Source: Halegenticoccus tardaugens (GTDB taxonomy: Archaea; Halobacteriota; Halobacteria; Halobacteriales; Haloferacaceae). Taken from it: 64,000 nt of DNA. Location: positions 124,001 through 188,000 of the forward strand of contig NZ_SDIC01000005.1 in assembly GCF_004116405.1 (NCBI RefSeq). The letters run 5' to 3'. The position numbers were made by a program, and so were the translations under genes. The notes beneath the pieces were generated by a model. That model was not told where the DNA came from. It did not search any database and was given only the letters and a program-made list of their open reading frames with translations. Of this stretch, positions 1 to 64,000 are shown piece by piece; position 1 is the first letter of the stretch, and each line of letters starts with the position of its first letter.

Positions 1-409
1 CGTCGCACCCGTCGACAGTGATCCGTTCACCGAGTACTACCTCGTCACCGAAAACGACGGGGAATTCACGAGCGAGAACGTTAATGGGACGATCCGCGAC
101 GGCGGGACGGTGCACGTCGCCATCGGCAACCAAGAGGGCGAAGATCTGACGTACACGACGGTCGTTCAACTCGAAACCGTCGGCGATAACGGCGACGTTT
201 CGCAGGCGGAGGAGCTCGATCGCTTCAGCACCGACGTCAACGCTGGCGAGACCAAGCGAGTTCCCTACAACGTTTCGGCGTCGTCCGACGGCGAACGGAC
301 CAGAATCGCGTTCCTCCTCTTCGAGGGCGAACCCGACGGCGAGGCCGATCGCGACGCCGCGTATCGGACCACGCACGTCTGGCTCTCCCCGCCGGAGGAC
401 CGGGCGTAA
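1..409 (+). CDS. DUF1616 membrane protein, C-terminal part only
   Basis: The reading frame is open from base 2 and runs off the left edge, so only the C-terminal extracytoplasmic part is visible. It reads FTEYYLVTENDGEF and then a beta-rich stretch ending in a TTHVWLSPPED-type tail. This matches, segment by segment, the C-terminal half of the complete DUF1616 protein at 47931-48947 (FTEFYLLTENEEGEF... LHLWVNVSDPSS). In that family a transmembrane N-terminal half precedes this domain; here it lies outside the window. The stop codon overlaps the start of the next gene by one base, so the two are probably cotranscribed. DUF1616 genes commonly sit beside haloarchaeal glycosylation genes, but the biochemical role is unknown. 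Confidence 0.85.
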   Translation, partial: VAPVDSDPFTEYYLVTENDGEFTSENVNGTIRDGGTVHVAIGNQEGEDLTYTTVVQLETVGDNGDVSQAEELDRFSTDVNAGETKRVPYNVSASSDGERTRIAFLLFEGEPDGEADRDAAYRTTHVWLSPPEDRA

Positions 410-984
410 TGTGGCCGTGGGGCCACGCCGCCTTCGGATACGTTCTCTACTCGCTCGGATGCCGGGCCATCGCCCGCCGGCCGCCGACGGGGGCGGCGGT
501 GCTCGCGCTGCTCTTCGCGACGCAGCTCCCGGACCTCGTTGACAAACCGCTCGCGTGGGGACTCGGCTGGTTCCCGCAGGGTTACGCGGTCGCGCACTCA
601 GTACTCGTCGCTATCCCGGTCGGGTTCTTTGTGATCGGTCTTGGGGCGCGTTTCCGGCGAATCGACGTTGGTATCGGCTTCGCCGTCGGTTACTGGTCGC
701 ACCTCGCAGGCGACGTGCTTTCGCCGGTTCTGCGGGGCGACGCGCCCTCGTTCGAACGGGTGCTCTGGCCGCTGATTACGCTTCCGAGCTATGATTCGGA
801 ATACACCCTGCTCGAGCGAGTCAACTATTACCTCTCGGGATTTCTCGAATCCCTCTCCGCGTCCGAGCAGGCCGGCGTGCTACTCGTGTACTTCGGACCG
901 TTCGCCGCGGCGTTCGTCCTCTGGCTCGTCGATGGCGCCCCCGGAGTCGGAACGGTGCGCCGAACCGTTAGGAAACTAATATGA
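409..984 (+). CDS. membrane-bound metal-dependent hydrolase (YdjM/DUF457-like)
   Basis: This 191-residue protein has at least four hydrophobic segments. It carries the His/Asp pattern of the YdjM-like inner-membrane hydrolase family: WPWGHAAFGY at the N-terminus, LPDLVDKP near residue 45, VAHSV near 62 and YWSHLAGDV near 102. The regularly spaced His and Asp residues are likely metal ligands. The start ATG overlaps the stop of the upstream DUF1616 gene (TAATG), which implies translational coupling. Family members are annotated as metal-dependent hydrolases, but the substrate is unknown. The family assignment rests on the motif pattern; any direct role in glycan synthesis is inference from the neighbours. 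Confidence 0.75.
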   Translation: MWPWGHAAFGYVLYSLGCRAIARRPPTGAAVLALLFATQLPDLVDKPLAWGLGWFPQGYAVAHSVLVAIPVGFFVIGLGARFRRIDVGIGFAVGYWSHLAGDVLSPVLRGDAPSFERVLWPLITLPSYDSEYTLLERVNYYLSGFLESLSASEQAGVLLVYFGPFAAAFVLWLVDGAPGVGTVRRTVRKLI

Positions 985-1369
985 TATCATGGTTGTTTTT
1001 CAGGAGATAAATATGATTTGAGCGACCCGCTCAGTTATATTTATAGAATATGAGATTTGTGCTCTTTCGTTAGTATAGATTAAAATAGCTTTACAAGATA
1101 ATTGGGATCTCAAAACAGAATTCAATCCATCCCATACTCGGCCATCGTTCCTTCCTCGGTGCGGTGGACACAGCCGTCGGTGCGGGAGAATTCACCAGGC
1201 AAACACAAGCGGCCGACGGATACGAGCGAGTCACCGAATCGTCCGCGAGAGCCGCGACGAGGACGCACAGTGACCGAAACTTCGGACGCAAACGACAACT
1301 CGGGTGACGGTGGGACTCGATGCGTCGGCCGCGTGCCGCATCGTCGTCCGAGCGGCCTCAGAATGCTAC
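985..1369. other. intergenic region, AT-rich at its left end
   Basis: About 385 bp lie between two genes that converge here. The first 120 bp are clearly AT-rich, while the rest has ordinary haloarchaeal base composition. I see no conserved gene, RNA or repeat. Confidence 0.5.
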
Positions 1370-2710
1370 CTACCGCGTCGACGCCGCCTGCCTCGCTCCT
1401 ACGCCACCTAACGCGACCCGCCGGTAGAGTTCGGAGAACTTTCCGATCACCGTCTCCGGAGCGAAGTTCTCCAGCTGAGCGGGCACCGCGTCAAGGTACG
1501 CCTTGTAATCGGCGACGAGCTGGTCGAAGGCGTCGGCGAGCGCGCGCTCGTCGCCCGCCGCGAACAGTTCGCCCGCGCCGCCGACGATGTAGTCCATGCT
1601 GCCCACGTCGGAGACGAGGATCGGCGTCCGGGTCGACAGCGCTTCGAGGACGACGCGGCCGAACGGCTCGTCGATGAGCCCCGGGTAAACGAACGCGTCC
1701 GCCGAGCCGTATATTTCTGGGAGGTTGCCGTGATTGACGTAGCCGAGCCACTCGACGTGCTCGTCCGCGCCGACCTCGCGGGCGAGCCGCCGCAGACGAT
1801 CGCCGTACGGCCCTGCGCCCGCAACCTGCAGGCGTACGTCGTGGCCGCGCTTGACGATGTGCGGTAGCGCCCGCACGAGGACGTGAACACCCTTTATGTC
1901 CTGCAGCGCGCCGACGTACAGCAGCGTGAACGGCCCGTCGTCGCGCCGGTCCGATCCGTCGCGCCCGGCTCCGTCACCCGCGCCGGTCGGGCCATCTACG
2001 TCGACCGATCCGCTCACGCCGACCGACCGTTCGAACGTCCGTCGAAACGCCTCGTCGTAGAAATGCGGGATGACCGTGATCCGGTCGCCGGGAAACCCGA
2101 GCGCGTCGTAGTCTGCCTTCATGTGCGGCGAGAGCGCGTGGTATGCGTCGATCTGGTCGGCGTAGGCCATCGATTTCCGCACGAGGTCGATCTTGCCGAG
2201 CGACGAGTATGCGCTGCGAAGCTCGCGTTCGAGCCCTTGCCGGCGCGTCAGCCCGGTTGCGGTGACGCAGCCCGCGCACTTGGCCGGTGATGGACCGGTA
2301 CACTTGCATTTTCCATGGTACATCATATCGCCCTTCGGACACACCGGAACGTAGGAATTCAGCGTCGAGAGGGTTGGCACGTCGAGTTCCGCGAGCACCG
2401 GCACGAACGCCGACGAGTACGAGTGGACGAGATCGTGGCGCTCCATCGCGTCGAGTTCCCCTCTGAGCGCCCGGTGTTTCGCAACGATCGGGTGTGGAAG
2501 CTTCGGCAGGTCGTCGTGGAGCACGTACTCAACGCGGTCCTTGGCTGGCAGGTCGGCATCGGCGGCGTCCATCTGACTCGACACGTACACGGTCAGGTCG
2601 TGGTGGTGCGAGAGACGCTCGACGAGCAGTGTCGACGTTCGGACGGCACCCGTCCCCGCCGCGCCGGGACACTCGGCCGGCACGAACCCGACGTCGAGGC
2701 GCTCCGTCAC
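1370..2710 (-). CDS. GT4 family glycosyltransferase
   Basis: A GT-B-fold glycosyltransferase of 446 residues from a GTG start at 2710. The start is preceded by a purine-rich GAGGGG, and the protein then reads VTERLDVGFVPAECPG, as expected for an N-terminal Rossmann domain. An upstream in-frame extension to 2779 or 2815 is Arg/Gly-rich and less convincing. A Cys cluster (CPKGDMMYHGKCKC...KCAGC) follows the first domain, as in many GT4 enzymes. The C-terminal domain has LLYVGALQDIKGVHVLVRA and the donor-binding EX7E-like motif EPFGRVVLEAL. It should transfer a sugar from a nucleotide donor at the cytoplasmic face. It is divergent from the GT2 gene at 3185, and its promoter region carries a variant of the GTTAGC-N6-TATA module seen at glmU and glmS. 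Confidence 0.88.
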   Translation of the reverse strand: MTERLDVGFVPAECPGAAGTGAVRTSTLLVERLSHHHDLTVYVSSQMDAADADLPAKDRVEYVLHDDLPKLPHPIVAKHRALRGELDAMERHDLVHSYSSAFVPVLAELDVPTLSTLNSYVPVCPKGDMMYHGKCKCTGPSPAKCAGCVTATGLTRRQGLERELRSAYSSLGKIDLVRKSMAYADQIDAYHALSPHMKADYDALGFPGDRITVIPHFYDEAFRRTFERSVGVSGSVDVDGPTGAGDGAGRDGSDRRDDGPFTLLYVGALQDIKGVHVLVRALPHIVKRGHDVRLQVAGAGPYGDRLRRLAREVGADEHVEWLGYVNHGNLPEIYGSADAFVYPGLIDEPFGRVVLEALSTRTPILVSDVGSMDYIVGGAGELFAAGDERALADAFDQLVADYKAYLDAVPAQLENFAPETVIGKFSELYRRVALGGVGARQAASTR

Positions 2711-2835
2711 ACCGATCCCCTCTTGCACTGCCACGTCGGCTCCCTTTCGACCCGCTGCACCGGTACCTCGCCGGCCCATGGGTTCGTCGTCCCGTCGTTC
2801 CGCGCGATCATACAACCGGAATCACCCCCAGAGAG

Positions 2836-2856
2836 CATTATTATGTGCCGGTTAGC
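2836..2856 (-). promoter_or_regulatory. promoter module GCTAAC-N6-ATAATAATG upstream of the GT4 gene
   Basis: On the minus strand this reads GCTAAC, six bases, then ATAATAATG. The last part is a plausible TATA box. The element pair and spacing match the glmU and glmS promoters, with GCTAAC in place of GTTAGC. Transcription would begin near 2812, giving a leader of about 100 nt before the preferred GTG start. Confidence 0.5.
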
Positions 2857-3094
2857 AGATTCTATGAGGCCAAAACCCCAGGCCTCAGGGTGAGCATCAA
2901 AATTCAGATGATATTTACTAGCTAGACAGTACCCTTAAACTAAACGATCTTCTTTTATGTATTATCGTGGATTCTATACATTCCGTTGCGGATCGGCGCA
3001 GATCGACACATGTTGACATCCGTCGGGAGCGTCGTTCACACGGACGGGACGGCCGCACAGGATTCTATGGGGTCCATATGTCCGTCGAGCCCCG

Positions 3095-3118
3095 CTTAGG
3101 TAGTGTATTATAAAGCGG
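3095..3118 (+). promoter_or_regulatory. promoter module CTTAGG-N6-ATTATAAAG upstream of the GT2 gene
   Basis: CTTAGG, six bases, then ATTATAAAGCGG. The second block is a good archaeal TATA box, predicting a start site near 3138 and a leader of roughly 45 nt. The layout resembles the promoters at 13315, 20505 and 29897. Confidence 0.5.
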
Positions 3119-3131
3119 ATGTGGGAAAGAG

Positions 3132-3173
3132 CGGTCAGTACGACCGACAGTCGGGTCGTGTGACTGACCCGAC
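3132..3173 (+). promoter_or_regulatory. two consecutive inverted repeats in the GT2 leader
   Basis: The first repeat is CGGTC-N5-GACCG at 3132-3146. The second is a perfect GTCGGGTC-N8-GACCCGAC at 3150-3173, ending 11 bases before the ATG at 3185. They may be a protein operator or leader hairpins; the sequence does not decide between these. Confidence 0.45.
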
Positions 3174-3184
3174 GACGATCAACG

Positions 3185-4255
3185 ATGTACAAGGACAACA
3201 CGATCGGGGTCGTCGTTCCAGCGTACAACGAGGAGGGCTATGTCGGGAGGGTCATCGACACAATGCCTAACCTCGTCGACCGCGTGTACGTTATCGACGA
3301 CGGCTCAACGGACGGCACGTGGCGGGAGATTCAACGACACGCCGAGGCGTACAACGGGTCGAACCCCCCAGAAACGCCCGCGTACGAAGCGAGGATCGTC
3401 CCGCTGCAACACGAGGAGAACCGCGGCGTCGGCGGCGCGCTCAAGACGGGCTATCAGCGCGCGCTTGACGACGGAATCGACGTGACGGCCGTGATGGGCG
3501 GCGACGGACAGATGGACCCGGAGGTCCTCACGAAATTCCTCGACCCCGTCGTCGATGGGACGGCCGACTACGCCAAGGGGAACCGCTTCATGCGCAGCGA
3601 GGACCTCGACGCGATGCCGCGGTTCCGACTCGTCGGCAATGCGCTCCTGTCGCTCCTGACGAAAATCGCGAGCGGCTACTGGAAGATCGCCGACCCGCAG
3701 AACGGGTATACGGCAATCTCGCGGGAGTCGCTCGAACGGATCGACATCGAGGATATGTACGAGTACTACGGGTACTGCAACGACCTCCTCGTGAAGCTCA
3801 ACGCCGAGAACTTGCGAGTGGCCGACGTCGCTCACTCGGCCGACACGGTGTACGATGAGACGGACTGGAAGAGCCACATCAAGTACGACGAGTATATCCC
3901 GAAGGTGTCGGCGATGCTGCTCCGGAACTTCCTCTGGCGGTTGAATCGGAAGTACCTTGTGCGCGACTTCCACCCGCTGGCGCTTCTGTACTACTTCGGT
4001 GCGGGCGTCTCCGCGCTGAGCCTCGCCGGTATCGTCGGCACGCTCCGCAAGCGCCACGAGGCGACCGGAAGCTGGCTGCTGTCGCTGTTCCTCGGCGTTT
4101 CGCTCCTCCTGTTCGCGATGGTCTTCGACATGGAAGAAAACCGTGACAAGGAGGTGCAGGTCGACCCTGAACTGGCCGACGACACGGCGACGGACGCGCT
4201 TCGAACGACCGACGAGCGTCAACCGGAAGGTCTCGCGACGGCCGACGATGACTGA
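3185..4255 (+). CDS. GT2 family glycosyltransferase (dolichol-phosphate sugar transferase-like)
   Basis: A 356-residue GT-A-fold enzyme. The N-terminus IGVVVPAYNEEGYVGRVIDTMP and VYVIDDGSTDGTW are the classical nucleotide-binding motifs. MGGDGQMDPE near residue 100 supplies the DXD-type metal site, and KGNRF follows. The region around 260-320 has two hydrophobic segments (LALLYYFGAGVSALSLAGIV and WLLSLFLGVSLLLFAMVF), then an acidic tail. Enzymes of this shape charge dolichol phosphate or add a sugar to a lipid-linked glycan at the membrane. The gene lies 104 bp upstream of the GT-C-like gene in the same direction, so they may form an operon. The exact sugar cannot be read from the sequence. 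Confidence 0.9.
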   Translation: MYKDNTIGVVVPAYNEEGYVGRVIDTMPNLVDRVYVIDDGSTDGTWREIQRHAEAYNGSNPPETPAYEARIVPLQHEENRGVGGALKTGYQRALDDGIDVTAVMGGDGQMDPEVLTKFLDPVVDGTADYAKGNRFMRSEDLDAMPRFRLVGNALLSLLTKIASGYWKIADPQNGYTAISRESLERIDIEDMYEYYGYCNDLLVKLNAENLRVADVAHSADTVYDETDWKSHIKYDEYIPKVSAMLLRNFLWRLNRKYLVRDFHPLALLYYFGAGVSALSLAGIVGTLRKRHEATGSWLLSLFLGVSLLLFAMVFDMEENRDKEVQVDPELADDTATDALRTTDERQPEGLATADDD

Positions 4256-4359
4256 GACGATTCGAAGACGACCGCGCCCGAGCGAGGCCGGCCGCTGGGC
4301 ACGAGAACGACGCACGAACCGACGACCGTTGACCGACGACCGCTGACCGAAGCTATCCA

Positions 4360-6315
4360 ATGAATCCCAGGACGACCAAAAAGAACACGCTCATCGGGAT
4401 GCTCCGGGAGGGTCGGCTAGACGTGATCGGTGCCGCCCTCGTGCTCCTGATCGGGCTCGCCACCCTCCCGCTTCAGCTGATCCTCACGCAGGTGTACATC
4501 CAGACGCTGCCGCTGGTGCTCACCGCCTCGTCGCTTTTGTACCTCATCGCGGTTCGACACGAGCAGGAGCGGGCCATCACCACCATCTCGCCGAACGTCG
4601 CAAAGGCGCTCCCGGCGATCACCATCCTCTGTATGGCCCTGCTCGTGGTGCTCGGAATCGTCCAGGGAGACCGGACGCTCCTGTTCTATGACGTCGCCGC
4701 GGCGACGACGATGCTCCTGCTCGCGCAGATCCTGTTCACCGGCGAGCGGGAGTTTTCACCGGTTCTTCTCCTGCTGCAGATCATCCTCCTCGGGCTCGTG
4801 ATCCGCTTCGCGGCGCTATTTACCACCCCGGGGTACATCGGCATCGACGTCTGGTCGCACACACCGACGTGGTCGGCACAGATCCTCGAAGCGGGATCAC
4901 TCGAACCGATCTCGAACGACAAGTACTACGCGTCGCCGCTGTATCACCTCCTCGTCGTCGGCGCGAGCCTGCTTCTCGACCTGCCGATACGGGAGGCGCT
5001 GTACCTCACGCTAGGGGTCGCGATGCCGCTTTCGGTGCTCTTCGTCTACGCCACCGCGCGCTACTTCGTCGGCGTCCGCTGGGCCGTCTTCGCGACGGCC
5101 GTCTTCACCGTTTCGAGCCACGTCATCGAGTGGGGCATCCACCTCATCCCAACGAGCCTCGGGTTGATCTTCTTCCTCGCGATCCTCTACACCCTGACTC
5201 GGGTGTTGCACCTCGATTACCGCTTCCGCGACTTCGCGCTGGTCGTCCTCTTCAGCGTCGCGACCATCCTCACCCACCAAGTGTCGGCGTTCATCATGCT
5301 CGCGTTCACCGGAGCCGGACTGCTCGCGCAGTTCGTGCTGAGCATCGGGCTGTTTAACCCCCGAATGTCGAATCCCCTCAAATTCGACTCGCAGGACACG
5401 GTGAATCTCTCGGGACTGCTAGCGTTCGACCTCGGGTTGATCACTTTTATGTGGTCTCTAACCCCGTACCAGGGCGACACGTTCCTCATGACAATCTTCA
5501 GCTATCTCCAGACGACGATCGTCGAGAGCGGCGGCCTCGGCAGTGGCGTCGGTCAAGAGGCGCCAAGCGGCGGAATCGGCGCTCAGCCCACGTTCATGGA
5601 CCAGTTCGTGGAGTACCTCGACGTGACGGGCTTTCTACTCCTGTTGCTTCTCACGATCGTGGGAAGCGTCTACATCCTCCGGCGGGAGAACGCCTCTCAC
5701 GCGACATTTACGGGGGTCGTCGCGACCGTCGTGATGCTCGTGTTCGTCTTCGGGTTCCCAATGTTCGGCATCGAGACGTTCGTCCCCGGGCGGTGGTTCG
5801 CGTTCCTCACCGCGCCAATGGCGATCATCGGCGCGCTCGGACTGGCGTTCCTCGTCCAGCGCATCGGTCCGCGCGGGGCGGCGGTGATCTTGCTCGTGTT
5901 CATCGTCGCGTTCCCGACCGTCTCGATGCTGGCGAGCAACGGCACTATCGACAGCCCGCCGTTCGAGGGGACGCAGACGCGGTACAGCTACACCGACGCC
6001 GAACTGACCGCCGCCCAGACGATCGGCGAGACGACGAGGCTGGGCGAAGACGAGACGATCCACAGTGACCACCCGTACCAGACGATATTCGACCGGTGGC
6101 AGATGACGCCGACCGACGCCGCCGTCGTCGACAACGGGACGACGACCAACGAGACGTTCATCTACCGGGACTATCAGTCCAGCGGGGCCGCGTACTTCAA
6201 CCATCCGGAGGGTCCGGCGTACACGCCGCCGGTCGACCGAGAGCGGATGTGCGGCGGACCGCGCGACGTGACGTACGACAACGGCGAGGTAACGACCTGT
6301 ACAGTCACCGGATGA
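4360..6315 (+). CDS. large multispanning membrane protein, GT-C-like glycosyltransferase
   Basis: This 651-residue protein has roughly a dozen hydrophobic segments and a soluble C-terminal part of about 120 residues. After the early membrane segments comes an extracytoplasmic loop, [20 protein letters not shown] (near residue 160), followed by [13 protein letters not shown]. An acidic residue in the first large external loop is the hallmark of GT-C enzymes that use lipid-phosphate sugars. The protein at 32578-34329 has a parallel loop (MIGFDPDAHAV... FYSKAYLFHIL), so the two are distant paralogues. I see no WWDYG motif, so it is not the AglB oligosaccharyltransferase. The TGA stop is made by the terminal bases of the inserted element at 6313, so the native C-terminus may have been altered. 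Confidence 0.75.
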
Positions 6316-6364
6316 CATCCTCCCCGGCGTTTACGCCGGGGTTTCCTCGCGCTGGGGGTATTGA

Positions 6365-7694
6365 CTATCGACCCACGAAGGCAACTTGCGGGTTCGTGCG
6401 CTCCTCGTTGGAACAAGAGCGTGGTGACTCTGACCAGTCGTGGTCGTTCCACTTGAGGCGCACAGGCCGTTCCATCGGCCGTGCTACGTCCGTCTGCCGT
6501 CTCAGGAACGTCTTGCTTGCCGTGAGGTCCGCGTGGCCCTCGAAGTGGTTCGAGAGACCAAAGGTCTCTCGTCATCACGAAAGGCGCTCCGCGCCTTTCG
6601 AACGACCGCACGGACACGTCAGCGTGTCTCGGTGGCGCGTCGTCCGGTCGGTCGACCCGCACTGCGGACACTCTTGGCTTGTCCACGCTTCCGAGCGAAC
6701 TTCGACCGTCATACCGTACTCCTCGGCGGTACACGCGAGTCGGTCGATGAACGCTCGGAACGTCCAGAAGTTGTGCGTCTTGGCGTTCGCTTCGACCGAC
6801 CAATGCGTATCGAGTACGTCCGTTAACGCCCCGACGTACACCGTGGAGACGCCTTCGGCGTGCAACCGTTCGATAAGGTCGCGGGCGAGTGCGTCTTGGG
6901 CGTGGTCGCGGCGTCTCGTCCGTCGTCGGTACAGCGAGCGTATCCGGTGACTGCTGTACCGGCCGTCGTCCAAGAGCGACTGCAACCGGGCGATTTTTCG
7001 CGTCGTCTCGCGGAACCGCTCGAACAGGTCGCGTCCTTCGTACAGCAGTTGCGTGCCGGTCGTGGTCGTACAGGCGACGAGGTTGTTCGCACCAATATCC
7101 AGCGCGGCGGTTTCGTCCGCCAGTGGGTGTGCCAGTCGAGAAGTGTCGATAGTGACTGGCTGAAAGGCCCTGAATGCCTGTGCGTTCTCGTCGTAGTACA
7201 GTTCTAACCGGCCCTGTTTGTCGTACTCCTTCCAGTTGGGGTCGCCTCGGACTTCGACCCGGAGGCGTTCCTGTCGTCCAAGCCCGTACTCGTCTTTCAG
7301 GTCGTGGCCGACGAGAATTTCGAGCCGGGAGTATTCGCCCCACTCGACGGAGTACGACGTGTTTCGGATGTACGTGCGGAGTTCGCGGCCGTCCTCGACG
7401 TTGCCCCAGAAGCCGGGCTTGCCGTTGGCTTCGCCCTTCTTTTGGGCGTAAAGAACGATCGCCACGCTTCGCGGTTCTTGCGTTCGATTTGCTGAACGGT
7501 CGAAGCCCCGAGCGTGCCGCCATAGCGCCCGCGATACTCGCTGCTGTCTCACACGTGTCTGGGTCGGCGTAGTTCTCGCGGCGCTCGTAGTTGATTTCGT
7601 TCCAGAGTGCGGCAGAAGCGTCCAACAGGCGCTGAAGCAACTCCTCGTCCGCGTCGGACTGAGGAACCACGTCGAACGTGTTGGTCCGCTTCAT
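6365..7694 (-). pseudogene. tnpB: tnpB RNA-guided endonuclease, broken (copy 1)
   Basis: A TnpB-family reading frame disrupted several times. The N-terminus ([27 protein letters not shown]) is followed by a frame change near 7560, a TGA where relatives have Trp, and a second frame change before [11 protein letters not shown]. The body then reads well: Ruv[28 protein letters not shown], and the zinc finger CPQCGSTD...LTCPCG. A 60-bp double hairpin with two in-frame TGA codons (6545-6604) splits CPCG from [10 protein letters not shown], the RuvC-III motif. Where RuvC-II usually has Glu (V-E-D-L), this copy has Gly (V-G-A-L). The frame otherwise continues to the TAG at 6365. No intact protein can be made. 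Confidence 0.88.
6545..6604 (-). repeat. 60-bp double-hairpin insertion inside tnpB copy 1
   Basis: Compared with the other TnpB copy, exactly 60 bp are inserted between the codons for CPCG and FEGHADL. On the tnpB coding strand it reads CGTT, a 23-base hairpin CGAAAGGCGC-GGA-GCGCCTTTCG, TGATGA, a 21-base hairpin CGAGAGACC-TTT-GGTCTCTCG, and AACCAC. The layout and opening CGTTCGAAA are shared with the 60-bp insertion at 30384-30443. Confidence 0.85.
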
Positions 7695-7747
7695 CAACTA
7701 CTTCTTGTACCCGAAAGCTAATGTATGTTTGTATTTTGTCTGTCTGT

Positions 7748-7879
7748 ATGGCGAAGAACATCCACATGGTGGTTGACGACGACGTGCATGAGCGGTTAGA
7801 CCGAATTAAGAAGGAACACGGCCTGACGTGGGAAGGGATGTTGCTCTACGCGGCCAACGACTTGGATACCCCGGACTGA
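7748..7879 (+). CDS. small RHH-like protein divergent from tnpB
   Basis: A 43-residue reading frame: MAKNIHMVVDDDVHERL, then DRIKKEHGLTWEGMLLYAAND. The short beta strand followed by two helices resembles a ribbon-helix-helix (MetJ/Arc) DNA-binding unit, as in antitoxins and small repressors. It is divergent from the tnpB pseudogene, with 53 bp between the starts. A comparable 40-residue protein stands directly before the tnpB at 30288-31551, so the pairing is seen twice in this window. A role in controlling tnpB is inference. The frame is intact although its tnpB is not. Confidence 0.6.
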   Translation: MAKNIHMVVDDDVHERLDRIKKEHGLTWEGMLLYAANDLDTPD

Positions 7880-7944
7880 GCGGCGTCGGCGGTTGTTCCA
7901 CAATTGTCGGATTCACGCCCGTCCCCATAACTCAGAGCGTTCTG

Positions 7945-7978
7945 GTGTGCGAACGAGGCGCGAAGCGTCTCGTCAACG
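7945..7978 (+). repeat. partial copy of the left-end hairpin module
   Basis: The sequence GTGTGCGAACGAGGCGC...GTCTCGTCAACG matches the second half of the hairpin pair at 17305-17340 (TGTGCGAACGAGACGC...GTCTCGTCAACG). Its first hairpin is missing. It probably marks the old left end of the element that begins at 6313. Confidence 0.55.
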
Positions 7979-8311
7979 CCATGAACGGTGGGACTCTCTC
8001 CCTGAGTCAGGTAGGATCTGGGTGCAGGGTCGACGGGAATCGGAGAAAAATCGGATTCTCGTGCATCCCGCCGCGAGGAACTTCTAGTCAGTATATTTGA
8101 ATTTCTACTGTTTAGAAATTAACCGGTACCGACAGTTATAGAGGTCATAACAAAAGGAGTACGGTCGAAAGTCGAAAGCAATGAGAGCGGAGGGGCGAAG
8201 CAGTGTTTACGCTCTGAACGGTCCGCTGCCGCGTACGGCGGCGAGAACCGACTACAGACCTGGCAAAATCGACTGCGAACTGGACGAAATCGGACGACAG
8301 AACGGAGGACG
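7979..8311. other. intergenic region upstream of the phosphodiesterase gene
   Basis: About 330 bp with an AT-rich patch near 8085-8150 (including TTATAGAGG near 8139) that may hold the promoter of the gene at 8312. I see no further gene or repeat. Confidence 0.4.
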
Positions 8312-9943
8312 ATGGACGTGAAAGACGACATGAAAGCGCTACTCATCGGCATCGACGCCGGATGTTTGTCGGTGTTCGAACGGCTATACGAGGCAGATGC
8401 GATCCCCAACATCAGGAGGATCTGTGAGGAAGGTATCTCCGGACCGCTGGAGTCACAGATCCCGCCGTGGACGCCGAGCGCGTGGCCGTCGATGTACACG
8501 GGCGTCAATCCAGGTAAACACGGCGTCTACGGGTTCGTCGACTACGACGGCTACGATTGGCACGTCGTCAGCGGCGGCGACGTGAAAGAGCGCGCCCTCT
8601 GGTCCTTGCTCGACGAGCACGGCATGTCGAGCGTGGTGGTAAACGTGCCGGTGACCCATCCGCCGGACGAGATCGACGGCGCAATCGTTCCCGGGTTCAT
8701 CGGCCCCGAGGACCCCACCTGTCATCCGAGGGGAACCCTCGAAGAGCTACGGCGCAAACTCGGCGAGTATCGGGTGTACCCGGCGTACTCGCGCGGCGAC
8801 AAGGAGGTCACCGACGCCGAAAAGATGGACGAGTACTGCGCCCTCGTTGGGATGCGCAGCGAGGCGTTCCGATATCTCGTGAACGAGCACGAACCGGACT
8901 TCGGCTTCGTCCAGTTCCAGAAGACGGACACCGTCTTCCACGAGTTCGACGGCGATCCCGAGAAGGTTGAACGGGTCTACCGGACGACGGACGAGGAGAT
9001 CGGACGAATCCTCGACGAGTTCGATCCCGAGCAGGTGTTCATTGCGAGCGATCATGGGATGGGACCGTACGAGAAGTACGAGTTCCGCATCAACGAGTAT
9101 CTTCGTGACAAGGGGTACGTCGAGATCACGAAGGGAGGCAAAGGCATGCCCTCGTGGAACCCGATCCGGGATCGGCTCCGCGAGGGACACGACGAGAACA
9201 CGTGGGAACCGAGCACAGCCGAGCGTCTCGCCGCCTATGCGGCGAAGTTCGGCCTCACGGCGGAGCGGGTCGGCAAGGGCCTGAAGACAGTCGGCCTCGA
9301 CGACATCGCCCGTCGGTACGCGCCCGAGAATGTCACGCGGACCGCCAACGAGCAGGTCGACTTCCCTAACTCGATCGCGTACATGCGCGCGCGGACCGAA
9401 CTCGGCGTTCGAATCAACCTCGAAGGGCGCGAGCCCGCGGGCGTCGTTCCGCAGTCGGAGTACGACACCATCCGCGCGGACCTCATCGAGTACCTGCGCG
9501 GCGTCTCGACGCCGGACGGCGATCCGATGTTCGAGGACGTCGCACCGCGTGAGGAGTACTTCCACGGCCCGTACCTCGACAAGGCGGTCGACATCGTCAC
9601 GGTGCCGAACAACTTCGAGCAGTTCCTCTCGGCACACGTCCTCGACGGCTACTTCGCGCCGCCGACCGAACCGTGGAACCACAAGCTCGACGGCGTGTTC
9701 GCCGCGAAAGGCGTCGGCATCGACACCGCGGCCTCGATCGAGGGTGCGCACCTGTTCGATGTCGCACCGACCATCATGTCGGCACTGGGCATTCCCTACA
9801 GCGATCGGATGGACGGCCGTGTGCTGCCGATCGTTTCCGACATCGGATCGGACGAGTACGATTCCTACGACGAATTCGAAGCGGTATCGGAGGCGGGCGA
9901 CGGCGTTCAGGACCGGCTTGCGGACCTCGGTTACCTAGAGTAA
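8312..9943 (+). CDS. type I phosphodiesterase / nucleotide pyrophosphatase family protein
   Basis: A 543-residue alkaline-phosphatase-superfamily enzyme. The metal-binding GIDAGCLSV is near residue 11. The Thr nucleophile segment PPWTPSAWPSMYTG near residue 50 is followed by GKHGVYGF, typical of the phosphodiesterase branch. The second metal site is in IASDHGMGPYEKYEF near residue 245. The protein ends in DRLADLGYLE, a tail shared with the sulfatase-like proteins elsewhere in this window. A GGAGG sits four bases before the chosen ATG; a second ATG at 8330 is possible. Without a signal peptide it is likely cytoplasmic. Relatives occur in archaeal glycan loci, and the substrate may be a nucleotide sugar or lipid-linked phosphodiester, which is inference. 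Confidence 0.85.
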   Translation: MDVKDDMKALLIGIDAGCLSVFERLYEADAIPNIRRICEEGISGPLESQIPPWTPSAWPSMYTGVNPGKHGVYGFVDYDGYDWHVVSGGDVKERALWSLLDEHGMSSVVVNVPVTHPPDEIDGAIVPGFIGPEDPTCHPRGTLEELRRKLGEYRVYPAYSRGDKEVTDAEKMDEYCALVGMRSEAFRYLVNEHEPDFGFVQFQKTDTVFHEFDGDPEKVERVYRTTDEEIGRILDEFDPEQVFIASDHGMGPYEKYEFRINEYLRDKGYVEITKGGKGMPSWNPIRDRLREGHDENTWEPSTAERLAAYAAKFGLTAERVGKGLKTVGLDDIARRYAPENVTRTANEQVDFPNSIAYMRARTELGVRINLEGREPAGVVPQSEYDTIRADLIEYLRGVSTPDGDPMFEDVAPREEYFHGPYLDKAVDIVTVPNNFEQFLSAHVLDGYFAPPTEPWNHKLDGVFAAKGVGIDTAASIEGAHLFDVAPTIMSALGIPYSDRMDGRVLPIVSDIGSDEYDSYDEFEAVSEAGDGVQDRLADLGYLE

Positions 9944-10136
9944 CGCCTCCTGCGGCCTTCTGTCAGTCTTCTTTACCGGCTTAGATCGGTCCTTTCGCAC
10001 ACGGGGTATCCGAAGCCGACGTCGAATCCGCGACGGCCACGAGATCGCGTCGCCGCCGTCGAGAGGGAGTTCGTTTTTCCACCTAGACAAAAGACGGATT
10101 CGACGCTAACATTCAACTAAACGGTAGCGCGGAGTC

Positions 10137-10533
10137 CCCTTTCTCAACCGCGAGCGAAGTGAGCGGGAGGGAGGGGAGGAGCGCGTGGCGAAGCAGGACG
10201 AAACAGTTAGTATCGTCCGACACGTCTTACGTGGTCCTGCTGCGGGCAACAGACAGCCCTGCGACGGGTGCCGAACCACCATTGCGGGCGGGAAAGGTTT
10301 GGTTCCTCGCCACGGACGGGCCGTCGTTAACCGGCCCCGAGGGACGGACCAACGACGCGACCACTCCGAGCAAGCTCGAATTGCCGCGAAATCGCTGCGG
10401 TCACGTCAAATTAAAGTGCCTCTGTCGACCGACCGCACCGGCACACAAGTCGGTCCGGGACCACAACTCCCGACCGACGCCACGCAAGCCTCGTCCTCAG
10501 AGCGCCGAAGGCGCTCAGGGCGGGGTAGTTGAC
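10137..10533 (+). mobile_element. short non-autonomous palindromic element A (PATE-like)
   Basis: About 397 bp homologous over its whole length to the element at 17565-17970, which lies in the opposite orientation; I estimate roughly three quarters identity by eye. The left end is a GC-rich imperfect palindrome followed by GGGAGGGAGGGG. The right end is GAGCGCCGAAGGCGCTC followed by AGGGCGGGGTAGTTGAC, the type of terminus seen on haloarchaeal IS1341-type tnpB elements. No transposase gene is present. Element B has an in-frame TGA where A is open, so I do not regard it as protein-coding. It fits the palindrome-associated elements described in Haloquadratum and may encode an omegaRNA-like transcript. 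Confidence 0.65.
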
Positions 10534-10683
10534 ACCCTCATCTACATTATTCACAGTAAACATGTAGATAGCTATCGCAGAGACGCTCTCGAGTGCAGCA
10601 CCGATAATACCGAAGAATGGACCGCGGATCACCATCCCGGATCCCATGACCAATAGCACGATGAGCGGAAAGTCCTGTTCCAT
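10534..10683 (-). pseudogene. small membrane protein gene, 3' end replaced by element A
   Basis: An ATG at 10683 opens a frame reading MEQDFPLIVLLVMGSGMVI, then a second hydrophobic stretch (FFGIIGAALESVSAIAIYMF) and VNNVDEG. At 10533 it runs into the terminus of element A and becomes element sequence (VNYPALSAFGALRT). A TATA-like TTAAATATAT about 29 bases upstream of the ATG suggests a real leaderless gene. I do not recognise the family. The insertion most likely truncated it, although a short fused product is possible. Confidence 0.45.
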
Positions 10684-10745
10684 GCCAGTTAGATGCTGTT
10701 GACCCAAACATATATTTAATCGAATTTACGTGTTTCAGAGTTCAA

Positions 10746-12635
10746 TCACCCTCGCGACGCCCAAATCGGCGCGAGGTCGCGCCGACCGCCAAGCGTGAGC
10801 ACGAACAGGGCGGCGAGACCGACTCCGTAGGCGACGACGAGCGGAACCGCCACGAGCAGCATCGTCAGCGCGCCGCCAGGCGTGAAGTAGGCGGCGAACG
10901 CGAGGATACCGACGATGGTTTCCCGCCAGCGGTTTCGCATCGACCGGTAGGGGACGCCGGCGGTGTTAAGGAGGAGCATCGACACCGGCACGTCCGCGAG
11001 GAGGCCGATTCCGGCGGTGGTGTAGAAGACGAGCCAGAAGAAGTCGGAGATGCGGTAGCTGATGAGCATGTCCGCGCGGACCGCGTCGGCGACGAGGTAG
11101 GAGATGACCGCCGGCGCAACGTAGGCGTACCCGAGTGCGAACCCGCCAGTGAGACCGACCGAGAGCGCGATGACCCACCCGAAGATGACGCGTCGACGAC
11201 CGCGGACGAACCCCCGCTCTCGAAGGGCCGGCCACGCGTAGTACGCGACGACCGGGAGCGTCCCGAGCAGCGCGACGAGGACGGAGAACTTCATCTCGAA
11301 CACGAGCGCTTCGACGGGGTGTAGCGTCACGATTTCGAGTGAATTGGATCGGACGCCGGCGGGGAGACGACCGAGGAAGTCGCGCGTCACCCCATCGATC
11401 CCGCCCGAGTACAGCCACGTGAACGTCCCCGCCATGAGCAGGCCGAACGTGGCGACGATACGGAACGCCCGGGCCGAGACGCTGTCGAAGACGAACCGGA
11501 GGTCCCAGTAGTACCCGCCGACGTCGTCGTCCGACGGACCATCGGCGAGCTCACGCAGGAACGCGTCGCCCGCGCGAACAGTTCTGTCTTCGAGGTCGCG
11601 AACGGAGTTCTCCGGATCGTTCGCGGGTGCTTCGTCGACGGGCGTTCCCGTGCGACGATGGTGAGCGTCATCGAACCGATCGAGGAGTGCTCGTGCCTTC
11701 TCGTGATCACCGTCTTCGAGGGCGGCGTCGGCATACGACAGCGCGTCGGCTTCAGAGAGCACGTCGAACGCCTCCGAGGGCGCGGCGCGGACGCCCGCCG
11801 CGTCAAGCGTTCGGAGGTTGAGCGCGGCCGGATCGCCGGTGCGCTCGCGACCAGCAATGGTCGCGACTTTCGAGAACGCGAGGCCGACGCCGTAGAGGGC
11901 GACAAGTGGGATCGCGACGAGCGACATCGAAAAGGGATCGGGCGAGCCGTTCGCCATCGAACTGATCACGACGATGCCGACGACGGCGTGACGCCACCTC
12001 TCACGGAACGTCGCGTAGGGTACCATACCGGTATACGATAGTCCGGTCATGACGAGCGGGAGTTCCGCAGCCAAGCCGAAGACGAACGTCAGCAGCAAGA
12101 GAAATTCGGCCCACTCGACAATTGAGTACTCGGGCTGAAAGCCCGCGCTCACCGCGTTTCCCGCCAGGAAATCGAACAGGAGCGGAAAAAAGAATAGGTA
12201 ACTGTAGATCACGCCGAGCGCGAAGAGGACGGCCGAGAGGAGCCCGATCGACAGGAGCTTCCCGCGTGGAACCGCCGGCCGCGGCAACAGATCGCGCGCC
12301 TGCAGTGCCTCACGCGCATAGTAAATGAACCACGGAGCAGCGACTAACAGGCCGGCGACGAGCGCGATCTTCGCCTGAAGGAGAACGACGTCGAACGGCG
12401 TCACGGCGATAAATTCGACCTCAGAGCGGACCGGCGCGCTCATCCCCGCGACCGTCGCGCTCTGTAGGGCGTCCCAGACGTACAGTCGAAACGCATAGAA
12501 GGATCCCACGAATCCAATGAGAAAGACGACGAATACTTTTCGGAGATCCTTCTGGGCAGCCCGAACCATCGCACCGGCCGTCTCGTGACCATCGCTTAGT
12601 GCGCTTCGAGAACGTTCCCCGAGCAATTCACCCAT
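10746..12635 (-). CDS. tatC: twin-arginine translocase subunit, double TatC fusion (TatCt type)
   Basis: This 629-residue protein contains two TatC domains in one chain. The first (about residues 25-260) starts AGAMVRAAQKDLRKVFVVFLIGF and holds APWFIYYAREAL and FVFGLAAELPLVM. A hydrophilic linker of about 110 residues follows. The second (about 375-620) holds AYYAWPALRERGF and TTAGIGLLADVPVSMLLL. Double TatC proteins (TatCt) are a haloarchaeal speciality and serve the dominant Tat route by which folded proteins are exported. The ATG at 12635 is chosen because the extension to 12665 uses TTG and adds an unconserved leader. Likely local clients are the Tat-signal proteins at 13367, 35065 and possibly 40276. 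The usual single-domain TatC partner is not seen here. Confidence 0.93.
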   Translation of the reverse strand: MGELLGERSRSALSDGHETAGAMVRAAQKDLRKVFVVFLIGFVGSFYAFRLYVWDALQSATVAGMSAPVRSEVEFIAVTPFDVVLLQAKIALVAGLLVAAPWFIYYAREALQARDLLPRPAVPRGKLLSIGLLSAVLFALGVIYSYLFFFPLLFDFLAGNAVSAGFQPEYSIVEWAEFLLLLTFVFGLAAELPLVMTGLSYTGMVPYATFRERWRHAVVGIVVISSMANGSPDPFSMSLVAIPLVALYGVGLAFSKVATIAGRERTGDPAALNLRTLDAAGVRAAPSEAFDVLSEADALSYADAALEDGDHEKARALLDRFDDAHHRRTGTPVDEAPANDPENSVRDLEDRTVRAGDAFLRELADGPSDDDVGGYYWDLRFVFDSVSARAFRIVATFGLLMAGTFTWLYSGGIDGVTRDFLGRLPAGVRSNSLEIVTLHPVEALVFEMKFSVLVALLGTLPVVAYYAWPALRERGFVRGRRRVIFGWVIALSVGLTGGFALGYAYVAPAVISYLVADAVRADMLISYRISDFFWLVFYTTAGIGLLADVPVSMLLLNTAGVPYRSMRNRWRETIVGILAFAAYFTPGGALTMLLVAVPLVVAYGVGLAALFVLTLGGRRDLAPIWASRG

Positions 12636-12665
12636 AGCTGATAGGTGGGTGGTCGGCGATATCAA

Positions 12666-13314
12666 CCTTTCAGGCGCCTGTCGACGGTTTCTCTCCTTGA
12701 AATATCAGAGAAGAATACATTACGGGCGACGGGACCGGTCGCTCGTCGGTTCCAGCGTACAAACGAAAACGGAAATGGAAACGAAACGAATCCGACTCCG
12801 GAACCGAAAACGGATTCATGTGCGTAGAGCGCAGGGGCCAAACCGTACCCGTAGACGATCGGATTCGATCTCTCACAGAGGATCAGAATGAACCCCGTCT
12901 GACGAAGAGTTACGTGTGAAGCAAATGTTTGCGCAAACGCACCCGAATACGTTTTTTCCATCAGTAGCACCGTCCGCTTCGGACGAAGGCCCGTCGAAAC
13001 AGTGCGTAGCTCATAACGAGTACCGGTACAGGCGGCGACGATTCGCCGGCAGTCGAGTCTCCTTCCACGGATTGTTCATCCAGTCGAACCGCGGGGCCGA
13101 TCCGCTCGAAAGACTAGACGGTAGCTTCGAACGAAAGAGCCCCGGGCGTTTTGGTCATTTCATGAGGGGTGAACGGTTCATCCTTCGACTGCCAGTTACA
13201 AGTGAAAAGAGGTGACTTTTGCCCAGACGTCGGACTCGTCCCCATCCGACGGAGGGGGCCCCGTACCGGCCGATTTCTCGGTATTCAGCCGCTTATATGG
13301 CTGCTAAGGCCATT
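12666..13314. other. intergenic region without a recognisable gene
   Basis: About 650 bp between tatC and the deacetylase gene. Part of it (12770-12830) is purine-rich with repeated GAAAACG-like and CCGGAACCG-like words. No frame shows a convincing conserved protein, and I see no RNA gene or element end. Confidence 0.4.
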
Positions 13315-13338
13315 CTTAGCGTCCGTATTATAATGAGG
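13315..13338 (+). promoter_or_regulatory. promoter module CTTAGC-N6-ATTATAATGAGG
   Basis: CTTAGC, six bases, then ATTATAATGAGG about 30 bp before the deacetylase ATG. The spacing and both blocks resemble the glmU and glmS promoters. The expected start site near 13355 would give a very short leader. Confidence 0.55.
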
Positions 13339-13366
13339 ACCTGAACGAAAGAGGCGAAGCACGAAT

Positions 13367-14662
13367 ATGAAGCGACCATCGACCCGCCGTAGCTTCCTCG
13401 CAACGCTCGGCGCCGCCGGAACAGTCTCCATCGCGGGCTGTACCGACGTATTCGGAGAGTCGTCGGAATCGACGGATACCACGACCAAAGAACCGACTGA
13501 CGCCAAGACGTCGGGCGGAGAGGAGATGACCAGCGAACAGTCCGGAAACGAGTCTCCGTTCACGCGCGGCGAACTCGTCGAGGACTTCGAGGGCTTTAAG
13601 AACATCAACAACGCCGATTGGGGAATAATTGGGGGCAACGTGAAACTCGACTCCAAGGAGGTGTACGCCGGTTCCCAATCGCTCAGTCTCGAGAACAAGA
13701 ACGGCGAAGTCGCTGGCCTGTACAAGGCATTCCCAGAGGGGTTAGATCTCTCGAAGCACGACCTGTCGCTCGCAGTTAAACTCGACAAGCCGACCGCTGG
13801 CTACATCGCAGCCGAACTCATCGCCCCTGCGCGCAGCGACATGCTCACCAGTCGGCGCTACATTCCTCAAGAACTGAACGACTGGGTCCGCATCGACTTT
13901 GGATACACCGAGCGCCAGGGCGAGCCGATTCTGAAGGGCGTTCAGGAACTCCGTCTCATGGTGATATCGGATCCAGGAAGTGCTATCCAAGCTAGGATCG
14001 ACGATCTGCGGAAGATCCCTAAGCCAAAGAAGGGGAAGGTTATCTTCCAATTCGACGATAATCACATCTCACAATACGAGACCGCCTTCGACATCCTCAA
14101 AAAGGAAGACATGCCAGGCAGCGTCGGTGTCATCCCGGACACCGTCAACGGCCAAGAAGCACTCTCGGATGGCCACATGCGCGAGATGCGTGACGCGGGC
14201 TGGGACATGATGGCCCACCCGCAGTCGAGCGAACCGCTCCCGGCCTACCCGGCGAACAAACAGCGCGAGATGATTCAGAGCGCGAAGCGCTACCTCGAAC
14301 TCAAGGGGTTCCAGAAGGGTGCCCGGCACTTCGTCGCGCCGTACAACCGCGTGAGCAACGAAACGCTCGACATCGTGAGCGAGTTCCACGAGACTGGGTT
14401 CCTCCAGGGCGCGTGCCCCAGCAACGCGACCGAGCCCAGCTCGATGCACACGATCTCGCGCGTGAACGGCGCGGACGTCGAGGGCGTCCAGCAGATCCTC
14501 AACATCGCCGAGGACACCGGGCAGATGGTCGTCATCGCGTATCACGACATCGGCAATGGCAATAACTACGAGACGACGACCGACCAGTTTAAAAGCATCG
14601 TGAACCACGTCGCTGGGCAGGACATCGACGTCATCACGCCGTCGAAACTGATCGACGGCTGA
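13367..14662 (+). CDS. Tat-exported lipoprotein with polysaccharide deacetylase domain
   Basis: A 431-residue protein. The N-terminus TRRSFLATLGAAGTVSIAGC combines a twin-arginine motif with a lipobox, so it should be exported folded and lipid-anchored at Cys26. A Thr/Ser/Glu-rich linker and a beta-rich domain (about residues 65-215) follow. The NodB-homology domain begins KGKVIFQFDDNH near residue 222. The Asp pair and the later MMAHPQSSE (H-x3-S) supply the metal-site pattern of CE4 esterases, and FVAPYNR and VIAYHDIG match later family motifs. It probably removes acetyl groups from GlcNAc-type residues of a surface glycan. The usual TFDDG is FDDN here. It shares a promoter-module variant with glmU and glmS. 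Confidence 0.88.
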   Translation: MKRPSTRRSFLATLGAAGTVSIAGCTDVFGESSESTDTTTKEPTDAKTSGGEEMTSEQSGNESPFTRGELVEDFEGFKNINNADWGIIGGNVKLDSKEVYAGSQSLSLENKNGEVAGLYKAFPEGLDLSKHDLSLAVKLDKPTAGYIAAELIAPARSDMLTSRRYIPQELNDWVRIDFGYTERQGEPILKGVQELRLMVISDPGSAIQARIDDLRKIPKPKKGKVIFQFDDNHISQYETAFDILKKEDMPGSVGVIPDTVNGQEALSDGHMREMRDAGWDMMAHPQSSEPLPAYPANKQREMIQSAKRYLELKGFQKGARHFVAPYNRVSNETLDIVSEFHETGFLQGACPSNATEPSSMHTISRVNGADVEGVQQILNIAEDTGQMVVIAYHDIGNGNNYETTTDQFKSIVNHVAGQDIDVITPSKLIDG

Positions 14663-14865
14663 GCCGTTATAAACCGACATCGTATATCTTTCGGTGTTCT
14701 TCGACGTCTGAGGCGGACGAACGAGCCGACTTTTCACTCGCCATCTTTCAACATGCAGGAACCCCCGTCCCATGGAGCGGAGAGGAATGCGACATTTAGC
14801 TGTCTATCTACCTACTGCGCTCCATCGGTGCCGAGTGCGCGATAGCCATCGAGAAGAAGGCCCTT

Positions 14866-14932
14866 TCACAGGATTGCAGGGCGAAGAAGCCCACGACTAA
14901 AGTCGTGAGAGGAATCGCCCTGCAATCCTGTG
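14866..14932. repeat. nested inverted repeat at an IS200-type element end
   Basis: Outer arms of 18-19 bases, CACAGGATTGCAGGGGCGA (14866-14884) and TCGCCCTGCAATCCTGTG (14915-14932), pair perfectly except for one extra G. They enclose a second hairpin, CACGACT-AA-AGTCGTG (14892-14907). The inner hairpin resembles those at 26139-26158 and 32136-32156. It lies just past the 3' end of the broken tnpA and is likely the element terminus. Confidence 0.7.
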
Positions 14933-14939
14933 AGTTCGG

Positions 14940-15310
14940 TCACTGTTCACCCTCCTCGTGGCGCTGGACGTAGTCTTGAACCGTTTCGCTTGAGACGTGC
15001 CCCGCTGTTCCTGCGTAGTGTCCACGCGCCCACTTGATTTTCTCGCCGTCGTGGTCGGCGCAGCGGTGTTGTACTTCCGCCAGGAAATACCCTTGAACCA
15101 GTTGGTAAGAGGCGACGGAGCGTGCTTCGGTGGGCTACTGACGAACAGGTGAACATGGTCGGGTTGGATAGTCAGGTCAATTATCTCCAACCCCTTCTCG
15201 TCGGCGATCTCGTGGAGGATTCGGCGCACACGGTCAGCGACCTCGTTTACCAGTACCGAGTTACGGTACTTCGGCAACCACACTATGTGGTAGTTGAGGT
15301 TGTAGGTCAC
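14940..15310 (-). pseudogene. tnpA: IS200-type Y1 transposase tnpA, frameshifted
   Basis: The reading frame starts VTYNLNYHIVWLPKYRNSVLVNEVADRV and contains the HUH motif QPDHVHLFVSSPPKHAPS. After FKGISWRKYN the frame shifts; the other frame supplies the C-terminus GEKIKWARGHYAGTAGHVSS, ETVQDYVQRHEEGEQ and a stop at 14940. The Tyr in VQDYVQ is the likely catalytic residue. KTTRH precedes the first visible codon in frame without an ATG nearby, so the start may be lost as well. IS200-type TnpA is a single-strand transposase. It is inactive here unless the frame is corrected. Confidence 0.85.
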
Positions 15311-15499
15311 GTGCCGTGTGGTCTTCCTCCATATTGCATACTATGGTGCGAAGACACCTAAAAACTACCGAATAGCGTAGGAAATCGAGCCGGTCGTAGC
15401 AACGTGGTTCGGACGCACTATGCCTACCGCTCGACCCGCGCTTGAAGACGCGGGTATGCGCTCACATGATGTATCACCGTCGAGCACACGATCGCGGAA

Positions 15500-15765
15500 C
15501 TAGAGGTGCCGAACGATCCGACGTTGATTGGATTTAACATCGGAGAGTCCAAACTCCTGACAGGCTGTGCCTATCGAGACGGTACTCCGACCCAGTCCCA
15601 TATCTACAACGGTGGACGCACACGACATCTCCGCAAAGAGATGTTCACGACCCTCCGGCAGATTCAACGCGAGACGCTGCCGAGTGGAGCGTGGATGGGC
15701 AATTCGATCACTCCCAATACGCACTCACGAATAGTGTCGAGAAGACACTACGTATTTCCACATCG
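15500..15765 (+). pseudogene. tnpB: internal fragment of a tnpB-family gene
   Basis: The frame reads EVPNDPTLIGFNIGESKLLT, then GCAYRDGTPTQSHIYNGGRTRHLRKEM and LRQIQ. This matches the RuvC-I region (GFDIGESKL-type) of a haloarchaeal tnpB lineage unlike the other copies here. Asp is replaced by Asn (GFNIG), which would abolish catalysis. After QIQ the frame shifts to ERDAAEWSVDGQFD-type sequence, and then homology stops. Neither the N-terminal part nor the zinc finger is present. Confidence 0.65.
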
Positions 15766-16441
15766 CTTGAGTTGTGCAAAATTCAAGGTAAAATAATCCT
15801 CACATCGAATTTCAGTCCAGAATATTTTCATCCTAATCAAAGCCGATTTTAGAATGCCATTTTGTGTCGTTGATCGGTTTATTCACCTAGTAACTAAGCT
15901 ACTAGCACCCGGAGAGTAAATTGACGCCTCTCGTTCAGAGGGGTGTCAGACTGCACGGGTCGAGACGGAACAAGAGGGGCCCTACCTCCCACCCCTTGCC
16001 AGCCACCTCCCCTCCCTCCCACCCGTACCGTTTCTCGCAGTCTTTCGCGTCGTTCAGTATCACCGCCCAAGGCGCACTATCGGTGTCCTCATGCTCGGAC
16101 GGTTCTCCCGTTGTGTCTGATGAAACGGATGCGTCGCTCGTCAAACTTCACGGGATAAATGTAACTCGGTAGTGAGTCCTCTTTCGCTCAGAGCGACGGT
16201 GCGACGATCGATTCGAGCATCCGCCATCTGCGTCCCGGCAGTTCCCGCCTTCCGACTCGACCGCGCGTGACCGGCTCATCGATCGCGTTCTCGCAGGTAG
16301 CACCGACCGAAGAAGCGGGTTCTGCGAACGAGCAGGGCCTTTCGAGAACACTTACGCGTCGGGTCGAGAGACCGCGTCGGCTTCGACTTATTTACCGTCT
16401 AATAAAGACCTCTGTCGTGCAAGGTCGGAACAAGGAAAACC
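15766..16441. other. intergenic region, decayed sequence
   Basis: About 675 bp. A minus-strand frame at 15935-16144 reads TTGEPSEHEDTDSAPWAVIL then NDAKDCEKRYGWEGG. It may be the tail of an unrecognised gene, but it has no clear start or partner. A TATA-like CTTATTTAC near 16388 may serve the gene at 16442. Confidence 0.35.
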
Positions 16442-17218
16442 ATGCCGACCGCAGTTTCACGAACGGACGTGTGGGTACGGGGGAGACCGCGGAGCCGCGC
16501 GGTTGGCGAACAATCCTTCTGGGGTCGCCTTCCGCGTCGATTCAGCAGTGACGACCGATTCATTCAGGCCGGTCTCTTCGTCGCGGGCCTTTTGTTTTTT
16601 ATCGGTGCCGTCGCGGTCGTGATAGGTATTCCGGGCTCATCCGGAATGATTCCGGGTCCCGACGACGCGACCCCGGTTCCGGAGACGGACTCCGACATGA
16701 ACAACACCTCAACGCCAGAGGAAGAATCGGAAACGCCGGGGGGAGAGAACGAAGAGACAGCAACGCAGACGGCGACGCCAGAAACGCAAACCGACACTCC
16801 GACGCCAGAGCCGTCTACCGGAACCCAGTCTACCGAAGAACCGTTTACTGGAACCCAGTCTACCGAAGAACCGTTTACTGGAACCCAGTCTACCGAAGAA
16901 CCGTTTACTGGAACCCAGTCTACCGAAGAACCGTCTACCGAAACCCCGAAATGGACGACCGAGGACAATTCCTCGATTTTCGACCCGCCGAATCAGGGGA
17001 ACAATAGCGACGGTAACAACACAAACGGCGGAAATAACGACGGAGATGACACTGACGACAGTGACGACGGTTCCTCCAACGATCAAACTACGACCGCCGA
17101 ACCAACGCAAGACAGCTCCTCGGACGGGTCGAATAGTACGCTCTTCGGCGGATCGAACGATACGTTGGGGAACGACACGGGGGTCTCGATAGACCCGAGT
17201 CCGACATTCAACGATTAG
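16442..17218 (+). CDS. membrane-anchored, Thr/Pro/Glu-rich surface protein with tandem repeats
   Basis: A 258-residue protein of unrecognised family. A basic N-terminus of about 40 residues leads to one membrane segment (about 41-64, IQAGLFVAGLLFFIGAVAVV). The rest is low complexity: Thr/Glu/Pro-rich to about residue 175, including four 10-residue repeats of the type GTQSTEEPFT, and then Asn/Asp/Gly/Ser-rich. Such stretches are typical of extended, O-glycosylated stalks on haloarchaeal surface proteins. NNTS and NNT sequons are also candidate N-glycosylation sites. Function beyond a surface role cannot be assigned. It stands alone between element remnants. Confidence 0.7.
   Translation: MPTAVSRTDVWVRGRPRSRAVGEQSFWGRLPRRFSSDDRFIQAGLFVAGLLFFIGAVAVVIGIPGSSGMIPGPDDATPVPETDSDMNNTSTPEEESETPGGENEETATQTATPETQTDTPTPEPSTGTQSTEEPFTGTQSTEEPFTGTQSTEEPFTGTQSTEEPSTETPKWTTEDNSSIFDPPNQGNNSDGNNTNGGNNDGDDTDDSDDGSSNDQTTTAEPTQDSSSDGSNSTLFGGSNDTLGNDTGVSIDPSPTFND
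16811..16940 (+). repeat. 30-bp tandem repeat, four units, inside the surface protein gene
   Basis: Units start at 16821, 16851, 16881 and 16911 and are almost identical in DNA, with a partial unit before the first. Each encodes GTQSTEEP plus FT or ST. The near identity points to recent expansion or contraction by slippage or recombination. Confidence 0.92.
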
Positions 17219-17234
17219 CTTAACCGAGGTGCTA

Positions 17235-17400
17235 AGCCCCCTTCCTCGCCGAGCGCCGAAGGCACGAGTAGGGAGGGAAGACAGCGTTCACAAGAGCTTC
17301 GCTCTTGTGTGCGAACGAGACGCTGCGCGTCTCGTCAACGTCGCGAGAAGCCGTAGGCTTCTGGTTGGCAGCCAGAACGCTTCCGCGTTCTGGCGACGCC
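17235..17400 (+). repeat. left end of an IS200/IS605-type element with four hairpins
   Basis: A terminal palindrome (CCCCTTCCTC...GTAGGGAGGG) is followed by four hairpins at 17289-17309 (loop TTC), 17315-17335, 17346-17362 and 17372-17393. The same series, almost base for base, lies on the other strand at 31762-31876, upstream of the tnpB element there. The hairpins form two pairs of about 60 bp each. Confidence 0.85.
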
Positions 17401-17493
17401 CGCACAGTTCTCAAACGTGTTCGGTAGCAGTCCCATAGGCCCACGCAATTGGTAACTTTTTGCGTTAGAGTGCCGTACTAACTACCGAACCCA

Positions 17494-17541
17494 ATGCAGT
17501 ACGACCTCGATACAGGTTCGCATTCGACGGATTCGAACAGC
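17494..17541 (+). pseudogene. tnpA: first codons of an IS200-type tnpA
   Basis: An ATG at 17494 opens MQYDLDTGSHST, the familiar N-terminus of a haloarchaeal tnpA (M-K-Y-D-L-D-T-G type). Homology stops after about 12 codons and element B begins at 17565. It is therefore a promoter plus start-codon remnant. This identification rests on memory of the family and is tentative. Confidence 0.45.
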
Positions 17542-17564
17542 AGACTACCGATATCGTGTTTTTC

Positions 17565-17970
17565 GTCAACTACCCCGCCCTGAGCGCCTTCAGCGCTCTG
17601 AGGACGAGGCTTGCGTGGCTTGGGTCGGGAGTTGTGGTCCCGGACCGACTTGTGTGCCGATGCGGTCGGTCGGCAGAGGCACTTTAATTGGACGTGACTT
17701 CGGCGACTTCGCGGCCGGCCGAGTCGGCTCGGAGCGGTCGCGTCGTCGGTCCGTCCTTTGGGGCCGGGTGACGGCGGCCTGTCCATCCCGAGATACCGTC
17801 CCTTTGCCTCCCGCACTATCGGTATCGGCACCCTTTGCAGGGCTGTCTGAAGCCCGGTATGGACTACAGAAGACGACGGGCCAGCAGATACTCACTGTTT
17901 CGTCCTGCTTTGCAACGCGATTCCTCCCCTCCCTCCTCGCGGCTCCTTCGTCGCCGCTCGGTGAGGAAGG
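17565..17970 (-). mobile_element. short non-autonomous palindromic element B (PATE-like)
   Basis: About 406 bp, the inverted counterpart of element A at 10137-10533. The right end (GTCAACTACCCCGCCCTGAG, 17565-17584) and its hairpin (AGCGCC-TTCA-GCGCT-like) match A, as does the left-end palindrome near 17930-17970. The best-kept blocks are the 100 bp next to the right end and the AAGCAGGACGAAACAGT block near the left end. There is no transposase gene. The in-frame TGA at the terminal hairpin argues against a protein product. Confidence 0.65.
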
Positions 17971-18270
17971 GAATTCCTCACTACCGCCCGTTGAAATAGA
18001 GAATTCGTCATCGGCGTTGGGGAGGATGTCATTGTTATTCATTTCACTCTCAGTACAGTTCCGTCTTCAAACCGGAACTTCATATTCGGCTCGAATCCCA
18101 AATTTGGCGGACAATCGCCCTAAACGCCGCGATTCCGGCTCAATAGCACCGAAGGTTTAAGCCGTTCCTGTCGTAGAAGTAGATACGACAGCTTCGACTC
18201 AGCGCATCGATCAGATTGACCTCGTCCGGCCGGAGGAGCGGCACGGGCGGCACGCGAGGGGGTGAACGAC

Positions 18271-18474
18271 ATGAGCCAGAATATCCACGAGGCACGAACC
18301 GAAGAATGGCCGGATTTCGCGCTCGAGTTCACGTTCAACCCGCGGGACTCGACGCTCGAAGATCGGTTCGATCCCGACGAAGTCGTGATTTTCGAACCCG
18401 GAGGGAGGGGTATCGGCACGCGCTGGATCTCCGGAAAACGACGGTCGTTCGTCGCGGTCGACGAACTCCGGTGA
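18271..18474 (+). CDS. small haloarchaeal protein of unknown function
   Basis: A 67-residue acidic protein, MSQNIHEARTEEWPDFALEF with FDPDEVVIFEP in the middle and a C-terminus TRWISGKRRSFVAVDELR. The ending, with WI, an aromatic and a final acidic-x-x-Arg, is typical of a family of short haloarchaeal proteins (DUF7511-like, number not certain). A GGGGGTGA sits upstream of the ATG. The gene is 113 bp before glmM and could be cotranscribed with it. No catalytic motif is visible. Confidence 0.65.
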   Translation: MSQNIHEARTEEWPDFALEFTFNPRDSTLEDRFDPDEVVIFEPGGRGIGTRWISGKRRSFVAVDELR

Positions 18475-18587
18475 ACGCGAATGCGACGCGACTGACCGAT
18501 ACGTCGGGGAGTAGTCCGTCACTCTCTGCGATTTTGGGCGCATTACGATTGCCATAACCAAGGCGGTGGATCGTCAGCGTACACGCA

Positions 18588-19961
18588 ATGACACTGTTCG
18601 GAACGAGCGGCATCCGGGGACCCGTCGGCGAAGACGTGACGGCCGAGCTAGCGCTGTCTGTCGGCCGGGCGATCGCCTCTGAGGGTGCAGGGACTATCGT
18701 CGTTGGGCGCGATCCGCGCGACAGCGGACGGATGCTCGCCGACGCCGCGACGGCCGGCGTGCGCGAGTGCGGAGCCGACGTTGTCGATCTCGGCGTAGTG
18801 GCGACGCCGACGCTCGCGCGGAGCGTCGGGTGGTACGACGCCGACGCGGGGATCATGGTGACCGCCTCGCACAACCCCGCGCCGGACAACGGATTGAAGC
18901 TCTGGAATCCGTCGGGCCAGGCGTTCGACACCGACCAGCGTGCCGCGATGGAAGCGCGAATCGAAGCCGGCGAGTACGCCCTTCGACCATGGGACGAACT
19001 CGGCGAGCGATCGTTCGAAGACGCCGCGACGGCGCGCCACGTCGACGAACTCGTTGCGGCGATTCAGACAGGGGACAAGTTCGAGAGAAGTCTAACGGGG
19101 AGAGACGAGAACGGACCGCTCTCGGGCCTCTCGGTCGCCGTCGACCTGGGCAACGGTGCCGGCGGACTCACCGTCGACGCGCTCTCGGCGCTCGGCGCGC
19201 ACGTGACGACGCTCAACGCGCAACCCGACGGACGATTCCCCGGCCGTCCGAGCGAGCCGACAGGGGAGAACTGCCGGGCGCTGTGCGAGTTCGTCGCGAG
19301 CACCGACGCGGACCTCGGCATCGCCCACGACGGCGACGCGGATCGGATGCGCGCCGTCACGGAGTCCGGCCGATTCATCCAGGGAGACGTCCAGCTCGCG
19401 CTGTTCGCGCGCTCGGTCGTCGACGAGGGCATGCGCGTCGCGGCTCCGGTCAACATCAGTCTCGCGGTCGACGACGAACTGGCGGCGAGGGGTGCGTCGC
19501 TCGTGCGCACGCGCGTCGGTGACGTGTTCGTCGCCGAGCGAGCGACCGAATCGGACGTCGTCTTCGGCGGCGAGTCCAGCGGCGCGTGGATCTGGCCGGA
19601 GGAGACGCTCTGCCCCGACGGCCCGCTGGCGGCCTGCAAGCTCGCCACTCTCGCCGCTGAGAGCGGGTCGCTCGACGCGCTCGTCTCGGAGATCGAGTCG
19701 TACCCGCTCCGCCGCGGCAGCGTCGAACTCGACGACAAGTACGGCGTGATGGACCGAGTCGAGGAGGCGATCGTCGCCGAGTACGACGACGACCGGCTGA
19801 CGACGATCGACGGCGTCCATGTCGTCTTCGACGACGGGTGGTTCCTGATCCGCGCCAGTGGAACTCAGCCGATCGTCCGGCTCACGGCCGAGGCCCGGAG
19901 CGAGCAGCGGGCGGACGAACTGCTCGATCGGGCGGCGGCGTTCGTGGAACGCGCTCGCTAG
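18588..19961 (+). CDS. glmM: phosphoglucosamine mutase / phosphohexomutase
   Basis: A 457-residue alpha-D-phosphohexomutase with all four family motifs. TASHNP (Ser94) is the phosphoserine loop, HDGDADRM near residue 248 binds magnesium, GGESSGAW near residue 325 contacts the sugar, and RASGTQPIVRLTAEA near the C-terminus holds the phosphate. The length is normal. glmU is 600 bp downstream and glmS lies at 27.9-29.7 kb, so the likely reaction is glucosamine-6-phosphate to glucosamine-1-phosphate for UDP-GlcNAc. Phosphomannomutase or phosphoglucomutase activity cannot be excluded from sequence. A transposon-derived element now separates it from glmU. Confidence 0.9.
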   Translation: MTLFGTSGIRGPVGEDVTAELALSVGRAIASEGAGTIVVGRDPRDSGRMLADAATAGVRECGADVVDLGVVATPTLARSVGWYDADAGIMVTASHNPAPDNGLKLWNPSGQAFDTDQRAAMEARIEAGEYALRPWDELGERSFEDAATARHVDELVAAIQTGDKFERSLTGRDENGPLSGLSVAVDLGNGAGGLTVDALSALGAHVTTLNAQPDGRFPGRPSEPTGENCRALCEFVASTDADLGIAHDGDADRMRAVTESGRFIQGDVQLALFARSVVDEGMRVAAPVNISLAVDDELAARGASLVRTRVGDVFVAERATESDVVFGGESSGAWIWPEETLCPDGPLAACKLATLAAESGSLDALVSEIESYPLRRGSVELDDKYGVMDRVEEAIVAEYDDDRLTTIDGVHVVFDDGWFLIRASGTQPIVRLTAEARSEQRADELLDRAAAFVERAR

Positions 19962-19985
19962 AAGATATTTGCCTGAATTGAGACA

Positions 19986-20324
19986 CGAAGGCCTCTTCCT
20001 TACCGAGCGAGCGAGTAGGGAGGGGATACAGAGCCCGCACAGTTCACGTTCACTGTCTGGGCATATTTACTACCCGTGCAGTCGAGCGGGAAGTAAGACC
20101 CTTATCACGTTTCCACTGGCGTTCAAACGCGACAAGAAGCGTGCATCGGCGGTTGTGGCCCGAGTGTCGAGACGGTAAGAGTGGTTCACTCCGACCCGCC
20201 CAGCAAGGGAACCGCCTGCGGAGTCTGGAACCGCTGTGCCTTCGAGTGCACGTGCCGACGCAAACACAGGAAGCCCAGACCTCAAGGAGCGCCCGAAGGG
20301 CGCGAGTAGGTAGGGGTAGTTCAC
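19986..20324 (+). mobile_element. short element C carrying a tnpB-type right end and no gene
   Basis: About 339 bp. The left end is a TTCCTTACCGAGCG-type palindrome followed by GTAGGGAGGGGATACAG, as at 31886-31926. The right end reads CTCAAGGAGCGCCCGAAGGGCGC, then GAGTAGGTAGGGGTAGTTCAC, which is the 3' terminus of haloarchaeal IS1341-type tnpB elements. Upstream of this is a stretch with tnpB-tail character (CCTGCGGAGTCTGGAACC). The body is far too short for a transposase. It may be a deletion derivative mobilised in trans, or a solo omegaRNA-like gene. Confidence 0.6.
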
Positions 20325-20504
20325 TCACGAATGGCAGTGTCGTGGCACGGAGCCACGCCGCTCGGTGTGACTGTCGATTGGGGGTTTCGACCTTCGAACG
20401 AGACTCCCCCTCCCCGATCGTGTGAAACACGCACTAAGGTCCGTGCTACCCAGCTTAAGTCAGCTCCATCTATCGGTTTCGTCTCAACTCGATGCCGAGA
20501 ATCC

Positions 20505-20553
20505 GTTAGCGGGCCCATAATAATGGGCGCATGAGTAGTACCGTCCTGGTACT
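20505..20553 (+). promoter_or_regulatory. glmU promoter: GTTAGC-N6-ATAATAATGGG and a start-site palindrome
   Basis: GTTAGC (20505-20510), six bases, then ATAATAATGGG (20517-20527) with CCCAT before it. Both blocks and the spacing are identical at glmS (29897-29919). A second palindrome, AGTACC-N5-GGTACT (20537-20553), covers the expected transcription start and ends seven bases before the ATG. Confidence 0.65.
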
Positions 20554-20559
20554 TAGACT

Positions 20560-21741
20560 ATGCAGGCAGTTATCCTTGCGGCTGGCCAGGGAACCCGAAT
20601 TCGACCTCTCTCAGACGCGATACCGAAGCCGATGCTGCCCGTCGCGGACCGTCCCATCGTCGCCCACGTCGCCGACGCCGCCGTCGCGGGCGGTGCGGAC
20701 GAGCTGATCTTCGTCGTCGGCTACCTCAACGAGCAGGTCCGCGAGTACTTCGGGGAGGAATACGCCGGCGTGCCGGCTCGCTACGTCGAACAGGAGGATC
20801 AACTCGGAACCGCCGACGCGGTCAACACCGCCCGGGAGTGGATCGACGGCTCGTTCGCGGTGCTGAACGGCGACAATCTCTACGACCCGGAAAGCGTCGC
20901 GATGCTCTTCGACCGCGCCCCGAGCATCGGCGCATACACCGTCGAGAACCCGACGAACTATGGGGTACTCTCGACGAACGGCGAGACCGTCACCGCCATC
21001 GTCGAAAAGCCGGCCGACCCGCCGACGAACCTCGCGAACGCCGGGGCTTACGTCTTTCCTGAGGAAGCGCGCGAATATCTCGACGTCCCCGAGAGCGAGC
21101 GCGGCGAGCACGAGATCACGGACGTCGTAGAGCGCGTTGTCGGCGAACACGACGTGACGGCGGTGACCCTCTCCCGCTGGCTCGACGTCGGTCGTCCCTG
21201 GGAGCTTTTAGAGGCCAACGAACTCCTCTTGGGCGAATTGGAGCGCGACCTCGTCGGCGACGTCTCCGAGGACGCGGAACTGCGCGGGAAGGTCGTCGTT
21301 GAGGAGGGCGCGACGGTTGAACCAGGTGTGGTCATCGAGGGGCCGGCGCTCGTCCGCGCCGGCGCGAAGGTGGGTCCGAACGCGTACGTCCGGGGGGCGA
21401 CCCTCGTCGGCGAGGACGCCCGCATCGGGCACGGGGTCGAGGTCAAAAACAGCGTCCTGATGGCGGGCGCGCACGTCTCGCACCTCTCGTACGTGGGCGA
21501 CAGCCTCCTCGGGCGGGACGTGAACTTCGGTGCCGGCACGAACGTCGCGAACCTCCGTCACGACGACGAGCCGGTGACGCTGACGGTGAAAGGCGAGCGC
21601 GTCTCGACCGGCCGCCGAAAGTTCGGCGTCGTCGCCGGCCACGGCGCGAAAACCGGCATCAACACGAGCCTCAACCCGGGTTTGACCCTCTCTTCGGGCG
21701 CGACGACGCTGCCCGGCGAGACGGTGCTGAGGGACCGTTGA
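20560..21741 (+). CDS. glmU: bifunctional sugar-1-phosphate nucleotidylyltransferase / acetyltransferase
   Basis: A 393-residue two-domain enzyme. The N-terminal pyrophosphorylase domain (about 1-225) opens with MQAVILAAGQGTRIRPLSDA and PKPMLPVADRPI. It has QLGTADAVNTA and VLNGDNLYD for substrate and metal binding. The C-terminal domain (about 245-390) is a left-handed beta helix of hexapeptide repeats (VVEEGATVEPGVVIEGPALV onwards). It includes FGAGTNVANLRHDD, a common archaeal acetyltransferase-domain segment. The likely products are GlcNAc-1-phosphate and UDP-GlcNAc. The gene has its own promoter module shared with glmS. The flippase gene follows after 55 bp. Confidence 0.92.
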   Translation: MQAVILAAGQGTRIRPLSDAIPKPMLPVADRPIVAHVADAAVAGGADELIFVVGYLNEQVREYFGEEYAGVPARYVEQEDQLGTADAVNTAREWIDGSFAVLNGDNLYDPESVAMLFDRAPSIGAYTVENPTNYGVLSTNGETVTAIVEKPADPPTNLANAGAYVFPEEAREYLDVPESERGEHEITDVVERVVGEHDVTAVTLSRWLDVGRPWELLEANELLLGELERDLVGDVSEDAELRGKVVVEEGATVEPGVVIEGPALVRAGAKVGPNAYVRGATLVGEDARIGHGVEVKNSVLMAGAHVSHLSYVGDSLLGRDVNFGAGTNVANLRHDDEPVTLTVKGERVSTGRRKFGVVAGHGAKTGINTSLNPGLTLSSGATTLPGETVLRDR

Positions 21742-21796
21742 CGAAGCGACTGAGGGCTACCACGCCCTAAAAGGACTATCAACCCCGCGAAACATC

Positions 21797-23320
21797 GTGC
21801 AACGAAATTTAGTCACCGCGTTCACGTGGATGGCCGGCGGACGGGTTCTCGCCCTCATCGTCTCCGCTCTCGCCGCACCGCTTCTGTTCCGTTTCCTCGG
21901 GCAGGGACAGTACGGCGAGTACGGATCGGTCATCGCCATCTTCAACATCCTCATGATCCTCGTGAGTTCGGGGATCAACGGCGGGGTCCGCAAGTACATC
22001 TCCGAAGAGCGCGAGTCGGACACGTGGAAGGACTTCGTCTTCGCATACTACTTCCGCATCGCCCTCATGATGGCGCTTCTCGCGGCGCTCTCGCTGGCGG
22101 TGGGCGCGTACACCGGAATCCTGTCCGATCTCATGAGCGCGGACTACACCCTGTACTTCTACTTGCTTTCGATCCTCATGCTCGCGGCCCAACTGCGCGA
22201 GTACAGCCGACGCGCGCTTCTGGGGCTGAAGCTCGAACACCTCGGCGAGGGGATGTACTTCCTCTATCAGATCACGTTCAGCGTTACGGCCGTCGGGCTG
22301 GCGTGGCTCGGCTACGGGGTCGTCGGCGTGATTCTCGGGTACATCATCTCCAGTCTGGTCGTCTTCTTCTGTTCGATGTTCTTCCTTCGGAAGTATATCT
22401 CGCTCAGGCGGTTGTTTAAGCCGATTCCCGACGACTTTCCGAAGCGAGAGTTATTCAACTTCAACCACTACTCCACGCTCTATTACTTCCTGCTCACGTC
22501 GATGTACCACGTTGACGTGGTCCTCCTCGACATGATGATCGTCTCAGAACAGGTTGGTGCGTACAAGGCGGTGCTGGTGATCGTTGAGTTCCTCTGGTTC
22601 GCCCCTAAAACGGTGCAGTCGATCCTCGTCCACTCCACGTCGAACATGTGGTACCAGGGCCAGATCGAGCGCATCCAGGAACTGGCCTCCCGATCGACCC
22701 GGTATGCGCTTCTCCTCACGACGCTCATGGGTATCGGACTCGGCGCACTTGCGGGCGATTTCTTTCCGCTCTACTACGGTGCGGACGCATCAGAAATGGT
22801 CCCGCCGCTTCTCGTACTGCTCCCAGGAACCATCGGGTTCGCCATCGCGCGGCCGCTCCTGTCGATCAACCTCGCAAAGGGTGAGATGAAGATCGTCATC
22901 TTCGCCGTGACAATCGCGGCGGCGATCAACCTGACACTCAACGTGCTGCTCATCCCGCGCTTCGGGACCGTCGGTGCGGCGATCGGGACTACGTGCGGGT
23001 ATGGCTCGCTTCCGTTCCTCCAGGTGTGGGTCGGACGACACCTCGGGTACAACCCGTTCGTGGACATCCGCTTCGGCCGCATCGCGCTGACGTCGCTCGG
23101 AGCGGCCGTCCCGATCGTGGGGCTCTCGCTCCTCATTGACAACTCGCTGCTCGCGCTTCTCGTCGTCCCGCCGGTCGGCTTCGTCGCTTACTCGGCGCTC
23201 GCGATCGCCACCGGCGCGATTTCACTCGACGAGATCTTCGAGATCCTCGGATCGTTCCCCGAACCGGTCTCCTCGAAGGCCGCGGCACTACGGGGACGTG
23301 TCAACTCACGCGGCGATTAG
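21797..23320 (+). CDS. oligosaccharide flippase (MOP superfamily, Wzx/AglR-like)
   Basis: A 507-residue integral membrane protein with about 12-14 hydrophobic segments. It opens with VQRNLVTAFTWMAGGRVLAL and GQGQYGEYGSVIAIFNILMI. The fold and the charged cytoplasmic loops match the polysaccharide transporter family that turns lipid-linked oligosaccharides across the membrane. The GTG at 21797 is the natural start; no ATG lies close by. It follows glmU in the same direction. A second, clearly different flippase lies at 50581-52116. The substrate would be the dolichol-linked glycan of this locus, by context. Confidence 0.88.
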   Translation: MQRNLVTAFTWMAGGRVLALIVSALAAPLLFRFLGQGQYGEYGSVIAIFNILMILVSSGINGGVRKYISEERESDTWKDFVFAYYFRIALMMALLAALSLAVGAYTGILSDLMSADYTLYFYLLSILMLAAQLREYSRRALLGLKLEHLGEGMYFLYQITFSVTAVGLAWLGYGVVGVILGYIISSLVVFFCSMFFLRKYISLRRLFKPIPDDFPKRELFNFNHYSTLYYFLLTSMYHVDVVLLDMMIVSEQVGAYKAVLVIVEFLWFAPKTVQSILVHSTSNMWYQGQIERIQELASRSTRYALLLTTLMGIGLGALAGDFFPLYYGADASEMVPPLLVLLPGTIGFAIARPLLSINLAKGEMKIVIFAVTIAAAINLTLNVLLIPRFGTVGAAIGTTCGYGSLPFLQVWVGRHLGYNPFVDIRFGRIALTSLGAAVPIVGLSLLIDNSLLALLVVPPVGFVAYSALAIATGAISLDEIFEILGSFPEPVSSKAAALRGRVNSRGD

Positions 23321-23582
23321 CACCTGTCGAGTGCGTATTGATGGGTGATATCTCGAGACATGACCGAAAAAGTTTAATTTACTTCACACGTCGAACGAAC
23401 GTCTCCACGACCAGTTCCGATCGTCTGACGTGAGTCACACCAATATCAGATAACAAATTGTTTCGACTTCCAATAAACGGTTATCAACAGACGGCGGCGG
23501 ATTGTTCACCTGAACAGGGATCTGATGAAACAGTCTGTAACGATCGGGAGAGTGCGATTAGTTTAATATCCGTCCTGTAAAT
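23321..23582. promoter_or_regulatory. intergenic region with a leaderless-type promoter
   Basis: About 260 bp. TTTAATAT at 23561-23568 stands some 20 bases before the ATG at 23583, the spacing expected for a leaderless haloarchaeal transcript. No other feature was seen. Confidence 0.4.
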
Positions 23583-24266
23583 ATGGCACTACACATGACT
23601 GCCACGCAGTCTGGTGGTACGTCCCCCGCGACGATTACCAGGGAGGAGGAATCGGCTCGACCCGTCGAGCTTGCGAAGGATGAGCTGTTTCACATTCTAC
23701 AGAACCAGCGGCGACGATATGTGCTCCGATACCTGCAAGGGCGCGACGAGCAGGTCCGGATGCGCGACGTCGCAGAGCAGGTCGCCGCTTGGGAACACGA
23801 GACAACCGTGCAGGCGCTCACGACCGATGAGCGCCAGCGCGTGTACATCTCGCTGTATCAGTGTCACCTGCCTAAACTCGCCGACGAAGGCGTGATCGAG
23901 TACAATCAGTCCCGTGGTCACGTCGTCCGTACTTCGCTCGCGGATCAACTCGATCCGTATCTCGACGCGACCGCCCGGACCGAGACGTCGAGCGCACCGG
24001 CCGCCTCTACCGCGACTGACCCGGCCGACGCGACCGAACGATCGATTGAGTCAGAGCGTGATAGCCCCGTCCCCGCGCGAGCCGACGACACGCGCTGGCT
24101 CGGCTACTACCTCGGCGCGACGGGTATCGGCATCGCTCTCCTCACCGCCGTCAGATTAAGTCCCGCCGCGTTCGCCGGCGTTTCCGACCTCGCGATCGGT
24201 GCCGCCATCCTCGGACTGTTCTCGATACTGACGATGTGGCAACTGTTCGACAGACCTTCGAACTGA
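23583..24266 (+). CDS. DUF7344-like winged-helix protein with C-terminal membrane segments
   Basis: A 227-residue protein. Residues about 30-125 (KDELFHILQNQRRRYVLRYL, then VAEQVAAWE and HLPKLADEGVIEYN) form the winged-helix domain typical of haloarchaeal DUF7344 regulators. A hydrophilic Ala/Thr/Asp-rich linker and two hydrophobic segments (about 172-190 and 193-215) follow. It may be a membrane-tethered transcription factor. Such genes often accompany haloarchaeal surface-glycan loci. A second ATG four codons in is an alternative start. The target genes cannot be deduced, and the function is inferred from the fold. Confidence 0.75.
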   Translation: MALHMTATQSGGTSPATITREEESARPVELAKDELFHILQNQRRRYVLRYLQGRDEQVRMRDVAEQVAAWEHETTVQALTTDERQRVYISLYQCHLPKLADEGVIEYNQSRGHVVRTSLADQLDPYLDATARTETSSAPAASTATDPADATERSIESERDSPVPARADDTRWLGYYLGATGIGIALLTAVRLSPAAFAGVSDLAIGAAILGLFSILTMWQLFDRPSN

Positions 24267-24437
24267 TCGACCGACGATCGTTCGGTGGCCGGCGGGAGTC
24301 AAGCAGTCGTCGATGGCTGGCTGATGACCGATTACCGGATTCAGGCGAGAAAGCCTACGGCACTAGTTGCGGGTATATGACTTCTATCTTTAATCAGCGA
24401 GAGAATCCCGCCATTTACGGCGGGGAGGATGTCACCA

Positions 24438-24830
24438 ATGCCTCGTGGATACAGCAGGGAATAGACTTCAATCCACAACCTGCACTACCATTTCATCTAG
24501 TGCCCGAAGTACCGCAAGGCAGTGCTCACCGACGACGTACACGACCGTCTCAAAGCTCTCATCCATGAAAAGGCGGACGAACTCGGCGTGGCCATCATCA
24601 GTTTGTCCATCCAGCCCGACCACGTTCATCTGTTCATCGAGGGCAACCCGAAGCTTGCACCGAACAAAATCATCCAGCAGGTCAAAGGCTACTAGTCGCG
24701 CGTTCTCCGCGATGAGTTCGGAAGCATGGGTTTGCCGTCGGTGTGGACCCGAAGCTACTTTGTGTCCCCTGCCGGTACAGTGTCGGACGAAATCATCGAG
24801 GAATACACCGAGGCGCAAACAGGCCAATGA
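24438..24830 (+). pseudogene. tnpA: tnpA with three in-frame TAG codons
   Basis: A single frame of 131 codons encodes the whole Y1 transposase: MPRGYSRE, TSIHNLHYHFI, CPKYRKAVLTDDVHDRL, QPDHVHLFIEGN (HUH motif) and [21 protein letters not shown]. It is interrupted by TAG at codons 9, 21 and 76. The second TAG replaces the Trp of the VWCPKYR-type motif, and the third follows KGY, where Trp is common, so TGG to TAG changes explain at least two. There are no frameshifts. The start is inferred from the conserved MPRGYSR-type N-terminus. Confidence 0.85.
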
Positions 24831-26121
24831 AGCGCGTCAACACCTTCCGAGTCGTTCCCCGTTCCGACGCGGACGTTGAGTGCCTTCGGCGGGTGTTGGA
24901 CGCTTCGGCAAGCCTTTGGAATCAGTTGAACTACGAGCGTCGGCAGAATTTCACCGACCCAGAAATCGACAAGTCGGTATGGGAAACCGAGGACTACCGC
25001 AAACAGTATGTCGGAGTTCTCGGCAGTGCGATGGCTCAACAGGTGATTCGAAAGAACGACCAAGCGTGGCATTCGTTCTTCAAGCGCAAGGAATCCGGCG
25101 AGAAGTGAGCGGACTTCTCGGCTACTGGGGCAACGAGGAAGAAAGGCGCGACCTTCGGTCGTACATCCGCAGCGACCAGTACCGACTTCGGTGGGCTACC
25201 GGCAGCAGCAACCAGTCAATACTCGAAATATCGGTCGGCAAAGACCTGAAAGACGAGTTCGACATCGGGCACCGCGAACGGCTCCGCTTCGAAGTGCGAG
25301 GCGAACCGAAGTGGACGGGCGACCAGTGTCAACTCGAACTTTTCTACGACGAGCGTTCCGACCAATTCAGGGCCATCCAACCTGTTAAAAACTGTTCTCG
25401 GCAGGATTCACCATTAGTCGACGAAACGACTGCTCTGGACGTGGGCGCGAACAACATCGTCGCGTGCAGTACGACCACTTGCAAACAGTTCTTGTACGAA
25501 GGGAGGGACGTGTTCACCCACTTCCGCGAGACGACGGAACGAATCACCAAGTATCAGTCGCTCGTCAATCGTGACGAAGGACGGTATTCGACCAACAGGA
25601 TACGGCGACTGTATCGGAAGTGAATGGCCCGGCGAGACCATGCGATGGACGCACTCGCCCGCGACTTGATGGAGCGCCTTCACGTCGAAGGCGTTTCGAC
25701 CGTCTTCGTCGGCGACCTCACGAGTGTTCTCGAAACCCACTGGTCGGTCGAAGTAAACGCGAAAACGCACAACTTCTGGGCGTTTCGCGCGTTCATCAAC
25801 CGGCTTGCATACACAGTCGAGGAATACGGTATCACCGTCGAAGCACGGTCGGAAGCGTGGACCTCCCAAGAGTGTCCCGACTGCGGCGAACGCGACGAGA
25901 CTGTTCACCACCGCGATACGCTCATGTGTCCGTGTGGCTTCGAGGGCCACGCGGACCTCACGGCGTCAGAGACGTTCCTGAATCGGTAAATGAGCAACGA
26001 AGTAGGGGCGATGGCACGTCCCGTACGCCTCAAGTAGGACGCCCACACCTGGGCGGAGTCACCACACTCTCGTCCGAACGAGATCCGCCCGCACCAGCAA
26101 AAAACCTTCGTCGGCGCTTAG
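24827..26121 (+). pseudogene. tnpB: tnpB RNA-guided endonuclease, broken (copy 2)
   Basis: The start overlaps the tnpA stop (ATGA). [20 protein letters not shown] runs to [10 protein letters not shown], where the frame shifts at about 25105. The next segment carries SGLLGYWGNEEERRDLRSYI and RuvC-I ALDVGANNIVA. A TGA at 25621 interrupts RRLYRK and [15 protein letters not shown]. The zinc finger [22 protein letters not shown] and Ruv[12 protein letters not shown] follow. A TAA, a TAG and a final TAG at 26121 break the tail. As in copy 1, the expected RuvC-II Glu is Gly (VFVGDL). Copy 2 lacks the 60-bp insertion and so defines the uninserted site. Confidence 0.87.
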
Positions 26122-26176
26122 ACCCCGATCGGAGGAATCCCACGTCTAAAGACGTGGGAGGATGTCAATTCGACAG

Positions 26177-27892
26177 TCAGTCGGAGGTGACGTCGTGCTC
26201 TCTGAGCTCGTACTGCGGCGGACAGAGGATCTGATCGGGCGTACAGCGCGACTCGCCGGTCGCGAACTCGATCCACGTCGTGAGGTCGTTCATTCGAAGC
26301 TTGACGCGCGGCGGGAGTCGGTGGACCTCCTCGTAGCCCGGGAACAGCTTCTGGTCGAGGTTGTTCCGGTCGTAGATCTCCTGCTTGTCGGGCCAGGAGC
26401 TCTCGAATGCCGGCACGCCCGGGATCTTCTCACGGAGGAACTTCTCGATCTGGTTGAGCCGGAAGGAGTCGTGTGGACGGTCAGGCGGCTGGTACCTGAG
26501 GATGTCGTCGTCGAGCTTCCGAAGCGCCTTCAGGAACGTCCGGTTGTTCCGATGTTCCGGCGGCGTCTGCAGGTGCCAGTCGATGAGGTCGCGATCGACG
26601 GCGACGAAACTCTCGACGTAGTTGTCCGCGAGGTGCTCGCGGAACGGAAGCGTCGGTTTCTGCTTGATCGCAAAAAGGTCCATCGCGTTGTACTTCGAGT
26701 CGGTCCGATCGAAGCACGCGTCGTACTGCGGCTGGATCACGTCGTGTGCGAACTCCTCCGCGCTGTCGGCGTCGATCATGCCGCAGCCCGAAAAGAGCAC
26801 GTCGTCGTCGCCGAGGAAGCCGAACTTCGTCGAAAAGTGCTTCGACACGTCGGGGTTCGCTTCGAGCCCTCGCAGCGGGAACGTTCGATCGAACAGCTCG
26901 AACCCCTTCCCTGGCAGAAAGAAGCCGCGGAACAGGGTGTCGAACAGCATCCCGTGATAGATCGTGTCGACGTCGATCTCGTCGACGTTACCACGGTGGT
27001 GAATGTGGAGCGACTCGCGGACCCCCTGCGAGTACTGGACGATCTCCGGGCGCGTATCCAGATAGCGGTTCGTCACCGCCAGCGTCCGGTGGTCGATCCC
27101 GTACTGCGCGGCCAGCTTCCTCGAAACGTCGACCTCCGCGCAGCCGGGCCGCCCGATCGTGTACCCGATATCGATCCGCGGGTGCTGCGAGAGGATCGCC
27201 CGCGAGTCATAGCCGGCGCTCAGGAGCAACCCCTTCCTGCCCGGGAGGTCGATCCGGCGCTTTATCGCCCGCCGGAGCCGCCGAGCGAGTTCGTCCGCGT
27301 AGTCGAACTCCCGGGGCTCGTAGACGAACCGCCGGAGCTCGCCAGTCCCGCCGGCTGTGAGATACCCGTCGAATGGAACGCGGTGAAGTTCCTTGAACGC
27401 CGTCCTGTCGTCGAACGCGATGCCGAAGTGCGTGACCTCCGTGAGCGTCCGGCCGTTCAGTGTCGGATCGGGGATCGTCTGTGCGACCGTCGAGGCGTCG
27501 GTCCCGAACACGCGAACGCCCGGCGCGTCCGTGTAGTAACACTCCCACGAGCGGATGGCGTCAGTCGCGACCTTCGCGTCGCCGTCGTGCTCGACGAACA
27601 CCAAATACGAGCCGTTGAGTCGATCGAACGCCTCCTCGCCGATCTCCGCGTACCGTCGCAACAACCGCTCCGCCGGGGAGCCGATCTGCTTTTCCGGGAC
27701 GAGTTCGCCCCAGATGATGCAGCTCCCCTCGTCGCCGTGATACGAGTCGCTCCTGCCGGGCAGTCCGTACCCGAGATCTCTGATTCCGACCGTTGCGTGC
27801 TCCGTGGACACCACCTTGCCGAAGCGGTGCGGGCTACAGAACCGCGTGAACTGTGCCCGATCCCCGAACACGCCGAACAGTTCGTTCCTCAT
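26177..27892 (-). CDS. asparagine synthase-like protein without the glutaminase cysteine
   Basis: A 571-residue protein with the two-domain plan of AsnB. Residues about 1-190 resemble the Ntn-glutaminase fold, but the chain begins MRNELFGVF, so the nucleophilic Cys at position 2 is absent. The synthetase domain has the PP-loop SAGYDS (225-230) in place of SGGxDS and continues through REHLADNYVE. It probably activates a carboxylate with ATP and amidates it with free ammonia or another amine, or modifies a sugar acid. Relatives sit in archaeal and bacterial glycan clusters. Only 30 bp separate it from the upstream glmS stop, so the two are likely one transcript. True asparagine synthesis is unlikely. 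Confidence 0.8.
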   Translation of the reverse strand: MRNELFGVFGDRAQFTRFCSPHRFGKVVSTEHATVGIRDLGYGLPGRSDSYHGDEGSCIIWGELVPEKQIGSPAERLLRRYAEIGEEAFDRLNGSYLVFVEHDGDAKVATDAIRSWECYYTDAPGVRVFGTDASTVAQTIPDPTLNGRTLTEVTHFGIAFDDRTAFKELHRVPFDGYLTAGGTGELRRFVYEPREFDYADELARRLRRAIKRRIDLPGRKGLLLSAGYDSRAILSQHPRIDIGYTIGRPGCAEVDVSRKLAAQYGIDHRTLAVTNRYLDTRPEIVQYSQGVRESLHIHHRGNVDEIDVDTIYHGMLFDTLFRGFFLPGKGFELFDRTFPLRGLEANPDVSKHFSTKFGFLGDDDVLFSGCGMIDADSAEEFAHDVIQPQYDACFDRTDSKYNAMDLFAIKQKPTLPFREHLADNYVESFVAVDRDLIDWHLQTPPEHRNNRTFLKALRKLDDDILRYQPPDRPHDSFRLNQIEKFLREKIPGVPAFESSWPDKQEIYDRNNLDQKLFPGYEEVHRLPPRVKLRMNDLTTWIEFATGESRCTPDQILCPPQYELREHDVTSD

Positions 27893-27922
27893 CGTCGGTA
27901 GTGTCGATCGCCTCCGCTGCGG

Positions 27923-29731
27923 TTACTCCACTGTAACACTCTTTGCAAGGTTCCGTGGTTTGTCGATCTCGCGTCCAAGGAGGTTCGCGGTGTAGTAGGA
28001 GACAAGTTGGAGCTGGACGTTCGCCAGCAACCCCGCGAGGTCGGGGTGCGTCTTCGGCACCCACAGCACACTGTCGGCGACGTCACCGACGTCTGTCCCG
28101 TCGGGCGCGACGGCGACGATGTTTGCGCCCCTGGTGTGCGCCTCCTCGGCGTTCTTTCGCGTCTCTTCGCCGTTCGTCCCGGTGAACAGCGCGAACACCG
28201 CCGTCTCGTCGGTCACGAGCGCGAGCGGGCCGTGCTTGAGTTCGCCGGACGCGAATCCCTCGGCGTGTTCGTACGTGATCTCCTTGAACTTCAGCGCTCC
28301 CTCCAGCGCGACCGGGAACTCGTTGTCCCGGCCGATGAAGAAGTACGAGCGCTTGTCGAGGTACTTCTCGCTGATCTCCCGGGCCCGCGTCGTCTCCAAC
28401 ACCTTCTCGATGTGGGTGGGTAGTCGCCGCAGTTCGGCGAAGAACTCCGCGGCGTCCTCGCGGGGGCGGCCCCGTTCGAGATCCTCCGCGAGCCGGTGTC
28501 CGAGCAGCGTGAGCGTGACGACCTGCGAGGAGAATGTCTTGGTCGCGGCGACGCCGATTTCCGGGCCCGCTCGGATATACAGGGCGTGATCGGCCTGGCG
28601 AGCGGCACTCGACCCGACGACGTTCGTCACGGCGACTGTCTCGGCCCCCGCGTCCTGCGCGGCCCGGAGCGCGCTCATCGTGTCCGCGGTTTCGCCGCTC
28701 TGGGTCACGGCGACGACGAGCGTCCGATCCGTGACCGTCGTCGTGTCGTACTCGCTCGCGAGGTTCGCGTGCGCTCGAATTCCCGCCCGTCGGAGCAACT
28801 GAACGCCGTAGAGCGCGGCGTGGTAGGAGGTGCCGCAGGCGACGAACTCGACCTCGTCGATGTCCTCGAACGTCCCCGGCGGGAACTCTTCGAGGTGAAT
28901 TGATCCATCGTCGCCGATCCGTCCGGCGATGGTGTTCGCGATGGAGTCGGCTTGCTCGTTGATTTCCTTGAGCATGTAGTGGGTGTACTCTCCCTTACCG
29001 GTCTCCTCGGCGCTCCACTCGACCGTCTCGACGTCGCGATCGACGACGTTTCCCTCCCTGTCCGTGAGCATCAGTTCACCCGGTCGCACCTTCGCGAACT
29101 CGCCGTCTTCGATGTAGATCACCTCGTCCGTGAAGTCGAGAAAGGCGGGCACGTCGCTCGCGAGATAGTACCGATCATCGTCGACGCCGATGACGAGGGG
29201 GGAGTCCTGCCGAGCAGCGTAGACGGTGTCAGTGCCGTTGATCATGAGCGCGATTGCGTAACTGCCGTCGAGTTCGCCGATGGCGGTCTTGAACGCGTCT
29301 TCGACGTCCAGCCCCTCGTCGAGGTGGTGTTCGACGAGATGTGGGATCACCTCGGTGTCGGTCTCGCTTTTGAACTCGTAGCCCTCGGCCGCCAGCCGCC
29401 GTCGGATCGACTCGTAGTTCTCAATGATGCCGTTGTGGACGACGACCACCCGATCGGTGCGGCTCGTGTGAGGGTGGGCGTTCGCGTCCGTCGGCGGGCC
29501 GTGCGTGCTCCAGCGCGTGTGGCCGATGCCGACCGTCCCGTTCGGTACGTCGCGGGCGATCGTGTTCTTCAGCTCGCTGATCTTGCCGGCCTTCTTGCGG
29601 ACGGCGATACCCGTCCCATTCTGGACCGCGATTCCAGCGGAGTCGTATCCGCGATACTCCAGGTTTTCGAGGCCGGTCAGTAGCTCGCCGACCGCGTCGT
29701 CGGACCCGATGCACGCAATGATTCCGCACAT
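27923..29731 (-). CDS. glmS: glutamine--fructose-6-phosphate aminotransferase (isomerizing)
   Basis: A full-length 602-residue enzyme. MCGIIACIGS exposes the catalytic Cys after Met removal. LEYRGYDSAGIAV and GHTRWSTHG are glutaminase motifs (domain about 1-220). Two SIS domains follow, with VACGTSYHAALYG near residue 290 and SQSGET-type VAVTQSGETADTMSALR. The C-terminus PRNLAKSVTVE is the signature closing segment with the catalytic Lys. It makes glucosamine-6-phosphate from fructose-6-phosphate and glutamine, the first step to UDP-GlcNAc, and feeds GlmM and GlmU encoded in this window. Its promoter module is identical to that of glmU. Confidence 0.96.
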   Translation of the reverse strand: MCGIIACIGSDDAVGELLTGLENLEYRGYDSAGIAVQNGTGIAVRKKAGKISELKNTIARDVPNGTVGIGHTRWSTHGPPTDANAHPHTSRTDRVVVVHNGIIENYESIRRRLAAEGYEFKSETDTEVIPHLVEHHLDEGLDVEDAFKTAIGELDGSYAIALMINGTDTVYAARQDSPLVIGVDDDRYYLASDVPAFLDFTDEVIYIEDGEFAKVRPGELMLTDREGNVVDRDVETVEWSAEETGKGEYTHYMLKEINEQADSIANTIAGRIGDDGSIHLEEFPPGTFEDIDEVEFVACGTSYHAALYGVQLLRRAGIRAHANLASEYDTTTVTDRTLVVAVTQSGETADTMSALRAAQDAGAETVAVTNVVGSSAARQADHALYIRAGPEIGVAATKTFSSQVVTLTLLGHRLAEDLERGRPREDAAEFFAELRRLPTHIEKVLETTRAREISEKYLDKRSYFFIGRDNEFPVALEGALKFKEITYEHAEGFASGELKHGPLALVTDETAVFALFTGTNGEETRKNAEEAHTRGANIVAVAPDGTDVGDVADSVLWVPKTHPDLAGLLANVQLQLVSYYTANLLGREIDKPRNLAKSVTVE

Positions 29732-29896
29732 CAGCGATACCCCTCCTGCGTCGGTTTCGTGCTTTTCTCGGCGGGCGTCCCGCCACCCGTTCGGTCGTGC
29801 AAGCCCGGTCGAATCATAGTTTCGCGTTCACGTTCTCCTTCGCGCCTCCCGAAGCGAGGAGGCTGCGATTCCGTGACAGTCGGTACTGCTGATATA

Positions 29897-29920
29897 CCCA
29901 TTATTATACGCGGGCTAACG
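29897..29920 (-). promoter_or_regulatory. glmS promoter: GTTAGC-N6-ATAATAATGGG
   Basis: On the minus strand CCGTTAGC, six bases, then ATAATAATGGG. Blocks and spacing are the same as at glmU (20503-20527). The start site would be near 29872, giving a leader of about 140 nt before the glmS ATG; such a leader could hold further control, but no known riboswitch structure was recognised. Confidence 0.65.
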
Positions 29921-30282
29921 GAACGGTCGCCGATTCCGACCGGTTTTCGGCGTGATGGATTTGATGATCACGCCGTAGTCGGGCGTTTTTCAGGCTTCCT
30001 CCCTCCAACGACCGGGTGTAGGACACGTCGGTATCTTGGCTTAGGAGGCGGATAAGCGCCGGTTGCGGGCCTGCAATCGTGGTTTGGGATCTCGCGTCAG
30101 AGGAGATTTTGCACCGCGTCAGCGATCCTCGATGACGATCGTCGGTCTTAATCTTGATATCTTCCCTGCGCCTACAGGCGCGGAAATCCTTTCGCTGGAA
30201 GTTTCAGTTTCTGCTGGACCACCATGCGAGCGACTTTCTCCTCACGGCTACTCCGGTTTGTATGCGCTTCTTTGGGACGTTT
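29921..30282. other. intergenic region between the glmS promoter and tnpB element copy 3
   Basis: About 360 bp. A short hairpin, CTGCGCCTACAGGCGCGG, lies near 30167-30184. No gene was recognised. Confidence 0.35.
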
Positions 30283-30287
30283 GTGAA

Positions 30288-31551
30288 CTATCCCACCCTC
30301 CCACTCGGGCTGACGCCATCGCTCTTGAAGGTGGGGCTTTCTGTTTCCACGACGCGCTTAACAGATTTGGACGTATCCACAGGCGTTCGAAAATCACTAC
30401 GTGATTTTCGCAGCCCCGCAGAAACGCGAAGCGTTTCTGAGGACGTTGATTCAGAGCGTCCCGCTCCTCACCGCTTGATACCGCGAAACAGAATATTCTA
30501 CGCCGCGTTCGCGTCTCTATCCGCCTCAAACCCACACGCCGGACACGAGTGTTCACGCACCCACAGCGGCTTGTCAGCCGAAACGCCGCACGACGCACAC
30601 TCTTTGACCCTCCCTCTCGGGTTCACGGCGACGAAGTACGTTCCTTCGCGGTCGCACTTGTATTCGAGCATCCGAAGGAACGTTCCCCACGCCGCGCCCG
30701 CCCGATTTCGAGAGTTGCCCGGTAGTTCGACCAACCCTTTCGCGTCCAAGTCCTCGACCGTCAAAAGGTCGTACTCGTGGGCGTAGTAGTTCGGGAGCTT
30801 GTGCAGGAAGTCCCAGCGTTTCTGTTTGAGGTCAGCGTGTCGCTCGGCCACGACTCGACGCTGGTTCTCCAAATTTGCAGCGCTGTGTACTTTGCGTGAG
30901 GGGTTGCGTTGAACGCGTTCCAACCGTTCGCGCTCGTCGGATAGGTTGAGCGACTTGACCGCCGTACCATCGGTGTCGTAGGCGTACTTGAGAATCCCCG
31001 CGTCGATGCCGACACACTTCTCGGGTTTCTCCGGTGGGTCGTCGGGAGTCTCGACGCCGAGGATGGCGTACCACTTGCCAGTCGGTTCCTGCTTGACCGT
31101 GACGGTCTTTATCTCGGCGTCGTCGGGGAGGTCACGGTAGAATGTGATGGGTATCTCACCGAGTTTCGAGAGCCACAGTTGCGTCCGCCCGCTCGTGTTC
31201 TTGAGTTTGAAGCCGGATTGGCTGTAGGTGAAACTGTGGTATTCGCCTGGTGCTTTCCATTTGAGGGTGCCGACGCGGTAGCCGTTCTCTTTGCGCCCCG
31301 AAGCGCCGGAGGTTGTCGTACAACCGCTGAACGGCTTTCTGAAGAACTTTCGAGTGAACGTGTTTCAGGTCACTCCACCACTTCTTGAGACTCGGCAGGA
31401 GTTTCTGCTCGGAGTACGCCGAGGTGTTGTCAGTTCGGTTGAGTCAGTGGAGGAAGTGGTTGTAGACCTGCCTACAAGTATCAACAGTCCACGCTAACTG
31501 CTCTGCGAGCGCGTCGGACGGTCGGAGCCGATACCTGTAGTTGTAGTTCAT
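30288..31551 (-). pseudogene. tnpB: tnpB RNA-guided endonuclease, broken (copy 3)
   Basis: Starts MNYNYRYRLRPSDALAEQLAWT, with an in-frame TGA after HFLH and a frame change in the NLRRFG region. The catalytic body is well kept: CVGIDAGILKYAYDTDG (RuvC-I), LLTVEDLDAKGLVELPG with the RuvC-II Glu present, and the zinc finger CASCGVSAD...CPACGFEADRDANAA (RuvC-III). After DANAA a TAG replaces Trp and a TGA follows GIKR. A 60-bp double hairpin (30384-30443) is inserted in frame near the C-terminus. The tail runs to a TAG at 30288, directly at the element end. Confidence 0.87.
30384..30443 (+). repeat. 60-bp double-hairpin insertion inside tnpB copy 3
   Basis: On the plus strand it reads CGTT, a 23-base hairpin CGAAAATCAC-TAC-GTGATTTTCG, CAGCCCCG, a 21-base hairpin CAGAAACGC-GAA-GCGTTTCTG, and AGGA, followed by a second CGTT. 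Removing it restores the tnpB tail across GAATCAACG and CCTGTGGATACG. The insertion is a multiple of three and keeps the frame. It shares length, layout and opening CGTTCGAAA with 6545-6604. Confidence 0.85.
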
Positions 31552-31674
31552 CTACGAGCGTTCTTCGATGAGTTCGTCGAGCTTCTCTTGGACGAACGAG
31601 GAGAGATTCAGGTGGTTTTTCTGAATCCACTCGGCTTGGTCGTCGCGGATAGAGATGTTCTTGCGCGTTGCCAC
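31552..31674 (-). CDS. small RHH-like protein immediately upstream of tnpB
   Basis: A 40-residue frame from a GTG: VATRKNISIRDDQAEWIQKN, then HLNLSSFVQEKLDELIEERS. A short beta strand followed by two helices with FVQEKLDELI is the pattern of an Arc/CopG ribbon-helix-helix protein. Its TAG is directly followed by the ATG of tnpB, so the two were translationally coupled. A TATA-like CTTATTTGTGTA lies about 25 bases before the GTG, fitting a leaderless transcript. It probably regulated the element. It is intact while tnpB is not. Confidence 0.62.
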   Translation of the reverse strand: MATRKNISIRDDQAEWIQKNHLNLSSFVQEKLDELIEERS

Positions 31675-31761
31675 ACCACACAGTGGGCAAAATACACAAA
31701 TAAGATTTCGATTGCGTAGGCCTGTGGGCCGAGCGTCGAACGTGCTTGAGAACTGTGCGGG

Positions 31762-31876
31762 CGTCGCCAGAACGCGGAAGCGTTCTGGCTGCCAACCAGA
31801 AGCCTACGGCTTCTGGTGACGTTGACGAGACGCTGCGCGTCTCGTTCGCACGCAAGAGCTTCGCTCTTGTGAACGC
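31762..31876 (-). repeat. four-hairpin left-end module of element copy 3
   Basis: Hairpins at 31767-31788, 31796-31816, 31825-31845 and 31853-31869. Read on the minus strand the order and stems match 17289-17393 almost exactly. They form two consecutive pairs of about 60 bp, each pair resembling the 60-bp insertions inside tnpB. Confidence 0.85.
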
Positions 31877-32118
31877 TGTATCCCCTTCCTCAACGAGCGA
31901 CTGAAGGGAGCGAGTAGGAAGGGGCCTAAGCACCTGGATTTAGGAAAATAACAAGAAGGGCTAAAAATGTTACGAGATACACAGCGATGTGAGAGAAAGG
32001 GTAAAATATGTGCTCCTATCTGGAGAAGGCCTGGAAGGACGACAGAGCCGACGAGTAGCCTCTATCCTAAGAGACAGAAGATCCAGACGCCGGCTACGTT
32101 TTTGAGATGCTCCACTTA

Positions 32119-32165
32119 CAGGAATTCAGGCGAGAAAGCCCACGACTTGAGTCGTGGGATGAATC
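32119..32165 (+). repeat. solo end of an IS200-type element
   Basis: ATTCAGGCGAGAAAGCCCAC followed by a hairpin CCCACGACTTGAGTCGTGGG and ATGAATCGCC. It matches the putative left end of copy 2 at 24340 and the inner hairpin at 14892. No transposase is attached. Confidence 0.65.
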
Positions 32166-32577
32166 GCCGTCATCGTCTACTTTCAGTGTGTGGCATAGTC
32201 TTAGGTGCTCTCCGCGCGGTTCTCTGTGTATCCGACGCGGCATGCCCGCGCCCATACCGGGACAATCGGCCACATTCGGACCCCCGACCGAGACTCGACG
32301 GTACCCCGTCAGGATACCTCACGTCGGGTACCGACGCTACATACCCAAGTACCTCCGAATCCGTCGACGCACGCCCGAAGCCCCGAGGAAACGACGGGAC
32401 CGGACGGGAAACGACGGGACCGGACGGGAAACGACGGGACCGGACGTGTCGAGGATAGGAGTACCGGCCGCTTGGCCCGGCCAGCACCTCGTCGGTGTGC
32501 GAACCGTACCCATCCCACCTCAACGGGCCGTCGCTCGTGGGAGGAGGTCAAGAGCTATCTCTATTATTCCCTCGTTA
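32166..32577. other. intergenic region with a 20-bp tandem repeat
   Basis: About 410 bp. GGAAACGACGGGACCGGACG is repeated three times without interruption at 32387-32446. No gene was recognised; the open frames here are repeat-driven. Confidence 0.6.
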
Positions 32578-34329
32578 TCAATCATCGGCGTGTCGATAGA
32601 CGTCTACCTCGCCATTTGCATACACACGGTGATAGGAGTTTTCTAGTTCGGATTGCGGTTCCCACTCCAATAGGTAGCGTCCATCAGTAAAACGGTAAAT
32701 CTCGATTCGCGGCCGCACTGCGACGTATTCATACTCTTGCTCGACGAGCGTAGCGTTCAATAATTCAATATTTAACAACCCGGGACGCCACTGGGGATTT
32801 GGCACCGTCTGTTGATGGACTGCACCCCCTCGTGCTGCACGCGGGAAGTCGACGGCCTCATCACCGTAATACATCTCGGCCCGAACAAGGTCTTCAACGT
32901 ACTGACTTGAGAAATGCTTCGCGTCGGTTTCTCCCTCCGTCAGATACTGACGGTGCATATCTGGATGATCCGGGGCTGCGAGCGGGGAGCTGAACTGAGT
33001 GAGAATAAGTATCGCCACAAAAAAAACGGAAAGGGCGCTGACTATTGCTGCACGCTTCTCTCGATTATGGGTGTTATGGTCGTTTGAGTGACGGGAGACT
33101 GTGCGGCCGTAGACACCTCCGATGAGAACGGCAACGAACACGCTCGCCATGGCGAATTGGCGGCGGAACCCCGGCGCAGCACCAATGACTAACCCCGGGA
33201 GGGCGAACCCCACCGTCATTCCCGATGCAGCAAGGACCGCGCGTGTCGGGACATTCCCGCGTTGGCCGGCAAAGAGGATGAGCCAGCTTACTCCGCCCAT
33301 GCCAAGCATGGCAAGGATATAACTTGAATTAAGAAATGCGCGCCAAAGCGGTACGGTGTATTGCGTCGCAGCTGCATACTCGGGCGGCTGTGCTGCCAGA
33401 ATCAGATCAGGGTTGGCAAGAGCGGCAACAATTGCCACGATCCCCGTATAGGGGTTAATATACTCAGTGACAAATAGCCACTGTACAGAAATTACCACTC
33501 CTAGAAGTCCGAGGACCGTCCCGGAGACGTATGGCCCTGGGCGTTGCGGCGCCAACCTCCGGTCGATGCCCGAAAGCAATGCTAAGAAGAGAAGGATGCC
33601 GAAGACAATAAGCACTGAAACCTTGTGGAGGTACAAGAACGACGTAGTCAGTAACGCGAGTATGAGAAACGACCGTGTGTCAAAGCCCGTTTCTCGGTAG
33701 ACAATATACGTACAGACAAAGGCTGCGAGGAGAACTGCGGAGAGTGTAGTGGGGATGGGCGCGATACTGTAACGGATTGTTGACCCTCCAACCGCCGCAA
33801 CCAATGCCGCCACGGCAACTATCCTCCCTGAGACGGCCTCTCCGACACCCCATGACCGCTGGAGTTGGTGGGCGAGTGTTGCGGCGAAGAGAACTAGCCC
33901 GCAGCCAATTATAAGTGGAAAGATCCCAAAGGCAGTGTCGATCGGTAGGCCAGTGATGAGCGCGGTCTCTGCCCCGAGGATATGGAAAAGATACGCTTTT
34001 GAATAAAATAAACCGGTGAGCTGCTCCGTGCCGCCATTTTGTATGATAACTTGGCTTCTGACGGCGTGAGCATCCGGGTCGAATCCTATCATACTGGCGG
34101 GAAATGCGAACGAGTAGAGCCGGTAGCTGACAGCCAACAGCAGCGCAAGAATGGCGATAGTATAGCCATCTCTCTGTGTCTGAATCGAGAGAATACCCCA
34201 GAGAAGGGCTATCCCAGCGCCAGCTGCGCCGACTGGGAGCCAAGGATACAGTGAATTCGCTGTATGCGTCGCAAGAACTCCAGCAGAGAAGGAAAGAGTA
34301 CTGAGTATTGTGGCTATTTTTAACTTCAT
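32578..34329 (-). CDS. multispanning membrane protein, GT-C-like
   Basis: About 583 residues from the ATG at 34329 (an ATG at 34341 is also possible). Roughly a dozen hydrophobic segments precede a soluble C-terminal part of about 140 residues. The first external loop has MIGFDPDAHAVRSQVIIQNG and then FYSKAYLFHILGAETALITG. This parallels GIDVWSH...[10 protein letters not shown] in the protein at 4360, which suggests a common GT-C-type origin. It probably transfers a sugar or glycan from a lipid carrier at the outer face. Codon use is AT-richer than in the first 30 kb. A perfect ATTTGTG-TTA-CACAAAT repeat lies upstream. Confidence 0.68.
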   Translation of the reverse strand: MKLKIATILSTLSFSAGVLATHTANSLYPWLPVGAAGAGIALLWGILSIQTQRDGYTIAILALLLAVSYRLYSFAFPASMIGFDPDAHAVRSQVIIQNGGTEQLTGLFYSKAYLFHILGAETALITGLPIDTAFGIFPLIIGCGLVLFAATLAHQLQRSWGVGEAVSGRIVAVAALVAAVGGSTIRYSIAPIPTTLSAVLLAAFVCTYIVYRETGFDTRSFLILALLTTSFLYLHKVSVLIVFGILLFLALLSGIDRRLAPQRPGPYVSGTVLGLLGVVISVQWLFVTEYINPYTGIVAIVAALANPDLILAAQPPEYAAATQYTVPLWRAFLNSSYILAMLGMGGVSWLILFAGQRGNVPTRAVLAASGMTVGFALPGLVIGAAPGFRRQFAMASVFVAVLIGGVYGRTVSRHSNDHNTHNREKRAAIVSALSVFFVAILILTQFSSPLAAPDHPDMHRQYLTEGETDAKHFSSQYVEDLVRAEMYYGDEAVDFPRAARGGAVHQQTVPNPQWRPGLLNIELLNATLVEQEYEYVAVRPRIEIYRFTDGRYLLEWEPQSELENSYHRVYANGEVDVYRHADD

Positions 34330-34341
34330 TATATAATGCAT

Positions 34342-35064
34342 TAAGATCCATAGACAACTAAAAACTGCCGCTTCTCATTTAGATGCTATTTGTGTTACAC
34401 AAATATCATCTTCATTTCCCTATCTAATACAAATATGAGTTCTATGGTGACACGAGATACTACTTCTAATTAGATGTGATTATATTTGTGCTTCAACGAT
34501 CGGTACAGGTATCTTCAACTATTTTCGAAGGCTCGATATCAGCCCGAGTGTTGTAATAGGGACTACGATCTGAACTTTGTCGTGAGGTATTTCGAAAACT
34601 AGCACCGTATAGATCTGCTAGTTTAAGTAGTGAGCTGTTGAGTTTCTTGGAAAAGAGGTTCACAGACCTGCTCGGTGAGCGTTTTTCAATGAATTTAGAA
34701 GAATGGTGGGAACGTGAGCGACCAATGAACCCCTGATCAACGGTGCTGTCCGACTCCCCGTAACTGGGTGTTCGTTCAGGGATCCGCTGTTATTTGTCAA
34801 CTTTTAGTGTTTAGCATTCTCAGAGTATAGCTTTGGACCATAAATAACAGTTAAATAAGAATTCTGAAATTTCATACCGTGACTATTCGCATCGATCGTT
34901 ACAGGGTTCGTGTAACTATTATGTACACTAGAAAAACTATACGAATTAAAATAATTAACGCATTACTACAAATATGTTGATAGTCATAGAGGAAAACGCT
35001 AGTCAAGGCGGTGCTAAACCAGATAATGACGGGTAAATACTGTAGCGATTTTCCGTTTTACGTT
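34342..35064. other. AT-rich intergenic region
   Basis: About 720 bp with base composition clearly richer in A and T than neighbouring genes. An inverted repeat, ATTTGTG-TTA-CACAAAT (34388-34404), lies about 60 bp before the membrane protein start and could be an operator. No gene or RNA was recognised. Confidence 0.5.
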
Positions 35065-37104
35065 CTAAATAAGCCCACTTGTTTCAATTACTGCGTATCC
35101 CACTACTTCTGTCGTGTGGTCTGTCTCCCCGTCTCTGCTTTGTTCTTCCTCGACGAGGAACTCTACCCCAGAGTTGGTGAGGTTGCGATACCGGAGGCTC
35201 GCTGTATCAGAACCATCGAACGTTTGTAAGTCAGCTAGGAACAAAGGTGCTTCATAGTTCTCCAAGAAAGAAGCATTGTGCCAGGAGTCAGTTACAATAT
35301 TGGGCGTTCGTCCGATTTCAAACTGTGTACCGTTAATATCGAATGTACCCGGTTCGATCGCCGTGTACCCTACCGTCTCAGATACATGAATCCCATCTAA
35401 TCCTTCTTCTTCCTGGAGGCGAATCTCGGTACCGGTGCTCGAGGTGTTCCGTTGACGGGTTACGATTGGATACGGGCCGTTGCGTGTCTGCGATTGAGCG
35501 AAAACGACCGGCGTAGTGGTGAAATTCTGCACGAAATCACGTCTGGTGAATTGATGATCGGTCGCCGTCGTCCCTACTTCGATCCGGTTACCCGATGATG
35601 AAATATACGCACCAGATTCCATGACGATATACTGAATTGTTTCCTCTACGTGCTTACCGTCCTGATACGTCCATTCTTCGATCTGAAACTCGAAACGTTC
35701 ACTTCGGACGTTCCGCAGTCTCACGTGAGCAGGATGAATTCCATTGTAGGAAACTGGCTTCATGATCACGACTGGATTGTCGTATGCTCCCCTGAGCGAG
35801 ACAGTACGCCACGCGTCTCGGTCCGGCTGATTGACCGAGACGGTACCGCTTTCACCGATAGAGAGTGCGGCCTCGACGTCGACTAATCCGTATCCCTGAT
35901 CATTGGCGGACAGACCGATATTTTCCGCCGTCTGGCGCAGGCGACTGCGAGCGCCATCCGGGTTCCCGTAACTGTCCTGCGAGAGCTCGCCGCTCTCGTC
36001 GTACGTGACGTTGTTCGCGTTGTTGAACCCGACCGCCATCAGCTGCGCGCCCGCACCGGCAACGTGAGGTGCTGCCATTGACGTCCCCGAGAAGGTGGCG
36101 TATCTCCCGGAGACAGTGGAGTAGATCTCGGCACCGGGCGCGGCGAGTTCGATTTCGGGACCCGTCGACGAGAACGGCGCGACGGTGTCGTCCCGCGTCG
36201 TCGCGCTCACAGCGACAACCTCCGGGTAGGCGGCTGGGTAGTCGACGCAGCCGTCGCACCCGTCGTTCCCGGCTGCTGCGACCAACAGCACGCCGTTGCG
36301 GTAGGCGTATTTACAGGCGTCGTGGACCGTCTGCGAGCCGACGTCGCCGCCCAAGCTTAGACCAGCCACGTCCCATCCTTGGTCGGCCGTATAGGCGATC
36401 GCGGCGGCGACGTCCGAGTAGTATCCTTGACCGTTGCAGTCGAGTGCTTTTAGCGCGTGGAGGGTCGCTCTGGTGCTAACGCCGACGACGCCCTCTGCGT
36501 TGTTCGCCGCGTCTGCGGTACCGGCGACGTGCGTCCCGTGATCGTTGTCGTCGTCCCAGGGCTGGAGGCACTCATTTCCGTTGGACAGCGCACACGGTTC
36601 ACCCGAAACGGCCATTCCACACGGAATGTACGCGTTACCCTCCCCGAGATTCGCTTGGAGGTCGGGGTGGTCCGAGTCAATGCCGGTGTCGATAATCGCG
36701 ATGTCCGCGCCTCTTCCGGTGTAGCCGTCGTGCTGTGCTTCGTCGGCGTCGATCCGATCGACGCCCCACGGGATCGTCTGGGTTCCGGTAGACTCGTGCC
36801 CCGTCGCTTCGAGAATACCATCCGGCTCAACGTATCGGACATCGCTATGGCTGTTGAGAGCGGTATAACTCTCGGGAGCGAACGTACCGACAATCGCCCT
36901 TCCGATGCGGCCGAAGTCGATCGTCTGATGGACCTCACTCGCTTCCGTCTGTACCGCTTCCATTGCCTCTTCCGTCGATGTTCCGATTATAAATCGATCT
37001 GGGTGAGGTGTGCTACTGGCTTTTGCTCCTTGACTTCCGAGGATGATTGTGCCCGCACCGACCGTTCCTTTCAGAATTTCTCGCCGAGTTATTTTATCAG
37101 ACAT
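35065..37104 (-). CDS. Tat-exported subtilisin-like protease with three C-terminal repeat domains
   Basis: A 679-residue halolysin-type protease. TRREILKGTVGAGTIILGS is a twin-arginine signal. A propeptide (about 35-100) with the I9 pattern precedes the S8 domain. Catalytic residues are Asp139 (IAIIDTGIDSDHPDL), His189 (DHGTHVAGT) and Ser342 (FSGTSMAAPHVAG), with Asn280 for the oxyanion hole. Cys residues near 162-180 and 283-286 may form disulfides. The last 250 residues hold three similar units of about 80-90 residues, each ending in a pattern such as DGxHxxETxxYxxxExG. They recall H-type-lectin-like domains. It is presumably secreted and may bind or process glycosylated surface proteins. 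Confidence 0.92.
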   Translation of the reverse strand: MSDKITRREILKGTVGAGTIILGSQGAKASSTPHPDRFIIGTSTEEAMEAVQTEASEVHQTIDFGRIGRAIVGTFAPESYTALNSHSDVRYVEPDGILEATGHESTGTQTIPWGVDRIDADEAQHDGYTGRGADIAIIDTGIDSDHPDLQANLGEGNAYIPCGMAVSGEPCALSNGNECLQPWDDDNDHGTHVAGTADAANNAEGVVGVSTRATLHALKALDCNGQGYYSDVAAAIAYTADQGWDVAGLSLGGDVGSQTVHDACKYAYRNGVLLVAAAGNDGCDGCVDYPAAYPEVVAVSATTRDDTVAPFSSTGPEIELAAPGAEIYSTVSGRYATFSGTSMAAPHVAGAGAQLMAVGFNNANNVTYDESGELSQDSYGNPDGARSRLRQTAENIGLSANDQGYGLVDVEAALSIGESGTVSVNQPDRDAWRTVSLRGAYDNPVVIMKPVSYNGIHPAHVRLRNVRSERFEFQIEEWTYQDGKHVEETIQYIVMESGAYISSSGNRIEVGTTATDHQFTRRDFVQNFTTTPVVFAQSQTRNGPYPIVTRQRNTSSTGTEIRLQEEEGLDGIHVSETVGYTAIEPGTFDINGTQFEIGRTPNIVTDSWHNASFLENYEAPLFLADLQTFDGSDTASLRYRNLTNSGVEFLVEEEQSRDGETDHTTEVVGYAVIETSGLI

Positions 37105-37515
37105 CTATACGAATATTATACTGCTATCTTAATAATTTTATTTAGGATAAAATAGTAATTATTTCTTTTATGAATCATATAGTATAGATTGAATATCCAT
37201 AGAGTTTTATACAATCAAAGTGTGTTCAAGCACTCATTTATAAATGTATTTTGGGCGAGGAGGTTCTGGCGCTTTACTACTGGCGAGATCGTCGATACGA
37301 ATGTGATATTGAATCTCAGGACTTAAACTCTGCCGCGAAGTGAGCGGCTTTGGGAGCAGGTACCCCAGTATCGGTAAAACGACCACGTTCGGATTATCCT
37401 CTTAGATTCCAATGAGTACGATACTGCCACCTGCTCCGATAAAAATCACGTTCTCTACGATAGTTGATCATTTTTCACCCACGTATTTAATACACTGTGT
37501 CAGAAGTGATTCTAT
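37105..37515. other. AT-rich intergenic region
   Basis: About 410 bp separating two divergent genes. The part next to the protease start is very AT-rich and should hold its promoter. No gene, RNA or repeat was recognised. Confidence 0.4.
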
Positions 37516-37977
37516 ATGAAGGTACACGATGAACGCATCCCCACAGAACGGTTCGAACGCTTCCTGAATTCGATGCCGCAAGTGAGCGTCGAGCTAGTGA
37601 TATCCTTCGATCGAGGAATCCTCCTGCTGCGGCGACGCAACGAACCGGCGAAAGGAGAATGGTTTTGGCCGGGAACGAGGCTGTACAAAGGTGAGGCGTT
37701 CGATCAAGCGGCGAAAAGGCTCGCGAGAGAAGAACTTGGCATTGAGGTCCAGTTGCGCGGAATGCTTGGGGTTTATAACCACTTTTGGAACACGGGTGAT
37801 CTACCCAACGTGGAGACAACCCATACCGTTAACGTCGTGTACCGTGCTCACTCGAAGAGCGATGCCGAAGACATCACACTTGACAGCCAACACGACGACT
37901 ATCGATTTATCACCGAAATCGATTCGGCGCTGCACAAGTACGTTATCAGATACCTGGATGAGGGAGACTTCTTTTAA
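37516..37977 (+). CDS. Nudix hydrolase, GDP-mannose mannosyl hydrolase-like
   Basis: A 153-residue Nudix protein. VSVELVISFDRGILLLRRRN leads to EPAKGEWFWPGTRLYKGEAF, then DQAAKRLAREELG. The PGxRLxKGE...AxxRLxxxELG variant of the Nudix box, with a one-residue shift of the first Glu, is characteristic of the GDP-mannose mannosyl hydrolase group rather than of ADP-ribose hydrolases. It would split GDP-mannose or a related GDP-sugar. The gmd gene lies 1 kb away and uses GDP-mannose, so it may balance that pool. It is on the opposite strand to gmd and converges on it. Confidence 0.82.
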   Translation: MKVHDERIPTERFERFLNSMPQVSVELVISFDRGILLLRRRNEPAKGEWFWPGTRLYKGEAFDQAAKRLAREELGIEVQLRGMLGVYNHFWNTGDLPNVETTHTVNVVYRAHSKSDAEDITLDSQHDDYRFITEIDSALHKYVIRYLDEGDFF

Positions 37978-38085
37978 TCACTCGTTCGTTCCGTCTGCTT
38001 TCCCTCGAACGGAGGTAGCACCGTAGGTCCGACGTGATGATCTCGTCCTGAACGTCCGTCGCTTACCGAGGATTTTCGAGCACGG

Positions 38086-39012
38086 CTACGATTTTTTCGA
38101 ACCGAACGCGTCGATCGTCGCTCCGAGGCCCGATTCGAGATCGTAGTCGGGCGACCATCCGAGATCACGAAGTTTGGACGGATCAGAAACGTGTCTCGGG
38201 ATCTCGACTCCTTCGTCACGCTGCCGATCGGCGGTCGAGACGAGCCTGACGTCCCTGTCGATCAACTCGAGTATCAGATCCGCCAGCTCTCCGATTTCGG
38301 TATCTTCGCCCCGTCCGACGTTGTAGGCTTCCCCGCTCTCGCCTCCCTTCAATAACGCCAGAAGCGCACTTATGGTATCTTCCACGTACAGGAAGTCTCT
38401 GCTCGGTGAGAGGTTACCCAGTTCGACGGTCTCGCTTGTCAACGCCTGCTCAATAATCGCGGGAACGACGTTGTGGGTCGGTTGCTCCGGTCCGAAGGTG
38501 TTGAAAATCCGCGCCGTCACTGTTTCGAGTTCGTACGTGCGGTGGTAGGCGTGTACGAGTCGATCCGCGGCCGCTTTGCTTCCGCCGTAGGGCTCCGCCG
38601 GATACATCGGATGGTCCTCGGCAATCGGTAGACTCTCTGGAGGACCGTACACGCTCGCCGTGCTCGCGCAGACGAACCTGGCGTTGTCCGCGTTTCGCGC
38701 GGCTTCGAGAACGTTGAGCGTTCCCGTCGCGTTTATTTCCCACGTCGTTCGAGGAGATTCGATGGCCGCGTCGATGCTGGTTTGCCCGGCGAGATGAACG
38801 ATCGCATCAGTCTTTCCCAGTTCGAAGCTCTCTGGCGCTGTGATGTCGCCGCGTTGGACGGATTCGTTCGGACGCGCTTGTACATCGGTTGCTGGACGAA
38901 CGAGTAGAGTGACGTCGAGTCCTTCGCTCGCCAGTGCGTTCCGGAGGTGCCCGCCGAGAAAGCCGGTACCGCCGGTAAGAAAGACCGATTCGAGGGAGGT
39001 GTTCGATGACAT
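38086..39012 (-). CDS. NAD(P)-dependent sugar epimerase/reductase (extended SDR)
   Basis: A 308-residue extended short-chain dehydrogenase. VFLTGGTGFLGGHLRNALASE is the dinucleotide-binding TGxxGxxG. STASVYGPPES and EPYGGSKAAADRL give the Ser and YxxxK catalytic residues, and RIFNTFGPEQ is family-typical. The ATG at 39012 is ten bases after the gmd stop, so the pair is an operon; an upstream TTG would make it overlap. After Gmd the usual partner reduces GDP-4-keto-6-deoxymannose to GDP-rhamnose or converts it to GDP-fucose, and this protein is the obvious candidate. Which product forms cannot be read from sequence. Confidence 0.85.
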   Translation of the reverse strand: MSSNTSLESVFLTGGTGFLGGHLRNALASEGLDVTLLVRPATDVQARPNESVQRGDITAPESFELGKTDAIVHLAGQTSIDAAIESPRTTWEINATGTLNVLEAARNADNARFVCASTASVYGPPESLPIAEDHPMYPAEPYGGSKAAADRLVHAYHRTYELETVTARIFNTFGPEQPTHNVVPAIIEQALTSETVELGNLSPSRDFLYVEDTISALLALLKGGESGEAYNVGRGEDTEIGELADLILELIDRDVRLVSTADRQRDEGVEIPRHVSDPSKLRDLGWSPDYDLESGLGATIDAFGSKKS

Positions 39013-39022
39013 GGTGGTAATC

Positions 39023-40051
39023 CTACTCAACTACCGGTTGTAACCGAAGGCCGGCCGTGGGATTAACCCATCGCTCGTCTCCTCGCTCGACGCGTTGATG
39101 GTCCGTCCGCGCCATATCTCGAATCATCTCTTCGAATGAAACTTCCGCGGACCAATCTAGTTCGTTCTCGGCGCGCAAGGGATTGGACTGGAGCACGTTC
39201 ACTTCCGCAGGCCGGTAGAACCGTTCGTCGACGACGACGTAGTCCTCGTAGTCGAGTCCCAATTCGTCGAACGCGACCTCCGCGCACCGACGAACGGTGT
39301 AGGTCTGACCGGTTCCAATGACGTAATCGCGAAGGTTTTCGAGGTCCTGTTGCAGCATGTGGTGCATCGCTTTCACGTAGTCCCGCGCGTCACCCCAGTC
39401 TCGTTTTGCATCTAGGTTCCCGAGGCGAAGTTCGTCTTGAAGCCCTTCCTTAATACGCGCCGCCCCGAGGGTAATCTTCCGCGTGACGAACTCTTCGCCT
39501 CGACGCGGGCTCTCGTGATTGAACAGGATGCCGTTGACAGCGTACATGTCGTACGCCTCCCGGTAATTGATGGTCGACCAGTATCCATACAATTTCGCGA
39601 CGCCGTACGGGGATCGGGGGTGGAAGTCCGTCTCCTCGGTTTGGGGAACTTCGTCGACCTCGCCGAACATCTCACTGGTGCTCGCTTGGTAGAACCGGGC
39701 GTCGGGCGCGTGCTGGCGTACCGCTTCGAGTAACCGGGTTACCCCTAATCCAGTAACGTTTGAAGTGTACAGGGGTTGTTTGAACGACGTTCCGACGAAT
39801 GACTGCGCCGCCAAGTTGTACACTTCGTCAGGCTCGGCGTTTTCGACGGCATGGTTAAGCGAAACCTGATCCTCCAAATCTCCCTCGATGAGCTCGATCG
39901 AATCGTCCTCAACGAGATGCTTTATCCGCCAGTAATTCTTCGACGACGTTCTGCGAACCAGCCCGTGGACATCGTACCCTTTGCGGTCCAAATATTCGGC
40001 GAGATAACTTCCATCCTGTCCCGTCACTCCGGTTATTAGCGCAGACGGCAT
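39023..40051 (-). CDS. gmd: GDP-mannose 4,6-dehydratase
   Basis: A 342-residue SDR enzyme. ALITGVTGQDGSYLAEYLDRKGYDVHGLVR is the family-typical N-terminus. STSEMFGEVDEVPQTE carries the catalytic Thr/Ser-Glu, RSPYGVAKLYGYW the YxxxK, and NHESPRRGEEFVTRKI the tetramer and nucleotide contacts. The C-terminus includes VVVDERFYRPAEVNVLQSNP. It converts GDP-mannose to GDP-4-keto-6-deoxymannose. It is first in an operon with the epimerase/reductase. An AT-rich stretch of 220 bp precedes it. Confidence 0.95.
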   Translation of the reverse strand: MPSALITGVTGQDGSYLAEYLDRKGYDVHGLVRRTSSKNYWRIKHLVEDDSIELIEGDLEDQVSLNHAVENAEPDEVYNLAAQSFVGTSFKQPLYTSNVTGLGVTRLLEAVRQHAPDARFYQASTSEMFGEVDEVPQTEETDFHPRSPYGVAKLYGYWSTINYREAYDMYAVNGILFNHESPRRGEEFVTRKITLGAARIKEGLQDELRLGNLDAKRDWGDARDYVKAMHHMLQQDLENLRDYVIGTGQTYTVRRCAEVAFDELGLDYEDYVVVDERFYRPAEVNVLQSNPLRAENELDWSAEVSFEEMIRDMARTDHQRVERGDERWVNPTAGLRLQPVVE

Positions 40052-40275
40052 TGAATTTTTAATAAAAAGCTTATTACTTTAATCTATCGGAATAAACGAA
40101 TTTGAATGATTGGGAGAGTTTTGGTAGATCAATGAATAAAATTCCAGTAGTATATTGAATGATTTGGAATCTATATTATTTGAGCTACTATTCACTCTAA
40201 TAGTTTCTCTTTTTCTTCGACTGAATCCTATACCATTCTCGTATTAATGAAAACTTATAGAATATATTATTATAT

Positions 40276-42003
40276 CTATTTAATAGGAGTGCCATCAACA
40301 AGCGATGTCCATGTGTTCACGCTACTATCATAGAATGCGGGCCCAGCTGTATTTCCTCCGCTTCCATCGTGGTAAGCTTGGTTCCCTACTTCCTGTTTCA
40401 ACCGTCGAACATCAGTTGGTTTCGTAGGAGTATTATCACGAAGATAATCTGCGATAATATCTACGTTATACCACTCTTCTTTCTTCACATTTTTAATGTA
40501 GAGTCCGGAAAAATCCACGTCAGTGTAAACGGCAGGTGATCTCTCTATAATTCGAACACCGTAGTGGTGACTTGGAGCGTTATCACTTGAGACAACATCC
40601 AAGTTCGTTACACGCAATCGTGTTATATCGTTTCCTGCGACTTCAACAGCGATCCCGCTCGGAAAGGATCCAGATTTCTGATTATTATTTTTAATTATTC
40701 CCCCTTTGATTACTACATCTGTAAGTTCGCTCCGCGCAGTCGACATTAGTAAGCCATCCATCCAACCGTGTTTAATCGAGCAATCGATAATTTCGACATC
40801 TTTTCCTCCTTCAAGTTTCACGTTGTGCGTGTTTTTTTCTGTTCCGTTTTCGAGGAAGGTGCAGTTTTTGATTTCGATATCTTCTGAGAAACGCCCATCG
40901 ATCATCAATCCTAGACCATCATTATAGGCGATGAAACAATCGCTCATGCGAAAACCACGCGTTTTCCACTGATTTCCATCGACAATTTGTGACGTATCTG
41001 CCTTGATTTCGACACCGCTTCTTCCTTTTCCGTTAAGGATTTGGCACCCGTCTAGGGTGATATCCTTATTATCTGTTTTATTTGTCCATGTGGATACAAC
41101 GGTAGCCTGTCGTTCCCCATCTAGAATACAGTTAGAAACGGTAACGTTCTGACAGCCATGAAAGTGAATACAGTGTTCGTTGTTCTCGTGAAAAGTACAA
41201 TTCACGACTGTGATATTGGTTGTAACCGGAGGATCCTGTTTGCTTGTCAATTCTAACCCATCACCTGTAGAATTAACCGACCAAAGATTAGAGAATTTAT
41301 GATCGCTACCCACCACCTCGATATTATGCATATCACTCAAATCCGTTATTTCATCTGGATTTTGATTTTGCATATTTCCGTCAATGAGAAAGTCCTTTAG
41401 AAGGCATCCGTTGACGACAAGAGGATCACTTCTAGACGCCGGCCGACCGATGTCCAAAATCGCTTTTCCTTTCCCCGGTTCGGTAATCCCATCTGGAAGA
41501 AATACTTTCGTCGAGTGGCCTTGACCTTCGATAGTTACATTATCTTTATTGACAAATATCGCCGCCTCTTCTGCCTTCCCATCTTCCACTTCATACGTTC
41601 CTTCAAGTAAAATCACCTTGCCACCCGTATCAGGTAATGCATTAATGGCTTGTTGAATACCCGAACAGTTCTCTTCGGGGAAGACAATTTGGATCTTATT
41701 GAACTCTTCTAGTGATAATGACTCAAGAATATACTCCCACTCTAGGTCTCCTGCGAGCCATTCATAGAAACCGTCCGAGGTGACACCGAGTGCGGGAGTG
41801 TTCTCTGGTACCGGCAGGTTTTCTCTACTATCCGCCCGATATATTTTTACGTACGATGTTTCCATATTGCTTTCTTCTATTTGTGAGGTCTTTCTCTGGG
41901 TTTCTCTCCTTTTGGTTGGCATAGCACTCGATTTGGTACTCAATGCTAAACCGCCCCCCAGGCCCGAAAGAATTCCTCGTCGCGTTAATTTCTTCATCCT
42001 CAA
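40276..42003 (-). CDS. right-handed beta-helix (pectate-lyase-fold) protein with Tat-like signal
   Basis: A 575-residue protein from a GC-poor stretch. The N-terminus KKLTRRGILSGLGGGLALST fits a twin-arginine signal. Residues about 110-140 (CSGIQQAINALPDTGGKVIL) mark the start of a pectate-lyase-superfamily helix. Many short coils follow, such as VTVSNCILDG and IEIKNCTFLENG, up to about residue 500. Such proteins bind, cleave or epimerise acidic polysaccharides, or act as tail-spike-like adhesins. The catalytic residues are not identifiable by eye. Codon use is AT-rich compared with its flanks, which suggests acquisition. It lies alone upstream of gmd. Confidence 0.78.
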   Translation of the reverse strand: MRMKKLTRRGILSGLGGGLALSTKSSAMPTKRRETQRKTSQIEESNMETSYVKIYRADSRENLPVPENTPALGVTSDGFYEWLAGDLEWEYILESLSLEEFNKIQIVFPEENCSGIQQAINALPDTGGKVILLEGTYEVEDGKAEEAAIFVNKDNVTIEGQGHSTKVFLPDGITEPGKGKAILDIGRPASRSDPLVVNGCLLKDFLIDGNMQNQNPDEITDLSDMHNIEVVGSDHKFSNLWSVNSTGDGLELTSKQDPPVTTNITVVNCTFHENNEHCIHFHGCQNVTVSNCILDGERQATVVSTWTNKTDNKDITLDGCQILNGKGRSGVEIKADTSQIVDGNQWKTRGFRMSDCFIAYNDGLGLMIDGRFSEDIEIKNCTFLENGTEKNTHNVKLEGGKDVEIIDCSIKHGWMDGLLMSTARSELTDVVIKGGIIKNNNQKSGSFPSGIAVEVAGNDITRLRVTNLDVVSSDNAPSHHYGVRIIERSPAVYTDVDFSGLYIKNVKKEEWYNVDIIADYLRDNTPTKPTDVRRLKQEVGNQAYHDGSGGNTAGPAFYDSSVNTWTSLVDGTPIK

Positions 42004-42258
42004 AGAACCATAATATCTCTCTCACCAAAAATCTTCTTTAAAATAATATAAATATAAAAATTTAGAAAATAATTATAATATATAATAAAATCGATTAACG
42101 GCTGCATTTACAGTAGTGTGTAGAACGATTCTCAAGTGACTATTCTCTGGTAGATTTACACCGGGTTTGGATTACCCATATCGGCGGGTCGTCTTCGTAG
42201 GATGCCTTCATTTCTTCAGCCAATAGGTTAGTAAGGAAGGGGATCATAGCACCACTCG
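42004..42258. other. AT-rich intergenic region
   Basis: About 255 bp. The first half is almost pure A and T. It separates the beta-helix gene from the divergent GC-rich MoxR module and should contain both promoters. Confidence 0.4.
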
Positions 42259-42534
42259 ATGGCTATAGCACGTCGACGCAAATTCGTCCATGCCCAGACT
42301 GCGTGGATGCTCGCCGCAGCGCTGACGTTGGCTCTCTTAGATGTGTTGACGCTCGAACTGTTCTTCGTACTCTCGTTGCTCGGCTTTCTTATCGTCGTCG
42401 AGTTCACGGCACCGTTTTCGGTCACTCCCAAGTGGCGGATGCGGCTCAAGTGGCTCATCCTCGCAGGTCTCGTCTCCTTCGGGTACGTCGCGATCCGTCG
42501 TGTCCTCTCCATCCTTCCGATAGAGGTGTTCTGA
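42259..42534 (+). CDS. small membrane protein at the head of a MoxR module
   Basis: A 91-residue protein with hydrophobic segments WMLAAALTLALLDVLTLELFF and FVLSLLGFLIVVEF, then a third near the C-terminus. Its stop is followed directly by the GTG of the next gene, so they are coupled. No catalytic motif is seen. Small membrane partners of this kind accompany DUF4350 and MoxR genes in haloarchaea; the role is unknown. Confidence 0.72.
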   Translation: MAIARRRKFVHAQTAWMLAAALTLALLDVLTLELFFVLSLLGFLIVVEFTAPFSVTPKWRMRLKWLILAGLVSFGYVAIRRVLSILPIEVF

Positions 42535-43617
42535 GTGCGGCTCGACTTCTCCGAGATCGGCTACCCGCGCGCGCTCCTCGCCGCACTCACCGTCCTCCTC
42601 GCGGTGGCGGCGATCGTCGCCGCGAGCACGTCGACGGCGGCGTTCGGCGTCTACAACTCGGCGTGGGACGGCGCATCGGCGCTCCAGACGGAGGCCGACG
42701 CCGTCGGCACGGAGTCGGAGATCGTCCTCAACACGAGCGCCTACGGAGACGTCCCCGCGAACGGGACCGTCGCGGTCGTCCTTTCACCCGAGACGCGTTA
42801 CGAACGCGAGGATAGCGAGCGACTGCGGACCTTCGTTCAAAACGGCGGGACGCTCGTCGTCGCGGACGACTACGGCCGGCACGGCGACGCGCTCCTGGCG
42901 GACATCGACGCGGACGCCCGATTCGACGGCCGGCCGCTTCGCGACGAGCGACACAACTACCGCTCGCCGAACATGCCCGTCGCGACGAACGTCTCGAACG
43001 ACCCGAACGCCTCGATCGTAGAGGGCGTGGATCAGCTGACCCTGAACTACGGGACTGCCGTCCGACCGAACGGTGCCACAGTTCGGGCGACGACGTCCGG
43101 GTTCGCCTACTTCGACGAGAATCAAAACGGAGAACTCGACGCGAACGAATCGCTCGACGAGCACCCCATCGTGACAGTCGAATCGGTCGGGGAGGGTCGG
43201 GTGATCGTCGTCGGCGACCCGAGCCTGTTCATCAACGCGATGCTCGACCGCCCTGGGAACCAGGCGTTCGTCCGGGCGATCTTCGACGGTCACGAGCGCG
43301 CGATCCTGGATTACTCGCACAGCGGCCGCCAGCCGCCGCTCGCCGTCGCGCTCCTGCTCGTTCGCGGTTCGCCGGTACTGCAGGTGCTCGTCGGCGCGGT
43401 CGGACTCGGGGCCGTCGTCGGTTGGGCGGAGCGACCGGGGCTCCTCGGCCGCCTTCGTCGCGGGGACGCGCGCGAGGAAGTTAGGACTGATGCGGCGCGG
43501 AGGGATGAACTGGCGGCGTATCTCCGCCGACAGCACCCCGACTGGGACGACCGCCGAGTCGACCGCGTCATAGCAGGTGTTTTATCCGAAGAAAATAATA
43601 GTGATGGCAATGGATAG
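42535..43617 (+). CDS. DUF4350 membrane protein
   Basis: A 360-residue protein from a GTG start. It has one N-terminal membrane segment (ALLAALTVLLAVAAIVAAST). An extracytoplasmic domain contains LRTFVQNGGTLVVADDYG and GRVIVVGDPSLFINAMLDRP, the hallmarks of DUF4350. A second membrane segment is near residue 290 (VLQVLVGAVGLGAVVGW), and the cytoplasmic tail is Arg-rich. The fold resembles glutamine-amidotransferase-like sensor domains. It overlaps the MoxR start by 14 bases. In haloarchaea DUF4350, MoxR and DUF58 usually occur together and may form a chaperone-like complex that acts on secreted or membrane proteins. Confidence 0.85.
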   Translation: MRLDFSEIGYPRALLAALTVLLAVAAIVAASTSTAAFGVYNSAWDGASALQTEADAVGTESEIVLNTSAYGDVPANGTVAVVLSPETRYEREDSERLRTFVQNGGTLVVADDYGRHGDALLADIDADARFDGRPLRDERHNYRSPNMPVATNVSNDPNASIVEGVDQLTLNYGTAVRPNGATVRATTSGFAYFDENQNGELDANESLDEHPIVTVESVGEGRVIVVGDPSLFINAMLDRPGNQAFVRAIFDGHERAILDYSHSGRQPPLAVALLLVRGSPVLQVLVGAVGLGAVVGWAERPGLLGRLRRGDAREEVRTDAARRDELAAYLRRQHPDWDDRRVDRVIAGVLSEENNSDGNG

Positions 43618-44611
43618 AGTAAACGAAATTTATACTGACATCCGCGACGAGGCGCAGAAGGTCCTCATCAGCAACGAGGACGTCGTCGAGGGATTCACCG
43701 TCGCGCTGCTCACGGAAGGTCACGTCCTGCTTGAAGGCGTTCCCGGCGTCGCGAAGACGACCATGGCGAACCTCTTCGCGCGCGCGACGGGACTGGAGTA
43801 CCGCCGGATTCAGATGACGCCGGACGTCCTGCCCGCCGACATCACCGGAACGCAGGTCTACCGCGAGAACGCGAGCGAGTTCGAACTCCAGCATGGTCCG
43901 GTGTTCGCCAACCTGGTCGTCGCCGACGAGATCAACCGCGCGACGCCCAAAACGCAGAGCGCCTTGCTGGAGGCGATGCAGGAACGGCACGTCACGATCG
44001 AGGGTAACACTCTTTCGCTTCCGAGCCCGTTCATGGTGATCGCGACGCAGAACCCAATCGAAATGGAGGGAACCTTCGAACTGCCGGAGGCCCAGCGCGA
44101 CCGCTTCCAGTTCAAGCTGACCGTCGACCTGCCGACCGTCGACGAGGAGCGCGAGCTCCTGAACCGGTTCGACGCGAGCCCTAATCTCGGCCCGGACGAC
44201 GTCACACAGGTGATACGCCCCGAAGACGTCATCCGCGCCCGACAGGCCGTGACCCGCGTCCACGTCGACGAGAAGGTGAAAGAGTACATCCTCGGCGTCG
44301 TGGCCGCGACGCGCGAGTCGCCCGCCGTCGAGTACGGCGCTTCGCCGCGGGCGACGCTGGCGTTCCTCAACGCGGGAAAGGCTCGCGCCGCGATCCGCGG
44401 CCGCGAGTACGTCATCCCGGACGACGTGAAGTCCCTCGCCGAGAAGGTCCTCGCACACCGGCTCGCTCTCACCGCCGACGCGGAGCTCAGCGGACAGAGC
44501 GTTTTTGAGGTCGTCGAGGAGATTCTCGACCGGGTCGAACCGCCGGAGGGCTCTTCTCTCCCCTCGGAGGGCGTTCCCCTCTCCGACAGGAGCGACCTCT
44601 CCCAAACGTAG
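43604..44611 (+). CDS. MoxR-family AAA+ ATPase
   Basis: About 335 residues. [21 protein letters not shown] is the Walker A region, [25 protein letters not shown] holds Walker B, and [25 protein letters not shown] is the sensor and arginine-finger region of MoxR proteins. MoxR ATPases act with DUF58 and von Willebrand A proteins to mature or activate partner proteins. ATG codons at 43604 and 43610 are both possible, and both overlap the end of the DUF4350 gene. The DUF58 partner lies at 46262-47707 on the opposite strand, convergent with this gene. Confidence 0.93.
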
Positions 44612-44677
44612 CCGTCTTCGCCGAACGGCTGGCGGTTGCCTTAAACACGAACCGGTGTGCTGCCCGCCAGGATCCGG

Positions 44678-45619
44678 CTACGTCGCCGCCTCTTCCGACT
44701 TCACGGACCCCCACCGACAGGTGACAAGGAAGTCGGCGGCGTCCGCATCGTGAACTTCGGACGTCACCGGCTCCGACAGCCCGACTGCGAGTCCGACGGC
44801 GAGGAACGAGACGACCGGGTGGTCGAACCGTACCTCGGAGCCGTAGGCGCTCGCGTCGACACGGAACGTGGCGCGTCCATCCTTCGAGTCGACGTCCACC
44901 GCCGCCCCGTCAGCGAGCTCGAAGACCTCCACGAGCGCGTTGACCAGTTGATCGGCCAGCTCCGTCGGCGTCTCCCCGAGACTGCCGGTCCGTGTCCGGT
45001 CGAACTCCACGAAGAGGGCGCTCCCGGTCGGAACGAACGATACGCCGCGCCGCCGTTCCTCCTCGGAGGCGACGAAGACTGAGTCGAGTTCCTCGGAATC
45101 CGGAAGTTCGTGATCGCCGTACTGCGGGACGAAGAGCCGCGCGACAGGGTCGCCCCCGGTCGGCACGTAGATGCGCGCGTCCTGCAGGCCCAGTTCAACC
45201 GTCACCGCGGCGTGCGTGTCCGCCAGCGCCCCGTACACGCGCTCGCCGACGCTGGCCGCGATGAACCGCTCGGGCGTTAGATAGTACGTTAATACCGCCG
45301 AAAAGAGCCCCGTTCCGCCAAGTACGAGGAAAACGGTTTGCGCGCTCGGGAAGACGGCGGCGGCCCCCGTGGCCAGCGCGCCGACCAACGCGAGCCCCAG
45401 CGCAGTACGGCGGTACTGTGTCCGCTTTGCTTGCGTGTACTCCTGTCTGAGGCGACGGTTCTCCGCCCGGAGGAGGTCTACTTGGGCGACGAGGTCGGAC
45501 GGATCGGGCTGTTCATCCACCTCGTCGACCTTGTCCTCGGCGATCCGCCCGTCCGTGTCGTCGACTCCTTCCGTCTCGCTCCGGCCGTCGGCGTCGTCGC
45601 GCGAGAGCTGGCTGCTCAT
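44678..45619 (-). CDS. membrane protein of the MoxR/DUF58 module
   Basis: A 313-residue protein. The acidic N-terminus contains a short coiled coil (about 43-70, LVAQVDLLRAENRRLRQEYT). Two membrane segments follow (about 72-115), then a soluble domain with VPTGGDPVARLFVPQYGD and LFVEFDRTR. Its ATG overlaps the stop of the preceding gene (ATGA). I do not recognise a named domain; it recurs next to MoxR/DUF58 genes in haloarchaea by my recollection. The large domain after the membrane pair may be cytoplasmic. Confidence 0.72.
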   Translation of the reverse strand: MSSQLSRDDADGRSETEGVDDTDGRIAEDKVDEVDEQPDPSDLVAQVDLLRAENRRLRQEYTQAKRTQYRRTALGLALVGALATGAAAVFPSAQTVFLVLGGTGLFSAVLTYYLTPERFIAASVGERVYGALADTHAAVTVELGLQDARIYVPTGGDPVARLFVPQYGDHELPDSEELDSVFVASEEERRRGVSFVPTGSALFVEFDRTRTGSLGETPTELADQLVNALVEVFELADGAAVDVDSKDGRATFRVDASAYGSEVRFDHPVVSFLAVGLAVGLSEPVTSEVHDADAADFLVTCRWGSVKSEEAAT

Positions 45620-46113
45620 GCGGCCTCCTCCGCGAGGCCGAGCGCGACGAGTTCGGACCGGTGGAGACCGTAGGCGATCGCCGCACAGATTAGTAGCAGG
45701 ACACCGGCGACGGGCAGCGGCTCTTCTAACCACGTCAGCGTTTCCCAGGTAACCGCGCCGAGGACGGCGAACAGGACGACCGTCGCCGTGGCGATCCGAC
45801 CCGGCGTCGGGCTTCGCAGTGACGGGCTGACGAGCACAGGAATGAGCCCGAGTTCGACGAGCGCGAGCTGCGCGGTCGTTGGTCCTTCCGGGAAGACGGC
45901 AAGAAGACCGAGATGGGCGACGGCGAAGAGGAGTTCCTCCGAGAGGACGAGTCCGAACAGGAGCAACGCGGCACCGACGCCGCCCCCGATCGTGCCGCCG
46001 CTTGCGCTCAGGGCGGCGGTACTCGAGAGGAGCCCACCCCACTTGAGAACGCGCTGCCGGCGCGATGTCGGCTGACGGAGGGAGCTCGCTTCACCGTTCG
46101 TTGGACGTGACAT
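45616..46113 (-). CDS. multispanning membrane protein (DUF7519-like)
   Basis: A 165-residue hydrophobic protein with about five membrane segments, for example GGVGAALLLFGLVLSEELLF and ATATVVLFAVLGAVTWETL. The pattern fits the small membrane protein that accompanies DUF58 in haloarchaea (DUF7519-like, number not certain). It is 148 bp downstream of the DUF58 gene and overlaps the next gene by four bases, so the three minus-strand genes probably form one operon. Confidence 0.68.
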   Translation of the reverse strand: MSRPTNGEASSLRQPTSRRQRVLKWGGLLSSTAALSASGGTIGGGVGAALLLFGLVLSEELLFAVAHLGLLAVFPEGPTTAQLALVELGLIPVLVSPSLRSPTPGRIATATVVLFAVLGAVTWETLTWLEEPLPVAGVLLLICAAIAYGLHRSELVALGLAEEAA

Positions 46114-46261
46114 TCTCCTCCCCCTACGTGGAGCTTCCTTTTATTTCTACTTACTCATCGACGTGAACAACAGTTCGGGTTAAAACGACCGTCGCGCGTT
46201 GGCCGCCGGTGGTCTCGACGTCCTCGCCGACTCAAACTCGACGGGCGTCCGGAGTCCGGCT

Positions 46262-47707
46262 TTAAGATCGCGCCCGTCGTCGCCGTTGCGCGCCGAGCAA
46301 CGCGTTGAGACGATCTCCAGGACCAACTTCGAAGGCGGTGACGTGCGGATGACGATCGAGTTTCCGGCGAAACTCCTCGAAGGAGACGTATCGTCGGTAG
46401 GCCTCTTCGAGGTCGGCCAACCCCCCTGGCTCGAACAGCACACGCGGGGTGAGAAAGACGAGGATACGATCGTCGTTTCTTGCCGCCAACTTGACCGTCT
46501 CGCGCACGTGGCGGCGCGCACTGTCGTCCGTTACGAGGATGGTCCAGACGCTTCCCCGCAGACGGTTGACTTCGGTTCGGACGGTCTCGAAGAGGGGGTC
46601 GCCGTCGATCCGTTGGACGTACCGCTCCCCCGCGCGAAAATACGGGTGGAGCGTCGTCCCGAAGGCTGCGTCGTCCCCCTTCAGCCGGACGGCGGCGGTG
46701 TGAGCGGCCGCCGGGCTCACCGCGCTCCCCCGACCGCCGATCGACGGCTCTCCCTCCGACCGTGTCGGTTCGAAGTCGTGGAGCGTCCGTCGGATCGTCG
46801 AGTAGTTCGCCGGTTCGGTGCTCGGTCGCAGCCGAACGGTCAGTCCCCCGTCGCCGACGGCGTACAGCCCGAGCGGGTCCGAGAGTTCTCGGGCACTGTC
46901 CACGAACGAGAGCGCGACCTCGCGTGCGTAATCGAGCATCGTCTCGCCCTCGCGGCCGACAGCCATCGTCCCGCGGTGGTCGAAAACCAGCACCGTCCGC
47001 CTGTCCGTCTCCGTTTCGAACTCCCTGACGTACGGGCGGCCGAGCCGAGCCGTCGCCTTCCAGTCGATGCGGTTCGCCGCGTCGCCGGCGACGTACTTGC
47101 GGATCTCCGCGACGGTGAGGCCGGATCCGCCGCGATCGGTCGCGTGCTCTCCGTACGCCGCCGCGAGACGATCGCCACCTCGACCGACGTGGATCTCGCG
47201 CGGTGCACGCGGTTCGACGGTGATCGATGGTGCGGGACCGCGCCGTGTCGTCTCTTCGAACAGGCCGAACGGATCCGAGAGCGTGACCGCGGGTTGCGGG
47301 AACCGGAACGTTCCGGCCGTCGGAAACGATGCTTCGAACAAGGTCGTTACCTCCTGATCGCTTCGCGTGATCGACACGCTCCGATCGTCCTCGGACGTCG
47401 CTCGTCCCGCCAGCGGCTCCGGGGCGGTTATCGAGACGTCGAGCGGTGCCGAACCGGTCACGCGAGCGGTCAGCGTCGCGTGCGCGGGTTCGTCCACCAC
47501 GACTTCCGTTCGCGACGGCCGCAGATCGACCGTGAGCCGATCGTCGACCGCCGTCGCGCTCCGGACGAACCCGTATTGGCGGGCGATCAGCCACGCCCCC
47601 AAACCCGCCGCGCCGAGCAGGAGTACCGGCCTGGCCGTGACGATCGAGAGCGCGGCCAGCGCCGCGGCGATGGTCGCGTTGGCCCAGTACCGGCGTGACA
47701 CGTGCAT
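46262..47707 (-). CDS. DUF58 domain protein
   Basis: About 481 residues. Two N-terminal membrane segments (about 10-45) precede a beta-rich domain. The DUF58 signature follows: GSGLTVAEIRKYVAGDAANRIDWKATARLGRPYVREFE near residue 195-235. A von Willebrand A-like stretch then starts TVLVFDHRGTM. The ATG at 47707 is preferred over the GTG at 47716. DUF58 proteins are the usual partners of MoxR ATPases, encoded here at 43604. They may help assemble or fold extracytoplasmic proteins. Confidence 0.9.
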   Translation of the reverse strand: MHVSRRYWANATIAAALAALSIVTARPVLLLGAAGLGAWLIARQYGFVRSATAVDDRLTVDLRPSRTEVVVDEPAHATLTARVTGSAPLDVSITAPEPLAGRATSEDDRSVSITRSDQEVTTLFEASFPTAGTFRFPQPAVTLSDPFGLFEETTRRGPAPSITVEPRAPREIHVGRGGDRLAAAYGEHATDRGGSGLTVAEIRKYVAGDAANRIDWKATARLGRPYVREFETETDRRTVLVFDHRGTMAVGREGETMLDYAREVALSFVDSARELSDPLGLYAVGDGGLTVRLRPSTEPANYSTIRRTLHDFEPTRSEGEPSIGGRGSAVSPAAAHTAAVRLKGDDAAFGTTLHPYFRAGERYVQRIDGDPLFETVRTEVNRLRGSVWTILVTDDSARRHVRETVKLAARNDDRILVFLTPRVLFEPGGLADLEEAYRRYVSFEEFRRKLDRHPHVTAFEVGPGDRLNALLGAQRRRRARS

Positions 47708-47903
47708 AAGGATCACTTCACTCCAAAGTAGTTGTAAGTTCTGGTCTATCTGTAGGTGTAATTATCTCCGAAGGCACCGTCGACGCTCGGGTGACGAACG
47801 GGGCCATCGGATCGGGTGGTCTGGATCGCCCCTTCACTGATCGACATTGAACTACTACTTTTCGAACATCCGGTGCTGTTCAATCCGTGATACCGTCCCT
47901 TTT

Positions 47904-47911
47904 TTATAATC
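47904..47911 (+). promoter_or_regulatory. TATA box of the DUF1616 gene
   Basis: TTTATAAT centred about 23-25 bases before the ATG at 47931, the spacing of a leaderless archaeal transcript. Confidence 0.6.
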
Positions 47912-47930
47912 TGGCAGTATTGGACGAAAT

Positions 47931-48947
47931 ATGTCCGAAGAGAGGAACTGGCGGTTGTTGCTTCCGGCGTCCCTCCGCCGGCTTCCACCCGACCTCGCCG
48001 CCGTCGTCTGTCTCGTCGTCCTCGTTGACGCGGCCGCTCTGCTTCCCGCTGTCCGCGACACCCAGATTCGGGTCGTCCTCGGGCTTCCGTTCGTTCTCTT
48101 CATCCCCGGGTACGCGTTCATCTCCGCGCTGTTTCCCGAGGACGAATACGAACGCTCCGACGGATCGGGAGCGGGTTCCGCTCGTTCCGGGATCGACGGA
48201 CTCGAACGCGTGGCGTTCTCGTTCGGGACGAGCATCGCCGTCGTTGCGCTCGTCGGACTCCTGTTGAACTTCACCCCGTGGGGGATCCGCCTAGTGCCGA
48301 TTCTCGTTGCACTGAGCGTGCTCACGCTCGCGACGACGTCCGTCGCCGCCCTTCGGCGACAGCGCGTCCCCGAATCGCGGCGGTTCGTCGTCCCGTACCG
48401 CGACTGGGCCGCCAGACTTCGTGCGGAGACGTGCGATCCCGAGACGCGGGCGGACGCGGTGTTGAACGTCGTTCTCGTCGTCTGCTTGCTGCTCGCGGTC
48501 AGCAGCGTCGCGTACGCGATCTGGACTCCACAGGACGGCGAGTCATTCACCGAGTTCTACCTCCTGACCGAAAACGAGGAAGGGGAGTTCGTGGCCGACG
48601 ACTACCCGACCAACTTCACTCAGGGCGAGGGGCAATCGTTGCACGTCGGAGTCACCAACCAGGAACACGAGACATTGGATTACATCGTCGTCGTGGAGCT
48701 ACAGCGGGTCGAGACGGAGAACAACTCGACGCGCGTCCTCGAAGAGCGGGAGCTGCATCGTTTCGAGCCGACTTTGGGTCACAACGAGACGTGGCGGATC
48801 CAGCACACGATCGTGCCTCCGATCGAGGGCGAGCGGCTCCGGCTGTCGTACCTCCTCTACAAAGGCTCTCCGCCGGCGGATCCCACCGTGGAAAACGCCG
48901 ATCAAGAACTTCACCTCTGGGTCAACGTTTCGGATCCTTCGTCGTAG
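47931..48947 (+). CDS. DUF1616 membrane protein
   Basis: A complete 338-residue protein. Four hydrophobic segments lie in residues about 20-150 (including LAAVVCLVVLVDAAALLPAV and VVLGLPFVLFIPGYAFISALF), and another at about 180-200. The extracytoplasmic C-terminal domain runs from FTEFYLLTENEEGEF to LHLWVNVSDPSS. The same domain ends at base 409 on the left edge, so the window holds two paralogues, each at a glycan locus. The biochemical role is unknown. It has a leaderless-type promoter. Confidence 0.88.
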   Translation: MSEERNWRLLLPASLRRLPPDLAAVVCLVVLVDAAALLPAVRDTQIRVVLGLPFVLFIPGYAFISALFPEDEYERSDGSGAGSARSGIDGLERVAFSFGTSIAVVALVGLLLNFTPWGIRLVPILVALSVLTLATTSVAALRRQRVPESRRFVVPYRDWAARLRAETCDPETRADAVLNVVLVVCLLLAVSSVAYAIWTPQDGESFTEFYLLTENEEGEFVADDYPTNFTQGEGQSLHVGVTNQEHETLDYIVVVELQRVETENNSTRVLEERELHRFEPTLGHNETWRIQHTIVPPIEGERLRLSYLLYKGSPPADPTVENADQELHLWVNVSDPSS

Positions 48948-49283
48948 TGGACACGGTATCTGGTGATCTGAGGTGCCGCTGTACGACGTTTTCCGACGAA
49001 AAGTATAATCCAACTGTATCACACACCTACGTAACCCCAGTAGATGTAGTATTATCGTATCTAATTAAAATATTGTATATTTGATACAGTAAAAATTTTA
49101 TTGTTGGATGTGCTTGTATCTATTTGATGACTCACTATCTTCACAGCGTCACTCATCGGAAAGACGGACGGTCACCTCCGATCAGTGCAGTCCCCCTGGA
49201 CGCGTCGACACGCTCTGTGTCCTCGACGACGGCTGCGTCGCCCGAAGCGGGCCGAAGCGCGGCAACCTCACTAAGGACGACGT
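48948..49283. other. intergenic region, partly AT-rich
   Basis: About 336 bp. An AT-rich patch at 49050-49110 may hold the promoter of the GT2 gene. No other feature was recognised. Confidence 0.35.
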
Positions 49284-50516
49284 ATGACCACTGAACAGAC
49301 TGTCGACGACGTCAACGCGGCGTCGACCAACGGGGACCGAGCCACGGTCATCGGCACCGACCCGGGCGACGCGCTCCTTCTCCAGGAGGACAGCGAGCAG
49401 ACGCCGACGCTCAGCGTCGTCATGCCGACGCTGAACGAGGAACAGGGCATCGCCGAGTGCATAGACCGGATCAAGAACGCGCTCGGCGCGCTCGGCGTGC
49501 CCGGCGAGATCATCGTCAGCGACAGTTCAACCGATCGGACCCCCGAGATCGCCCGCGAGATGGGTGCGGTCGTCGTCGAGCCCGACGCGCCGGGGTACGG
49601 GTACGCGTACCAGTACGCCTTCGAGCACGCCCGCGGCGAGTACATCGCGATCGGCGACGCCGACACAACGTACGACTTCGAGGAGCTGCCGAAGCTTTAC
49701 GAACTGGTGACGAACGGCGACGCCGACATGGCGATGGGCAGCCGCCTCGACGGCGAGATTAAAAAGGGTGCGATGCCGCCCCTTCACCAGCACATCGGCA
49801 ATCCACTCCTCACCAAGTTTCTGAACGTCTTCTACGGTGCGGGCGTGAGCGACGCCCACAGCGGAATGCGCGTCATCTCGCGAGACGCTTTGAAGGAACT
49901 AGATCTGAAAACTGACGGAATGGAGTTCGCGAGCGAGATGATCATGGACGCCGGCGCTCGCGGTCTCACTATCGAGGAGCTGCCGATCACGTACCATCCG
50001 CGCGAGGGCGAGGCGACGCTCGACAGCTTCCGCGACGGGTGGCGGCACGTGAAATTCATGCTTGTGAACGCGCCCGGATATCTGTTTTCAGTTCCTGGGT
50101 TCGTACTCAGTTTGTTTGGCGCATTCGTCATGGCTCTGGCCTATTTCAGCGTCCCAATCAACGGGATTTCCCTGGGCGTACACTCGGTGATCGCTGGCAG
50201 TCTCTTCACCATCGTCGGGACTCAGGTCGTGAGCCTCGGCGCATTTGCGACGGTTGCGGGGGATCCGATTCGAGCCCCCGAGGATCCCGTAACCGAATAT
50301 CTCACGCAGAAGGTTCAGTTAGAACACGGCGCGACGTTCGGATTGTGTCTGTTCGGCGTTGGTGCCGGCTTCGCTGGAGTTCTAGCGATCCGCTGGATTG
50401 CGAGTGATTTCACTCAATTACCTTTCTTGATGGGCGACGTCGTCGCTCTAACCGCGATGGTTCTGGGACTACAGATCTTTTTTAGCTCGTTTTTCCTCAG
50501 CGCAATAGCTGAGTGA
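49284..50516 (+). CDS. GT2 family glycosyltransferase with four C-terminal membrane segments
   Basis: A 410-residue enzyme. After a hydrophilic N-terminus of about 40 residues, LSVVMPTLNEEQGIAECIDRI and IIVSDSSTDRTPEIA are the nucleotide-binding motifs and YIAIGDADTTYDF is the DXD site. HSGMRVISRDAL and LPITYHPREGEATLDSFRDGWRH are typical of archaeal dolichol-phosphate glucosyl/mannosyl transferases. Four membrane segments follow (about 270-405). It likely makes a dolichol-phosphate sugar or starts a lipid-linked glycan, similar in plan to AglJ-type enzymes. Its last 150 codons are AT-richer than the catalytic part. Confidence 0.88.
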   Translation: MTTEQTVDDVNAASTNGDRATVIGTDPGDALLLQEDSEQTPTLSVVMPTLNEEQGIAECIDRIKNALGALGVPGEIIVSDSSTDRTPEIAREMGAVVVEPDAPGYGYAYQYAFEHARGEYIAIGDADTTYDFEELPKLYELVTNGDADMAMGSRLDGEIKKGAMPPLHQHIGNPLLTKFLNVFYGAGVSDAHSGMRVISRDALKELDLKTDGMEFASEMIMDAGARGLTIEELPITYHPREGEATLDSFRDGWRHVKFMLVNAPGYLFSVPGFVLSLFGAFVMALAYFSVPINGISLGVHSVIAGSLFTIVGTQVVSLGAFATVAGDPIRAPEDPVTEYLTQKVQLEHGATFGLCLFGVGAGFAGVLAIRWIASDFTQLPFLMGDVVALTAMVLGLQIFFSSFFLSAIAE

Positions 50517-50580
50517 GAGTGGCGAGTCATTTTCATTCCAAACTATGATAATTATCGTGTATATATTCTATCATATGTCA

Positions 50581-52116
50581 TTATCCCGAGAAATTTTCGA
50601 GTGTCGATTTCACCCAGGTAAAATTCCGGCCTAATTGCTTCTCTGCCTTCTCGATCAGGAATAAATCGGCTTCTTCGACACTATGAGTTAAAACAAGGGA
50701 AATGATCTGTGCGATTGATATTAGTATACCTACAATAACAAGACCAAGAGCTCCTAAATCGATTCCGGATGTCATGTGCATAAGCGCAACTGCGACCCCG
50801 AGCGTCGGCACTATTGGTTTCAAATTCTTCAGTGCGAACGGATGAATTCCCGTATAATAGTAAATTGCGCTGACTTCGACCATATTGTAAATGAAGTACC
50901 CAATCACCGTTGCGACTGCGGCTCCGATTATTCCCAATCTTGGGATAAGCATGATGTTAAGTAGGAAATTAGCCGTCATGCCGATCAACGCCGATACCAG
51001 TTCGATTCGCGGTCTGTCTATCGCCTTTACCATATCTCCGTCTAAACCGACAATCGCACGGAAGAACAAACCGGCCGTTAGGATACTTAGTACTGGTGCC
51101 GCAGGGAGGTACTCTGCCGTAAAGAACACTTGAACAACACTGGAAGAGAATAGAGCGAATACTAGGATCGGGGGAAAAGTCACTAATATTATCCACTTGG
51201 TGGACACGCGGTACAGTGAGTTGAGTTCCGATGTTCGATTGTTAACGAAATGCTCGGTCGCTACCGGGAGGTAAAAGAACGTGAATGCAGTAAGTACAAA
51301 CGTTGGAAGCTGACGTAATGGTTGAATAGCTCTGTAATATCCTACACTTGACGGCTCCAGAAAGTACCCTATCATCAAAATATCCAGGTTTGATAGTAGC
51401 AAAAATATCATTGATCCGAAAGCTAGTGGCCAGGAAAAAGACCATAATTTCAATATTGCACTTTGAGTGATTTTTTCGTCGATAACCGAGCATACGTTGA
51501 AGTCGTGATTTACGAAACGAGTAGCCAAGAGCGCAAGAAAAAACGGAACAGAAACCCAATAAACAGCAGCCCCAAAGGACGGAAGACCAACGGCCAACAA
51601 GATCCCCAGCGAGAACAGTGCAAGCACTCTAGCGCCTAAATTCTTAGAAATAACCGCGTCGAATGATCGCTTTTGAGCACGGAGCGCCGCAAATGAAACA
51701 TTAGCCAATGGAAAAATCAATAGATACGGCAAGAACAGGACAATATAGTGCTGAAGATACTCATCATTCATGACGGCAGAGATTCTATATCTCAAGAAAT
51801 AAATCGTGATAGCGCTAAGAATCCCAGAGAAAATGCAGATTAAATATCCAGATTTTAAAATTTTTAGTTGATTTTTAGAATTTGTTTCTGAAGACAAAAG
51901 ACGAGTGACTCCTTCTGGAACACCAAGAAGTGCAACACTGCCACATGAGCTTACTATCGTATACGTTAATGCGATGTGTCCGAACTGCCCCGGTGCAAGA
52001 GAGCGAACGATTATAGCTTCCCCGAATAGACCGATTATTCGTCCAATGACGGAGCCGAGGAAGATGACGGCGGCGCTCTTGGCCAATCCCTCTAGTGTGT
52101 CGGTTATTGAGGTCAT
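50581..52116 (-). CDS. polysaccharide flippase (Wzx-like, MOP superfamily)
   Basis: A 511-residue membrane protein with about 14 hydrophobic segments. The N-terminus SAAVIFLGSVIGRIIGLFGEAIIVRSLAPGQFG is typical of Wzx-like exporters. It is a different lineage from the flippase at 21797 and is encoded in AT-rich DNA. It lies 46 bp after the stop of the sulfatase-like gene on the same strand, so the RHH gene, the sulfatase and the flippase may be one transcript. The likely cargo is the glycan of this second locus. Confidence 0.87.
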   Translation of the reverse strand: MTSITDTLEGLAKSAAVIFLGSVIGRIIGLFGEAIIVRSLAPGQFGHIALTYTIVSSCGSVALLGVPEGVTRLLSSETNSKNQLKILKSGYLICIFSGILSAITIYFLRYRISAVMNDEYLQHYIVLFLPYLLIFPLANVSFAALRAQKRSFDAVISKNLGARVLALFSLGILLAVGLPSFGAAVYWVSVPFFLALLATRFVNHDFNVCSVIDEKITQSAILKLWSFSWPLAFGSMIFLLLSNLDILMIGYFLEPSSVGYYRAIQPLRQLPTFVLTAFTFFYLPVATEHFVNNRTSELNSLYRVSTKWIILVTFPPILVFALFSSSVVQVFFTAEYLPAAPVLSILTAGLFFRAIVGLDGDMVKAIDRPRIELVSALIGMTANFLLNIMLIPRLGIIGAAVATVIGYFIYNMVEVSAIYYYTGIHPFALKNLKPIVPTLGVAVALMHMTSGIDLGALGLVIVGILISIAQIISLVLTHSVEEADLFLIEKAEKQLGRNFTWVKSTLENFSG

Positions 52117-52162
52117 GTTTGTTGCATTTCAGTAATAAGCACTGGATAGAAGGTGATTATTC

Positions 52163-53449
52163 TCAAATCCTCGCAGCTATTTCACGCATTTTTTCACCTA
52201 TCTTTGTTTTTTCTCGTCGCGTTCGTTCGTGTCTTTTGTGTGTTTCTTGAAGCTTCTCGGCTATCTCCGGCTCTTGGTCAAGGAGATCAATCTGTTCACC
52301 GGGATCGTTTTTAAGATCGAAGAGCTTTGCGCCGTCTCTCTTCTGGATGTACTTCCATCGTTCTCCTCGAACTGCAGTCTCTTCACCAAATTCTGTCTTC
52401 GAAACTACGAAGTCATCTGTAAAGTCATTGGGAGAAATTATTCTAGATTCTACTATATATTCAATTATTTTAGGTAGTTCTATTAATGATATCGGTCTAT
52501 CTATCCAACTTGGCTCTACGCCTCCTTTAATAAGAAACGGAACCCTGATATTCTCTTCGAATAGTTCTGGCTGATGACCGTAAGTTCCGTGTTCTCCGAA
52601 CGCTTCCCCATGGTCCGAATGAAAAATTAACGTTGTATTATCATAATTCACATCTGCTTCAAGTGCTTCAATGAAGCCATCGACTGATCGTATTGAGTCG
52701 CGGTAGCTTTGTTCTAGGAAGGACACGAGGTGGTTCGGGGGGTTTTCGTGATGGCCGTTACGCATAATCGTGTAGTTATGGCGTATGGCGCTGTAGTACA
52801 TCGCCGGTCCTGATATTTCATTTCTGAACTTCTTTGGGACGATATAGGGGCTGTGGGTGTCCAGAAGAAAGACCCAGATAAACCAAGGTTCCTTTAACTG
52901 ATTAATCGCTGACCGAATTTCTTCATAAAATGCAGGCCATTGAGAAAACCAATCCGTTTTTTTCAACCATTGGTCTCCAATGTGTGATAATCTTTCATAT
53001 AGATTTATGTTTCTATCACCGTCAAGATTGTCATTTATTTGCTGGTGCTTTGAACCAATCATCCGAAAACAATCAACTGACTGATCGAATAATGTCGCCT
53101 CTGTAGTCCATGGATTTGCTGTGTACGCTGCTGTAGCATAGCCTTGTTTGGAAAGCAGTTGTGCAATCGTCTCGTATCGGCGCATATGGTCTGCTATCCT
53201 GCTATACCGCGAGCCGAAGTCTTCTTGCGTCGGTGTAGATCTATAGTGCTCTCCAGTGAATATTACTGGCATTGATGATGGGGTACGAGGTCCCGGTGAA
53301 ATAGCATTCGTGAATACCGCACTTTCGTTCACTAACGAGTCTAAGTAAGGTGTAGTATTACGTCCACGAGTTAAATAACTACAGTAATCTGCTCTGACGC
53401 TATCTGTAGTCACTAACAAAATATTCTGATGATCTTCTTTGTTCTCCAT
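52163..53449 (-). CDS. sulfatase-like enzyme with Thr at the nucleophile position
   Basis: A 428-residue alkaline-phosphatase-superfamily protein. LLVTTDSVRADYCSYL has the first metal Asp. SPGPRTPSSMPVIFTGEHY places Thr where sulfatases have the Cys or Ser converted to formylglycine. LIFHSDHGEAFGEHGTYGH is the second metal site, and GERWKYIQKRDGAKLFDLKNDPGEQIDLL is the usual C-terminal strand. Without a convertible residue it is more likely a phosphotransferase or phosphodiesterase than a true sulfatase. No signal peptide is visible. Unlike its relatives here it lacks the LGYL tail. Confidence 0.85.
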   Translation of the reverse strand: MENKEDHQNILLVTTDSVRADYCSYLTRGRNTTPYLDSLVNESAVFTNAISPGPRTPSSMPVIFTGEHYRSTPTQEDFGSRYSRIADHMRRYETIAQLLSKQGYATAAYTANPWTTEATLFDQSVDCFRMIGSKHQQINDNLDGDRNINLYERLSHIGDQWLKKTDWFSQWPAFYEEIRSAINQLKEPWFIWVFLLDTHSPYIVPKKFRNEISGPAMYYSAIRHNYTIMRNGHHENPPNHLVSFLEQSYRDSIRSVDGFIEALEADVNYDNTTLIFHSDHGEAFGEHGTYGHQPELFEENIRVPFLIKGGVEPSWIDRPISLIELPKIIEYIVESRIISPNDFTDDFVVSKTEFGEETAVRGERWKYIQKRDGAKLFDLKNDPGEQIDLLDQEPEIAEKLQETHKRHERTRREKTKIGEKMREIAARI

Positions 53450-53458
53450 TGATAATCA

Positions 53459-53668
53459 CTAATTCAAATAGCCGAGAGTTTTTAGCCGATCCTTGATATC
53501 AGCGTGTTCGATGGATTGATCATTGTCGTTTTTAGCTCTCTCAGCTGCGTAGACTGCTTCCGTCAGAACATAATTAATGTAGTCCTCTACTGTCATAAAA
53601 TCCGTTTTTTCTATTCTTTCCTCTATTTTGATTATTATTTCGTCAGGTATGACTATCTCCTCGCTCAC
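53459..53668 (-). CDS. RHH/CopG-like small protein with an LGYL tail
   Basis: A 69-residue protein. EIVIPDEIIIKIEERIEKTD and VEDYINYVLTEAVYAAERA form the strand-helix-helix of a CopG-type ribbon-helix-helix unit. The C-terminus IKDRLKTLGYLN matches the closing tail of the sulfatase-like proteins in this window. It precedes the sulfatase by nine bases in the same direction, so they are cotranscribed. Small proteins of this design next to sulfatase-superfamily genes are known in other genomes by my recollection. It may regulate or dock with its partner; neither is shown. Confidence 0.72.
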   Translation of the reverse strand: MSEEIVIPDEIIIKIEERIEKTDFMTVEDYINYVLTEAVYAAERAKNDNDQSIEHADIKDRLKTLGYLN

Positions 53669-53971
53669 AATTTCGAATGGTCCTTCTAATACTTAAAATT
53701 ATCCTTGTTAAGGTTACATGAATGGGCTCTCTCGTGCTGTTATGGGTTGGTGCTTAACCATCTCGTCCACCTATTATCAATCTCTGTGGTGGTCATCCCA
53801 TCGATCTGCATACTTGGAGGTTCCCTTACACTATTATCCGCATCGGCCAACAGCGTCCATGTTTGTTGTCTATAAATTATGAATGAAAACAAATTGCTCA
53901 GCTTTGTTTAAATTTTAATTATTTAGATTATATTTTAATCACAGAAGAATGTATAGGAAACCACGGGTCTC
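53669..53971. other. AT-rich intergenic region
   Basis: About 300 bp with a very AT-rich stretch at 53870-53945. It probably holds the promoter for the RHH-sulfatase transcript. No gene was recognised. Confidence 0.35.
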
Positions 53972-54892
53972 TTAGAGATATCCGAGTGACTCAAGCCGTT
54001 CCTGTGTGCTTACTTCGACTTCACCTTTACCATAAGCTCTTGGAACATGAGTTTCTGCGTCTTCAGCGGTGGTTTCAACCCAAGGGACGTTTCGCAAACA
54101 CCTAAACGGCATATGAATTGGGTGACCGTAGAGTCCCCACTCGCCGAGCGCGTTACCGTGGTCTGATGTGATCGCCACCTTGTTAGCGTCGATATTTTCT
54201 AATAATAATTTGAGGTCATCTAGTACATATCTTAGATTCTGACGGTAATCGTGCCACACTTTTTCTCGGTCGGTATCTCCGGCTTCAAGCTGGTGCCAGA
54301 CATCTCTTCCTTGAGAACCCCATTTCTCGACGCTCTTTTGTTGATATTCATTATCAGACGCTATAAATGGACAGTGGGGCTGCATATAATGTGCGATTAT
54401 TCGGGCTGGCTCGTGTTCACGAGCTACCTTAATCGCTCGGTCCGTGACCGGACGAGGAGGCAGTGTTCCGAGATTAGAATTCCATGCGTATCTCCAAACT
54501 TCATCCAAAAGAGCAAAATCAGAGGCATTTAGGACCTCTTCGGAAAACGGGTTACCGCAAACATAGGCGGTCTCCTTCATCTTGTTTGCGTGAGCTGGTG
54601 TAAAATTTCGCAACATCCAGTGTTTCGTCATCGATTCAAGCGAACGGAACTCATCGACATACGGGATATAATCGTACTCATGTGCAACTTCTCGAAACAG
54701 ATCGAGACGGCACGCATCGAGAACGATGAGCAGGTCCCACTCTCTAGCGTAGATCGGTTCTCCCCCTGATAATGGTAGCGTCTGATGAAGGGCCTTCCTA
54801 TAGACCGGCCTTGCTGCGTCGCCTAATCCCCGGATACCACGCTTTCTAATTGCAACGATTGAATCGTTCGCCCACGTTGTTACTTTTCCCAT
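53972..54892 (-). CDS. short sulfatase-like hydrolase
   Basis: A 306-residue member of the sulfatase/alkaline phosphatase superfamily. WDLLIVLDACRLDLFREVAH has the first metal Asp, the SMTKHWMLRNFTPAHAN segment is where the nucleophile is expected (Ser or Thr, no Cys), and VAITSDHGNALGEWGLYGHP is the second metal site. It ends in ERLESLGYL. This short branch is common in haloarchaeal glycan loci. The substrate is unknown; sulfate or phosphate transfer on a glycan or lipid carrier is plausible. Confidence 0.82.
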   Translation of the reverse strand: MGKVTTWANDSIVAIRKRGIRGLGDAARPVYRKALHQTLPLSGGEPIYAREWDLLIVLDACRLDLFREVAHEYDYIPYVDEFRSLESMTKHWMLRNFTPAHANKMKETAYVCGNPFSEEVLNASDFALLDEVWRYAWNSNLGTLPPRPVTDRAIKVAREHEPARIIAHYMQPHCPFIASDNEYQQKSVEKWGSQGRDVWHQLEAGDTDREKVWHDYRQNLRYVLDDLKLLLENIDANKVAITSDHGNALGEWGLYGHPIHMPFRCLRNVPWVETTAEDAETHVPRAYGKGEVEVSTQERLESLGYL

Positions 54893-55042
54893 ACGGAATA
54901 ATATCCCGCGCTCCCTTTAGAACTTTCTAGGCAATCAGAGTAGCATATCTATAATGGTCTACAGGAGTTATTCTTCCAACTATCATCCAGAATCGAACGA
55001 GGCCAAGACAGTTATTGACAATTTGCTCTTCTAAACCAATCT

Positions 55043-56257
55043 TCAGTAAGATTCATAGATCTCATCAACCAACTTTTTAACATGGGACTCAACTGTATGA
55101 TCTCGTGCCCATTGTATTGCACTTAGTTGCATTTCCTCAAGCTTATCTGTCTCGAAGACGAGAGTGTTGATTGCTTCACCGAGTTGTTTAGCGTTCCCGG
55201 GTTCAAAGAGATATCCTGTCTTCCCTTGGCAAATTAGCTCTGGAATGCCGCCAATATCACTGCCAATAACTGGCAGACCCGCCGCGAAGCTCTCATAGAT
55301 GGTCATAGGTGAATTTTCCATCCAAATCGACGGAACGACTGCAGCGCTAGCGTTCCTTCTGAGATGATTTAATTTCTCGTCGGAAACAAACCCATGGTAG
55401 ATCACGTTACGGCTCTCTTTTGCACGCGACTTAACAACATCGTCGTATGGGCCTGTCCCACAAATGTGAACTGTAATGGTAGGTGACTCCTTTGCGGCAT
55501 CGAATAGGGCATCAAGGCCCTTGGCTCGTAATTGCTTTCCCACGTAGAGTACGGACGGTCGCTCCGGCATTCCCGGAGGTTTCGGTTCGACGCTTTGAAT
55601 TCCGAGTCTCACACGTACAGATTTTGTACCCTTAAAGAAACCATGTGCTTGATGAACCTCAAGAACGTGGTTGCTTGGGCCGGTTACGACATCTGGCGAT
55701 CCAACGGCGTTCTTTTTTTCTTTTGCGAGTGCTTTACAAGGCAACGGAGGGTCATCGCAGACAACAAGTTCGTCGCCGGGCGCCGTGCGTTCACGAAGCA
55801 AGTTGCTTTTCGGACAGAGAAGGCTGTAATCATGAAGTGAGTGTACGTGATGAATGTTTCTCTTTTGAATGGGCTGAGCTACGTTAGGTGATATTCCTAC
55901 CAAATTATTTGTGTGAACAACGTCTGGATTAATACGGTCAAGAAGTTTGCCAACGGTGTACGTTGAATGAGGATTCAGTGTGTCGATTTGATGCCAAATA
56001 CCTTTTGCAAAGACGCTTTTACCAGTACCGTTACTCCGATGAGAGAGATTCGCAGGATAAAACCTCCAAACCACAATTCCTTCGTGTTGTGTCTTTTCAG
56101 GTTGTAACGAATTTACGCTCTCAAATGACTTTGTAGTGATTATTGATACATCGTGGTTTTGCCGTTGAAGCTCTTTGGCTGTCCGTAAAACGTAGTTCTC
56201 GGCACCTCCATGCATATCTGGCGGAAATAACGAATTAATAAGACAAACCTTTACCAT
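55043..56257 (-). CDS. GT4 family glycosyltransferase
   Basis: A 404-residue GT-B enzyme. LINSLFPPDMHGGAENYVLRTAKELQ is the acceptor-side N-terminus. HVHSLHDYSLLCPKSNLL with later Cys residues is the motif also seen in the GT4 at 1370. VLYVGKQLRAKGLDALFDA begins the donor domain, and ESFAAGLPVIGSDIGGIPELI carries the EX7E-type motif. It adds a sugar to the growing lipid-linked glycan at the inner face of the membrane. The DNA is AT-rich compared with 1370-2710. Confidence 0.88.
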   Translation of the reverse strand: MVKVCLINSLFPPDMHGGAENYVLRTAKELQRQNHDVSIITTKSFESVNSLQPEKTQHEGIVVWRFYPANLSHRSNGTGKSVFAKGIWHQIDTLNPHSTYTVGKLLDRINPDVVHTNNLVGISPNVAQPIQKRNIHHVHSLHDYSLLCPKSNLLRERTAPGDELVVCDDPPLPCKALAKEKKNAVGSPDVVTGPSNHVLEVHQAHGFFKGTKSVRVRLGIQSVEPKPPGMPERPSVLYVGKQLRAKGLDALFDAAKESPTITVHICGTGPYDDVVKSRAKESRNVIYHGFVSDEKLNHLRRNASAAVVPSIWMENSPMTIYESFAAGLPVIGSDIGGIPELICQGKTGYLFEPGNAKQLGEAINTLVFETDKLEEMQLSAIQWARDHTVESHVKKLVDEIYESY

Positions 56258-56502
56258 CTGTTTACTCTATTTCGTGGACTTCTGCACTTAGTCTTTTCTT
56301 CATTTTAGAATCAAGTTTCTCACGCTCGATCGAGCATTTGTCTGCAGTGATTTGAACAGCTCAAATTCAATCTTTAGCCATCCAAATAATATATTATTTT
56401 TAATCTAATAATGATACTAAAAAATTAAGCTAGGTCACCAATAATCAATGGGGCAGAATCAACAACGAAAATACTTAGGACAGCGGTGTTGAACGGCTAC
56501 TC

Positions 56503-57942
56503 ATGCCTGTACCGAATGTTCTACTTATAGTATTGGACACTGCTCGATCGAAAACAGTCCTGTCAGGGATCGAATCCGGCTTAATGCCGGCATTGAAGCG
56601 CATCGCTGATGAAGGAACGGTTTATACGAACGCCAGTTCAGTTGCACCGTGGACACTACCCTCTCATGCGTCAATTTTCACAGGTCAGTATACAGGTGAT
56701 CACGGGACACACGCTAACTCTCGTGAATTTGTTCCATCAGTTACTCCTGTGGCGGAACAGCTTTCTCGGGAGGGATACCGAACAGCTGGTATTTCGGCTA
56801 ATCCGTGGATTAGTCCCGTGTTTAATTTTGATCGGGGTTTCGAGAACTTCTCGATGAGGTGGAACGCCGGATGGAGCGAAGTAGATTTGACCGCTGCCGT
56901 AAGGGCTGAGTCACCGGTTGATAAAATTAAAGCCCTTTGGGAGCAGTCAACTATGGCGAGTTTCCCTTCAGTCATGTTCTCAGCAGTCAAGAGAAAGATG
57001 AGCAGTGAAAATGATGACGGAGCCAAGCGAATTACTGATCGCGCGGTAAATTGGATAAAGCAGGTGAACCAAGGAAGCGCACCATTCTTTCTATTTCTTA
57101 ATTACATTGAGCCGCATCTACCATACGATCCCCCTCAAGAGTATATAAAAACGCAACTACCAAACGTAAGTCTAGAGCGAATCGCTGAAACAAACCAAGA
57201 TCCGTGGGGTTACATCGCTGGAACTATCGATATGGAGGAGCACGATTTTGAAATTCTACGTGGCCTTTATCGTGCCGAACTATCCTATCTTGACACACAA
57301 CTTTCACGTCTCTTCAGCATTTTAAAGGATAAAGGCATACTGGAAGAGACGATGATCGTGGTCGTCGGTGATCACGGGGAGAACATTGGTGAACATGGGT
57401 TGATGGACCATCAGTATTGTCTTTATGAAACGCTCTTGAACGTCCCGCTAATAATCAGATACCCCCAGCGGTTCGAAGCAGATATCTGCGATAATTTGGT
57501 CGAAACAAGAGATCTTTATCCTACGTTACTCGATGTTGCCGGGGTCTCAACAGAGGCACTGCCTGAAACTGTCTCAAAAATATCACTCCCCAACCGATCA
57601 CGCGAATACGTGCTTGCTCAGTATGTGACACCACAGCCAACTATGGAGTCGTTAAAGGAGAAGATAGGAACCGATTTTCCGACGCAAAAATTGGATCGAA
57701 GTATCCAATCCGTTCGTAACAAACGATGGAAGTATATTGAGTACTCTGATGGTTCCATTGAATTATTTGACCTCACCATAGAACAACATGAATCCAAAGA
57801 TCACGCTAAGAATATCGAAATACGAGAACGGTTCCGTGGTATACTTGAAGAAAAATTCCAAAGCGTCCGACATCTTGAGACCGAATCATTTAAAATAAAT
57901 GACGAAAGTAAACAACGATTAGAAGATCTAGGATATATTTAG
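56503..57942 (+). CDS. sulfatase-like enzyme with Thr at the nucleophile position
   Basis: A 479-residue superfamily member. NVLLIVLDTARSKTVL gives the first metal Asp, SSVAPWTLPSHASIFTGQYTGDHGTHAN puts Thr at the nucleophile position, and VVVGDHGENIGEHGLMDHQYC is the second metal site. It ends in QRLEDLGYI. No signal peptide is apparent. It is the only plus-strand gene in this part and is flanked by two GT4 genes on the other strand. A phosphotransferase role on a glycan is as likely as sulfatase activity. Confidence 0.85.
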   Translation: MPVPNVLLIVLDTARSKTVLSGIESGLMPALKRIADEGTVYTNASSVAPWTLPSHASIFTGQYTGDHGTHANSREFVPSVTPVAEQLSREGYRTAGISANPWISPVFNFDRGFENFSMRWNAGWSEVDLTAAVRAESPVDKIKALWEQSTMASFPSVMFSAVKRKMSSENDDGAKRITDRAVNWIKQVNQGSAPFFLFLNYIEPHLPYDPPQEYIKTQLPNVSLERIAETNQDPWGYIAGTIDMEEHDFEILRGLYRAELSYLDTQLSRLFSILKDKGILEETMIVVVGDHGENIGEHGLMDHQYCLYETLLNVPLIIRYPQRFEADICDNLVETRDLYPTLLDVAGVSTEALPETVSKISLPNRSREYVLAQYVTPQPTMESLKEKIGTDFPTQKLDRSIQSVRNKRWKYIEYSDGSIELFDLTIEQHESKDHAKNIEIRERFRGILEEKFQSVRHLETESFKINDESKQRLEDLGYI

Positions 57943-58099
57943 ATATAAATTTATAGAATAATAACGGGTGAGAGTAATACTCATTCAATCCTTCCGGATT
58001 CACACGGTCCGTCGAGTTCTTGATAGGCTATCGAGAGATGTCAAACGTCATTTCGTCCGAATTCATGCTTTCGTCTGTTTCGTCCTACCGTCCTATGTA
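57943..58099. other. intergenic region before a sulfatase remnant
   Basis: About 160 bp. No gene, RNA or repeat was recognised. Confidence 0.3.
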
Positions 58100-58248
58100 C
58101 TTCTCGCGCGGATCTCCGCCTTGTTTGCGCAAGGAAGAGAAACGTGAGATAGAGCGGCTGAAAACGCAGGCAAGGACCGACCGACGGTTTCGGCCGAACT
58201 CTCTGCCCCGTGTGGGGCGATCTTCGCAACCTGGGATACCTTGAGTGA
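58100..58248 (+). pseudogene. probable 3' remnant of a sulfatase-like gene
   Basis: One plus-strand frame ends in GDLRNLGYLE and a TGA at 58246, the tail shared by the sulfatase-like proteins here. A neighbouring frame just upstream reads EEKREIERLKTQARTDRRF, a plausible C-terminal helix. A frameshift would join them. No catalytic part remains. The evidence is short, so this is tentative. Confidence 0.4.
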
Positions 58249-58283
58249 GAGTTCGTTCCCGAAGTCAAATATAGTGACGTACC

Positions 58284-59363
58284 CTATTTATTTTGCGCGG
58301 CTTTTAGTACGGCCAACGTCTGGCGACCTGCCTTCTCCCATGTGTACAGCATCGCGCGCTCTCGTCCCTTTTCGACGAGCAGCTCTGAGTATTCAGAGTC
58401 AGCAAGGACCCGCGTGATGCCTTCTGCGATAGAGTCTGTACTGGTCGAATCGACCAGTTCTGCCGCGTTACCCAACACCTCGGGTAACGCTGTAGCCCGC
58501 GACGCGACTACCGGTGTCCCACACGCCATCGCTTCTAAGGGTGGTAGTCCGAACCCCTCGTAATGTGACGGGAAAACGAAAGCGTCCGCGTTAGCGTACG
58601 CGAATTTCAGCTCCCGTTCGGAGAGGTATCCCGGGCGAATGATATCGTCCGATTCTTCAACATCAAGATTTTTAAATATCGCCTGATTTCCAGGTCCGAT
58701 GAGCACTAACTTATGCGGAATTTCGTTCTTCAGTCTTTGATATGCGCGAATGAGCCCTGAGACGTTTTTTCGCGGATTTAACGCACCCACGTACAGGATG
58801 TACTCTTCCGGAAGATCACATTTAACGGCAGAGACGTCGTCGAGGTAGACGGATTTTAAACCGGGATACACAACACGTATTTTCGACGACGGTAGGTCCA
58901 GTGAGTTTTCGATTTCTCGTTTCGAGAAATTGGAGATCGTGATGATGTGATTTGCCGCTCGTGCGGCAGGGGGAACGGCTAGTTTCCGATACAGCTGGTG
59001 GACGCCGCTCGACATTCCTTTTTGCGCGTTAACGTCCATTATGGACATTACAACGGGACAAGATACGCGGTGGAAGGGGCCGTTGCCGTTCGGACAGTAG
59101 AGCACATCGAGCTCGTGTTTTTTTACGAGATATGGGATAGCGGTTCGCTCCCAGAGCAACCCGTAGAGTTGAGAATCTCGATGATAGATGCTACTGTCCA
59201 CCGGTGTGTCGGGAAACAGGCTCGACACGGACTCGTGTCCAAAGAGGACTACCTCCACCGACTCGTCCGAGATTATCTCCTTGGTCACGTTAATACCGGC
59301 TTGTACCGCTCCTCCGGGTTCGTCCACAGAAAAAGTCCTTGCGTTGATGCCGACCCTAATCAT
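58284..59363 (-). CDS. GT4 family glycosyltransferase
   Basis: A 359-residue GT-B enzyme. VGINARTFSVDEPGGAVQAG opens the acceptor domain, YILYVGALNPRKNVSGLIRAY opens the donor domain, and HYEGFGLPPLEAMACGTPVVAS is the EX7E-type donor motif. Its start overlaps the stop of the upstream sulfatase-like gene by four bases, so the two are coupled. The short length and EGFGLPPLEAMACG sequence resemble bacterial mannosyl- or rhamnosyltransferases, but the sugar is not certain. Confidence 0.9.
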   Translation of the reverse strand: MIRVGINARTFSVDEPGGAVQAGINVTKEIISDESVEVVLFGHESVSSLFPDTPVDSSIYHRDSQLYGLLWERTAIPYLVKKHELDVLYCPNGNGPFHRVSCPVVMSIMDVNAQKGMSSGVHQLYRKLAVPPAARAANHIITISNFSKREIENSLDLPSSKIRVVYPGLKSVYLDDVSAVKCDLPEEYILYVGALNPRKNVSGLIRAYQRLKNEIPHKLVLIGPGNQAIFKNLDVEESDDIIRPGYLSERELKFAYANADAFVFPSHYEGFGLPPLEAMACGTPVVASRATALPEVLGNAAELVDSTSTDSIAEGITRVLADSEYSELLVEKGRERAMLYTWEKAGRQTLAVLKAAQNK

Positions 59364-60640
59364 TCTTTATATCCTAGCGCTTCGAGCCGATCGCTAATTG
59401 CTTTCGTCTCCTGTTTCTCAGCACGCTTTTCAACCGATTTGAACTCGGAAACGCGCGAAGCGATGTGATCGGACAGTCTCTCGCTCAGTACCGCGTTACC
59501 CTTTTGGTTCGTAAGCTCGATTTCGCTGCCCGACAATCGGGCCTCTGCGAACGCCGATCCAGCGGTAGAGCACGCTCGAAACCTCCGAACGGCGCTATGT
59601 TGTCCTTCGCCACGAGCTTGACAGAAGACCGTCCGATCCTCGAACGCTTCGGAAGTGGGCGGAACCAGCGGATCGCCGGGAAGCCCCTCCGGATCAACGC
59701 TCACCCAAGAGAGTATCGTCGGAAGCACGTCGACAGTACTCACGGCGTACTTTACGGTTGCTTTGCTCTCGTCTGGGTGTCTGAACAACAGCGGAACACG
59801 AGTAAGTTCGTTGTGCAGATAGCGTGGATGCTCGTAGTACCCATGTTCGCCGAACGCGTCACCGTGATCCGCGGTGAAAATCACGATAGCGTCGTCGAGG
59901 AGATCCCTGTTCGCAAGTGCGTTGAAGAACGCACCGACGTGCTCGTCCGTGTAGCGGATCTCCGCGTCGTAGAGGTCGACGAGCGTCTTCCGTTCCTCGT
60001 CGCTTATCGACTTCGGGTCACTAATCGCACGCTTGTAGAGGATCTGAGCGCGCTTGTCCGATACGGACTCGTCGTGAAACCGTTCTCGGTATGTGTCGAA
60101 CGGCTCGTAGGGCCCGTGCGGATCCATGTAGTGATTCCACAGGAAGAACGGCTGCCCCTCGTCGAGCGAGTCGATCCAATTGAGAGATCGTTCGTTGATT
60201 TCGGCCGCCCGAGCGTAGTGACGATTACGGAGTTTGTCTAGCGCCCGTTGTGCGAGGGCGACGATCTTGTGTCTACCCAGATGTAGGTCGTCGTCGAATA
60301 CGTCAAAGTCACGATTGTACCCGTATGCACGCGACACGAACGGGTTTGAGTGGAATCCTGCGGCCTCGTACCCTTCGTATTTCAAATAAGTGGCGACCGT
60401 CGGAGCGTCCAGTTGATACTTCTCGTCGATTGCGTCGTCCGGGTACCGGCCGGTCAACAGCGCAGGGACCGCCTCGCGAGTGTGCGAACTCGCACTGTAC
60501 GCGTTTACGAACTGGACGTTTTCCGAGGCAAATCGATCGAGATTTGGTGACGTATTTCGATCGTATCCGTAACAAGAGAGGTGATCTGCGCGCAGCGCAT
60601 CAGCGCTGAGAAGGATGATGTTTCGAGTACGCTCGCTCAT
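59360..60640 (-). CDS. sulfatase-like enzyme with Thr at the nucleophile position
   Basis: A 426-residue protein. NIILLSADALRADHLSCYGYDRNTSPNLD is the canonical sulfatase N-terminus. AYSASSHTREAVPALLTGRYP has Thr at the nucleophile position. HYMDPHGPYEP and FTADHGDAFGEHGYYEHPRYLHNEL are conserved later motifs. It ends in DRLEALGYKE. It is first in an operon with the GT4 at 58284, which suggests action on the same glycan. The sulfatase fold is certain; the reaction is not. Confidence 0.88.
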   Translation of the reverse strand: MSERTRNIILLSADALRADHLSCYGYDRNTSPNLDRFASENVQFVNAYSASSHTREAVPALLTGRYPDDAIDEKYQLDAPTVATYLKYEGYEAAGFHSNPFVSRAYGYNRDFDVFDDDLHLGRHKIVALAQRALDKLRNRHYARAAEINERSLNWIDSLDEGQPFFLWNHYMDPHGPYEPFDTYRERFHDESVSDKRAQILYKRAISDPKSISDEERKTLVDLYDAEIRYTDEHVGAFFNALANRDLLDDAIVIFTADHGDAFGEHGYYEHPRYLHNELTRVPLLFRHPDESKATVKYAVSTVDVLPTILSWVSVDPEGLPGDPLVPPTSEAFEDRTVFCQARGEGQHSAVRRFRACSTAGSAFAEARLSGSEIELTNQKGNAVLSERLSDHIASRVSEFKSVEKRAEKQETKAISDRLEALGYKE

Positions 60641-60748
60641 TATTGATCACCAAATCACTCAGTGATAAATCGTTTTGGGTTCTACTATATGGCCAAAAAT
60701 TAAGACCTGAAAATTAATTACGTAGCCTCGGTCAAGACTAACGTACAG

Positions 60749-61900
60749 ATGGACATCGCCTATGTTTCGAACGTCATCTATCCCTTCGTCAAGGGGGGCG
60801 CAGAAAAACGGATACACGAAATCGGTACTCGACTTTCCGATCGCGGGCACGACATTACGGTCTACGGTCGACACTACTGGGAGGGACCGCCGGAGATCGA
60901 TCACGACGGAATGACGCTCAGGGCCGTCGCGCCGGCAACCGAACTGTACACCGATGACCGTCGTTCGATCACGGAAGCCATCGGTTTTTCGACCCGCCTC
61001 GTGCCGCCTCTCCGGGGTCGCCTCGACACCTCCAATCACGATCTGGTCGTCGCGTCCGTTTTTCCTTACTTCCCGGTCATTTCTTCGAAGCTAGCCACGC
61101 TCGGTACCGATACGCCTCTCGTCACGACGTGGCTGGAAGTTTGGCGCGCATACTGGGACGAGTATCTCGGTTCCCTAGCCCCATTCGGCAAACTCACGGA
61201 ACGGTTCACGGCACGCGTTCCGCAGCATCCGGTCGCTATCTCGGAGCTCACAGCTGATCGGCTCGCCGCAATCGGTCCGGCGCGCGACTCCATCGAAGTC
61301 GTTCCGATCGGTATCGACGCGGGACAAGTACGTAACGTGTCTCTCCCGGAAAAAAACGGCCAAGAGCACTACGATGTTCTTTTCGCCGGAAGATTGGTCG
61401 AGCACAAAAACGTCGACCTGCTGCTCTCGGCGTTCGACTCGGTCGCGGGGCGCCACGACGCCACGCTCGGCGTCATCGGCGACGGCCCGGAGGCCGACCG
61501 ACTCCGTTCCCGCGCGGAGCGGCTTGATCACGCAGACCGCGTCACGTTTCTGGGCTTTCTCGACGAGTACGCGGACGTCCTCGGACATATGCGCGCCGCG
61601 CGGGTGTTTGCCTCACCGTCCACGCGCGAGGGGTTCGGCATCACCTTCGCGGAAGCGATGGCGGCCGACTGCGCCGTCATTGCCGCGGATCACCCTGACT
61701 CCGCGGCCGACGAGGTGATCGGCGACGCGGGCTTTCTCGTCTCCCCTAAGGAGGCCGAGCTGTCCGTGGCACTCGATCGGGCACTGGCCGGTGAGCAGCC
61801 AAGCGTCGATCCGCTGACCCGCGCGCGCCGATACGATTGGGACAGCGTGGCAGATCGCGCGGAGACGGTGTACGCGAAGGCCGTCGACGGGCTGTGGTAA
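60749..61900 (+). CDS. GT4 family glycosyltransferase
   Basis: A 383-residue GT-B enzyme. IAYVSNVIYPFVKGGAEKRIHEIGTRLSDRGHDITVYG opens the acceptor domain, DVLFAGRLVEHKNVDLLLSAF opens the donor domain, and STREGFGITFAEAMAADCAVIA is the EX7E-type motif. Unlike the genes at 50.6-59.3 kb it has the high GC of the backbone. It is divergent from the sulfatase-GT4 pair. It adds one sugar to a lipid-linked or secreted glycan; the donor is unknown. Confidence 0.9.
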   Translation: MDIAYVSNVIYPFVKGGAEKRIHEIGTRLSDRGHDITVYGRHYWEGPPEIDHDGMTLRAVAPATELYTDDRRSITEAIGFSTRLVPPLRGRLDTSNHDLVVASVFPYFPVISSKLATLGTDTPLVTTWLEVWRAYWDEYLGSLAPFGKLTERFTARVPQHPVAISELTADRLAAIGPARDSIEVVPIGIDAGQVRNVSLPEKNGQEHYDVLFAGRLVEHKNVDLLLSAFDSVAGRHDATLGVIGDGPEADRLRSRAERLDHADRVTFLGFLDEYADVLGHMRAARVFASPSTREGFGITFAEAMAADCAVIAADHPDSAADEVIGDAGFLVSPKEAELSVALDRALAGEQPSVDPLTRARRYDWDSVADRAETVYAKAVDGLW

Positions 61901-61936
61901 GACGCGACGGATGTCTCACTTCTGCCACCCGTATAC

Positions 61937-62090
61937 TACGAATGATTCGTATGGAACGACACGTTCGAATTATACGGATTCGTCGTCTTCATGTCTGACG
62001 TAGTTTCTTATATTCTGGACGTATCATACGAATTCGAAGCACTATGCGCTCATCACATGCCATCCGAACGATGCGTATGAGCCGTATGAG
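61937..62090. promoter_or_regulatory. repeat cluster upstream of parA, candidate centromere or operator
   Basis: Within 155 bp are TACGAAT-G-ATTCGTA (61937-61951), CGAAT-N7-ATTCG (61966-61982), CGTAT-C-ATACG (62020-62030) followed by AATTCG, and two direct CGTATGAG repeats (62074-62081, 62083-62090). All share the words CGTAT or CGAAT. The spacing from the parA start (62105) suits an autoregulatory operator that doubles as a partition site. Confidence 0.6.
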
Positions 62091-62104
62091 ACGGTGAACG
62101 CTCC

Positions 62105-62878
62105 ATGACGAACACCCTCGCTATCGGAATGCAGAAGGGCGGCGTCGGCAAGACGACCGTCGCGGTCAACCTGACAGACGGGTTGGCCGACCGTGGTCAT
62201 GAGACGCTCCTCATCGACATTGATCCACAGGGATACGCGACAAAGTCGCTTGGATTGGAAGAAGCGTATCTAGCCGACGAGTTGAACGTCGCCGACGTGC
62301 TCCTCGACGTGAAATCCTTCGACAGGATCGACGAGATCGTGGTCGGACGCGACCGATTCGACGTGCTCCCCTCGCACATCGACGCGTTCCAGCTGGAGCG
62401 CGAACTCTGGTTCGAATCACGTACACAGGAACGACTGAGTATGGCGTTAGAGCGGCTCGACCATTCCTACGACTTCGTCGTCATCGATACACCGCCAAAC
62501 CTTGGACCGCTTACGGACAATGGTATTCTCGCGGCGCAGGATGTCCTGTTTCCGGGCCAGTCGCGCACCTCCTCGATCGACGCACTGAAGATGCTGTTCG
62601 ATCAGATTGAGACGCTCGAACTCGAATACGACGTTCCAGTCGGGATGGTCGGGGCGGTCATCAATCAGACTCGAAACGACGGGATGTCGGACCAGATGCG
62701 CGAGTGGTACGTCGAACAGTTCGGCTCAGAGAACGTCTTCGAGATCCCGTTCCGCGTCGCGCTTCAGTACGCCTGGGAGGCTGAACAGACGATCTACGAG
62801 TACGACGAGCGGGACGTGAGCGACGTGCGCGACGTCTTCGATCGACTCGTCACCCACATTGAGAACTACTATGAGTGA
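62105..62878 (+). CDS. parA: ParA-family ATPase
   Basis: A 257-residue deviant-Walker ATPase. IGMQKGGVGKTTVAVNLTDGLADRGH has the signature KGGVGKTT (11-18), LLIDIDPQGYATKSLG is the A' motif, and YDFVVIDTPPNLGPLTDNGI is Walker B. There is no N-terminal DNA-binding domain, so it is the small type that works with a separate RHH-type partner. That partner overlaps its 3' end. ParA proteins move plasmids or chromosomes apart. The repeat cluster upstream is the likely binding site. In haloarchaea such pairs are found on megaplasmids and chromosomes alike. Confidence 0.93.
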   Translation: MTNTLAIGMQKGGVGKTTVAVNLTDGLADRGHETLLIDIDPQGYATKSLGLEEAYLADELNVADVLLDVKSFDRIDEIVVGRDRFDVLPSHIDAFQLERELWFESRTQERLSMALERLDHSYDFVVIDTPPNLGPLTDNGILAAQDVLFPGQSRTSSIDALKMLFDQIETLELEYDVPVGMVGAVINQTRNDGMSDQMREWYVEQFGSENVFEIPFRVALQYAWEAEQTIYEYDERDVSDVRDVFDRLVTHIENYYE

Positions 62879-63281
62879 TAAAAAAGACCCGAGTAACAGC
62901 CTCCGGGACCGATTCAAGAGCCGCAACGACCGCGCTCGGTCGCGGTCCGGATCGGCGGACGAAGCGGACGCGACCGGCGTGACTGACTCGACAAACGTCG
63001 ATGAGCCCGATTCGGGCGGTTCGGACTCGTCGGAGCGGACCGCTGACGCGGATCGGGCGGACGAAGGCGAGCCGAGCGTCCGCGAGCGAAAGCAGGTCGC
63101 CATGTACCTCCCGGACGACCTCCGCGAGGAGATTCAGCGCGCATACGACGAACTCGACGCGAAATCGAAGCTTGCAGGGAACGGTGGCATTGAAAAGCAC
63201 AAGGATTTCTTCGAGGGGTTCGTCCGTGCGGCGTTACAGAATGAGGACCTCCCGGAGTTCGTCGGCGTGAGCGACGAGTAG
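62871..63281 (+). CDS. putative partition partner (RHH-like DNA-binding protein)
   Basis: About 136 residues from the ATG at 62871, which overlaps the parA stop by eight bases. The first 70 residues are disordered and rich in Asp, Ser and Arg (NSLRDRFKSRNDRARSRSG). The C-terminal part has RERKQVAMYLPDDLREEIQRAYDEL and KHKDFFEGFVRAALQ, a strand-helix-helix of ribbon-helix-helix type. This is the plan of small ParB-like or ParG-like adaptors, whose flexible N-terminus stimulates ParA. The identity is inferred from position and shape. Confidence 0.7.
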   Translation: MSDKKDPSNSLRDRFKSRNDRARSRSGSADEADATGVTDSTNVDEPDSGGSDSSERTADADRADEGEPSVRERKQVAMYLPDDLREEIQRAYDELDAKSKLAGNGGIEKHKDFFEGFVRAALQNEDLPEFVGVSDE

Positions 63282-63563
63282 CGCGACCGCGGTGTCCTCG
63301 CTGCCGCCGAACGTGCCATCCGCCGCCAGTCACATGTTGACTGGTGAACGCGCAAACCCTGGTCGAACCGAAGCGGCATAGGATCCGGTCTCGTTGATTT
63401 TTCGTGGCTTCTCGAATGGCTTATGCCGAAATAGAGGAGTACAACCGCTGAGATGGCTGATTCGATGAAATGGTCAGAATCCATTTTATAGATCGATCCA
63501 ATGGATCACCTGTAACGTTCCGGTCAAACGAACGTCAACGGTCAACGCTTGAGGCGACACATA
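63282..63563. other. intergenic region
   Basis: About 280 bp. No gene, RNA or clear repeat was recognised. Confidence 0.3.
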
Positions 63564-63746
63564 ATGACCCAATCGAGGACAGATACCGGAAAGCGAGGTG
63601 GCAACGAGTCCGTCGAGATCGTCTTCGCCGTCGACGAGGGTGACGAGACGGCGTCCGCGAAGGCGATCATCGCGGACGTCGCGCGCGATGACGCGTGGAT
63701 CGCGGTTCCGAAGGGGGAGGCAGCGGACCTCTCCCGCTGGCGATAA
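63564..63746 (+). CDS. small haloarchaeal hypothetical protein
   Basis: A 60-residue acidic protein from the ATG at 63564: MTQSRTDTGKRGGNESVEIV, then DETASAKAIIADVARDDAWI, VPKGEAADLSRWR. The IADVxRDDAWI-VP segment is typical of a short haloarchaeal family (DUF7556-like, number not certain). No function is known. It is a single gene with no obvious partner. Confidence 0.6.
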   Translation: MTQSRTDTGKRGGNESVEIVFAVDEGDETASAKAIIADVARDDAWIAVPKGEAADLSRWR

Positions 63747-63912
63747 GCGGCCGCTGACGCACATTACTCGCTCCGAGAAAATCGGTTCGTCGTTTGCCCG
63801 GGTCAGGTGCTCGTCGACTCGGGTGGATTTTCTCGGATTCGAAACAGACTGGCACATTCATCGCGTTGGGCTCGACCGCACGGAATCGCCGAACCGATCG
63901 AGAAGTGGGCTC

Positions 63913-64000
63913 CTACGCCGAAATCTCGTCGGATTCGCCGATGTACCCGCGCTTCCACTCGGCGCGCGCTTCGATCTCGCGCCGTCCGCGGGAGGTCAAC
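63913..64000 (-). CDS. C-terminus of a regulator, cut by the right edge
   Basis: On the minus strand an open frame enters from the right edge and ends LTSRGRREIEARAEWKRGYI, GESDEISA and a TAG at 63913. The LTxxGRxEIEAR pattern is that of the last strand and helix of a PadR-like winged-helix protein. Only about 28 residues are visible. Confidence 0.55.
   Translation of the reverse strand, partial: LTSRGRREIEARAEWKRGYIGESDEISA

Follow-up and report, generated by a model that had tools for sequence, protein, structure and literature searches.

A 60-bp double-hairpin insertion in a haloarchaeal tnpB gene belongs to a widespread, apparently mobile and structure-conserved family of small elements

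The stretch of DNA analysed here, which we call the window, comprises 64,000 nucleotides of Halegenticoccus tardaugens (positions 124001-188000 of its contig, in a genome of 4.89 Mb). Copy 1 of a tnpB gene (6447-7697, minus strand) is a pseudogene with a frameshift near position 7550, and downstream of that frameshift it contains a discrete 60-bp element, designated type A, at positions 6546-6605 on the minus strand. The element has the layout TCGTTCGA-stem-TCGTGATGACGA-stem-TCGAACCA: hairpin 1 (6578-6600, minus strand) consists of a perfect 10-bp stem with a 3-nt loop, hairpin 2 (6551-6571, minus strand) of a perfect 9-bp stem with a 3-nt loop, and between them lies the conserved spacer TGATGA (6572-6577, minus strand), which is present in 37 of 41 units and which here supplies two stop codons, TGA TGA, in the TnpB frame. 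Copy 2 of the gene (24827-25990, plus strand), also a pseudogene, has no insert and at 25927 reads TGTCCGTGTGG^CTTCGAGGGCCACGC, where the caret marks the point of insertion and the site itself is TGTCCGTGTGG^CTTCGAG. Each of the three tnpB genes that we examined in the window, copy 2 and the gene at 30468-31551 among them, is a pseudogene with stops or frameshifts.

An earlier, sequence-only reading of this DNA had proposed that copy 1 carries a 60-bp double-hairpin insert that copy 2 lacks, and wider comparison bears this out. The closest TnpB matches are all haloarchaeal; of 80 named relatives (at most 92% identical), 39 allowed the site to be scored by pattern, and in every one of these it is uninterrupted, for example as GTGCGG^CTTCGAG, or as GTCCGTGCGG^CTTCGAGG in Natrarchaeobius (L199). 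Comparison with GTGCGG^CTTCGAG defines a unique 60-bp insert, TCGTT...AACCA, which falls between the G and the C. The length given in the earlier reading was correct, but its position, 6545-6604, is one base off; read on the minus strand from 6604 to 6545, copy 1 gives CGTT, a 23-nt hairpin, TGATGA, a 21-nt hairpin and AACCAC, likewise 60 nt. The insert had also been described as in-frame. Its length is indeed a multiple of three here, but the two stop codons interrupt the TnpB frame; units range from 55 to 66 bp in length and most copies seen are non-coding, and as a label for the element "in-frame" is misleading.

A type C double-hairpin unit, also of 60 bp, lies at 30384-30443 (plus strand; 25.3 bits with the covariance model introduced below), just downstream of an unrelated tnpB pseudogene (30468-31551, minus strand) that belongs to the insertion sequence carrying the unit. 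This unit had been placed inside the gene and credited with the same length, start and hairpin sizes as the type A insert; there is a 60-bp unit near an unrelated tnpB, but it starts about 25 bp past the expected stop, and its spacers measure 8 and 4 nt, against 6 and 6. The insertion site is CACAGG^CGTTGATTC, with a 4-nt ambiguity (CGTT), and 20 relatives of this tnpB in the same genome have either a comparable 60-bp unit or none at one exact position. In a low-GC relative (G006) the corresponding position is occupied by a type A unit, and the 30384 copy is therefore best read as a diverged member of the same element family. The left end of the insertion sequence (31766-31877, plus strand) and a second copy of this end (17283-17394, minus strand) each hold four tandem hairpins, which seem to form two consecutive double-hairpin units with CGTC/GACG and CGTT/AACG ends. 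In the left end the second unit (31818-31877) is of type B, a further variant, and scores 31.2 bits; the second copy of the end has a type B unit at 17283-17342 (34.9 bits).

A blastn search of the host genome, which was read in the stretches surrounding hits, returned 21 matches to the unit, and comparison of 700 bp of flank on either side showed unrelated contexts that are homologous over the unit only. With a covariance model built from 10 copies of this genome, about 24 distinct units were found there; the window copy scores 87.5 bits and its reverse strand 43 bits, the unit being nearly strand-symmetric. A scan of this kind across haloarchaea had been proposed as a check in the sequence-only reading, and of the 79 haloarchaeal genomes scanned, 61 had matches at E<=1e-6. 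A single genome had as many as 46, but such counts overstate the number of units, since most units, as imperfect inverted dimers, match on both strands. When 148 genomes sampled across the phylum were scanned, the model was positive in 23, all of them haloarchaea, with zero matches in the roughly 124 non-haloarchaeal genomes. A search of viral contigs for the exact boxes returned none.

The boxes TCGTTCGA (5'), TCGTGATGACGA (centre) and TCGAACCA (3') are nearly invariant across the class while stems and loops change, and the ends of the unit form imperfect terminal inverted repeats, TSGTTCGA. In 26 units of equal length 98.2% of cells are paired, with changes on both sides in 10 of 19 pairs; none of 500 shuffles reached the observed pairing and no slid register came near it. 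Among 41 units with perfect hairpins, stem 1 takes 18 different sequences and stem 2 takes 19, while the boxes are the same. The stem compensation that had been noted at five pairs is thus real and far wider, and the stems are under structural and not sequence constraint. The same stem modules occur in either hairpin position, and a given stem is found with loops that are mutual reverse complements (GAA/TTC, GGA/TCC), as if whole hairpins flip; such a loop flip separates the window copy from a sister that is 88% identical to it (L021). Identical stems that bear a loop triplet in one or the other orientation (GGA/TCC, GAT/ATC, GAA/TTC) were seen at window positions 6551-6600, at L021:2029-2091, in the pair L041/L043 and in the pair L123/L129.

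Exact empty sites are found beyond TnpB as well. For units of two genomes, the two flanks put together correspond to uninterrupted sequence elsewhere: the junction at L109 is identical to a paralogous repeat of the same genome (L138) and near-identical to two more (L158 and L162). Over 3 kb, L121 is orthologous to a locus of a sister species in the same genus (L145) from which exactly 60 bp are absent; at a second orthologous pair the unit present in L130 is absent from L148, with other differences around the site. The exact empty sites show no target-site duplication, and the base that follows the unit varies, as expected of target DNA. Sixty sites yield the target consensus (C/T)G-N-N-G^C-G, or YGNNG^CG, with G(-1) in 56, G(-4) in 51, C(-5) in 43, C(+1) in 50 and G(+2) in 43 of the 60. 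Within non-coding repeats the unit is inserted in either orientation. Comparisons within and between genomes show mobility, by insertion or precise excision, together with target specificity and structural constraint, all as read from sequence. The sequence-only reading had regarded the insert as a mobile, structure-conserved mini-element, a claim strongly supported by the class-wide copies, the covarying stems and the exact empty sites; the absence of empty sites or of further copies would have counted against it, but empty sites and further copies were both found.

Units of the host genome are located in tnpB genes, in subterminal parts of IS605-type elements and in a repeat family of about 430 bp. 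Many copies lie in palindromes of IS605 elements and PATEs, and others in intergenic repeats of TnpB-poor genomes (0-2 TnpB matches in G017, G078 and G071, against 80 in the host); the element is not specific to TnpB. A CCTCGGGG^CTTGACCCCGAGG hairpin is split by the unit in G056 and at L047, L070 and L077, and in G017, G071 and G020 the unit sits within hairpin-rich intergenic repeats. The ~430-bp family is dispersed and non-coding (L009-L015, L024, L025), holds the unit at an internal position and has many copies on IS-rich contigs. We also observed a larger intergenic repeat with the ends CTCGAAAGCCCCCGC and GCGGCCCCTTTCAGTCCCACCC that is common to different haloarchaeal families (L111, L123, L126 and L129 in G017; L113-L125 in G071). 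At four loci (L019, L020, L022 and L023) two left and two right unit flanks occur in all four combinations, which suggests exchange at the unit.

In our search for a mobilising enzyme, Y1 transposases of the IS200 type were detected in 44 of the 79 genomes; none was found in eight genomes with at least 10 matches, including G017 (42) and G078 (46); G040, G051 and G071, likewise rich in units, also have none. The number of units correlates weakly with that of Y1 genes (rho 0.20, p 0.07), and no unit or half-unit was present within 1.5 kb of the 30 Y1 genes checked. We rejected a Y1 transposase as partner, as many rich genomes lack one and none adjoins a unit. An IS110-type DEDD recombinase was rejected as the mover, being absent from the host genome, G017, G020, G071 and most rich genomes, and for the same four genomes its absence led us to reject the unit as a non-autonomous element of IS110/IS1111 type. 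A search for IS91-type Y2 transposases gave zero matches, as did its control search. Within 1.5 kb of units, the only genes to recur as neighbours were those for TnpB, seen in three genomes, and reading frames that pass through the repeats themselves. Copy number does not follow Y1; the mobilising enzyme would be either a Y1 that mobile elements bring in transiently or an enzyme of another kind.

Several other explanations merit consideration. The hairpins could be ordinary parts of the TnpB gene or of IS605 ends, such as right-end or guide-RNA structures, with no separate element involved. Several weak model matches do adjoin tnpB 3' ends, and the 30384 unit has been inherited with a tnpB subfamily; nevertheless, we regard this explanation as highly improbable, since the site at 6545 is empty in every scorable relative, genomes that have 0-2 TnpB hits carry identical boxes, homology across families ends at the ends of the unit, and exact empty sites are found outside IS elements. 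For type A the empty sites already refute it. It is also conceivable, though we think it improbable, that ancient insertions have since spread passively, through homologous recombination and by being carried along within larger repeats and IS elements. The embedding of many copies in larger repeat families (the ~430-bp family and the repeats of G056, G020 and G017) is in keeping with such spread, but the unit occupies different exact positions of larger repeats, empty paralogues and one empty orthologue exist, and one target consensus recurs across unrelated contexts.

A site-specific tyrosine or serine recombinase, recognising the inverted boxes in somewhat the way that an integrase uses folded attC, deserves more weight, even if we consider it rather unlikely. 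The strong YGNNG^CG specificity without target duplication, the several rich genomes that lack Y1 and the mosaic of left and right unit flanks in the host genome, which suggests recombination at the unit, would all fit such an enzyme. Against this, no recombinase gene recurs beside units, IS110-type recombinases are missing from the host and most rich genomes, and known att sites do not resemble a pair of separate hairpins whose stems are free to vary. Finally, the unit might work as RNA, in the form of a terminator, a processing signal or a ribozyme, and its stable hairpins, together with the resemblance on inspection of TGATGA to box C or to a stretch of the hammerhead core, could be taken in this sense. 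We give this very little credence, as the unit scores on both strands and, within non-coding repeats, is found in both orientations. TGATGA as part of a hammerhead or of a box C/D RNA was itself rejected (the hammerhead C3 position is G, box D is absent and the two strands are symmetric), and Rfam returned no family match at the locus.

We consider it probable that the unit is a non-autonomous haloarchaeal mobile element of about 60 bp that is moved as single-stranded DNA by an enzyme acting in trans. Such an enzyme would fold one strand of the element, read the boxes beside the hairpin feet, and excise and insert the element as single-stranded DNA, as we infer by analogy with IS200/IS605 and REP transposases; box sequence and stem complementarity alone would matter for movement. 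The order box-hairpin-box-hairpin-box, without duplication, parallels the ends of IS200/IS605 elements, although the unit is nearly strand-symmetric and the ends of IS608 are not. Replication or repair may pass through the folded palindromes, as is suggested by the loop triplets that flip and the stems that are used again, and such a process would also keep the palindromes perfect. A bolder proposal, which we put forward tentatively and hold to be possible rather than probable, is that these are haloarchaea-wide minimal elements known by their structure and three short boxes, and that their mover is an undescribed host-encoded or transient enzyme, neither Y1 nor IS110-type, in what would be a REPIN-like system in archaea.

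The boxes, the target site and the empty sites provide a defined, countable element for haloarchaeal small mobile repeats, whose mobilisation has been called "enigmatic" (PMC3119063), and the covariance model finds it in most of the haloarchaeal genomes tested. The combination of fixed boxes and free stems makes the dependence of movement on structure directly testable. The units also matter to those who annotate haloarchaeal TnpB genes and guide RNAs, as they interrupt genes and their 3' ends. A literature search that included the box sequences found no such haloarchaeal element described beyond those of PMC3119063.

Among known systems, the likeness to the in-frame palindromes of Rickettsia drawn in the sequence-only reading is not supported: unit length ranges between 55 and 66 bp, the other copies examined are mostly found in intergenic repeats or in non-coding parts of IS605-type elements, and we rejected an RPE-like in-frame element because the two in-frame stop codons break translation of the host gene. 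The CGTC-tagged REPs, which include Rickettsia RPE-4 and RPE-6, are bacterial single hairpins with 4-5 nt loops (PMC3733652). They share with the unit a short CGTC-like tag (CGTT here), a CCA-like tail and the lack of a known dedicated transposase (PMC3733652), whereas the unit has a fixed two-hairpin form, 3-nt loops and a TGATGA spacer. The REPINs of bacterial REP-RAYT systems consist of two inverted palindromes with a conserved sequence at the hairpin foot and have many dispersed copies (PMC3116915, PMC6006769). The unit likewise joins two inverted hairpins with conserved feet and is dispersed in many copies, but it is haloarchaeal, has no associated RAYT-type (Y1) gene and has stems that vary freely between copies; only the IS200-type subclass of Y1 has been seen in archaea (PMC6006769).

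Closer to hand are the haloarchaeal PATEs, which have near-terminal palindromes, show no target duplication, are too short to code and include 52-bp terminal-only forms; they are without inverted repeats at the termini and have IS605-like ends (PMC3119063). The unit shares the palindromes near its termini, the lack of target duplication and the small size. It differs in having inverted boxes at both ends, which place it outside the definition of a PATE, and it inserts into PATE-like hairpins (G056, L047, L070, L077). SMR-A of Haloquadratum walsbyi is short and non-coding, makes no target duplication, and has terminal inverted repeats that show no relation to known transposons; it is often found inside IS605-type elements, PATEs and near-terminal palindromes, and its mobilisation was described as enigmatic in 2011 (PMC3119063). 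SMR-A is about 110 bp long and the SMR-B element HqIRS41 80 bp, with identity within a type commonly above 95% (PMC3119063). The unit, too, has inverted terminal repeats, no target duplication and no coding capacity, and many of its copies, though not all, split palindromes or sit in IS605-type elements as SMR-A is described to do (PMC3119063). Set against the published description of SMR-A, however, the unit is shorter (55-66 bp), variable in its stems, class-wide and also present outside IS elements. We file it with the small, duplication-free mobile repeats, set apart from SMR-A by description.

Follow-up and report, generated by a model that had tools for sequence, protein, structure and literature searches.

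How does a haloarchaeon coordinate the supply of UDP-GlcNAc, which is made by GlmS, GlmM and GlmU, with the synthesis of its glycans? Control of archaeal surface glycans and exopolysaccharides is little understood, and the question is raised by a glycan cluster of Halegenticoccus in which an earlier note had described an identical promoter module upstream of glmU and glmS, together with variants of it upstream of a deacetylase, a GT2 and a GT4 gene. The window, i.e. the whole stretch of 64,000 nucleotides that was analysed, corresponds to C10:124001-188000 in a genome of 4.89 Mb (rated 7.9% contaminated in the genome record), and the gene starts in the examined loci are those given by a simple gene caller. 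It was compared with the sister species Halegenticoccus soli (H. soli) and with Halogranum amylolyticum, Halogranum rubrum and Halobium salinum, against a background of 20 stretches of 20 kb and a few other loci, complemented by whole-genome pattern and model searches. The sites and genes on which the argument turns are the following.

1370..2815, minus strand: GT4 glycosyltransferase, start uncertain (PF00534)
2834..2856, minus strand: site upstream of the GT4 gene, a weak degenerate copy, GCTAAC-CGGCAC-ATAATAATG (14.1 bits; 11.9-14.8 bits with leave-out matrices)
3095..3117, plus strand: GT2 promoter module, CTTAGG-TAGTGT-ATTATAAAG, kept in H. soli, both Halogranum and Halobium
3185..4255, plus strand: GT2 glycosyltransferase (PF00535)
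13315..13337, plus strand: promoter module of the polysaccharide deacetylase lipoprotein gene, CTTAGC-GTCCGT-ATTATAATGAG, kept in H. soli and both Halogranum
13367..14662, plus strand: polysaccharide deacetylase with a lipoprotein-like N-terminus (PF01522)
16387..16409, plus strand: weak site CTTATTTACCGTCTAATAAAGAC, 33 nt 5' of ORF 16442-17218, which is without a confident family match (16.4 bits; 14.1-17.4 bits in leave-out scans)
18588..19961, plus strand: glmM, phosphoglucosamine mutase (TIGR03990)
20505..20527, plus strand: glmU promoter module, GTTAGC-GGGCCC-ATAATAATGGG; the orthologous sites are GTTAGCCGGCCCATAATAATGGG in H. soli and CTTAACCGGCTCATAATAATGGG in Halogranum rubrum
20560..21741, plus strand: glmU, archaeal bifunctional sugar-1-phosphate nucleotidylyltransferase/acetyltransferase (TIGR03992, 521 bits)
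21797..23320, plus strand: Wzx-type polysaccharide flippase, 3' of glmU (PF01943)
23583..24266, plus strand: candidate regulator, a DUF7344 winged helix followed by two predicted C-terminal transmembrane helices (PF24035, 108.9 bits, above the Pfam gathering cut-off of 27.8)
27923..29731, minus strand: glmS, glutamine-fructose-6-phosphate transaminase (TIGR01135, 726 bits)
29897..29919, minus strand: glmS promoter module, GTTAGC-CCGCGT-ATAATAATGGG; the same site is found at glmS in H. soli, the two Halogranum and Halobium

All five sites are present where the earlier note had placed them, the GT4 copy spanning 2834-2856 on the minus strand, and the names it had given to the five genes agree with TIGRFAM and Pfam models. 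What glmU and glmS share is the pair of conserved blocks, which are identical; the six spacer bases differ (GGGCCC vs CCGCGT), so the identity does not extend to the whole stretch. The constant six-base spacing is borne out by 18/18 sites in the cluster loci of five genomes, where spacings of 1-5 and 7-13 do not occur at all. The GT4 site, listed previously as a variant of the family, does exist but only as a weak degenerate copy of ~14 bits; its orthologues are weak as well (15.5-18 bits), that of H. soli reading ATTACG. The idea that GCTAAC is an inverted half-site, being the reverse complement of GTTAGC, was discarded, the orthologues being degenerate xTTAC forms. No strong site is found upstream of glmM in the Halegenticoccus window, and the Halogranum rubrum orthologue has a weak one. 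Beyond the window, sites were found at C10:123218 (a DegT operon) and C10:118150 (an acetyltransferase), and additional promoters of the cluster carry YTTAC variants.

The element is rare and its occurrences are clustered. There are only seven exact matches to (S)TTAG-N7-ATWATAA in the 4.89 Mb of the Halegenticoccus genome, against none for the reversed control, and five of these lie inside C10:123222-153918, which is less than 31 kb and a single glycan cluster. In H. soli, the orthologous cluster accounts for all five matches to TTAG-N7-ATWATAA (control 0), and clustered matches are also seen in the two Halogranum genomes and Halobium. With a profile model built from 24 sites, the six sites of the C10 cluster take the top ranks genome-wide. 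Since this profile includes sites of the genome itself, matrices were rebuilt without this genome and without the whole genus, and the sites were still recovered. The genus-free matrix gave seven matches above 14 bits in 84 kb of cluster regions vs five in 496 kb elsewhere, a comparison sequence that deliberately included known hit loci. The recurrence of this two-block element is not due to chance, nor is the motif equally common upstream of random genes, a possibility that the earlier note had left standing: the genome-wide count and the generic promoters of this genome, which are without the upstream block, both speak against it.

A few matches lie elsewhere. At C2:77229 (L009 9230-9252), the element is directly 5' of a gene encoding a DsrE-like lipoprotein, and a lipoprotein gene of similar type in another genus has a comparable site before it (L081 9858-9880), so the element does not mark glycan genes exclusively. 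At C8:391142 (L216 9141-9163), another such site is 5' of an asparagine-synthase-like gene, 1.5 kb from a DUF7344 gene, and this asparagine-synthase-like domain is also found in the gene beside glmS. Two isolated matches are without glycan neighbours, one with a subtilase (L010) and one where no gene was called (L086); these are possibly chance occurrences or additional members of the regulon.

Conservation across haloarchaea follows the same genes. The element is kept at glmS and GT2 in 5/5 genomes, and at the DegT operon and the deacetylase in 4/5, while the glmU element is found in both Halegenticoccus genomes and, in a diverged form, in Halogranum rubrum. Orthologous promoters thus retain it, contrary to the loss at glmS and glmU in relatives that would have spoken against a shared module. 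Each gene tends to retain its own spacer sequence across genera, which argues that these are old, separate promoters rather than recent copies. On a wider scale, 70 of 80 haloarchaeal glmS loci have a site above 14 bits close upstream, in the diverged form TTA...TATARTAATG, and no intragenic match above 14 bits was found in any of the 80; in the same loci the element also occurs 5' of UDP-sugar dehydrogenase and glmU genes. The profile of the glmS promoters shows little information at the flanking positions and is partly circular, as loci were selected by their best score above 14 bits; because of this selection, the count of 70 loci and the lack of intragenic matches are stronger evidence than the profile. 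Weak conservation of TA is seen in glmS promoters at -21/-20 and -10/-9 from the site start, i.e. upstream of TTAG and about one helical turn apart. The exact pattern of the diverged form is found in 124 of the 391 genomes of the order, mainly in three families (about ten genomes for the reversed control), and other members of this set of matches lie 5' of additional glycan operons.

What kind of promoter is this? The distance from the centre of ATWATAA to the first suitable start codon 3' of it has its peak at 30-34 nt, as expected if this block occupies the TATA position of near-leaderless transcripts. In 253 upstream regions of the same genome, A is enriched at -35 to -33 and the TATA region is T-rich, in agreement with the published haloarchaeal consensus in which an A-rich BRE (CGAAA) is located directly upstream of TATA, itself TTWT (quoted in PMC4983044). 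No such A-rich BRE is found in the N6 spacer of the element, of which only 8% is A, with no A in the three bases adjoining TATA. As this spacer is the BRE slot, TTAG lies just above it, and the suggestion that the upstream block sits where the BRE would be was off by about one BRE length; that there is no typical BRE here holds true of the slot itself. A short element at a fixed distance from the TATA position is what is seen in upstream-activator promoters of the GvpE type, and TTAG occupies the same place as the activating sequence of GvpE (PMC4390858). A mechanism can be outlined in which ATWATAA (TATARTAATG in the diverged form) would be the TATA element and TTAG, at its fixed distance (STTAGS, then 6 bp), would be contacted by a regulator that recruits TBP/TFB to an otherwise weak core promoter. 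Such a promoter would probably be activator-dependent.

The genes concerned would make a coherent regulon. The DegT operon and its neighbours contain genes for a Gfo/Idh oxidoreductase, an aminotransferase and a hexapeptide acetyltransferase, as well as for nucleotide-sugar dehydrogenases; one of these dehydrogenases is near the UDP-GlcNAc dehydrogenase model TviB (below its cut-off). We take this gene set to match the route to UDP-diacetamido-uronic acids. The rest of the cluster consists of glycosyltransferases, the flippase and the deacetylase. With glmS, glmU, the glycosyltransferases, the deacetylase and this uronic acid pathway (dehydrogenase, Gfo/Idh, DegT aminotransferase and acetyltransferase), which would itself be UDP-GlcNAc-derived, all switched on together, the motif would join precursor supply to assembly, which makes sense biologically. 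The proposal that UDP-GlcNAc supply is coordinated with glycan synthesis is therefore supported, in the form of a shared cis element, by the rarity of this element and its conservation at glmS and glmU, and that it co-regulates both seems to us very probable on the evidence of the sequence.

Which protein might read the element? A dedicated TFB or a regulator had been envisaged, and it is for the latter that a candidate emerged, encoded within the cluster downstream of the flippase gene. The AlphaFold2 model of this DUF7344 protein shows a winged helix (pLDDT >90 for ~residues 31-130) followed by two membrane-length helices, and its fold resembles HxlR, ArsR and RosR structures with Z ~10; Foldseek with this model returned no match at E<=0.001, and a search of PDB sequences found no homologue. 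DUF7344 genes recur within motif clusters, and one clade is linked to such clusters in several haloarchaeal families. Copies from glycan clusters group in the DUF7344 tree (2 label changes vs 11.7 in shuffles), and the paralogues of the same genome outside glycan clusters are distant. The one unlabelled member of the clade is a gene on C8 of the same genome (L205 6673-7293), which groups with the H. soli copy upstream of glmS; at the corresponding place in the window (~30450-31700), where relatives have a DUF7344 gene, there is transposase-like sequence, and an IS200/605-type transposase match is found at 24880-25620. Close relatives (E<1e-35) are present in 23/24 motif-positive vs 2/26 motif-negative genomes (Fisher p ~1e-10, uncorrected for phylogeny), in a set of genomes hand-picked once the motif was known, and their median distance to a motif site is 8 kb. 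The correspondence has its exceptions: the cluster copy of Halobium is divergent, one genome (G067) has a glmU site without a close DUF7344 and two (G082 and G178) have a close DUF7344 without the exact motif. This clade is, by guilt by association, the leading candidate for the regulator, its DNA binding being inferred from the predicted winged-helix fold and from linkage. The most likely regulator would thus be the DUF7344 protein of the cluster, whose winged helix would lie in the cytoplasm and be anchored in the membrane through the two helices, making it possibly a sensor of the state of the envelope. Among open-licence papers, none was found that describes DUF7344 or names a haloarchaeal regulator of UDP-GlcNAc supply. 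The whole model, in which a dedicated promoter class is served by an activator and DUF7344 is that activator, appears to us somewhat more probable than not.

These alternatives accept the element to different degrees. That the similarity is trivial, reflecting generic core promoters or a recent duplication of promoters within the cluster, is barely credible: every site does have a TATA-like element, but the sites vary outside the conserved bases, gene-specific spacers are kept across genera and the element recurs in other families. A generic core promoter was rejected, the generic promoters of this genome being without the TTAG block. A reading in which the element is a repressor operator over the TATA box and not an activator site is unlikely, yet it has arguments of its own. 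Conservation at glmS promoters extends past TATA into ATGG, which would suit a TATA-covering repressor equally, and there is a short dyad of TTA and TAA (TTA-N12-TAA). This dyad is however imperfect outside both triplets, and a core promoter without BRE favours dependence on an activator. Alternatively, a dedicated TFB/TBP pair could take the place of a conventional regulator at these promoters, since BRE is absent, ATAATAATGG differs from the haloarchaeal TATA consensus TTWT (PMC4983044), haloarchaea carry several TFBs (PMC4390858) and a TFB gene is found near a second glycan cluster, on contig C1. This we consider improbable because the TTAG block is beyond the region at the BRE where TFB would be expected to make contact. 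Of the loci longer than 5 kb, just two cluster loci (L219 and L145) and one random stretch have TFB-like genes, and a TFB linked to the cluster was discarded as not conserved, a TFB encoded elsewhere being possible.

The remaining alternative keeps the promoter class and changes the protein, the regulator being a DUF7343 winged-helix membrane protein, an HxlR-type regulator or a factor encoded elsewhere. A DUF7343 protein, in some copies with TSP3 repeats, is often encoded just 5' of glmS, and it adjoins this gene in many loci of Natrialbaceae, Halogranum, Haladaptatus, Halococcaceae and Haloarcula. HxlR-type genes are found in the clusters of H. soli, Halogranum and Halobium, one with the motif in its own promoter (L269). 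However, DUF7343 has no match in the cluster stretches of Halegenticoccus C10 or H. soli (paralogues being elsewhere in both genomes), no HxlR gene was called in the Halegenticoccus cluster, and neither protein is found in every motif cluster. A search for the DUF7343 domain alone is uninformative, because it is present in all genomes tested. We regard another regulator as a possible but rather unlikely explanation, and retain the DUF7344 clade as the preferred candidate.

The same genome has a paralogous glycan cluster on contig C1 (L209, L218 and L219), with glmS and glmM paralogues and its own DUF7344 genes, one adjoining the glmS paralogue and another that immediately follows a site; a DUF7343 gene and the TFB gene mentioned above are also found there. 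This cluster uses a variant site, GGTA(G/A)-N7-ATAACAAAG.

Does transcription account for all of the control at glmS? In bacteria, UDP-GlcNAc supply is controlled by the glmS ribozyme. In Halegenticoccus, a search of Rfam with positions 20000-31000 of the window gave no match at gathering scores, whether to the glmS ribozyme or to a known riboswitch. The leader of glmS, which is 100-200 nt long or more, has two features of a different kind.

29731..29817, minus strand: upstream ORF (uORF) in the glmS leader, encoding the peptide MIRPGLHDRTGGGTPAEKSTKPTQEGYR, with a stop codon that overlaps the glmS start (TGATG)
29840..29868, minus strand: hairpin rich in G+C, located in the glmS leader 5' of the uORF (single-sequence z -1.43 for this stretch of the leader)

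A uORF of at least 20 codons, whose stop is located from 7 nt before to 1 nt into the glmS start codon, abuts or overlaps this start in 52 of 54 non-redundant haloarchaeal leaders, obtained from 70 glmS loci (G000, L087-L166), as compared with a mean of 2.7 and a maximum of 8 in shuffled sequences. The encoded peptides are variable, Arg/Ser/Thr-rich and acidic-poor, unlike most haloarchaeal proteins. A uORF that is present while its peptide varies suggests that it is coupled translation, more than the peptide, that is under selection; this would amount to a putative layer of translational control, through which glmS would be subject to a second, translationally coupled regulation. The hairpin is suggestive only, since RNAalifold on a MAFFT alignment of glmS leaders found no consensus structure; single-sequence z-scores of these leaders range from +0.3 to -2.4. 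The bacterial glmS ribozyme likewise centres control on GlmS, as does GlmR (PMC7525490), whereas here control would apparently be transcriptional, with a coupled uORF in addition. Put together, these elements outline a picture that is tentative and that we would not yet call probable: a promoter class shared by several haloarchaeal families, in which BRE is replaced by a TTAG contact read by the membrane-tethered winged-helix DUF7344, would couple the state of the envelope to UDP-GlcNAc flux, with regulator and site co-diverging in paralogous clusters and with translational control added at glmS by the conserved, coupled, Arg/Ser/Thr-rich uORF.

Known archaeal systems offer partial precedents. 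The upstream activating sequence of GvpE consists of two 8-nt elements, 4 nt apart, next to a recognisable BRE and is bound by a leucine-zipper-like activator (PMC4390858). It is, as TTAG, a short element right upstream of the core promoter, and the close distance at which both are placed is essential for GvpE, which activates weak core promoters (PMC4390858); in contrast, the element described here combines a single short block with a conserved but unusual TATA and lacks a BRE. The archaellum regulators CsmR (Haloferax) and EarA (Methanococcus) also control a cell-surface structure from a promoter-proximal site above BRE/TATA; EarA binds via a winged helix and a mutation in BRE bypasses the need for it, whereas the CsmR motif is different (TATCA-N4-TGATA), as is its regulon (PMC13286277). 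ArnR, going by the description in a title cited in PMC13286277, is a membrane-bound one-component activator of the crenarchaeal archaellum, which is reminiscent of the candidate DUF7344 protein, but in a different lineage and with a different regulon. RosR of Halobacterium salinarum (PDB 6qfd and 6ez1) has a winged-helix fold to which DUF7344 residues ~28-142 are similar, with an identity of only 11-13%; these RosR structures span ~110-116 residues, whereas DUF7344 adds two C-terminal membrane helices.

By defining a regulon together with its exact site and a candidate family of regulators, these findings make the control of archaeal surface glycans a directly testable question. A promoter class without the usual BRE but with a fixed upstream contact bears on the mechanism by which archaeal activators work, and the conserved uORF of glmS suggests that amino-sugar synthesis is under translational control at its first step.

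What the first reader, a model, noticed from the sequence alone, without database searches (positions are those of the whole stretch)
30384..30443. Second 60-bp double hairpin, in a different tnpB lineage, flanked by CGTT on both sides
The insert interrupts the tail of tnpB copy 3 and is flanked by CGTT on both sides, as a target duplication would be. It sits in the opposite orientation relative to tnpB compared with the copy at 6545. Since this tnpB is not closely related to copy 1, independent insertion is the simplest reading.
Basis: partly seen in the sequence, partly recalled or inferred. Interest (0 to 1): 0.7.

Follow-up and report, generated by a model that had tools for sequence, protein, structure and literature searches.

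The report
Haloarchaeal mobile double-hairpin DNA element
The 60 bases are one copy of a tiny mobile DNA element, two hairpins and almost nothing else, that recurs across salt-loving archaea and keeps landing in the genes and guide-RNA regions of TnpB transposons; what moves it is unknown.

Summary
At 30384-30443 two perfect hairpins (9 and 10 bp, 3-nt loops) sit in the tail of a decayed tnpB, with CGTT on both sides. The empty site exists: 22 of 32 tnpB relatives in this genome lack exactly these 60 bp and 10 carry them, scattered over the tnpB tree (8 changes; at least 6 forced). So it is an insertion unit, but not a recent one in copy 3, and the CGTT repeat is not a target duplication. In other copies the left flank varies (AATG, ACCG, TACG, CACG) while the right end stays AACG or GACG; one CGTT is target, the other is the element's own end. 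The element belongs to a widespread family of about 53-62 bp: TC-hairpin-linker-hairpin-AACG, inserted at RNCG^YC, with strongly covarying stems (15 of 20 pairs). It occurs in 32 of 40 relatives searched; all titles shown by a scan of 84,980 species are haloarchaea. It has hit many separate sites in tnpB genes and IS605 end palindromes. This tail site was hit by at least three subtypes; there it lies in a predicted guide-RNA loop, almost always in frame. The mobiliser is unknown; Y1 TnpA is not consistently present.

The parts
30384..30443 (-). 60-bp double-hairpin element, read TCC...AACG on the - strand, same strand as tnpB
   Evidence: R1 82.7 bits, R2 77.9 bits; empty sites in relatives
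30419..30439 (-). hairpin 1: 9-bp stem CAGAAACGC/GCGTTTCTG, loop TTC
   Evidence: family covariation
30388..30410 (-). hairpin 2: 10-bp stem CGAAAATCAC/GTGATTTTCG, loop GTA
   Evidence: family covariation
30384..30387 (-). element's own 3' end AACG (CGTT on +)
   Evidence: AACG at the right end of 109 of 131 copies whatever the left flank
30444..30447 (-). target AACG, one instance of the RNCG^YC target; not duplicated
   Evidence: target logo over 80 distinct sites; varying left flanks
30330..31477 (-). tnpB copy 3, decayed (stop at 30498-30500, frameshift), IS200/IS605 type; the stretch includes the insert
   Evidence: G000:C10:154330-155298 and 155277-155477, 67% to P0001; PF07282 E=1.4e-18
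30283..30383 (-). 3' part of the tnpB tail, presumed omegaRNA and right end (...GGGTGGGATAGTTCAC)
   Evidence: block shared with all relatives, variable DNA beyond TAGTTCAC; omegaRNA role inferred
31762..31819 (-). double-hairpin element of the TCA subtype in the leader of the same IS, second of a head-to-tail pair
   Evidence: R2 44.2 bits, E=5.6e-10
31820..31872 (-). double-hairpin element, first of the head-to-tail pair (junction CAACG|TCACC)
   Evidence: R2 40.7 bits, E=5.1e-9
6545..6604 (+). divergent member (GTGGTTCGA...GAACG) inside tnpB copy 1, antisense to it
   Evidence: R2 37.6 bits, E=3.4e-8; empty relative L071, 83.7% over 203 bp

Best explanation
This is one copy of a non-autonomous mobile element of about 53-62 bp, widespread in haloarchaea and built of two hairpins with conserved single-stranded joints: a TC start, a GGC-type linker and an AACG end. 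Shown: it inserts 3' of CG, at sites with consensus RNCG^YC, keeps the target's CG and brings its own AACG, so the apparent CGTT duplication is target plus element end. Shown: it has hit many sites, notably in tnpB genes and IS605 end palindromes, and this tnpB tail site was hit by at least three subtypes. Shown for the window copy: its subtype is old in this tnpB lineage and patchily present, by spread with the transposon plus recombination, loss or re-insertion (not separable here). Predicted: the tail site lies in the apical loop of an omegaRNA hairpin whose closing stems are unchanged by the insert. With lengths of 57 or 60 bp that keep the reading frame, TnpB and its RNA can probably survive the insertion. 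Inferred: a trans-acting enzyme moves it as a folded single strand, as IS200/IS605 or REP elements are moved. The enzyme is unknown, and a canonical Y1 TnpA is not consistently present.
For: Empty/filled alleles at one exact site in own genome. Further distinct sites with empty relatives: tnpB N-terminus L079/L303 93% over 200 bp; inside tnpB L165/L065 93.5%; copy-1 N-terminus L172/window 89.5%; DANA site L082/L242 92%; IS leader L088/L239 95%. Removing the insert restores TnpB reading frames in L078, L079 and L090. Stems covary: 15 of 20 pairs change on both sides, 96.8% of cells paired, covariation 0.50 against 0.17 shuffled and at most 0.08 slid. Ends: AACG 109/131, left CG 104/131; 37 of 55 distinct unforced sites have left CG against a 13.6% background. 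Head-to-tail copies joined AACG|TC. Present in 32 of 40 relatives; all 80 titles shown from the GTDB scan are haloarchaea. Tail site: 32 copies, 15 genomes, several subtypes; length a multiple of 3 in 31/32 against 98/204 elsewhere, in-frame stop in 1/32 against 91/204; closing stems kept. Halorussus halophilus: the element lies inside an annotated TnpB CDS.
Against: No autonomous parent or mobiliser was found. Five genomes with 8 or more copies have no Y1 transposase at E<=1e-5, and two genomes with three Y1 hits have no copies. In this genome the window's subtype was seen only at the tail site, so its own recent mobility is not shown. Mantel tests on 10 filled copies are weak and do not separate re-insertion from recombination. 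Copies in the Halorubrum-like genome G014 sit inside a larger conserved intergenic palindrome and may have spread with it. Frame counts use related sequences, so the Fisher p value is too small. OmegaRNA boundaries are inferred.
Confidence: 0.8

Rival explanations
1. The double hairpin is an intrinsic, ancestral part of this tnpB family's omegaRNA scaffold that some copies have lost, for example by slippage between the AACG repeats.
For: Same position in many relatives and genera; subtype T1 is nearest to other tail-site copies, not to other sites; it folds into the RNA without disturbing it; presence in 10 of 32 paralogs could be losses.
Against: The same family sits at many unrelated sites, including other parts of tnpB, IS leaders and end palindromes. 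Different subtypes occupy the tail site, and T2/T3 copies there are as close or closer to copies at other sites. Empty sites often read AATG, ACTG or ACCG rather than AACG.
Confidence: 0.12
2. It is a MITE moved by a DDE transposase that makes a 4-bp target duplication (CGTT).
For: CGTT on both sides in the window copy and in nearly all other intact filled copies of this genome.
Against: No terminal inverted repeats in this subtype. The right end is AACG/GACG whatever the left flank is (AATG, ACCG, TACG, CACG, CA). Filled L077 and empty L061 both read ACCG^CC.
Confidence: 0.03
3. It is a terminal-only relic of an IS200/IS605 element (PATE), i.e. left-end and right-end hairpins fused by core deletion and moved in trans by Y1 TnpA.
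For: Two hairpins, target left unduplicated on one side, own cleavage-like end on the other. Haloquadratum has 52-bp terminal-only elements thought to be mobile (PMC3119063). Y1 transposases are in this genome.
Against: The hairpins found near the tnpA genes here (such as CCCACGACTTCAGTCGTGGG) do not match; no significant R1 match near tnpA except the tnpB-tail copy of L010. Genomes with 8-21 copies and no Y1 hit exist; rank correlation is weak (rho 0.33 for all 40, 0.26 and p=0.16 for 31 more complete genomes).
Confidence: 0.25
4. Patchy presence in this genome comes only from recombination between tnpB tails, not from element movement (this concerns the local pattern and is compatible with the family being mobile elsewhere).
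For: Body, upstream, insert and downstream distances are only weakly correlated, so tails are mosaic; all copies of this subtype seen in the genome are at the same site.
Against: L007 and L062 match at 98.5% over 200 bp on both flanks yet differ by the insert, so any conversion tract must be short; insertions at other sites need another process.
Confidence: 0.4

Closest known systems
Small mobile repeats (SMR-A, SMR-B) of Haloquadratum walsbyi (PMC3119063)
   Same: Haloarchaeal, no genes, no target duplication, preferentially inserted in IS605-type transposons and PATEs within near-terminal palindromes, mobiliser unknown.
   Different: SMR-A are about 110 bp (one SMR-B family 80 bp) and have prominent terminal inverted repeats; these are about 53-62 bp, two hairpins, and this subtype has no inverted termini.
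PATEs, terminal-only forms (HqIRS46, ISHwa23, 52 bp; PMC3119063)
   Same: Size, palindromes at both ends, no target duplication, suspected mobility.
   Different: Those derive from known IS605 ends by core deletion; no parent IS with these hairpins was found here, and Y1 transposase is not consistently present.
REP/BIME/REPIN elements with RAYT transposases (PMC3733652, PMC3116915)
   Same: Short hairpins, often paired, conserved unpaired tag next to the stem, many copies, partly intragenic.
   Different: No GTAG tag; the two hairpins are different, in fixed order and joined by a conserved linker; the GTAG/CGTC survey names no archaeal phylum in the passages read.
Rickettsia palindromic elements (via review PMC10969869)
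   Same: Palindromic insertions inside genes that keep the reading frame.
   Different: RPEs are about 150 bp and bacterial; these hit mainly tnpB/IS605 DNA and are in frame mainly at the tail site.
Double-hairpin elements of Allomyces mitochondria (cited in PMC7218506)
   Same: Two-hairpin architecture and evidence for mobility.
   Different: Mitochondrial, no known sequence relation; not compared by sequence here.

Membership tests
SMR (Haloquadratum small mobile repeats) | terminal inverted repeats | tested here: not met
   Window subtype starts TCC and ends AACG, not inverted; only the 6545 type has GTGGTTCGA/TCGAACGAC ends
SMR (Haloquadratum small mobile repeats) | no target duplication | tested here: met
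SMR (Haloquadratum small mobile repeats) | targets IS605/PATE elements, including near-terminal palindromes | tested here: met
   31 of 131 inside and 24 within 400 bp of tnpB/tnpA homology; end palindromes in L085, L086, L099, L100, L102, L152, L154
SMR (Haloquadratum small mobile repeats) | sequence relation to HqIRS42/43/55/40/41 | not testable with these tools
   supplementary tables could not be read
IS200/IS605-derived PATE | end palindromes shared with an IS605 element | tested here: not met
   (11 tnpA loci of this genome only)
IS200/IS605-derived PATE | Y1 TnpA available in the genome | tested here: inconclusive
   present here, absent at E<=1e-5 from five genomes with 8 or more copies
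REP/REPIN | GTAG tetranucleotide at the hairpin foot and adjacent RAYT gene | tested here: not met
   no conserved GTAG tag in alignments A1, A4 or the 131 copies; no Y1 gene in several carriers
DDE-type MITE | terminal inverted repeats plus target duplication | tested here: not met
intrinsic omegaRNA scaffold element | conserved in all members of the tnpB family | tested here: not met
   22 of 32 relatives lack it
known structured RNA (Rfam) | match above gathering score | tested here: not met

The most novel reading that the evidence does not exclude
A previously undescribed, haloarchaea-wide class of minimal DNA transposons that are nothing but two recognition hairpins, moved as folded single strands by an as yet unidentified enzyme, and adapted to live inside omegaRNA loops and TnpB reading frames without inactivating them.
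Probability: 0.25. Interest if true: 0.85.

Novelty: new variant of a known kind. Interest (0 to 1): 0.62.

Why it matters
Short palindromic repeats are common in prokaryotes, but how those without a dedicated transposase move is an open question. The Haloquadratum authors called the mechanism of their small mobile repeats enigmatic. This family gives precise ends, a target consensus, dozens of filled/empty allele pairs, and named type strains that carry it, so the question becomes testable. Its repeated landing in one loop of the TnpB guide RNA, nearly always in frame, suggests where natural omegaRNAs tolerate insertions, which also interests people who engineer TnpB.

Tried and rejected
Target duplication: rejected, see rival 2. 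A fixed omegaRNA part: rejected from empty sites and other insertion sites. A single ancestral insertion with drift: rejected for the site as a whole because several subtypes occupy it; not rejected for subtype T1. Y1 TnpA as obligatory mobiliser: not supported. An IS parent near tnpA genes: none found. A bulge-helix-bulge intron: considered by eye only; no complementary flanks of that form were seen. Rfam: no match. Phage collection: no match with the window's 60 bp; viral contigs: no match with the exact family pattern. A regular-expression filled/empty call was faulty and was replaced. A fuzzy search for empty sites timed out and was replaced by blastn. MAFFT alignment A4 mis-registers the stems, so the model-based alignment A5 was used. 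Alignment A3 contains opposite-strand matches of the same elements and was discarded.

Full report
WHAT IS THERE. The window is part of a 4.89-Mb genome (G000:C10:124001-188000); its tnpB and element relatives are in haloarchaea. At 30384-30443, exactly as reported, lie 60 bp made of two perfect hairpins. Read on the - strand, which is also the tnpB strand, they are TCCT-CAGAAACGC/ttc/GCGTTTCTG-CGGGGCTG-CGAAAATCAC/gta/GTGATTTTCG-AACG. Folding is far stronger than in shuffles, as RNA (z -5.1) and as DNA (z -5.3). tnpB copy 3 is IS200/IS605-type (PF07282) and already broken by a stop at 30498-30500 and a frameshift.

EMPTY SITE. A protein of the same tnpB lineage finds about 30 substantial relatives in this genome. 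Their tails align without ambiguity. Filled copies read GAATCAACG-[60 bp ending AACG]-CCTGTGGAGACTGCG; empty ones read, for example, GAATCAACGCCTGTGGAGACTGCG. Of 32 copies with enough sequence, 10 are filled and 22 empty, and presence is scattered over the tnpB tree: 8 changes, at least 6 forced by well-supported branches, against 8.8 for shuffled labels. L007 (filled) and L062 (empty) are 98.5% identical over 200 bp of flank.

NOT A TARGET DUPLICATION. A covariance model of 12 copies (R1) and a broader one of 18 (R2) were built; R2 found the family in 32 of 40 related genomes at E<=1e-5. In 131 copies the right end is AACG in 109 and the left flank CG in 104. Over 80 distinct sites the target is RNCG^YC; among 55 distinct sites where CG was not part of the search, 37 have left CG against a dinucleotide background of 13.6%. 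At this very tnpB site other genomes have left flanks AATG, ACCG, TACG or CACG while the right end remains AACG or GACG, and filled L077 and empty L061 share ACCG^CC with no repeat. One CGTT in the window is thus target and the other is the element's end. Tandem copies join as AACG|TC, which resembles the target consensus.

STRUCTURE IS CONSERVED, STEM SEQUENCE IS NOT. In the 18-sequence alignment 15 of 20 pairs change on both sides, 96.8% of cells pair, and the covariation score is 0.50 against 0.17 in shuffles and at most 0.08 when partners are slid. That alignment was fitted to the structure, so the share of paired cells is biased upward; the contrast with shuffled and slid controls is still large. 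The conserved parts are the TC start, the foot CAGAA, a GGC-type linker and the AACG end.

IT MOVES, OR HAS MOVED. Removing the insert restores TnpB reading frames at the RuvC-I motif (GIDL|GVN, L078), the N-terminus (L079) and a C-terminal tail (L090). Empty relatives with 88-95% identity exist at several of these and other sites; among them, window copy 1 is the empty allele for L172. Several insertions lie inside end palindromes of IS605-type elements (L085, L086, L099, L100, L102, L152, L154). Of 131 copies, 31 are inside and 24 within 400 bp of tnpB/tnpA homology, a lower bound because gene-less IS remnants are missed. The rest include intergenic copies, some in a larger conserved palindrome.

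THE TAIL SITE IS A RECURRENT TARGET. Thirty-two tail-site copies in 15 genomes fall into several subtypes. T1 (GGGCTGCGAAAATC, the window's) is closest to other tail-site copies and so seems old there; T2 (TGTGCGAACGAGAGC) and T3 (TGTGCGAACGAATCGC) copies are as close or closer to copies at other sites, which points to repeated arrival. Lengths there are 57 or 60, a multiple of 3 in 31 of 32 against 98 of 204 elsewhere, and an in-frame stop occurs in 1 of 32 against 91 of 204. Because copies are related, the nominal p value (3e-8) is optimistic. In the folded RNA the site is the apical loop of a hairpin whose closing stems are the same with and without insert. Halorussus halophilus carries the element inside an annotated 429-aa TnpB. 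Haloarchaeal tnpB tails are transcribed as omegaRNAs (PMC12558985); that this tail is one is inferred.

DISTRIBUTION. This does not prove absence elsewhere. Viral contigs gave none with the exact pattern, phages none with the window's 60 bp.

MECHANISM. Asymmetric ends, lack of inverted termini in this subtype, an unduplicated target and structure-level conservation fit recognition of a folded single strand, as in IS200/IS605 and REP systems. This step is inferred. A canonical Y1 transposase is not consistently present: G007, G008, G014, G017 and G027 have 8-21 copies and no hit at E<=1e-5, while G015 and G035 have three Y1 hits and no copies. Copies in such genomes could be fossils. No autonomous parent was found.

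WHAT CANNOT BE SAID. For the window's own subtype in this genome, re-insertion, recombination between tails and precise loss cannot be separated. No transposition was observed. The literature library is partial; the nearest description is the small mobile repeats of Haloquadratum (PMC3119063), whose sequences could not be compared.

Noticed in passing
window 31762-31872: Two head-to-tail double-hairpin elements in the leader of the same IS as tnpB copy 3, at a site (GATACAGCG^CCGCAC) that is also filled in many other genomes.
   Followed up: partly
window 7922-7978 and 17285-17398: Further family members: one in a GATTCACGCCCG^CC context near tnpB copy 1, and two adjacent, oppositely oriented matches at 17285-17337 (-) and 17341-17398 (+).
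   Followed up: partly
window 6545-6604: The 6545 copy is a divergent subtype with inverted termini GTGGTTCGA/TCGAACGAC and a TCATCA linker; it carries in-frame stops in tnpB copy 1, and its empty site is seen in L071.
   Followed up: partly
L001-L012, alignment A1: The 3-nt loops occur in both orientations (GGT/ACC, TTC/GAA, GTA/TAC) between otherwise unchanged stems, as if hairpin tips flip.
   Followed up: no
L155-L158, L118, L139, L142, L179: In Halorubrum-like genomes the element sits inside a larger intergenic palindrome with fairly constant ends (GAAGCCCC...CCCCTTCGAGTCCCACCC) and variable arms; no Rfam match.
   Followed up: partly
L133-L138 (G033): Clusters and tandem arrays of the element, several copies in a row; 34 matches in a 1.9-Mb genome.
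   Followed up: no
L078/L231 and L079/L252/L257: The same tnpB positions are hit in different genomes, at the N-terminal site by different subtypes, which suggests strong site preference.
   Followed up: partly
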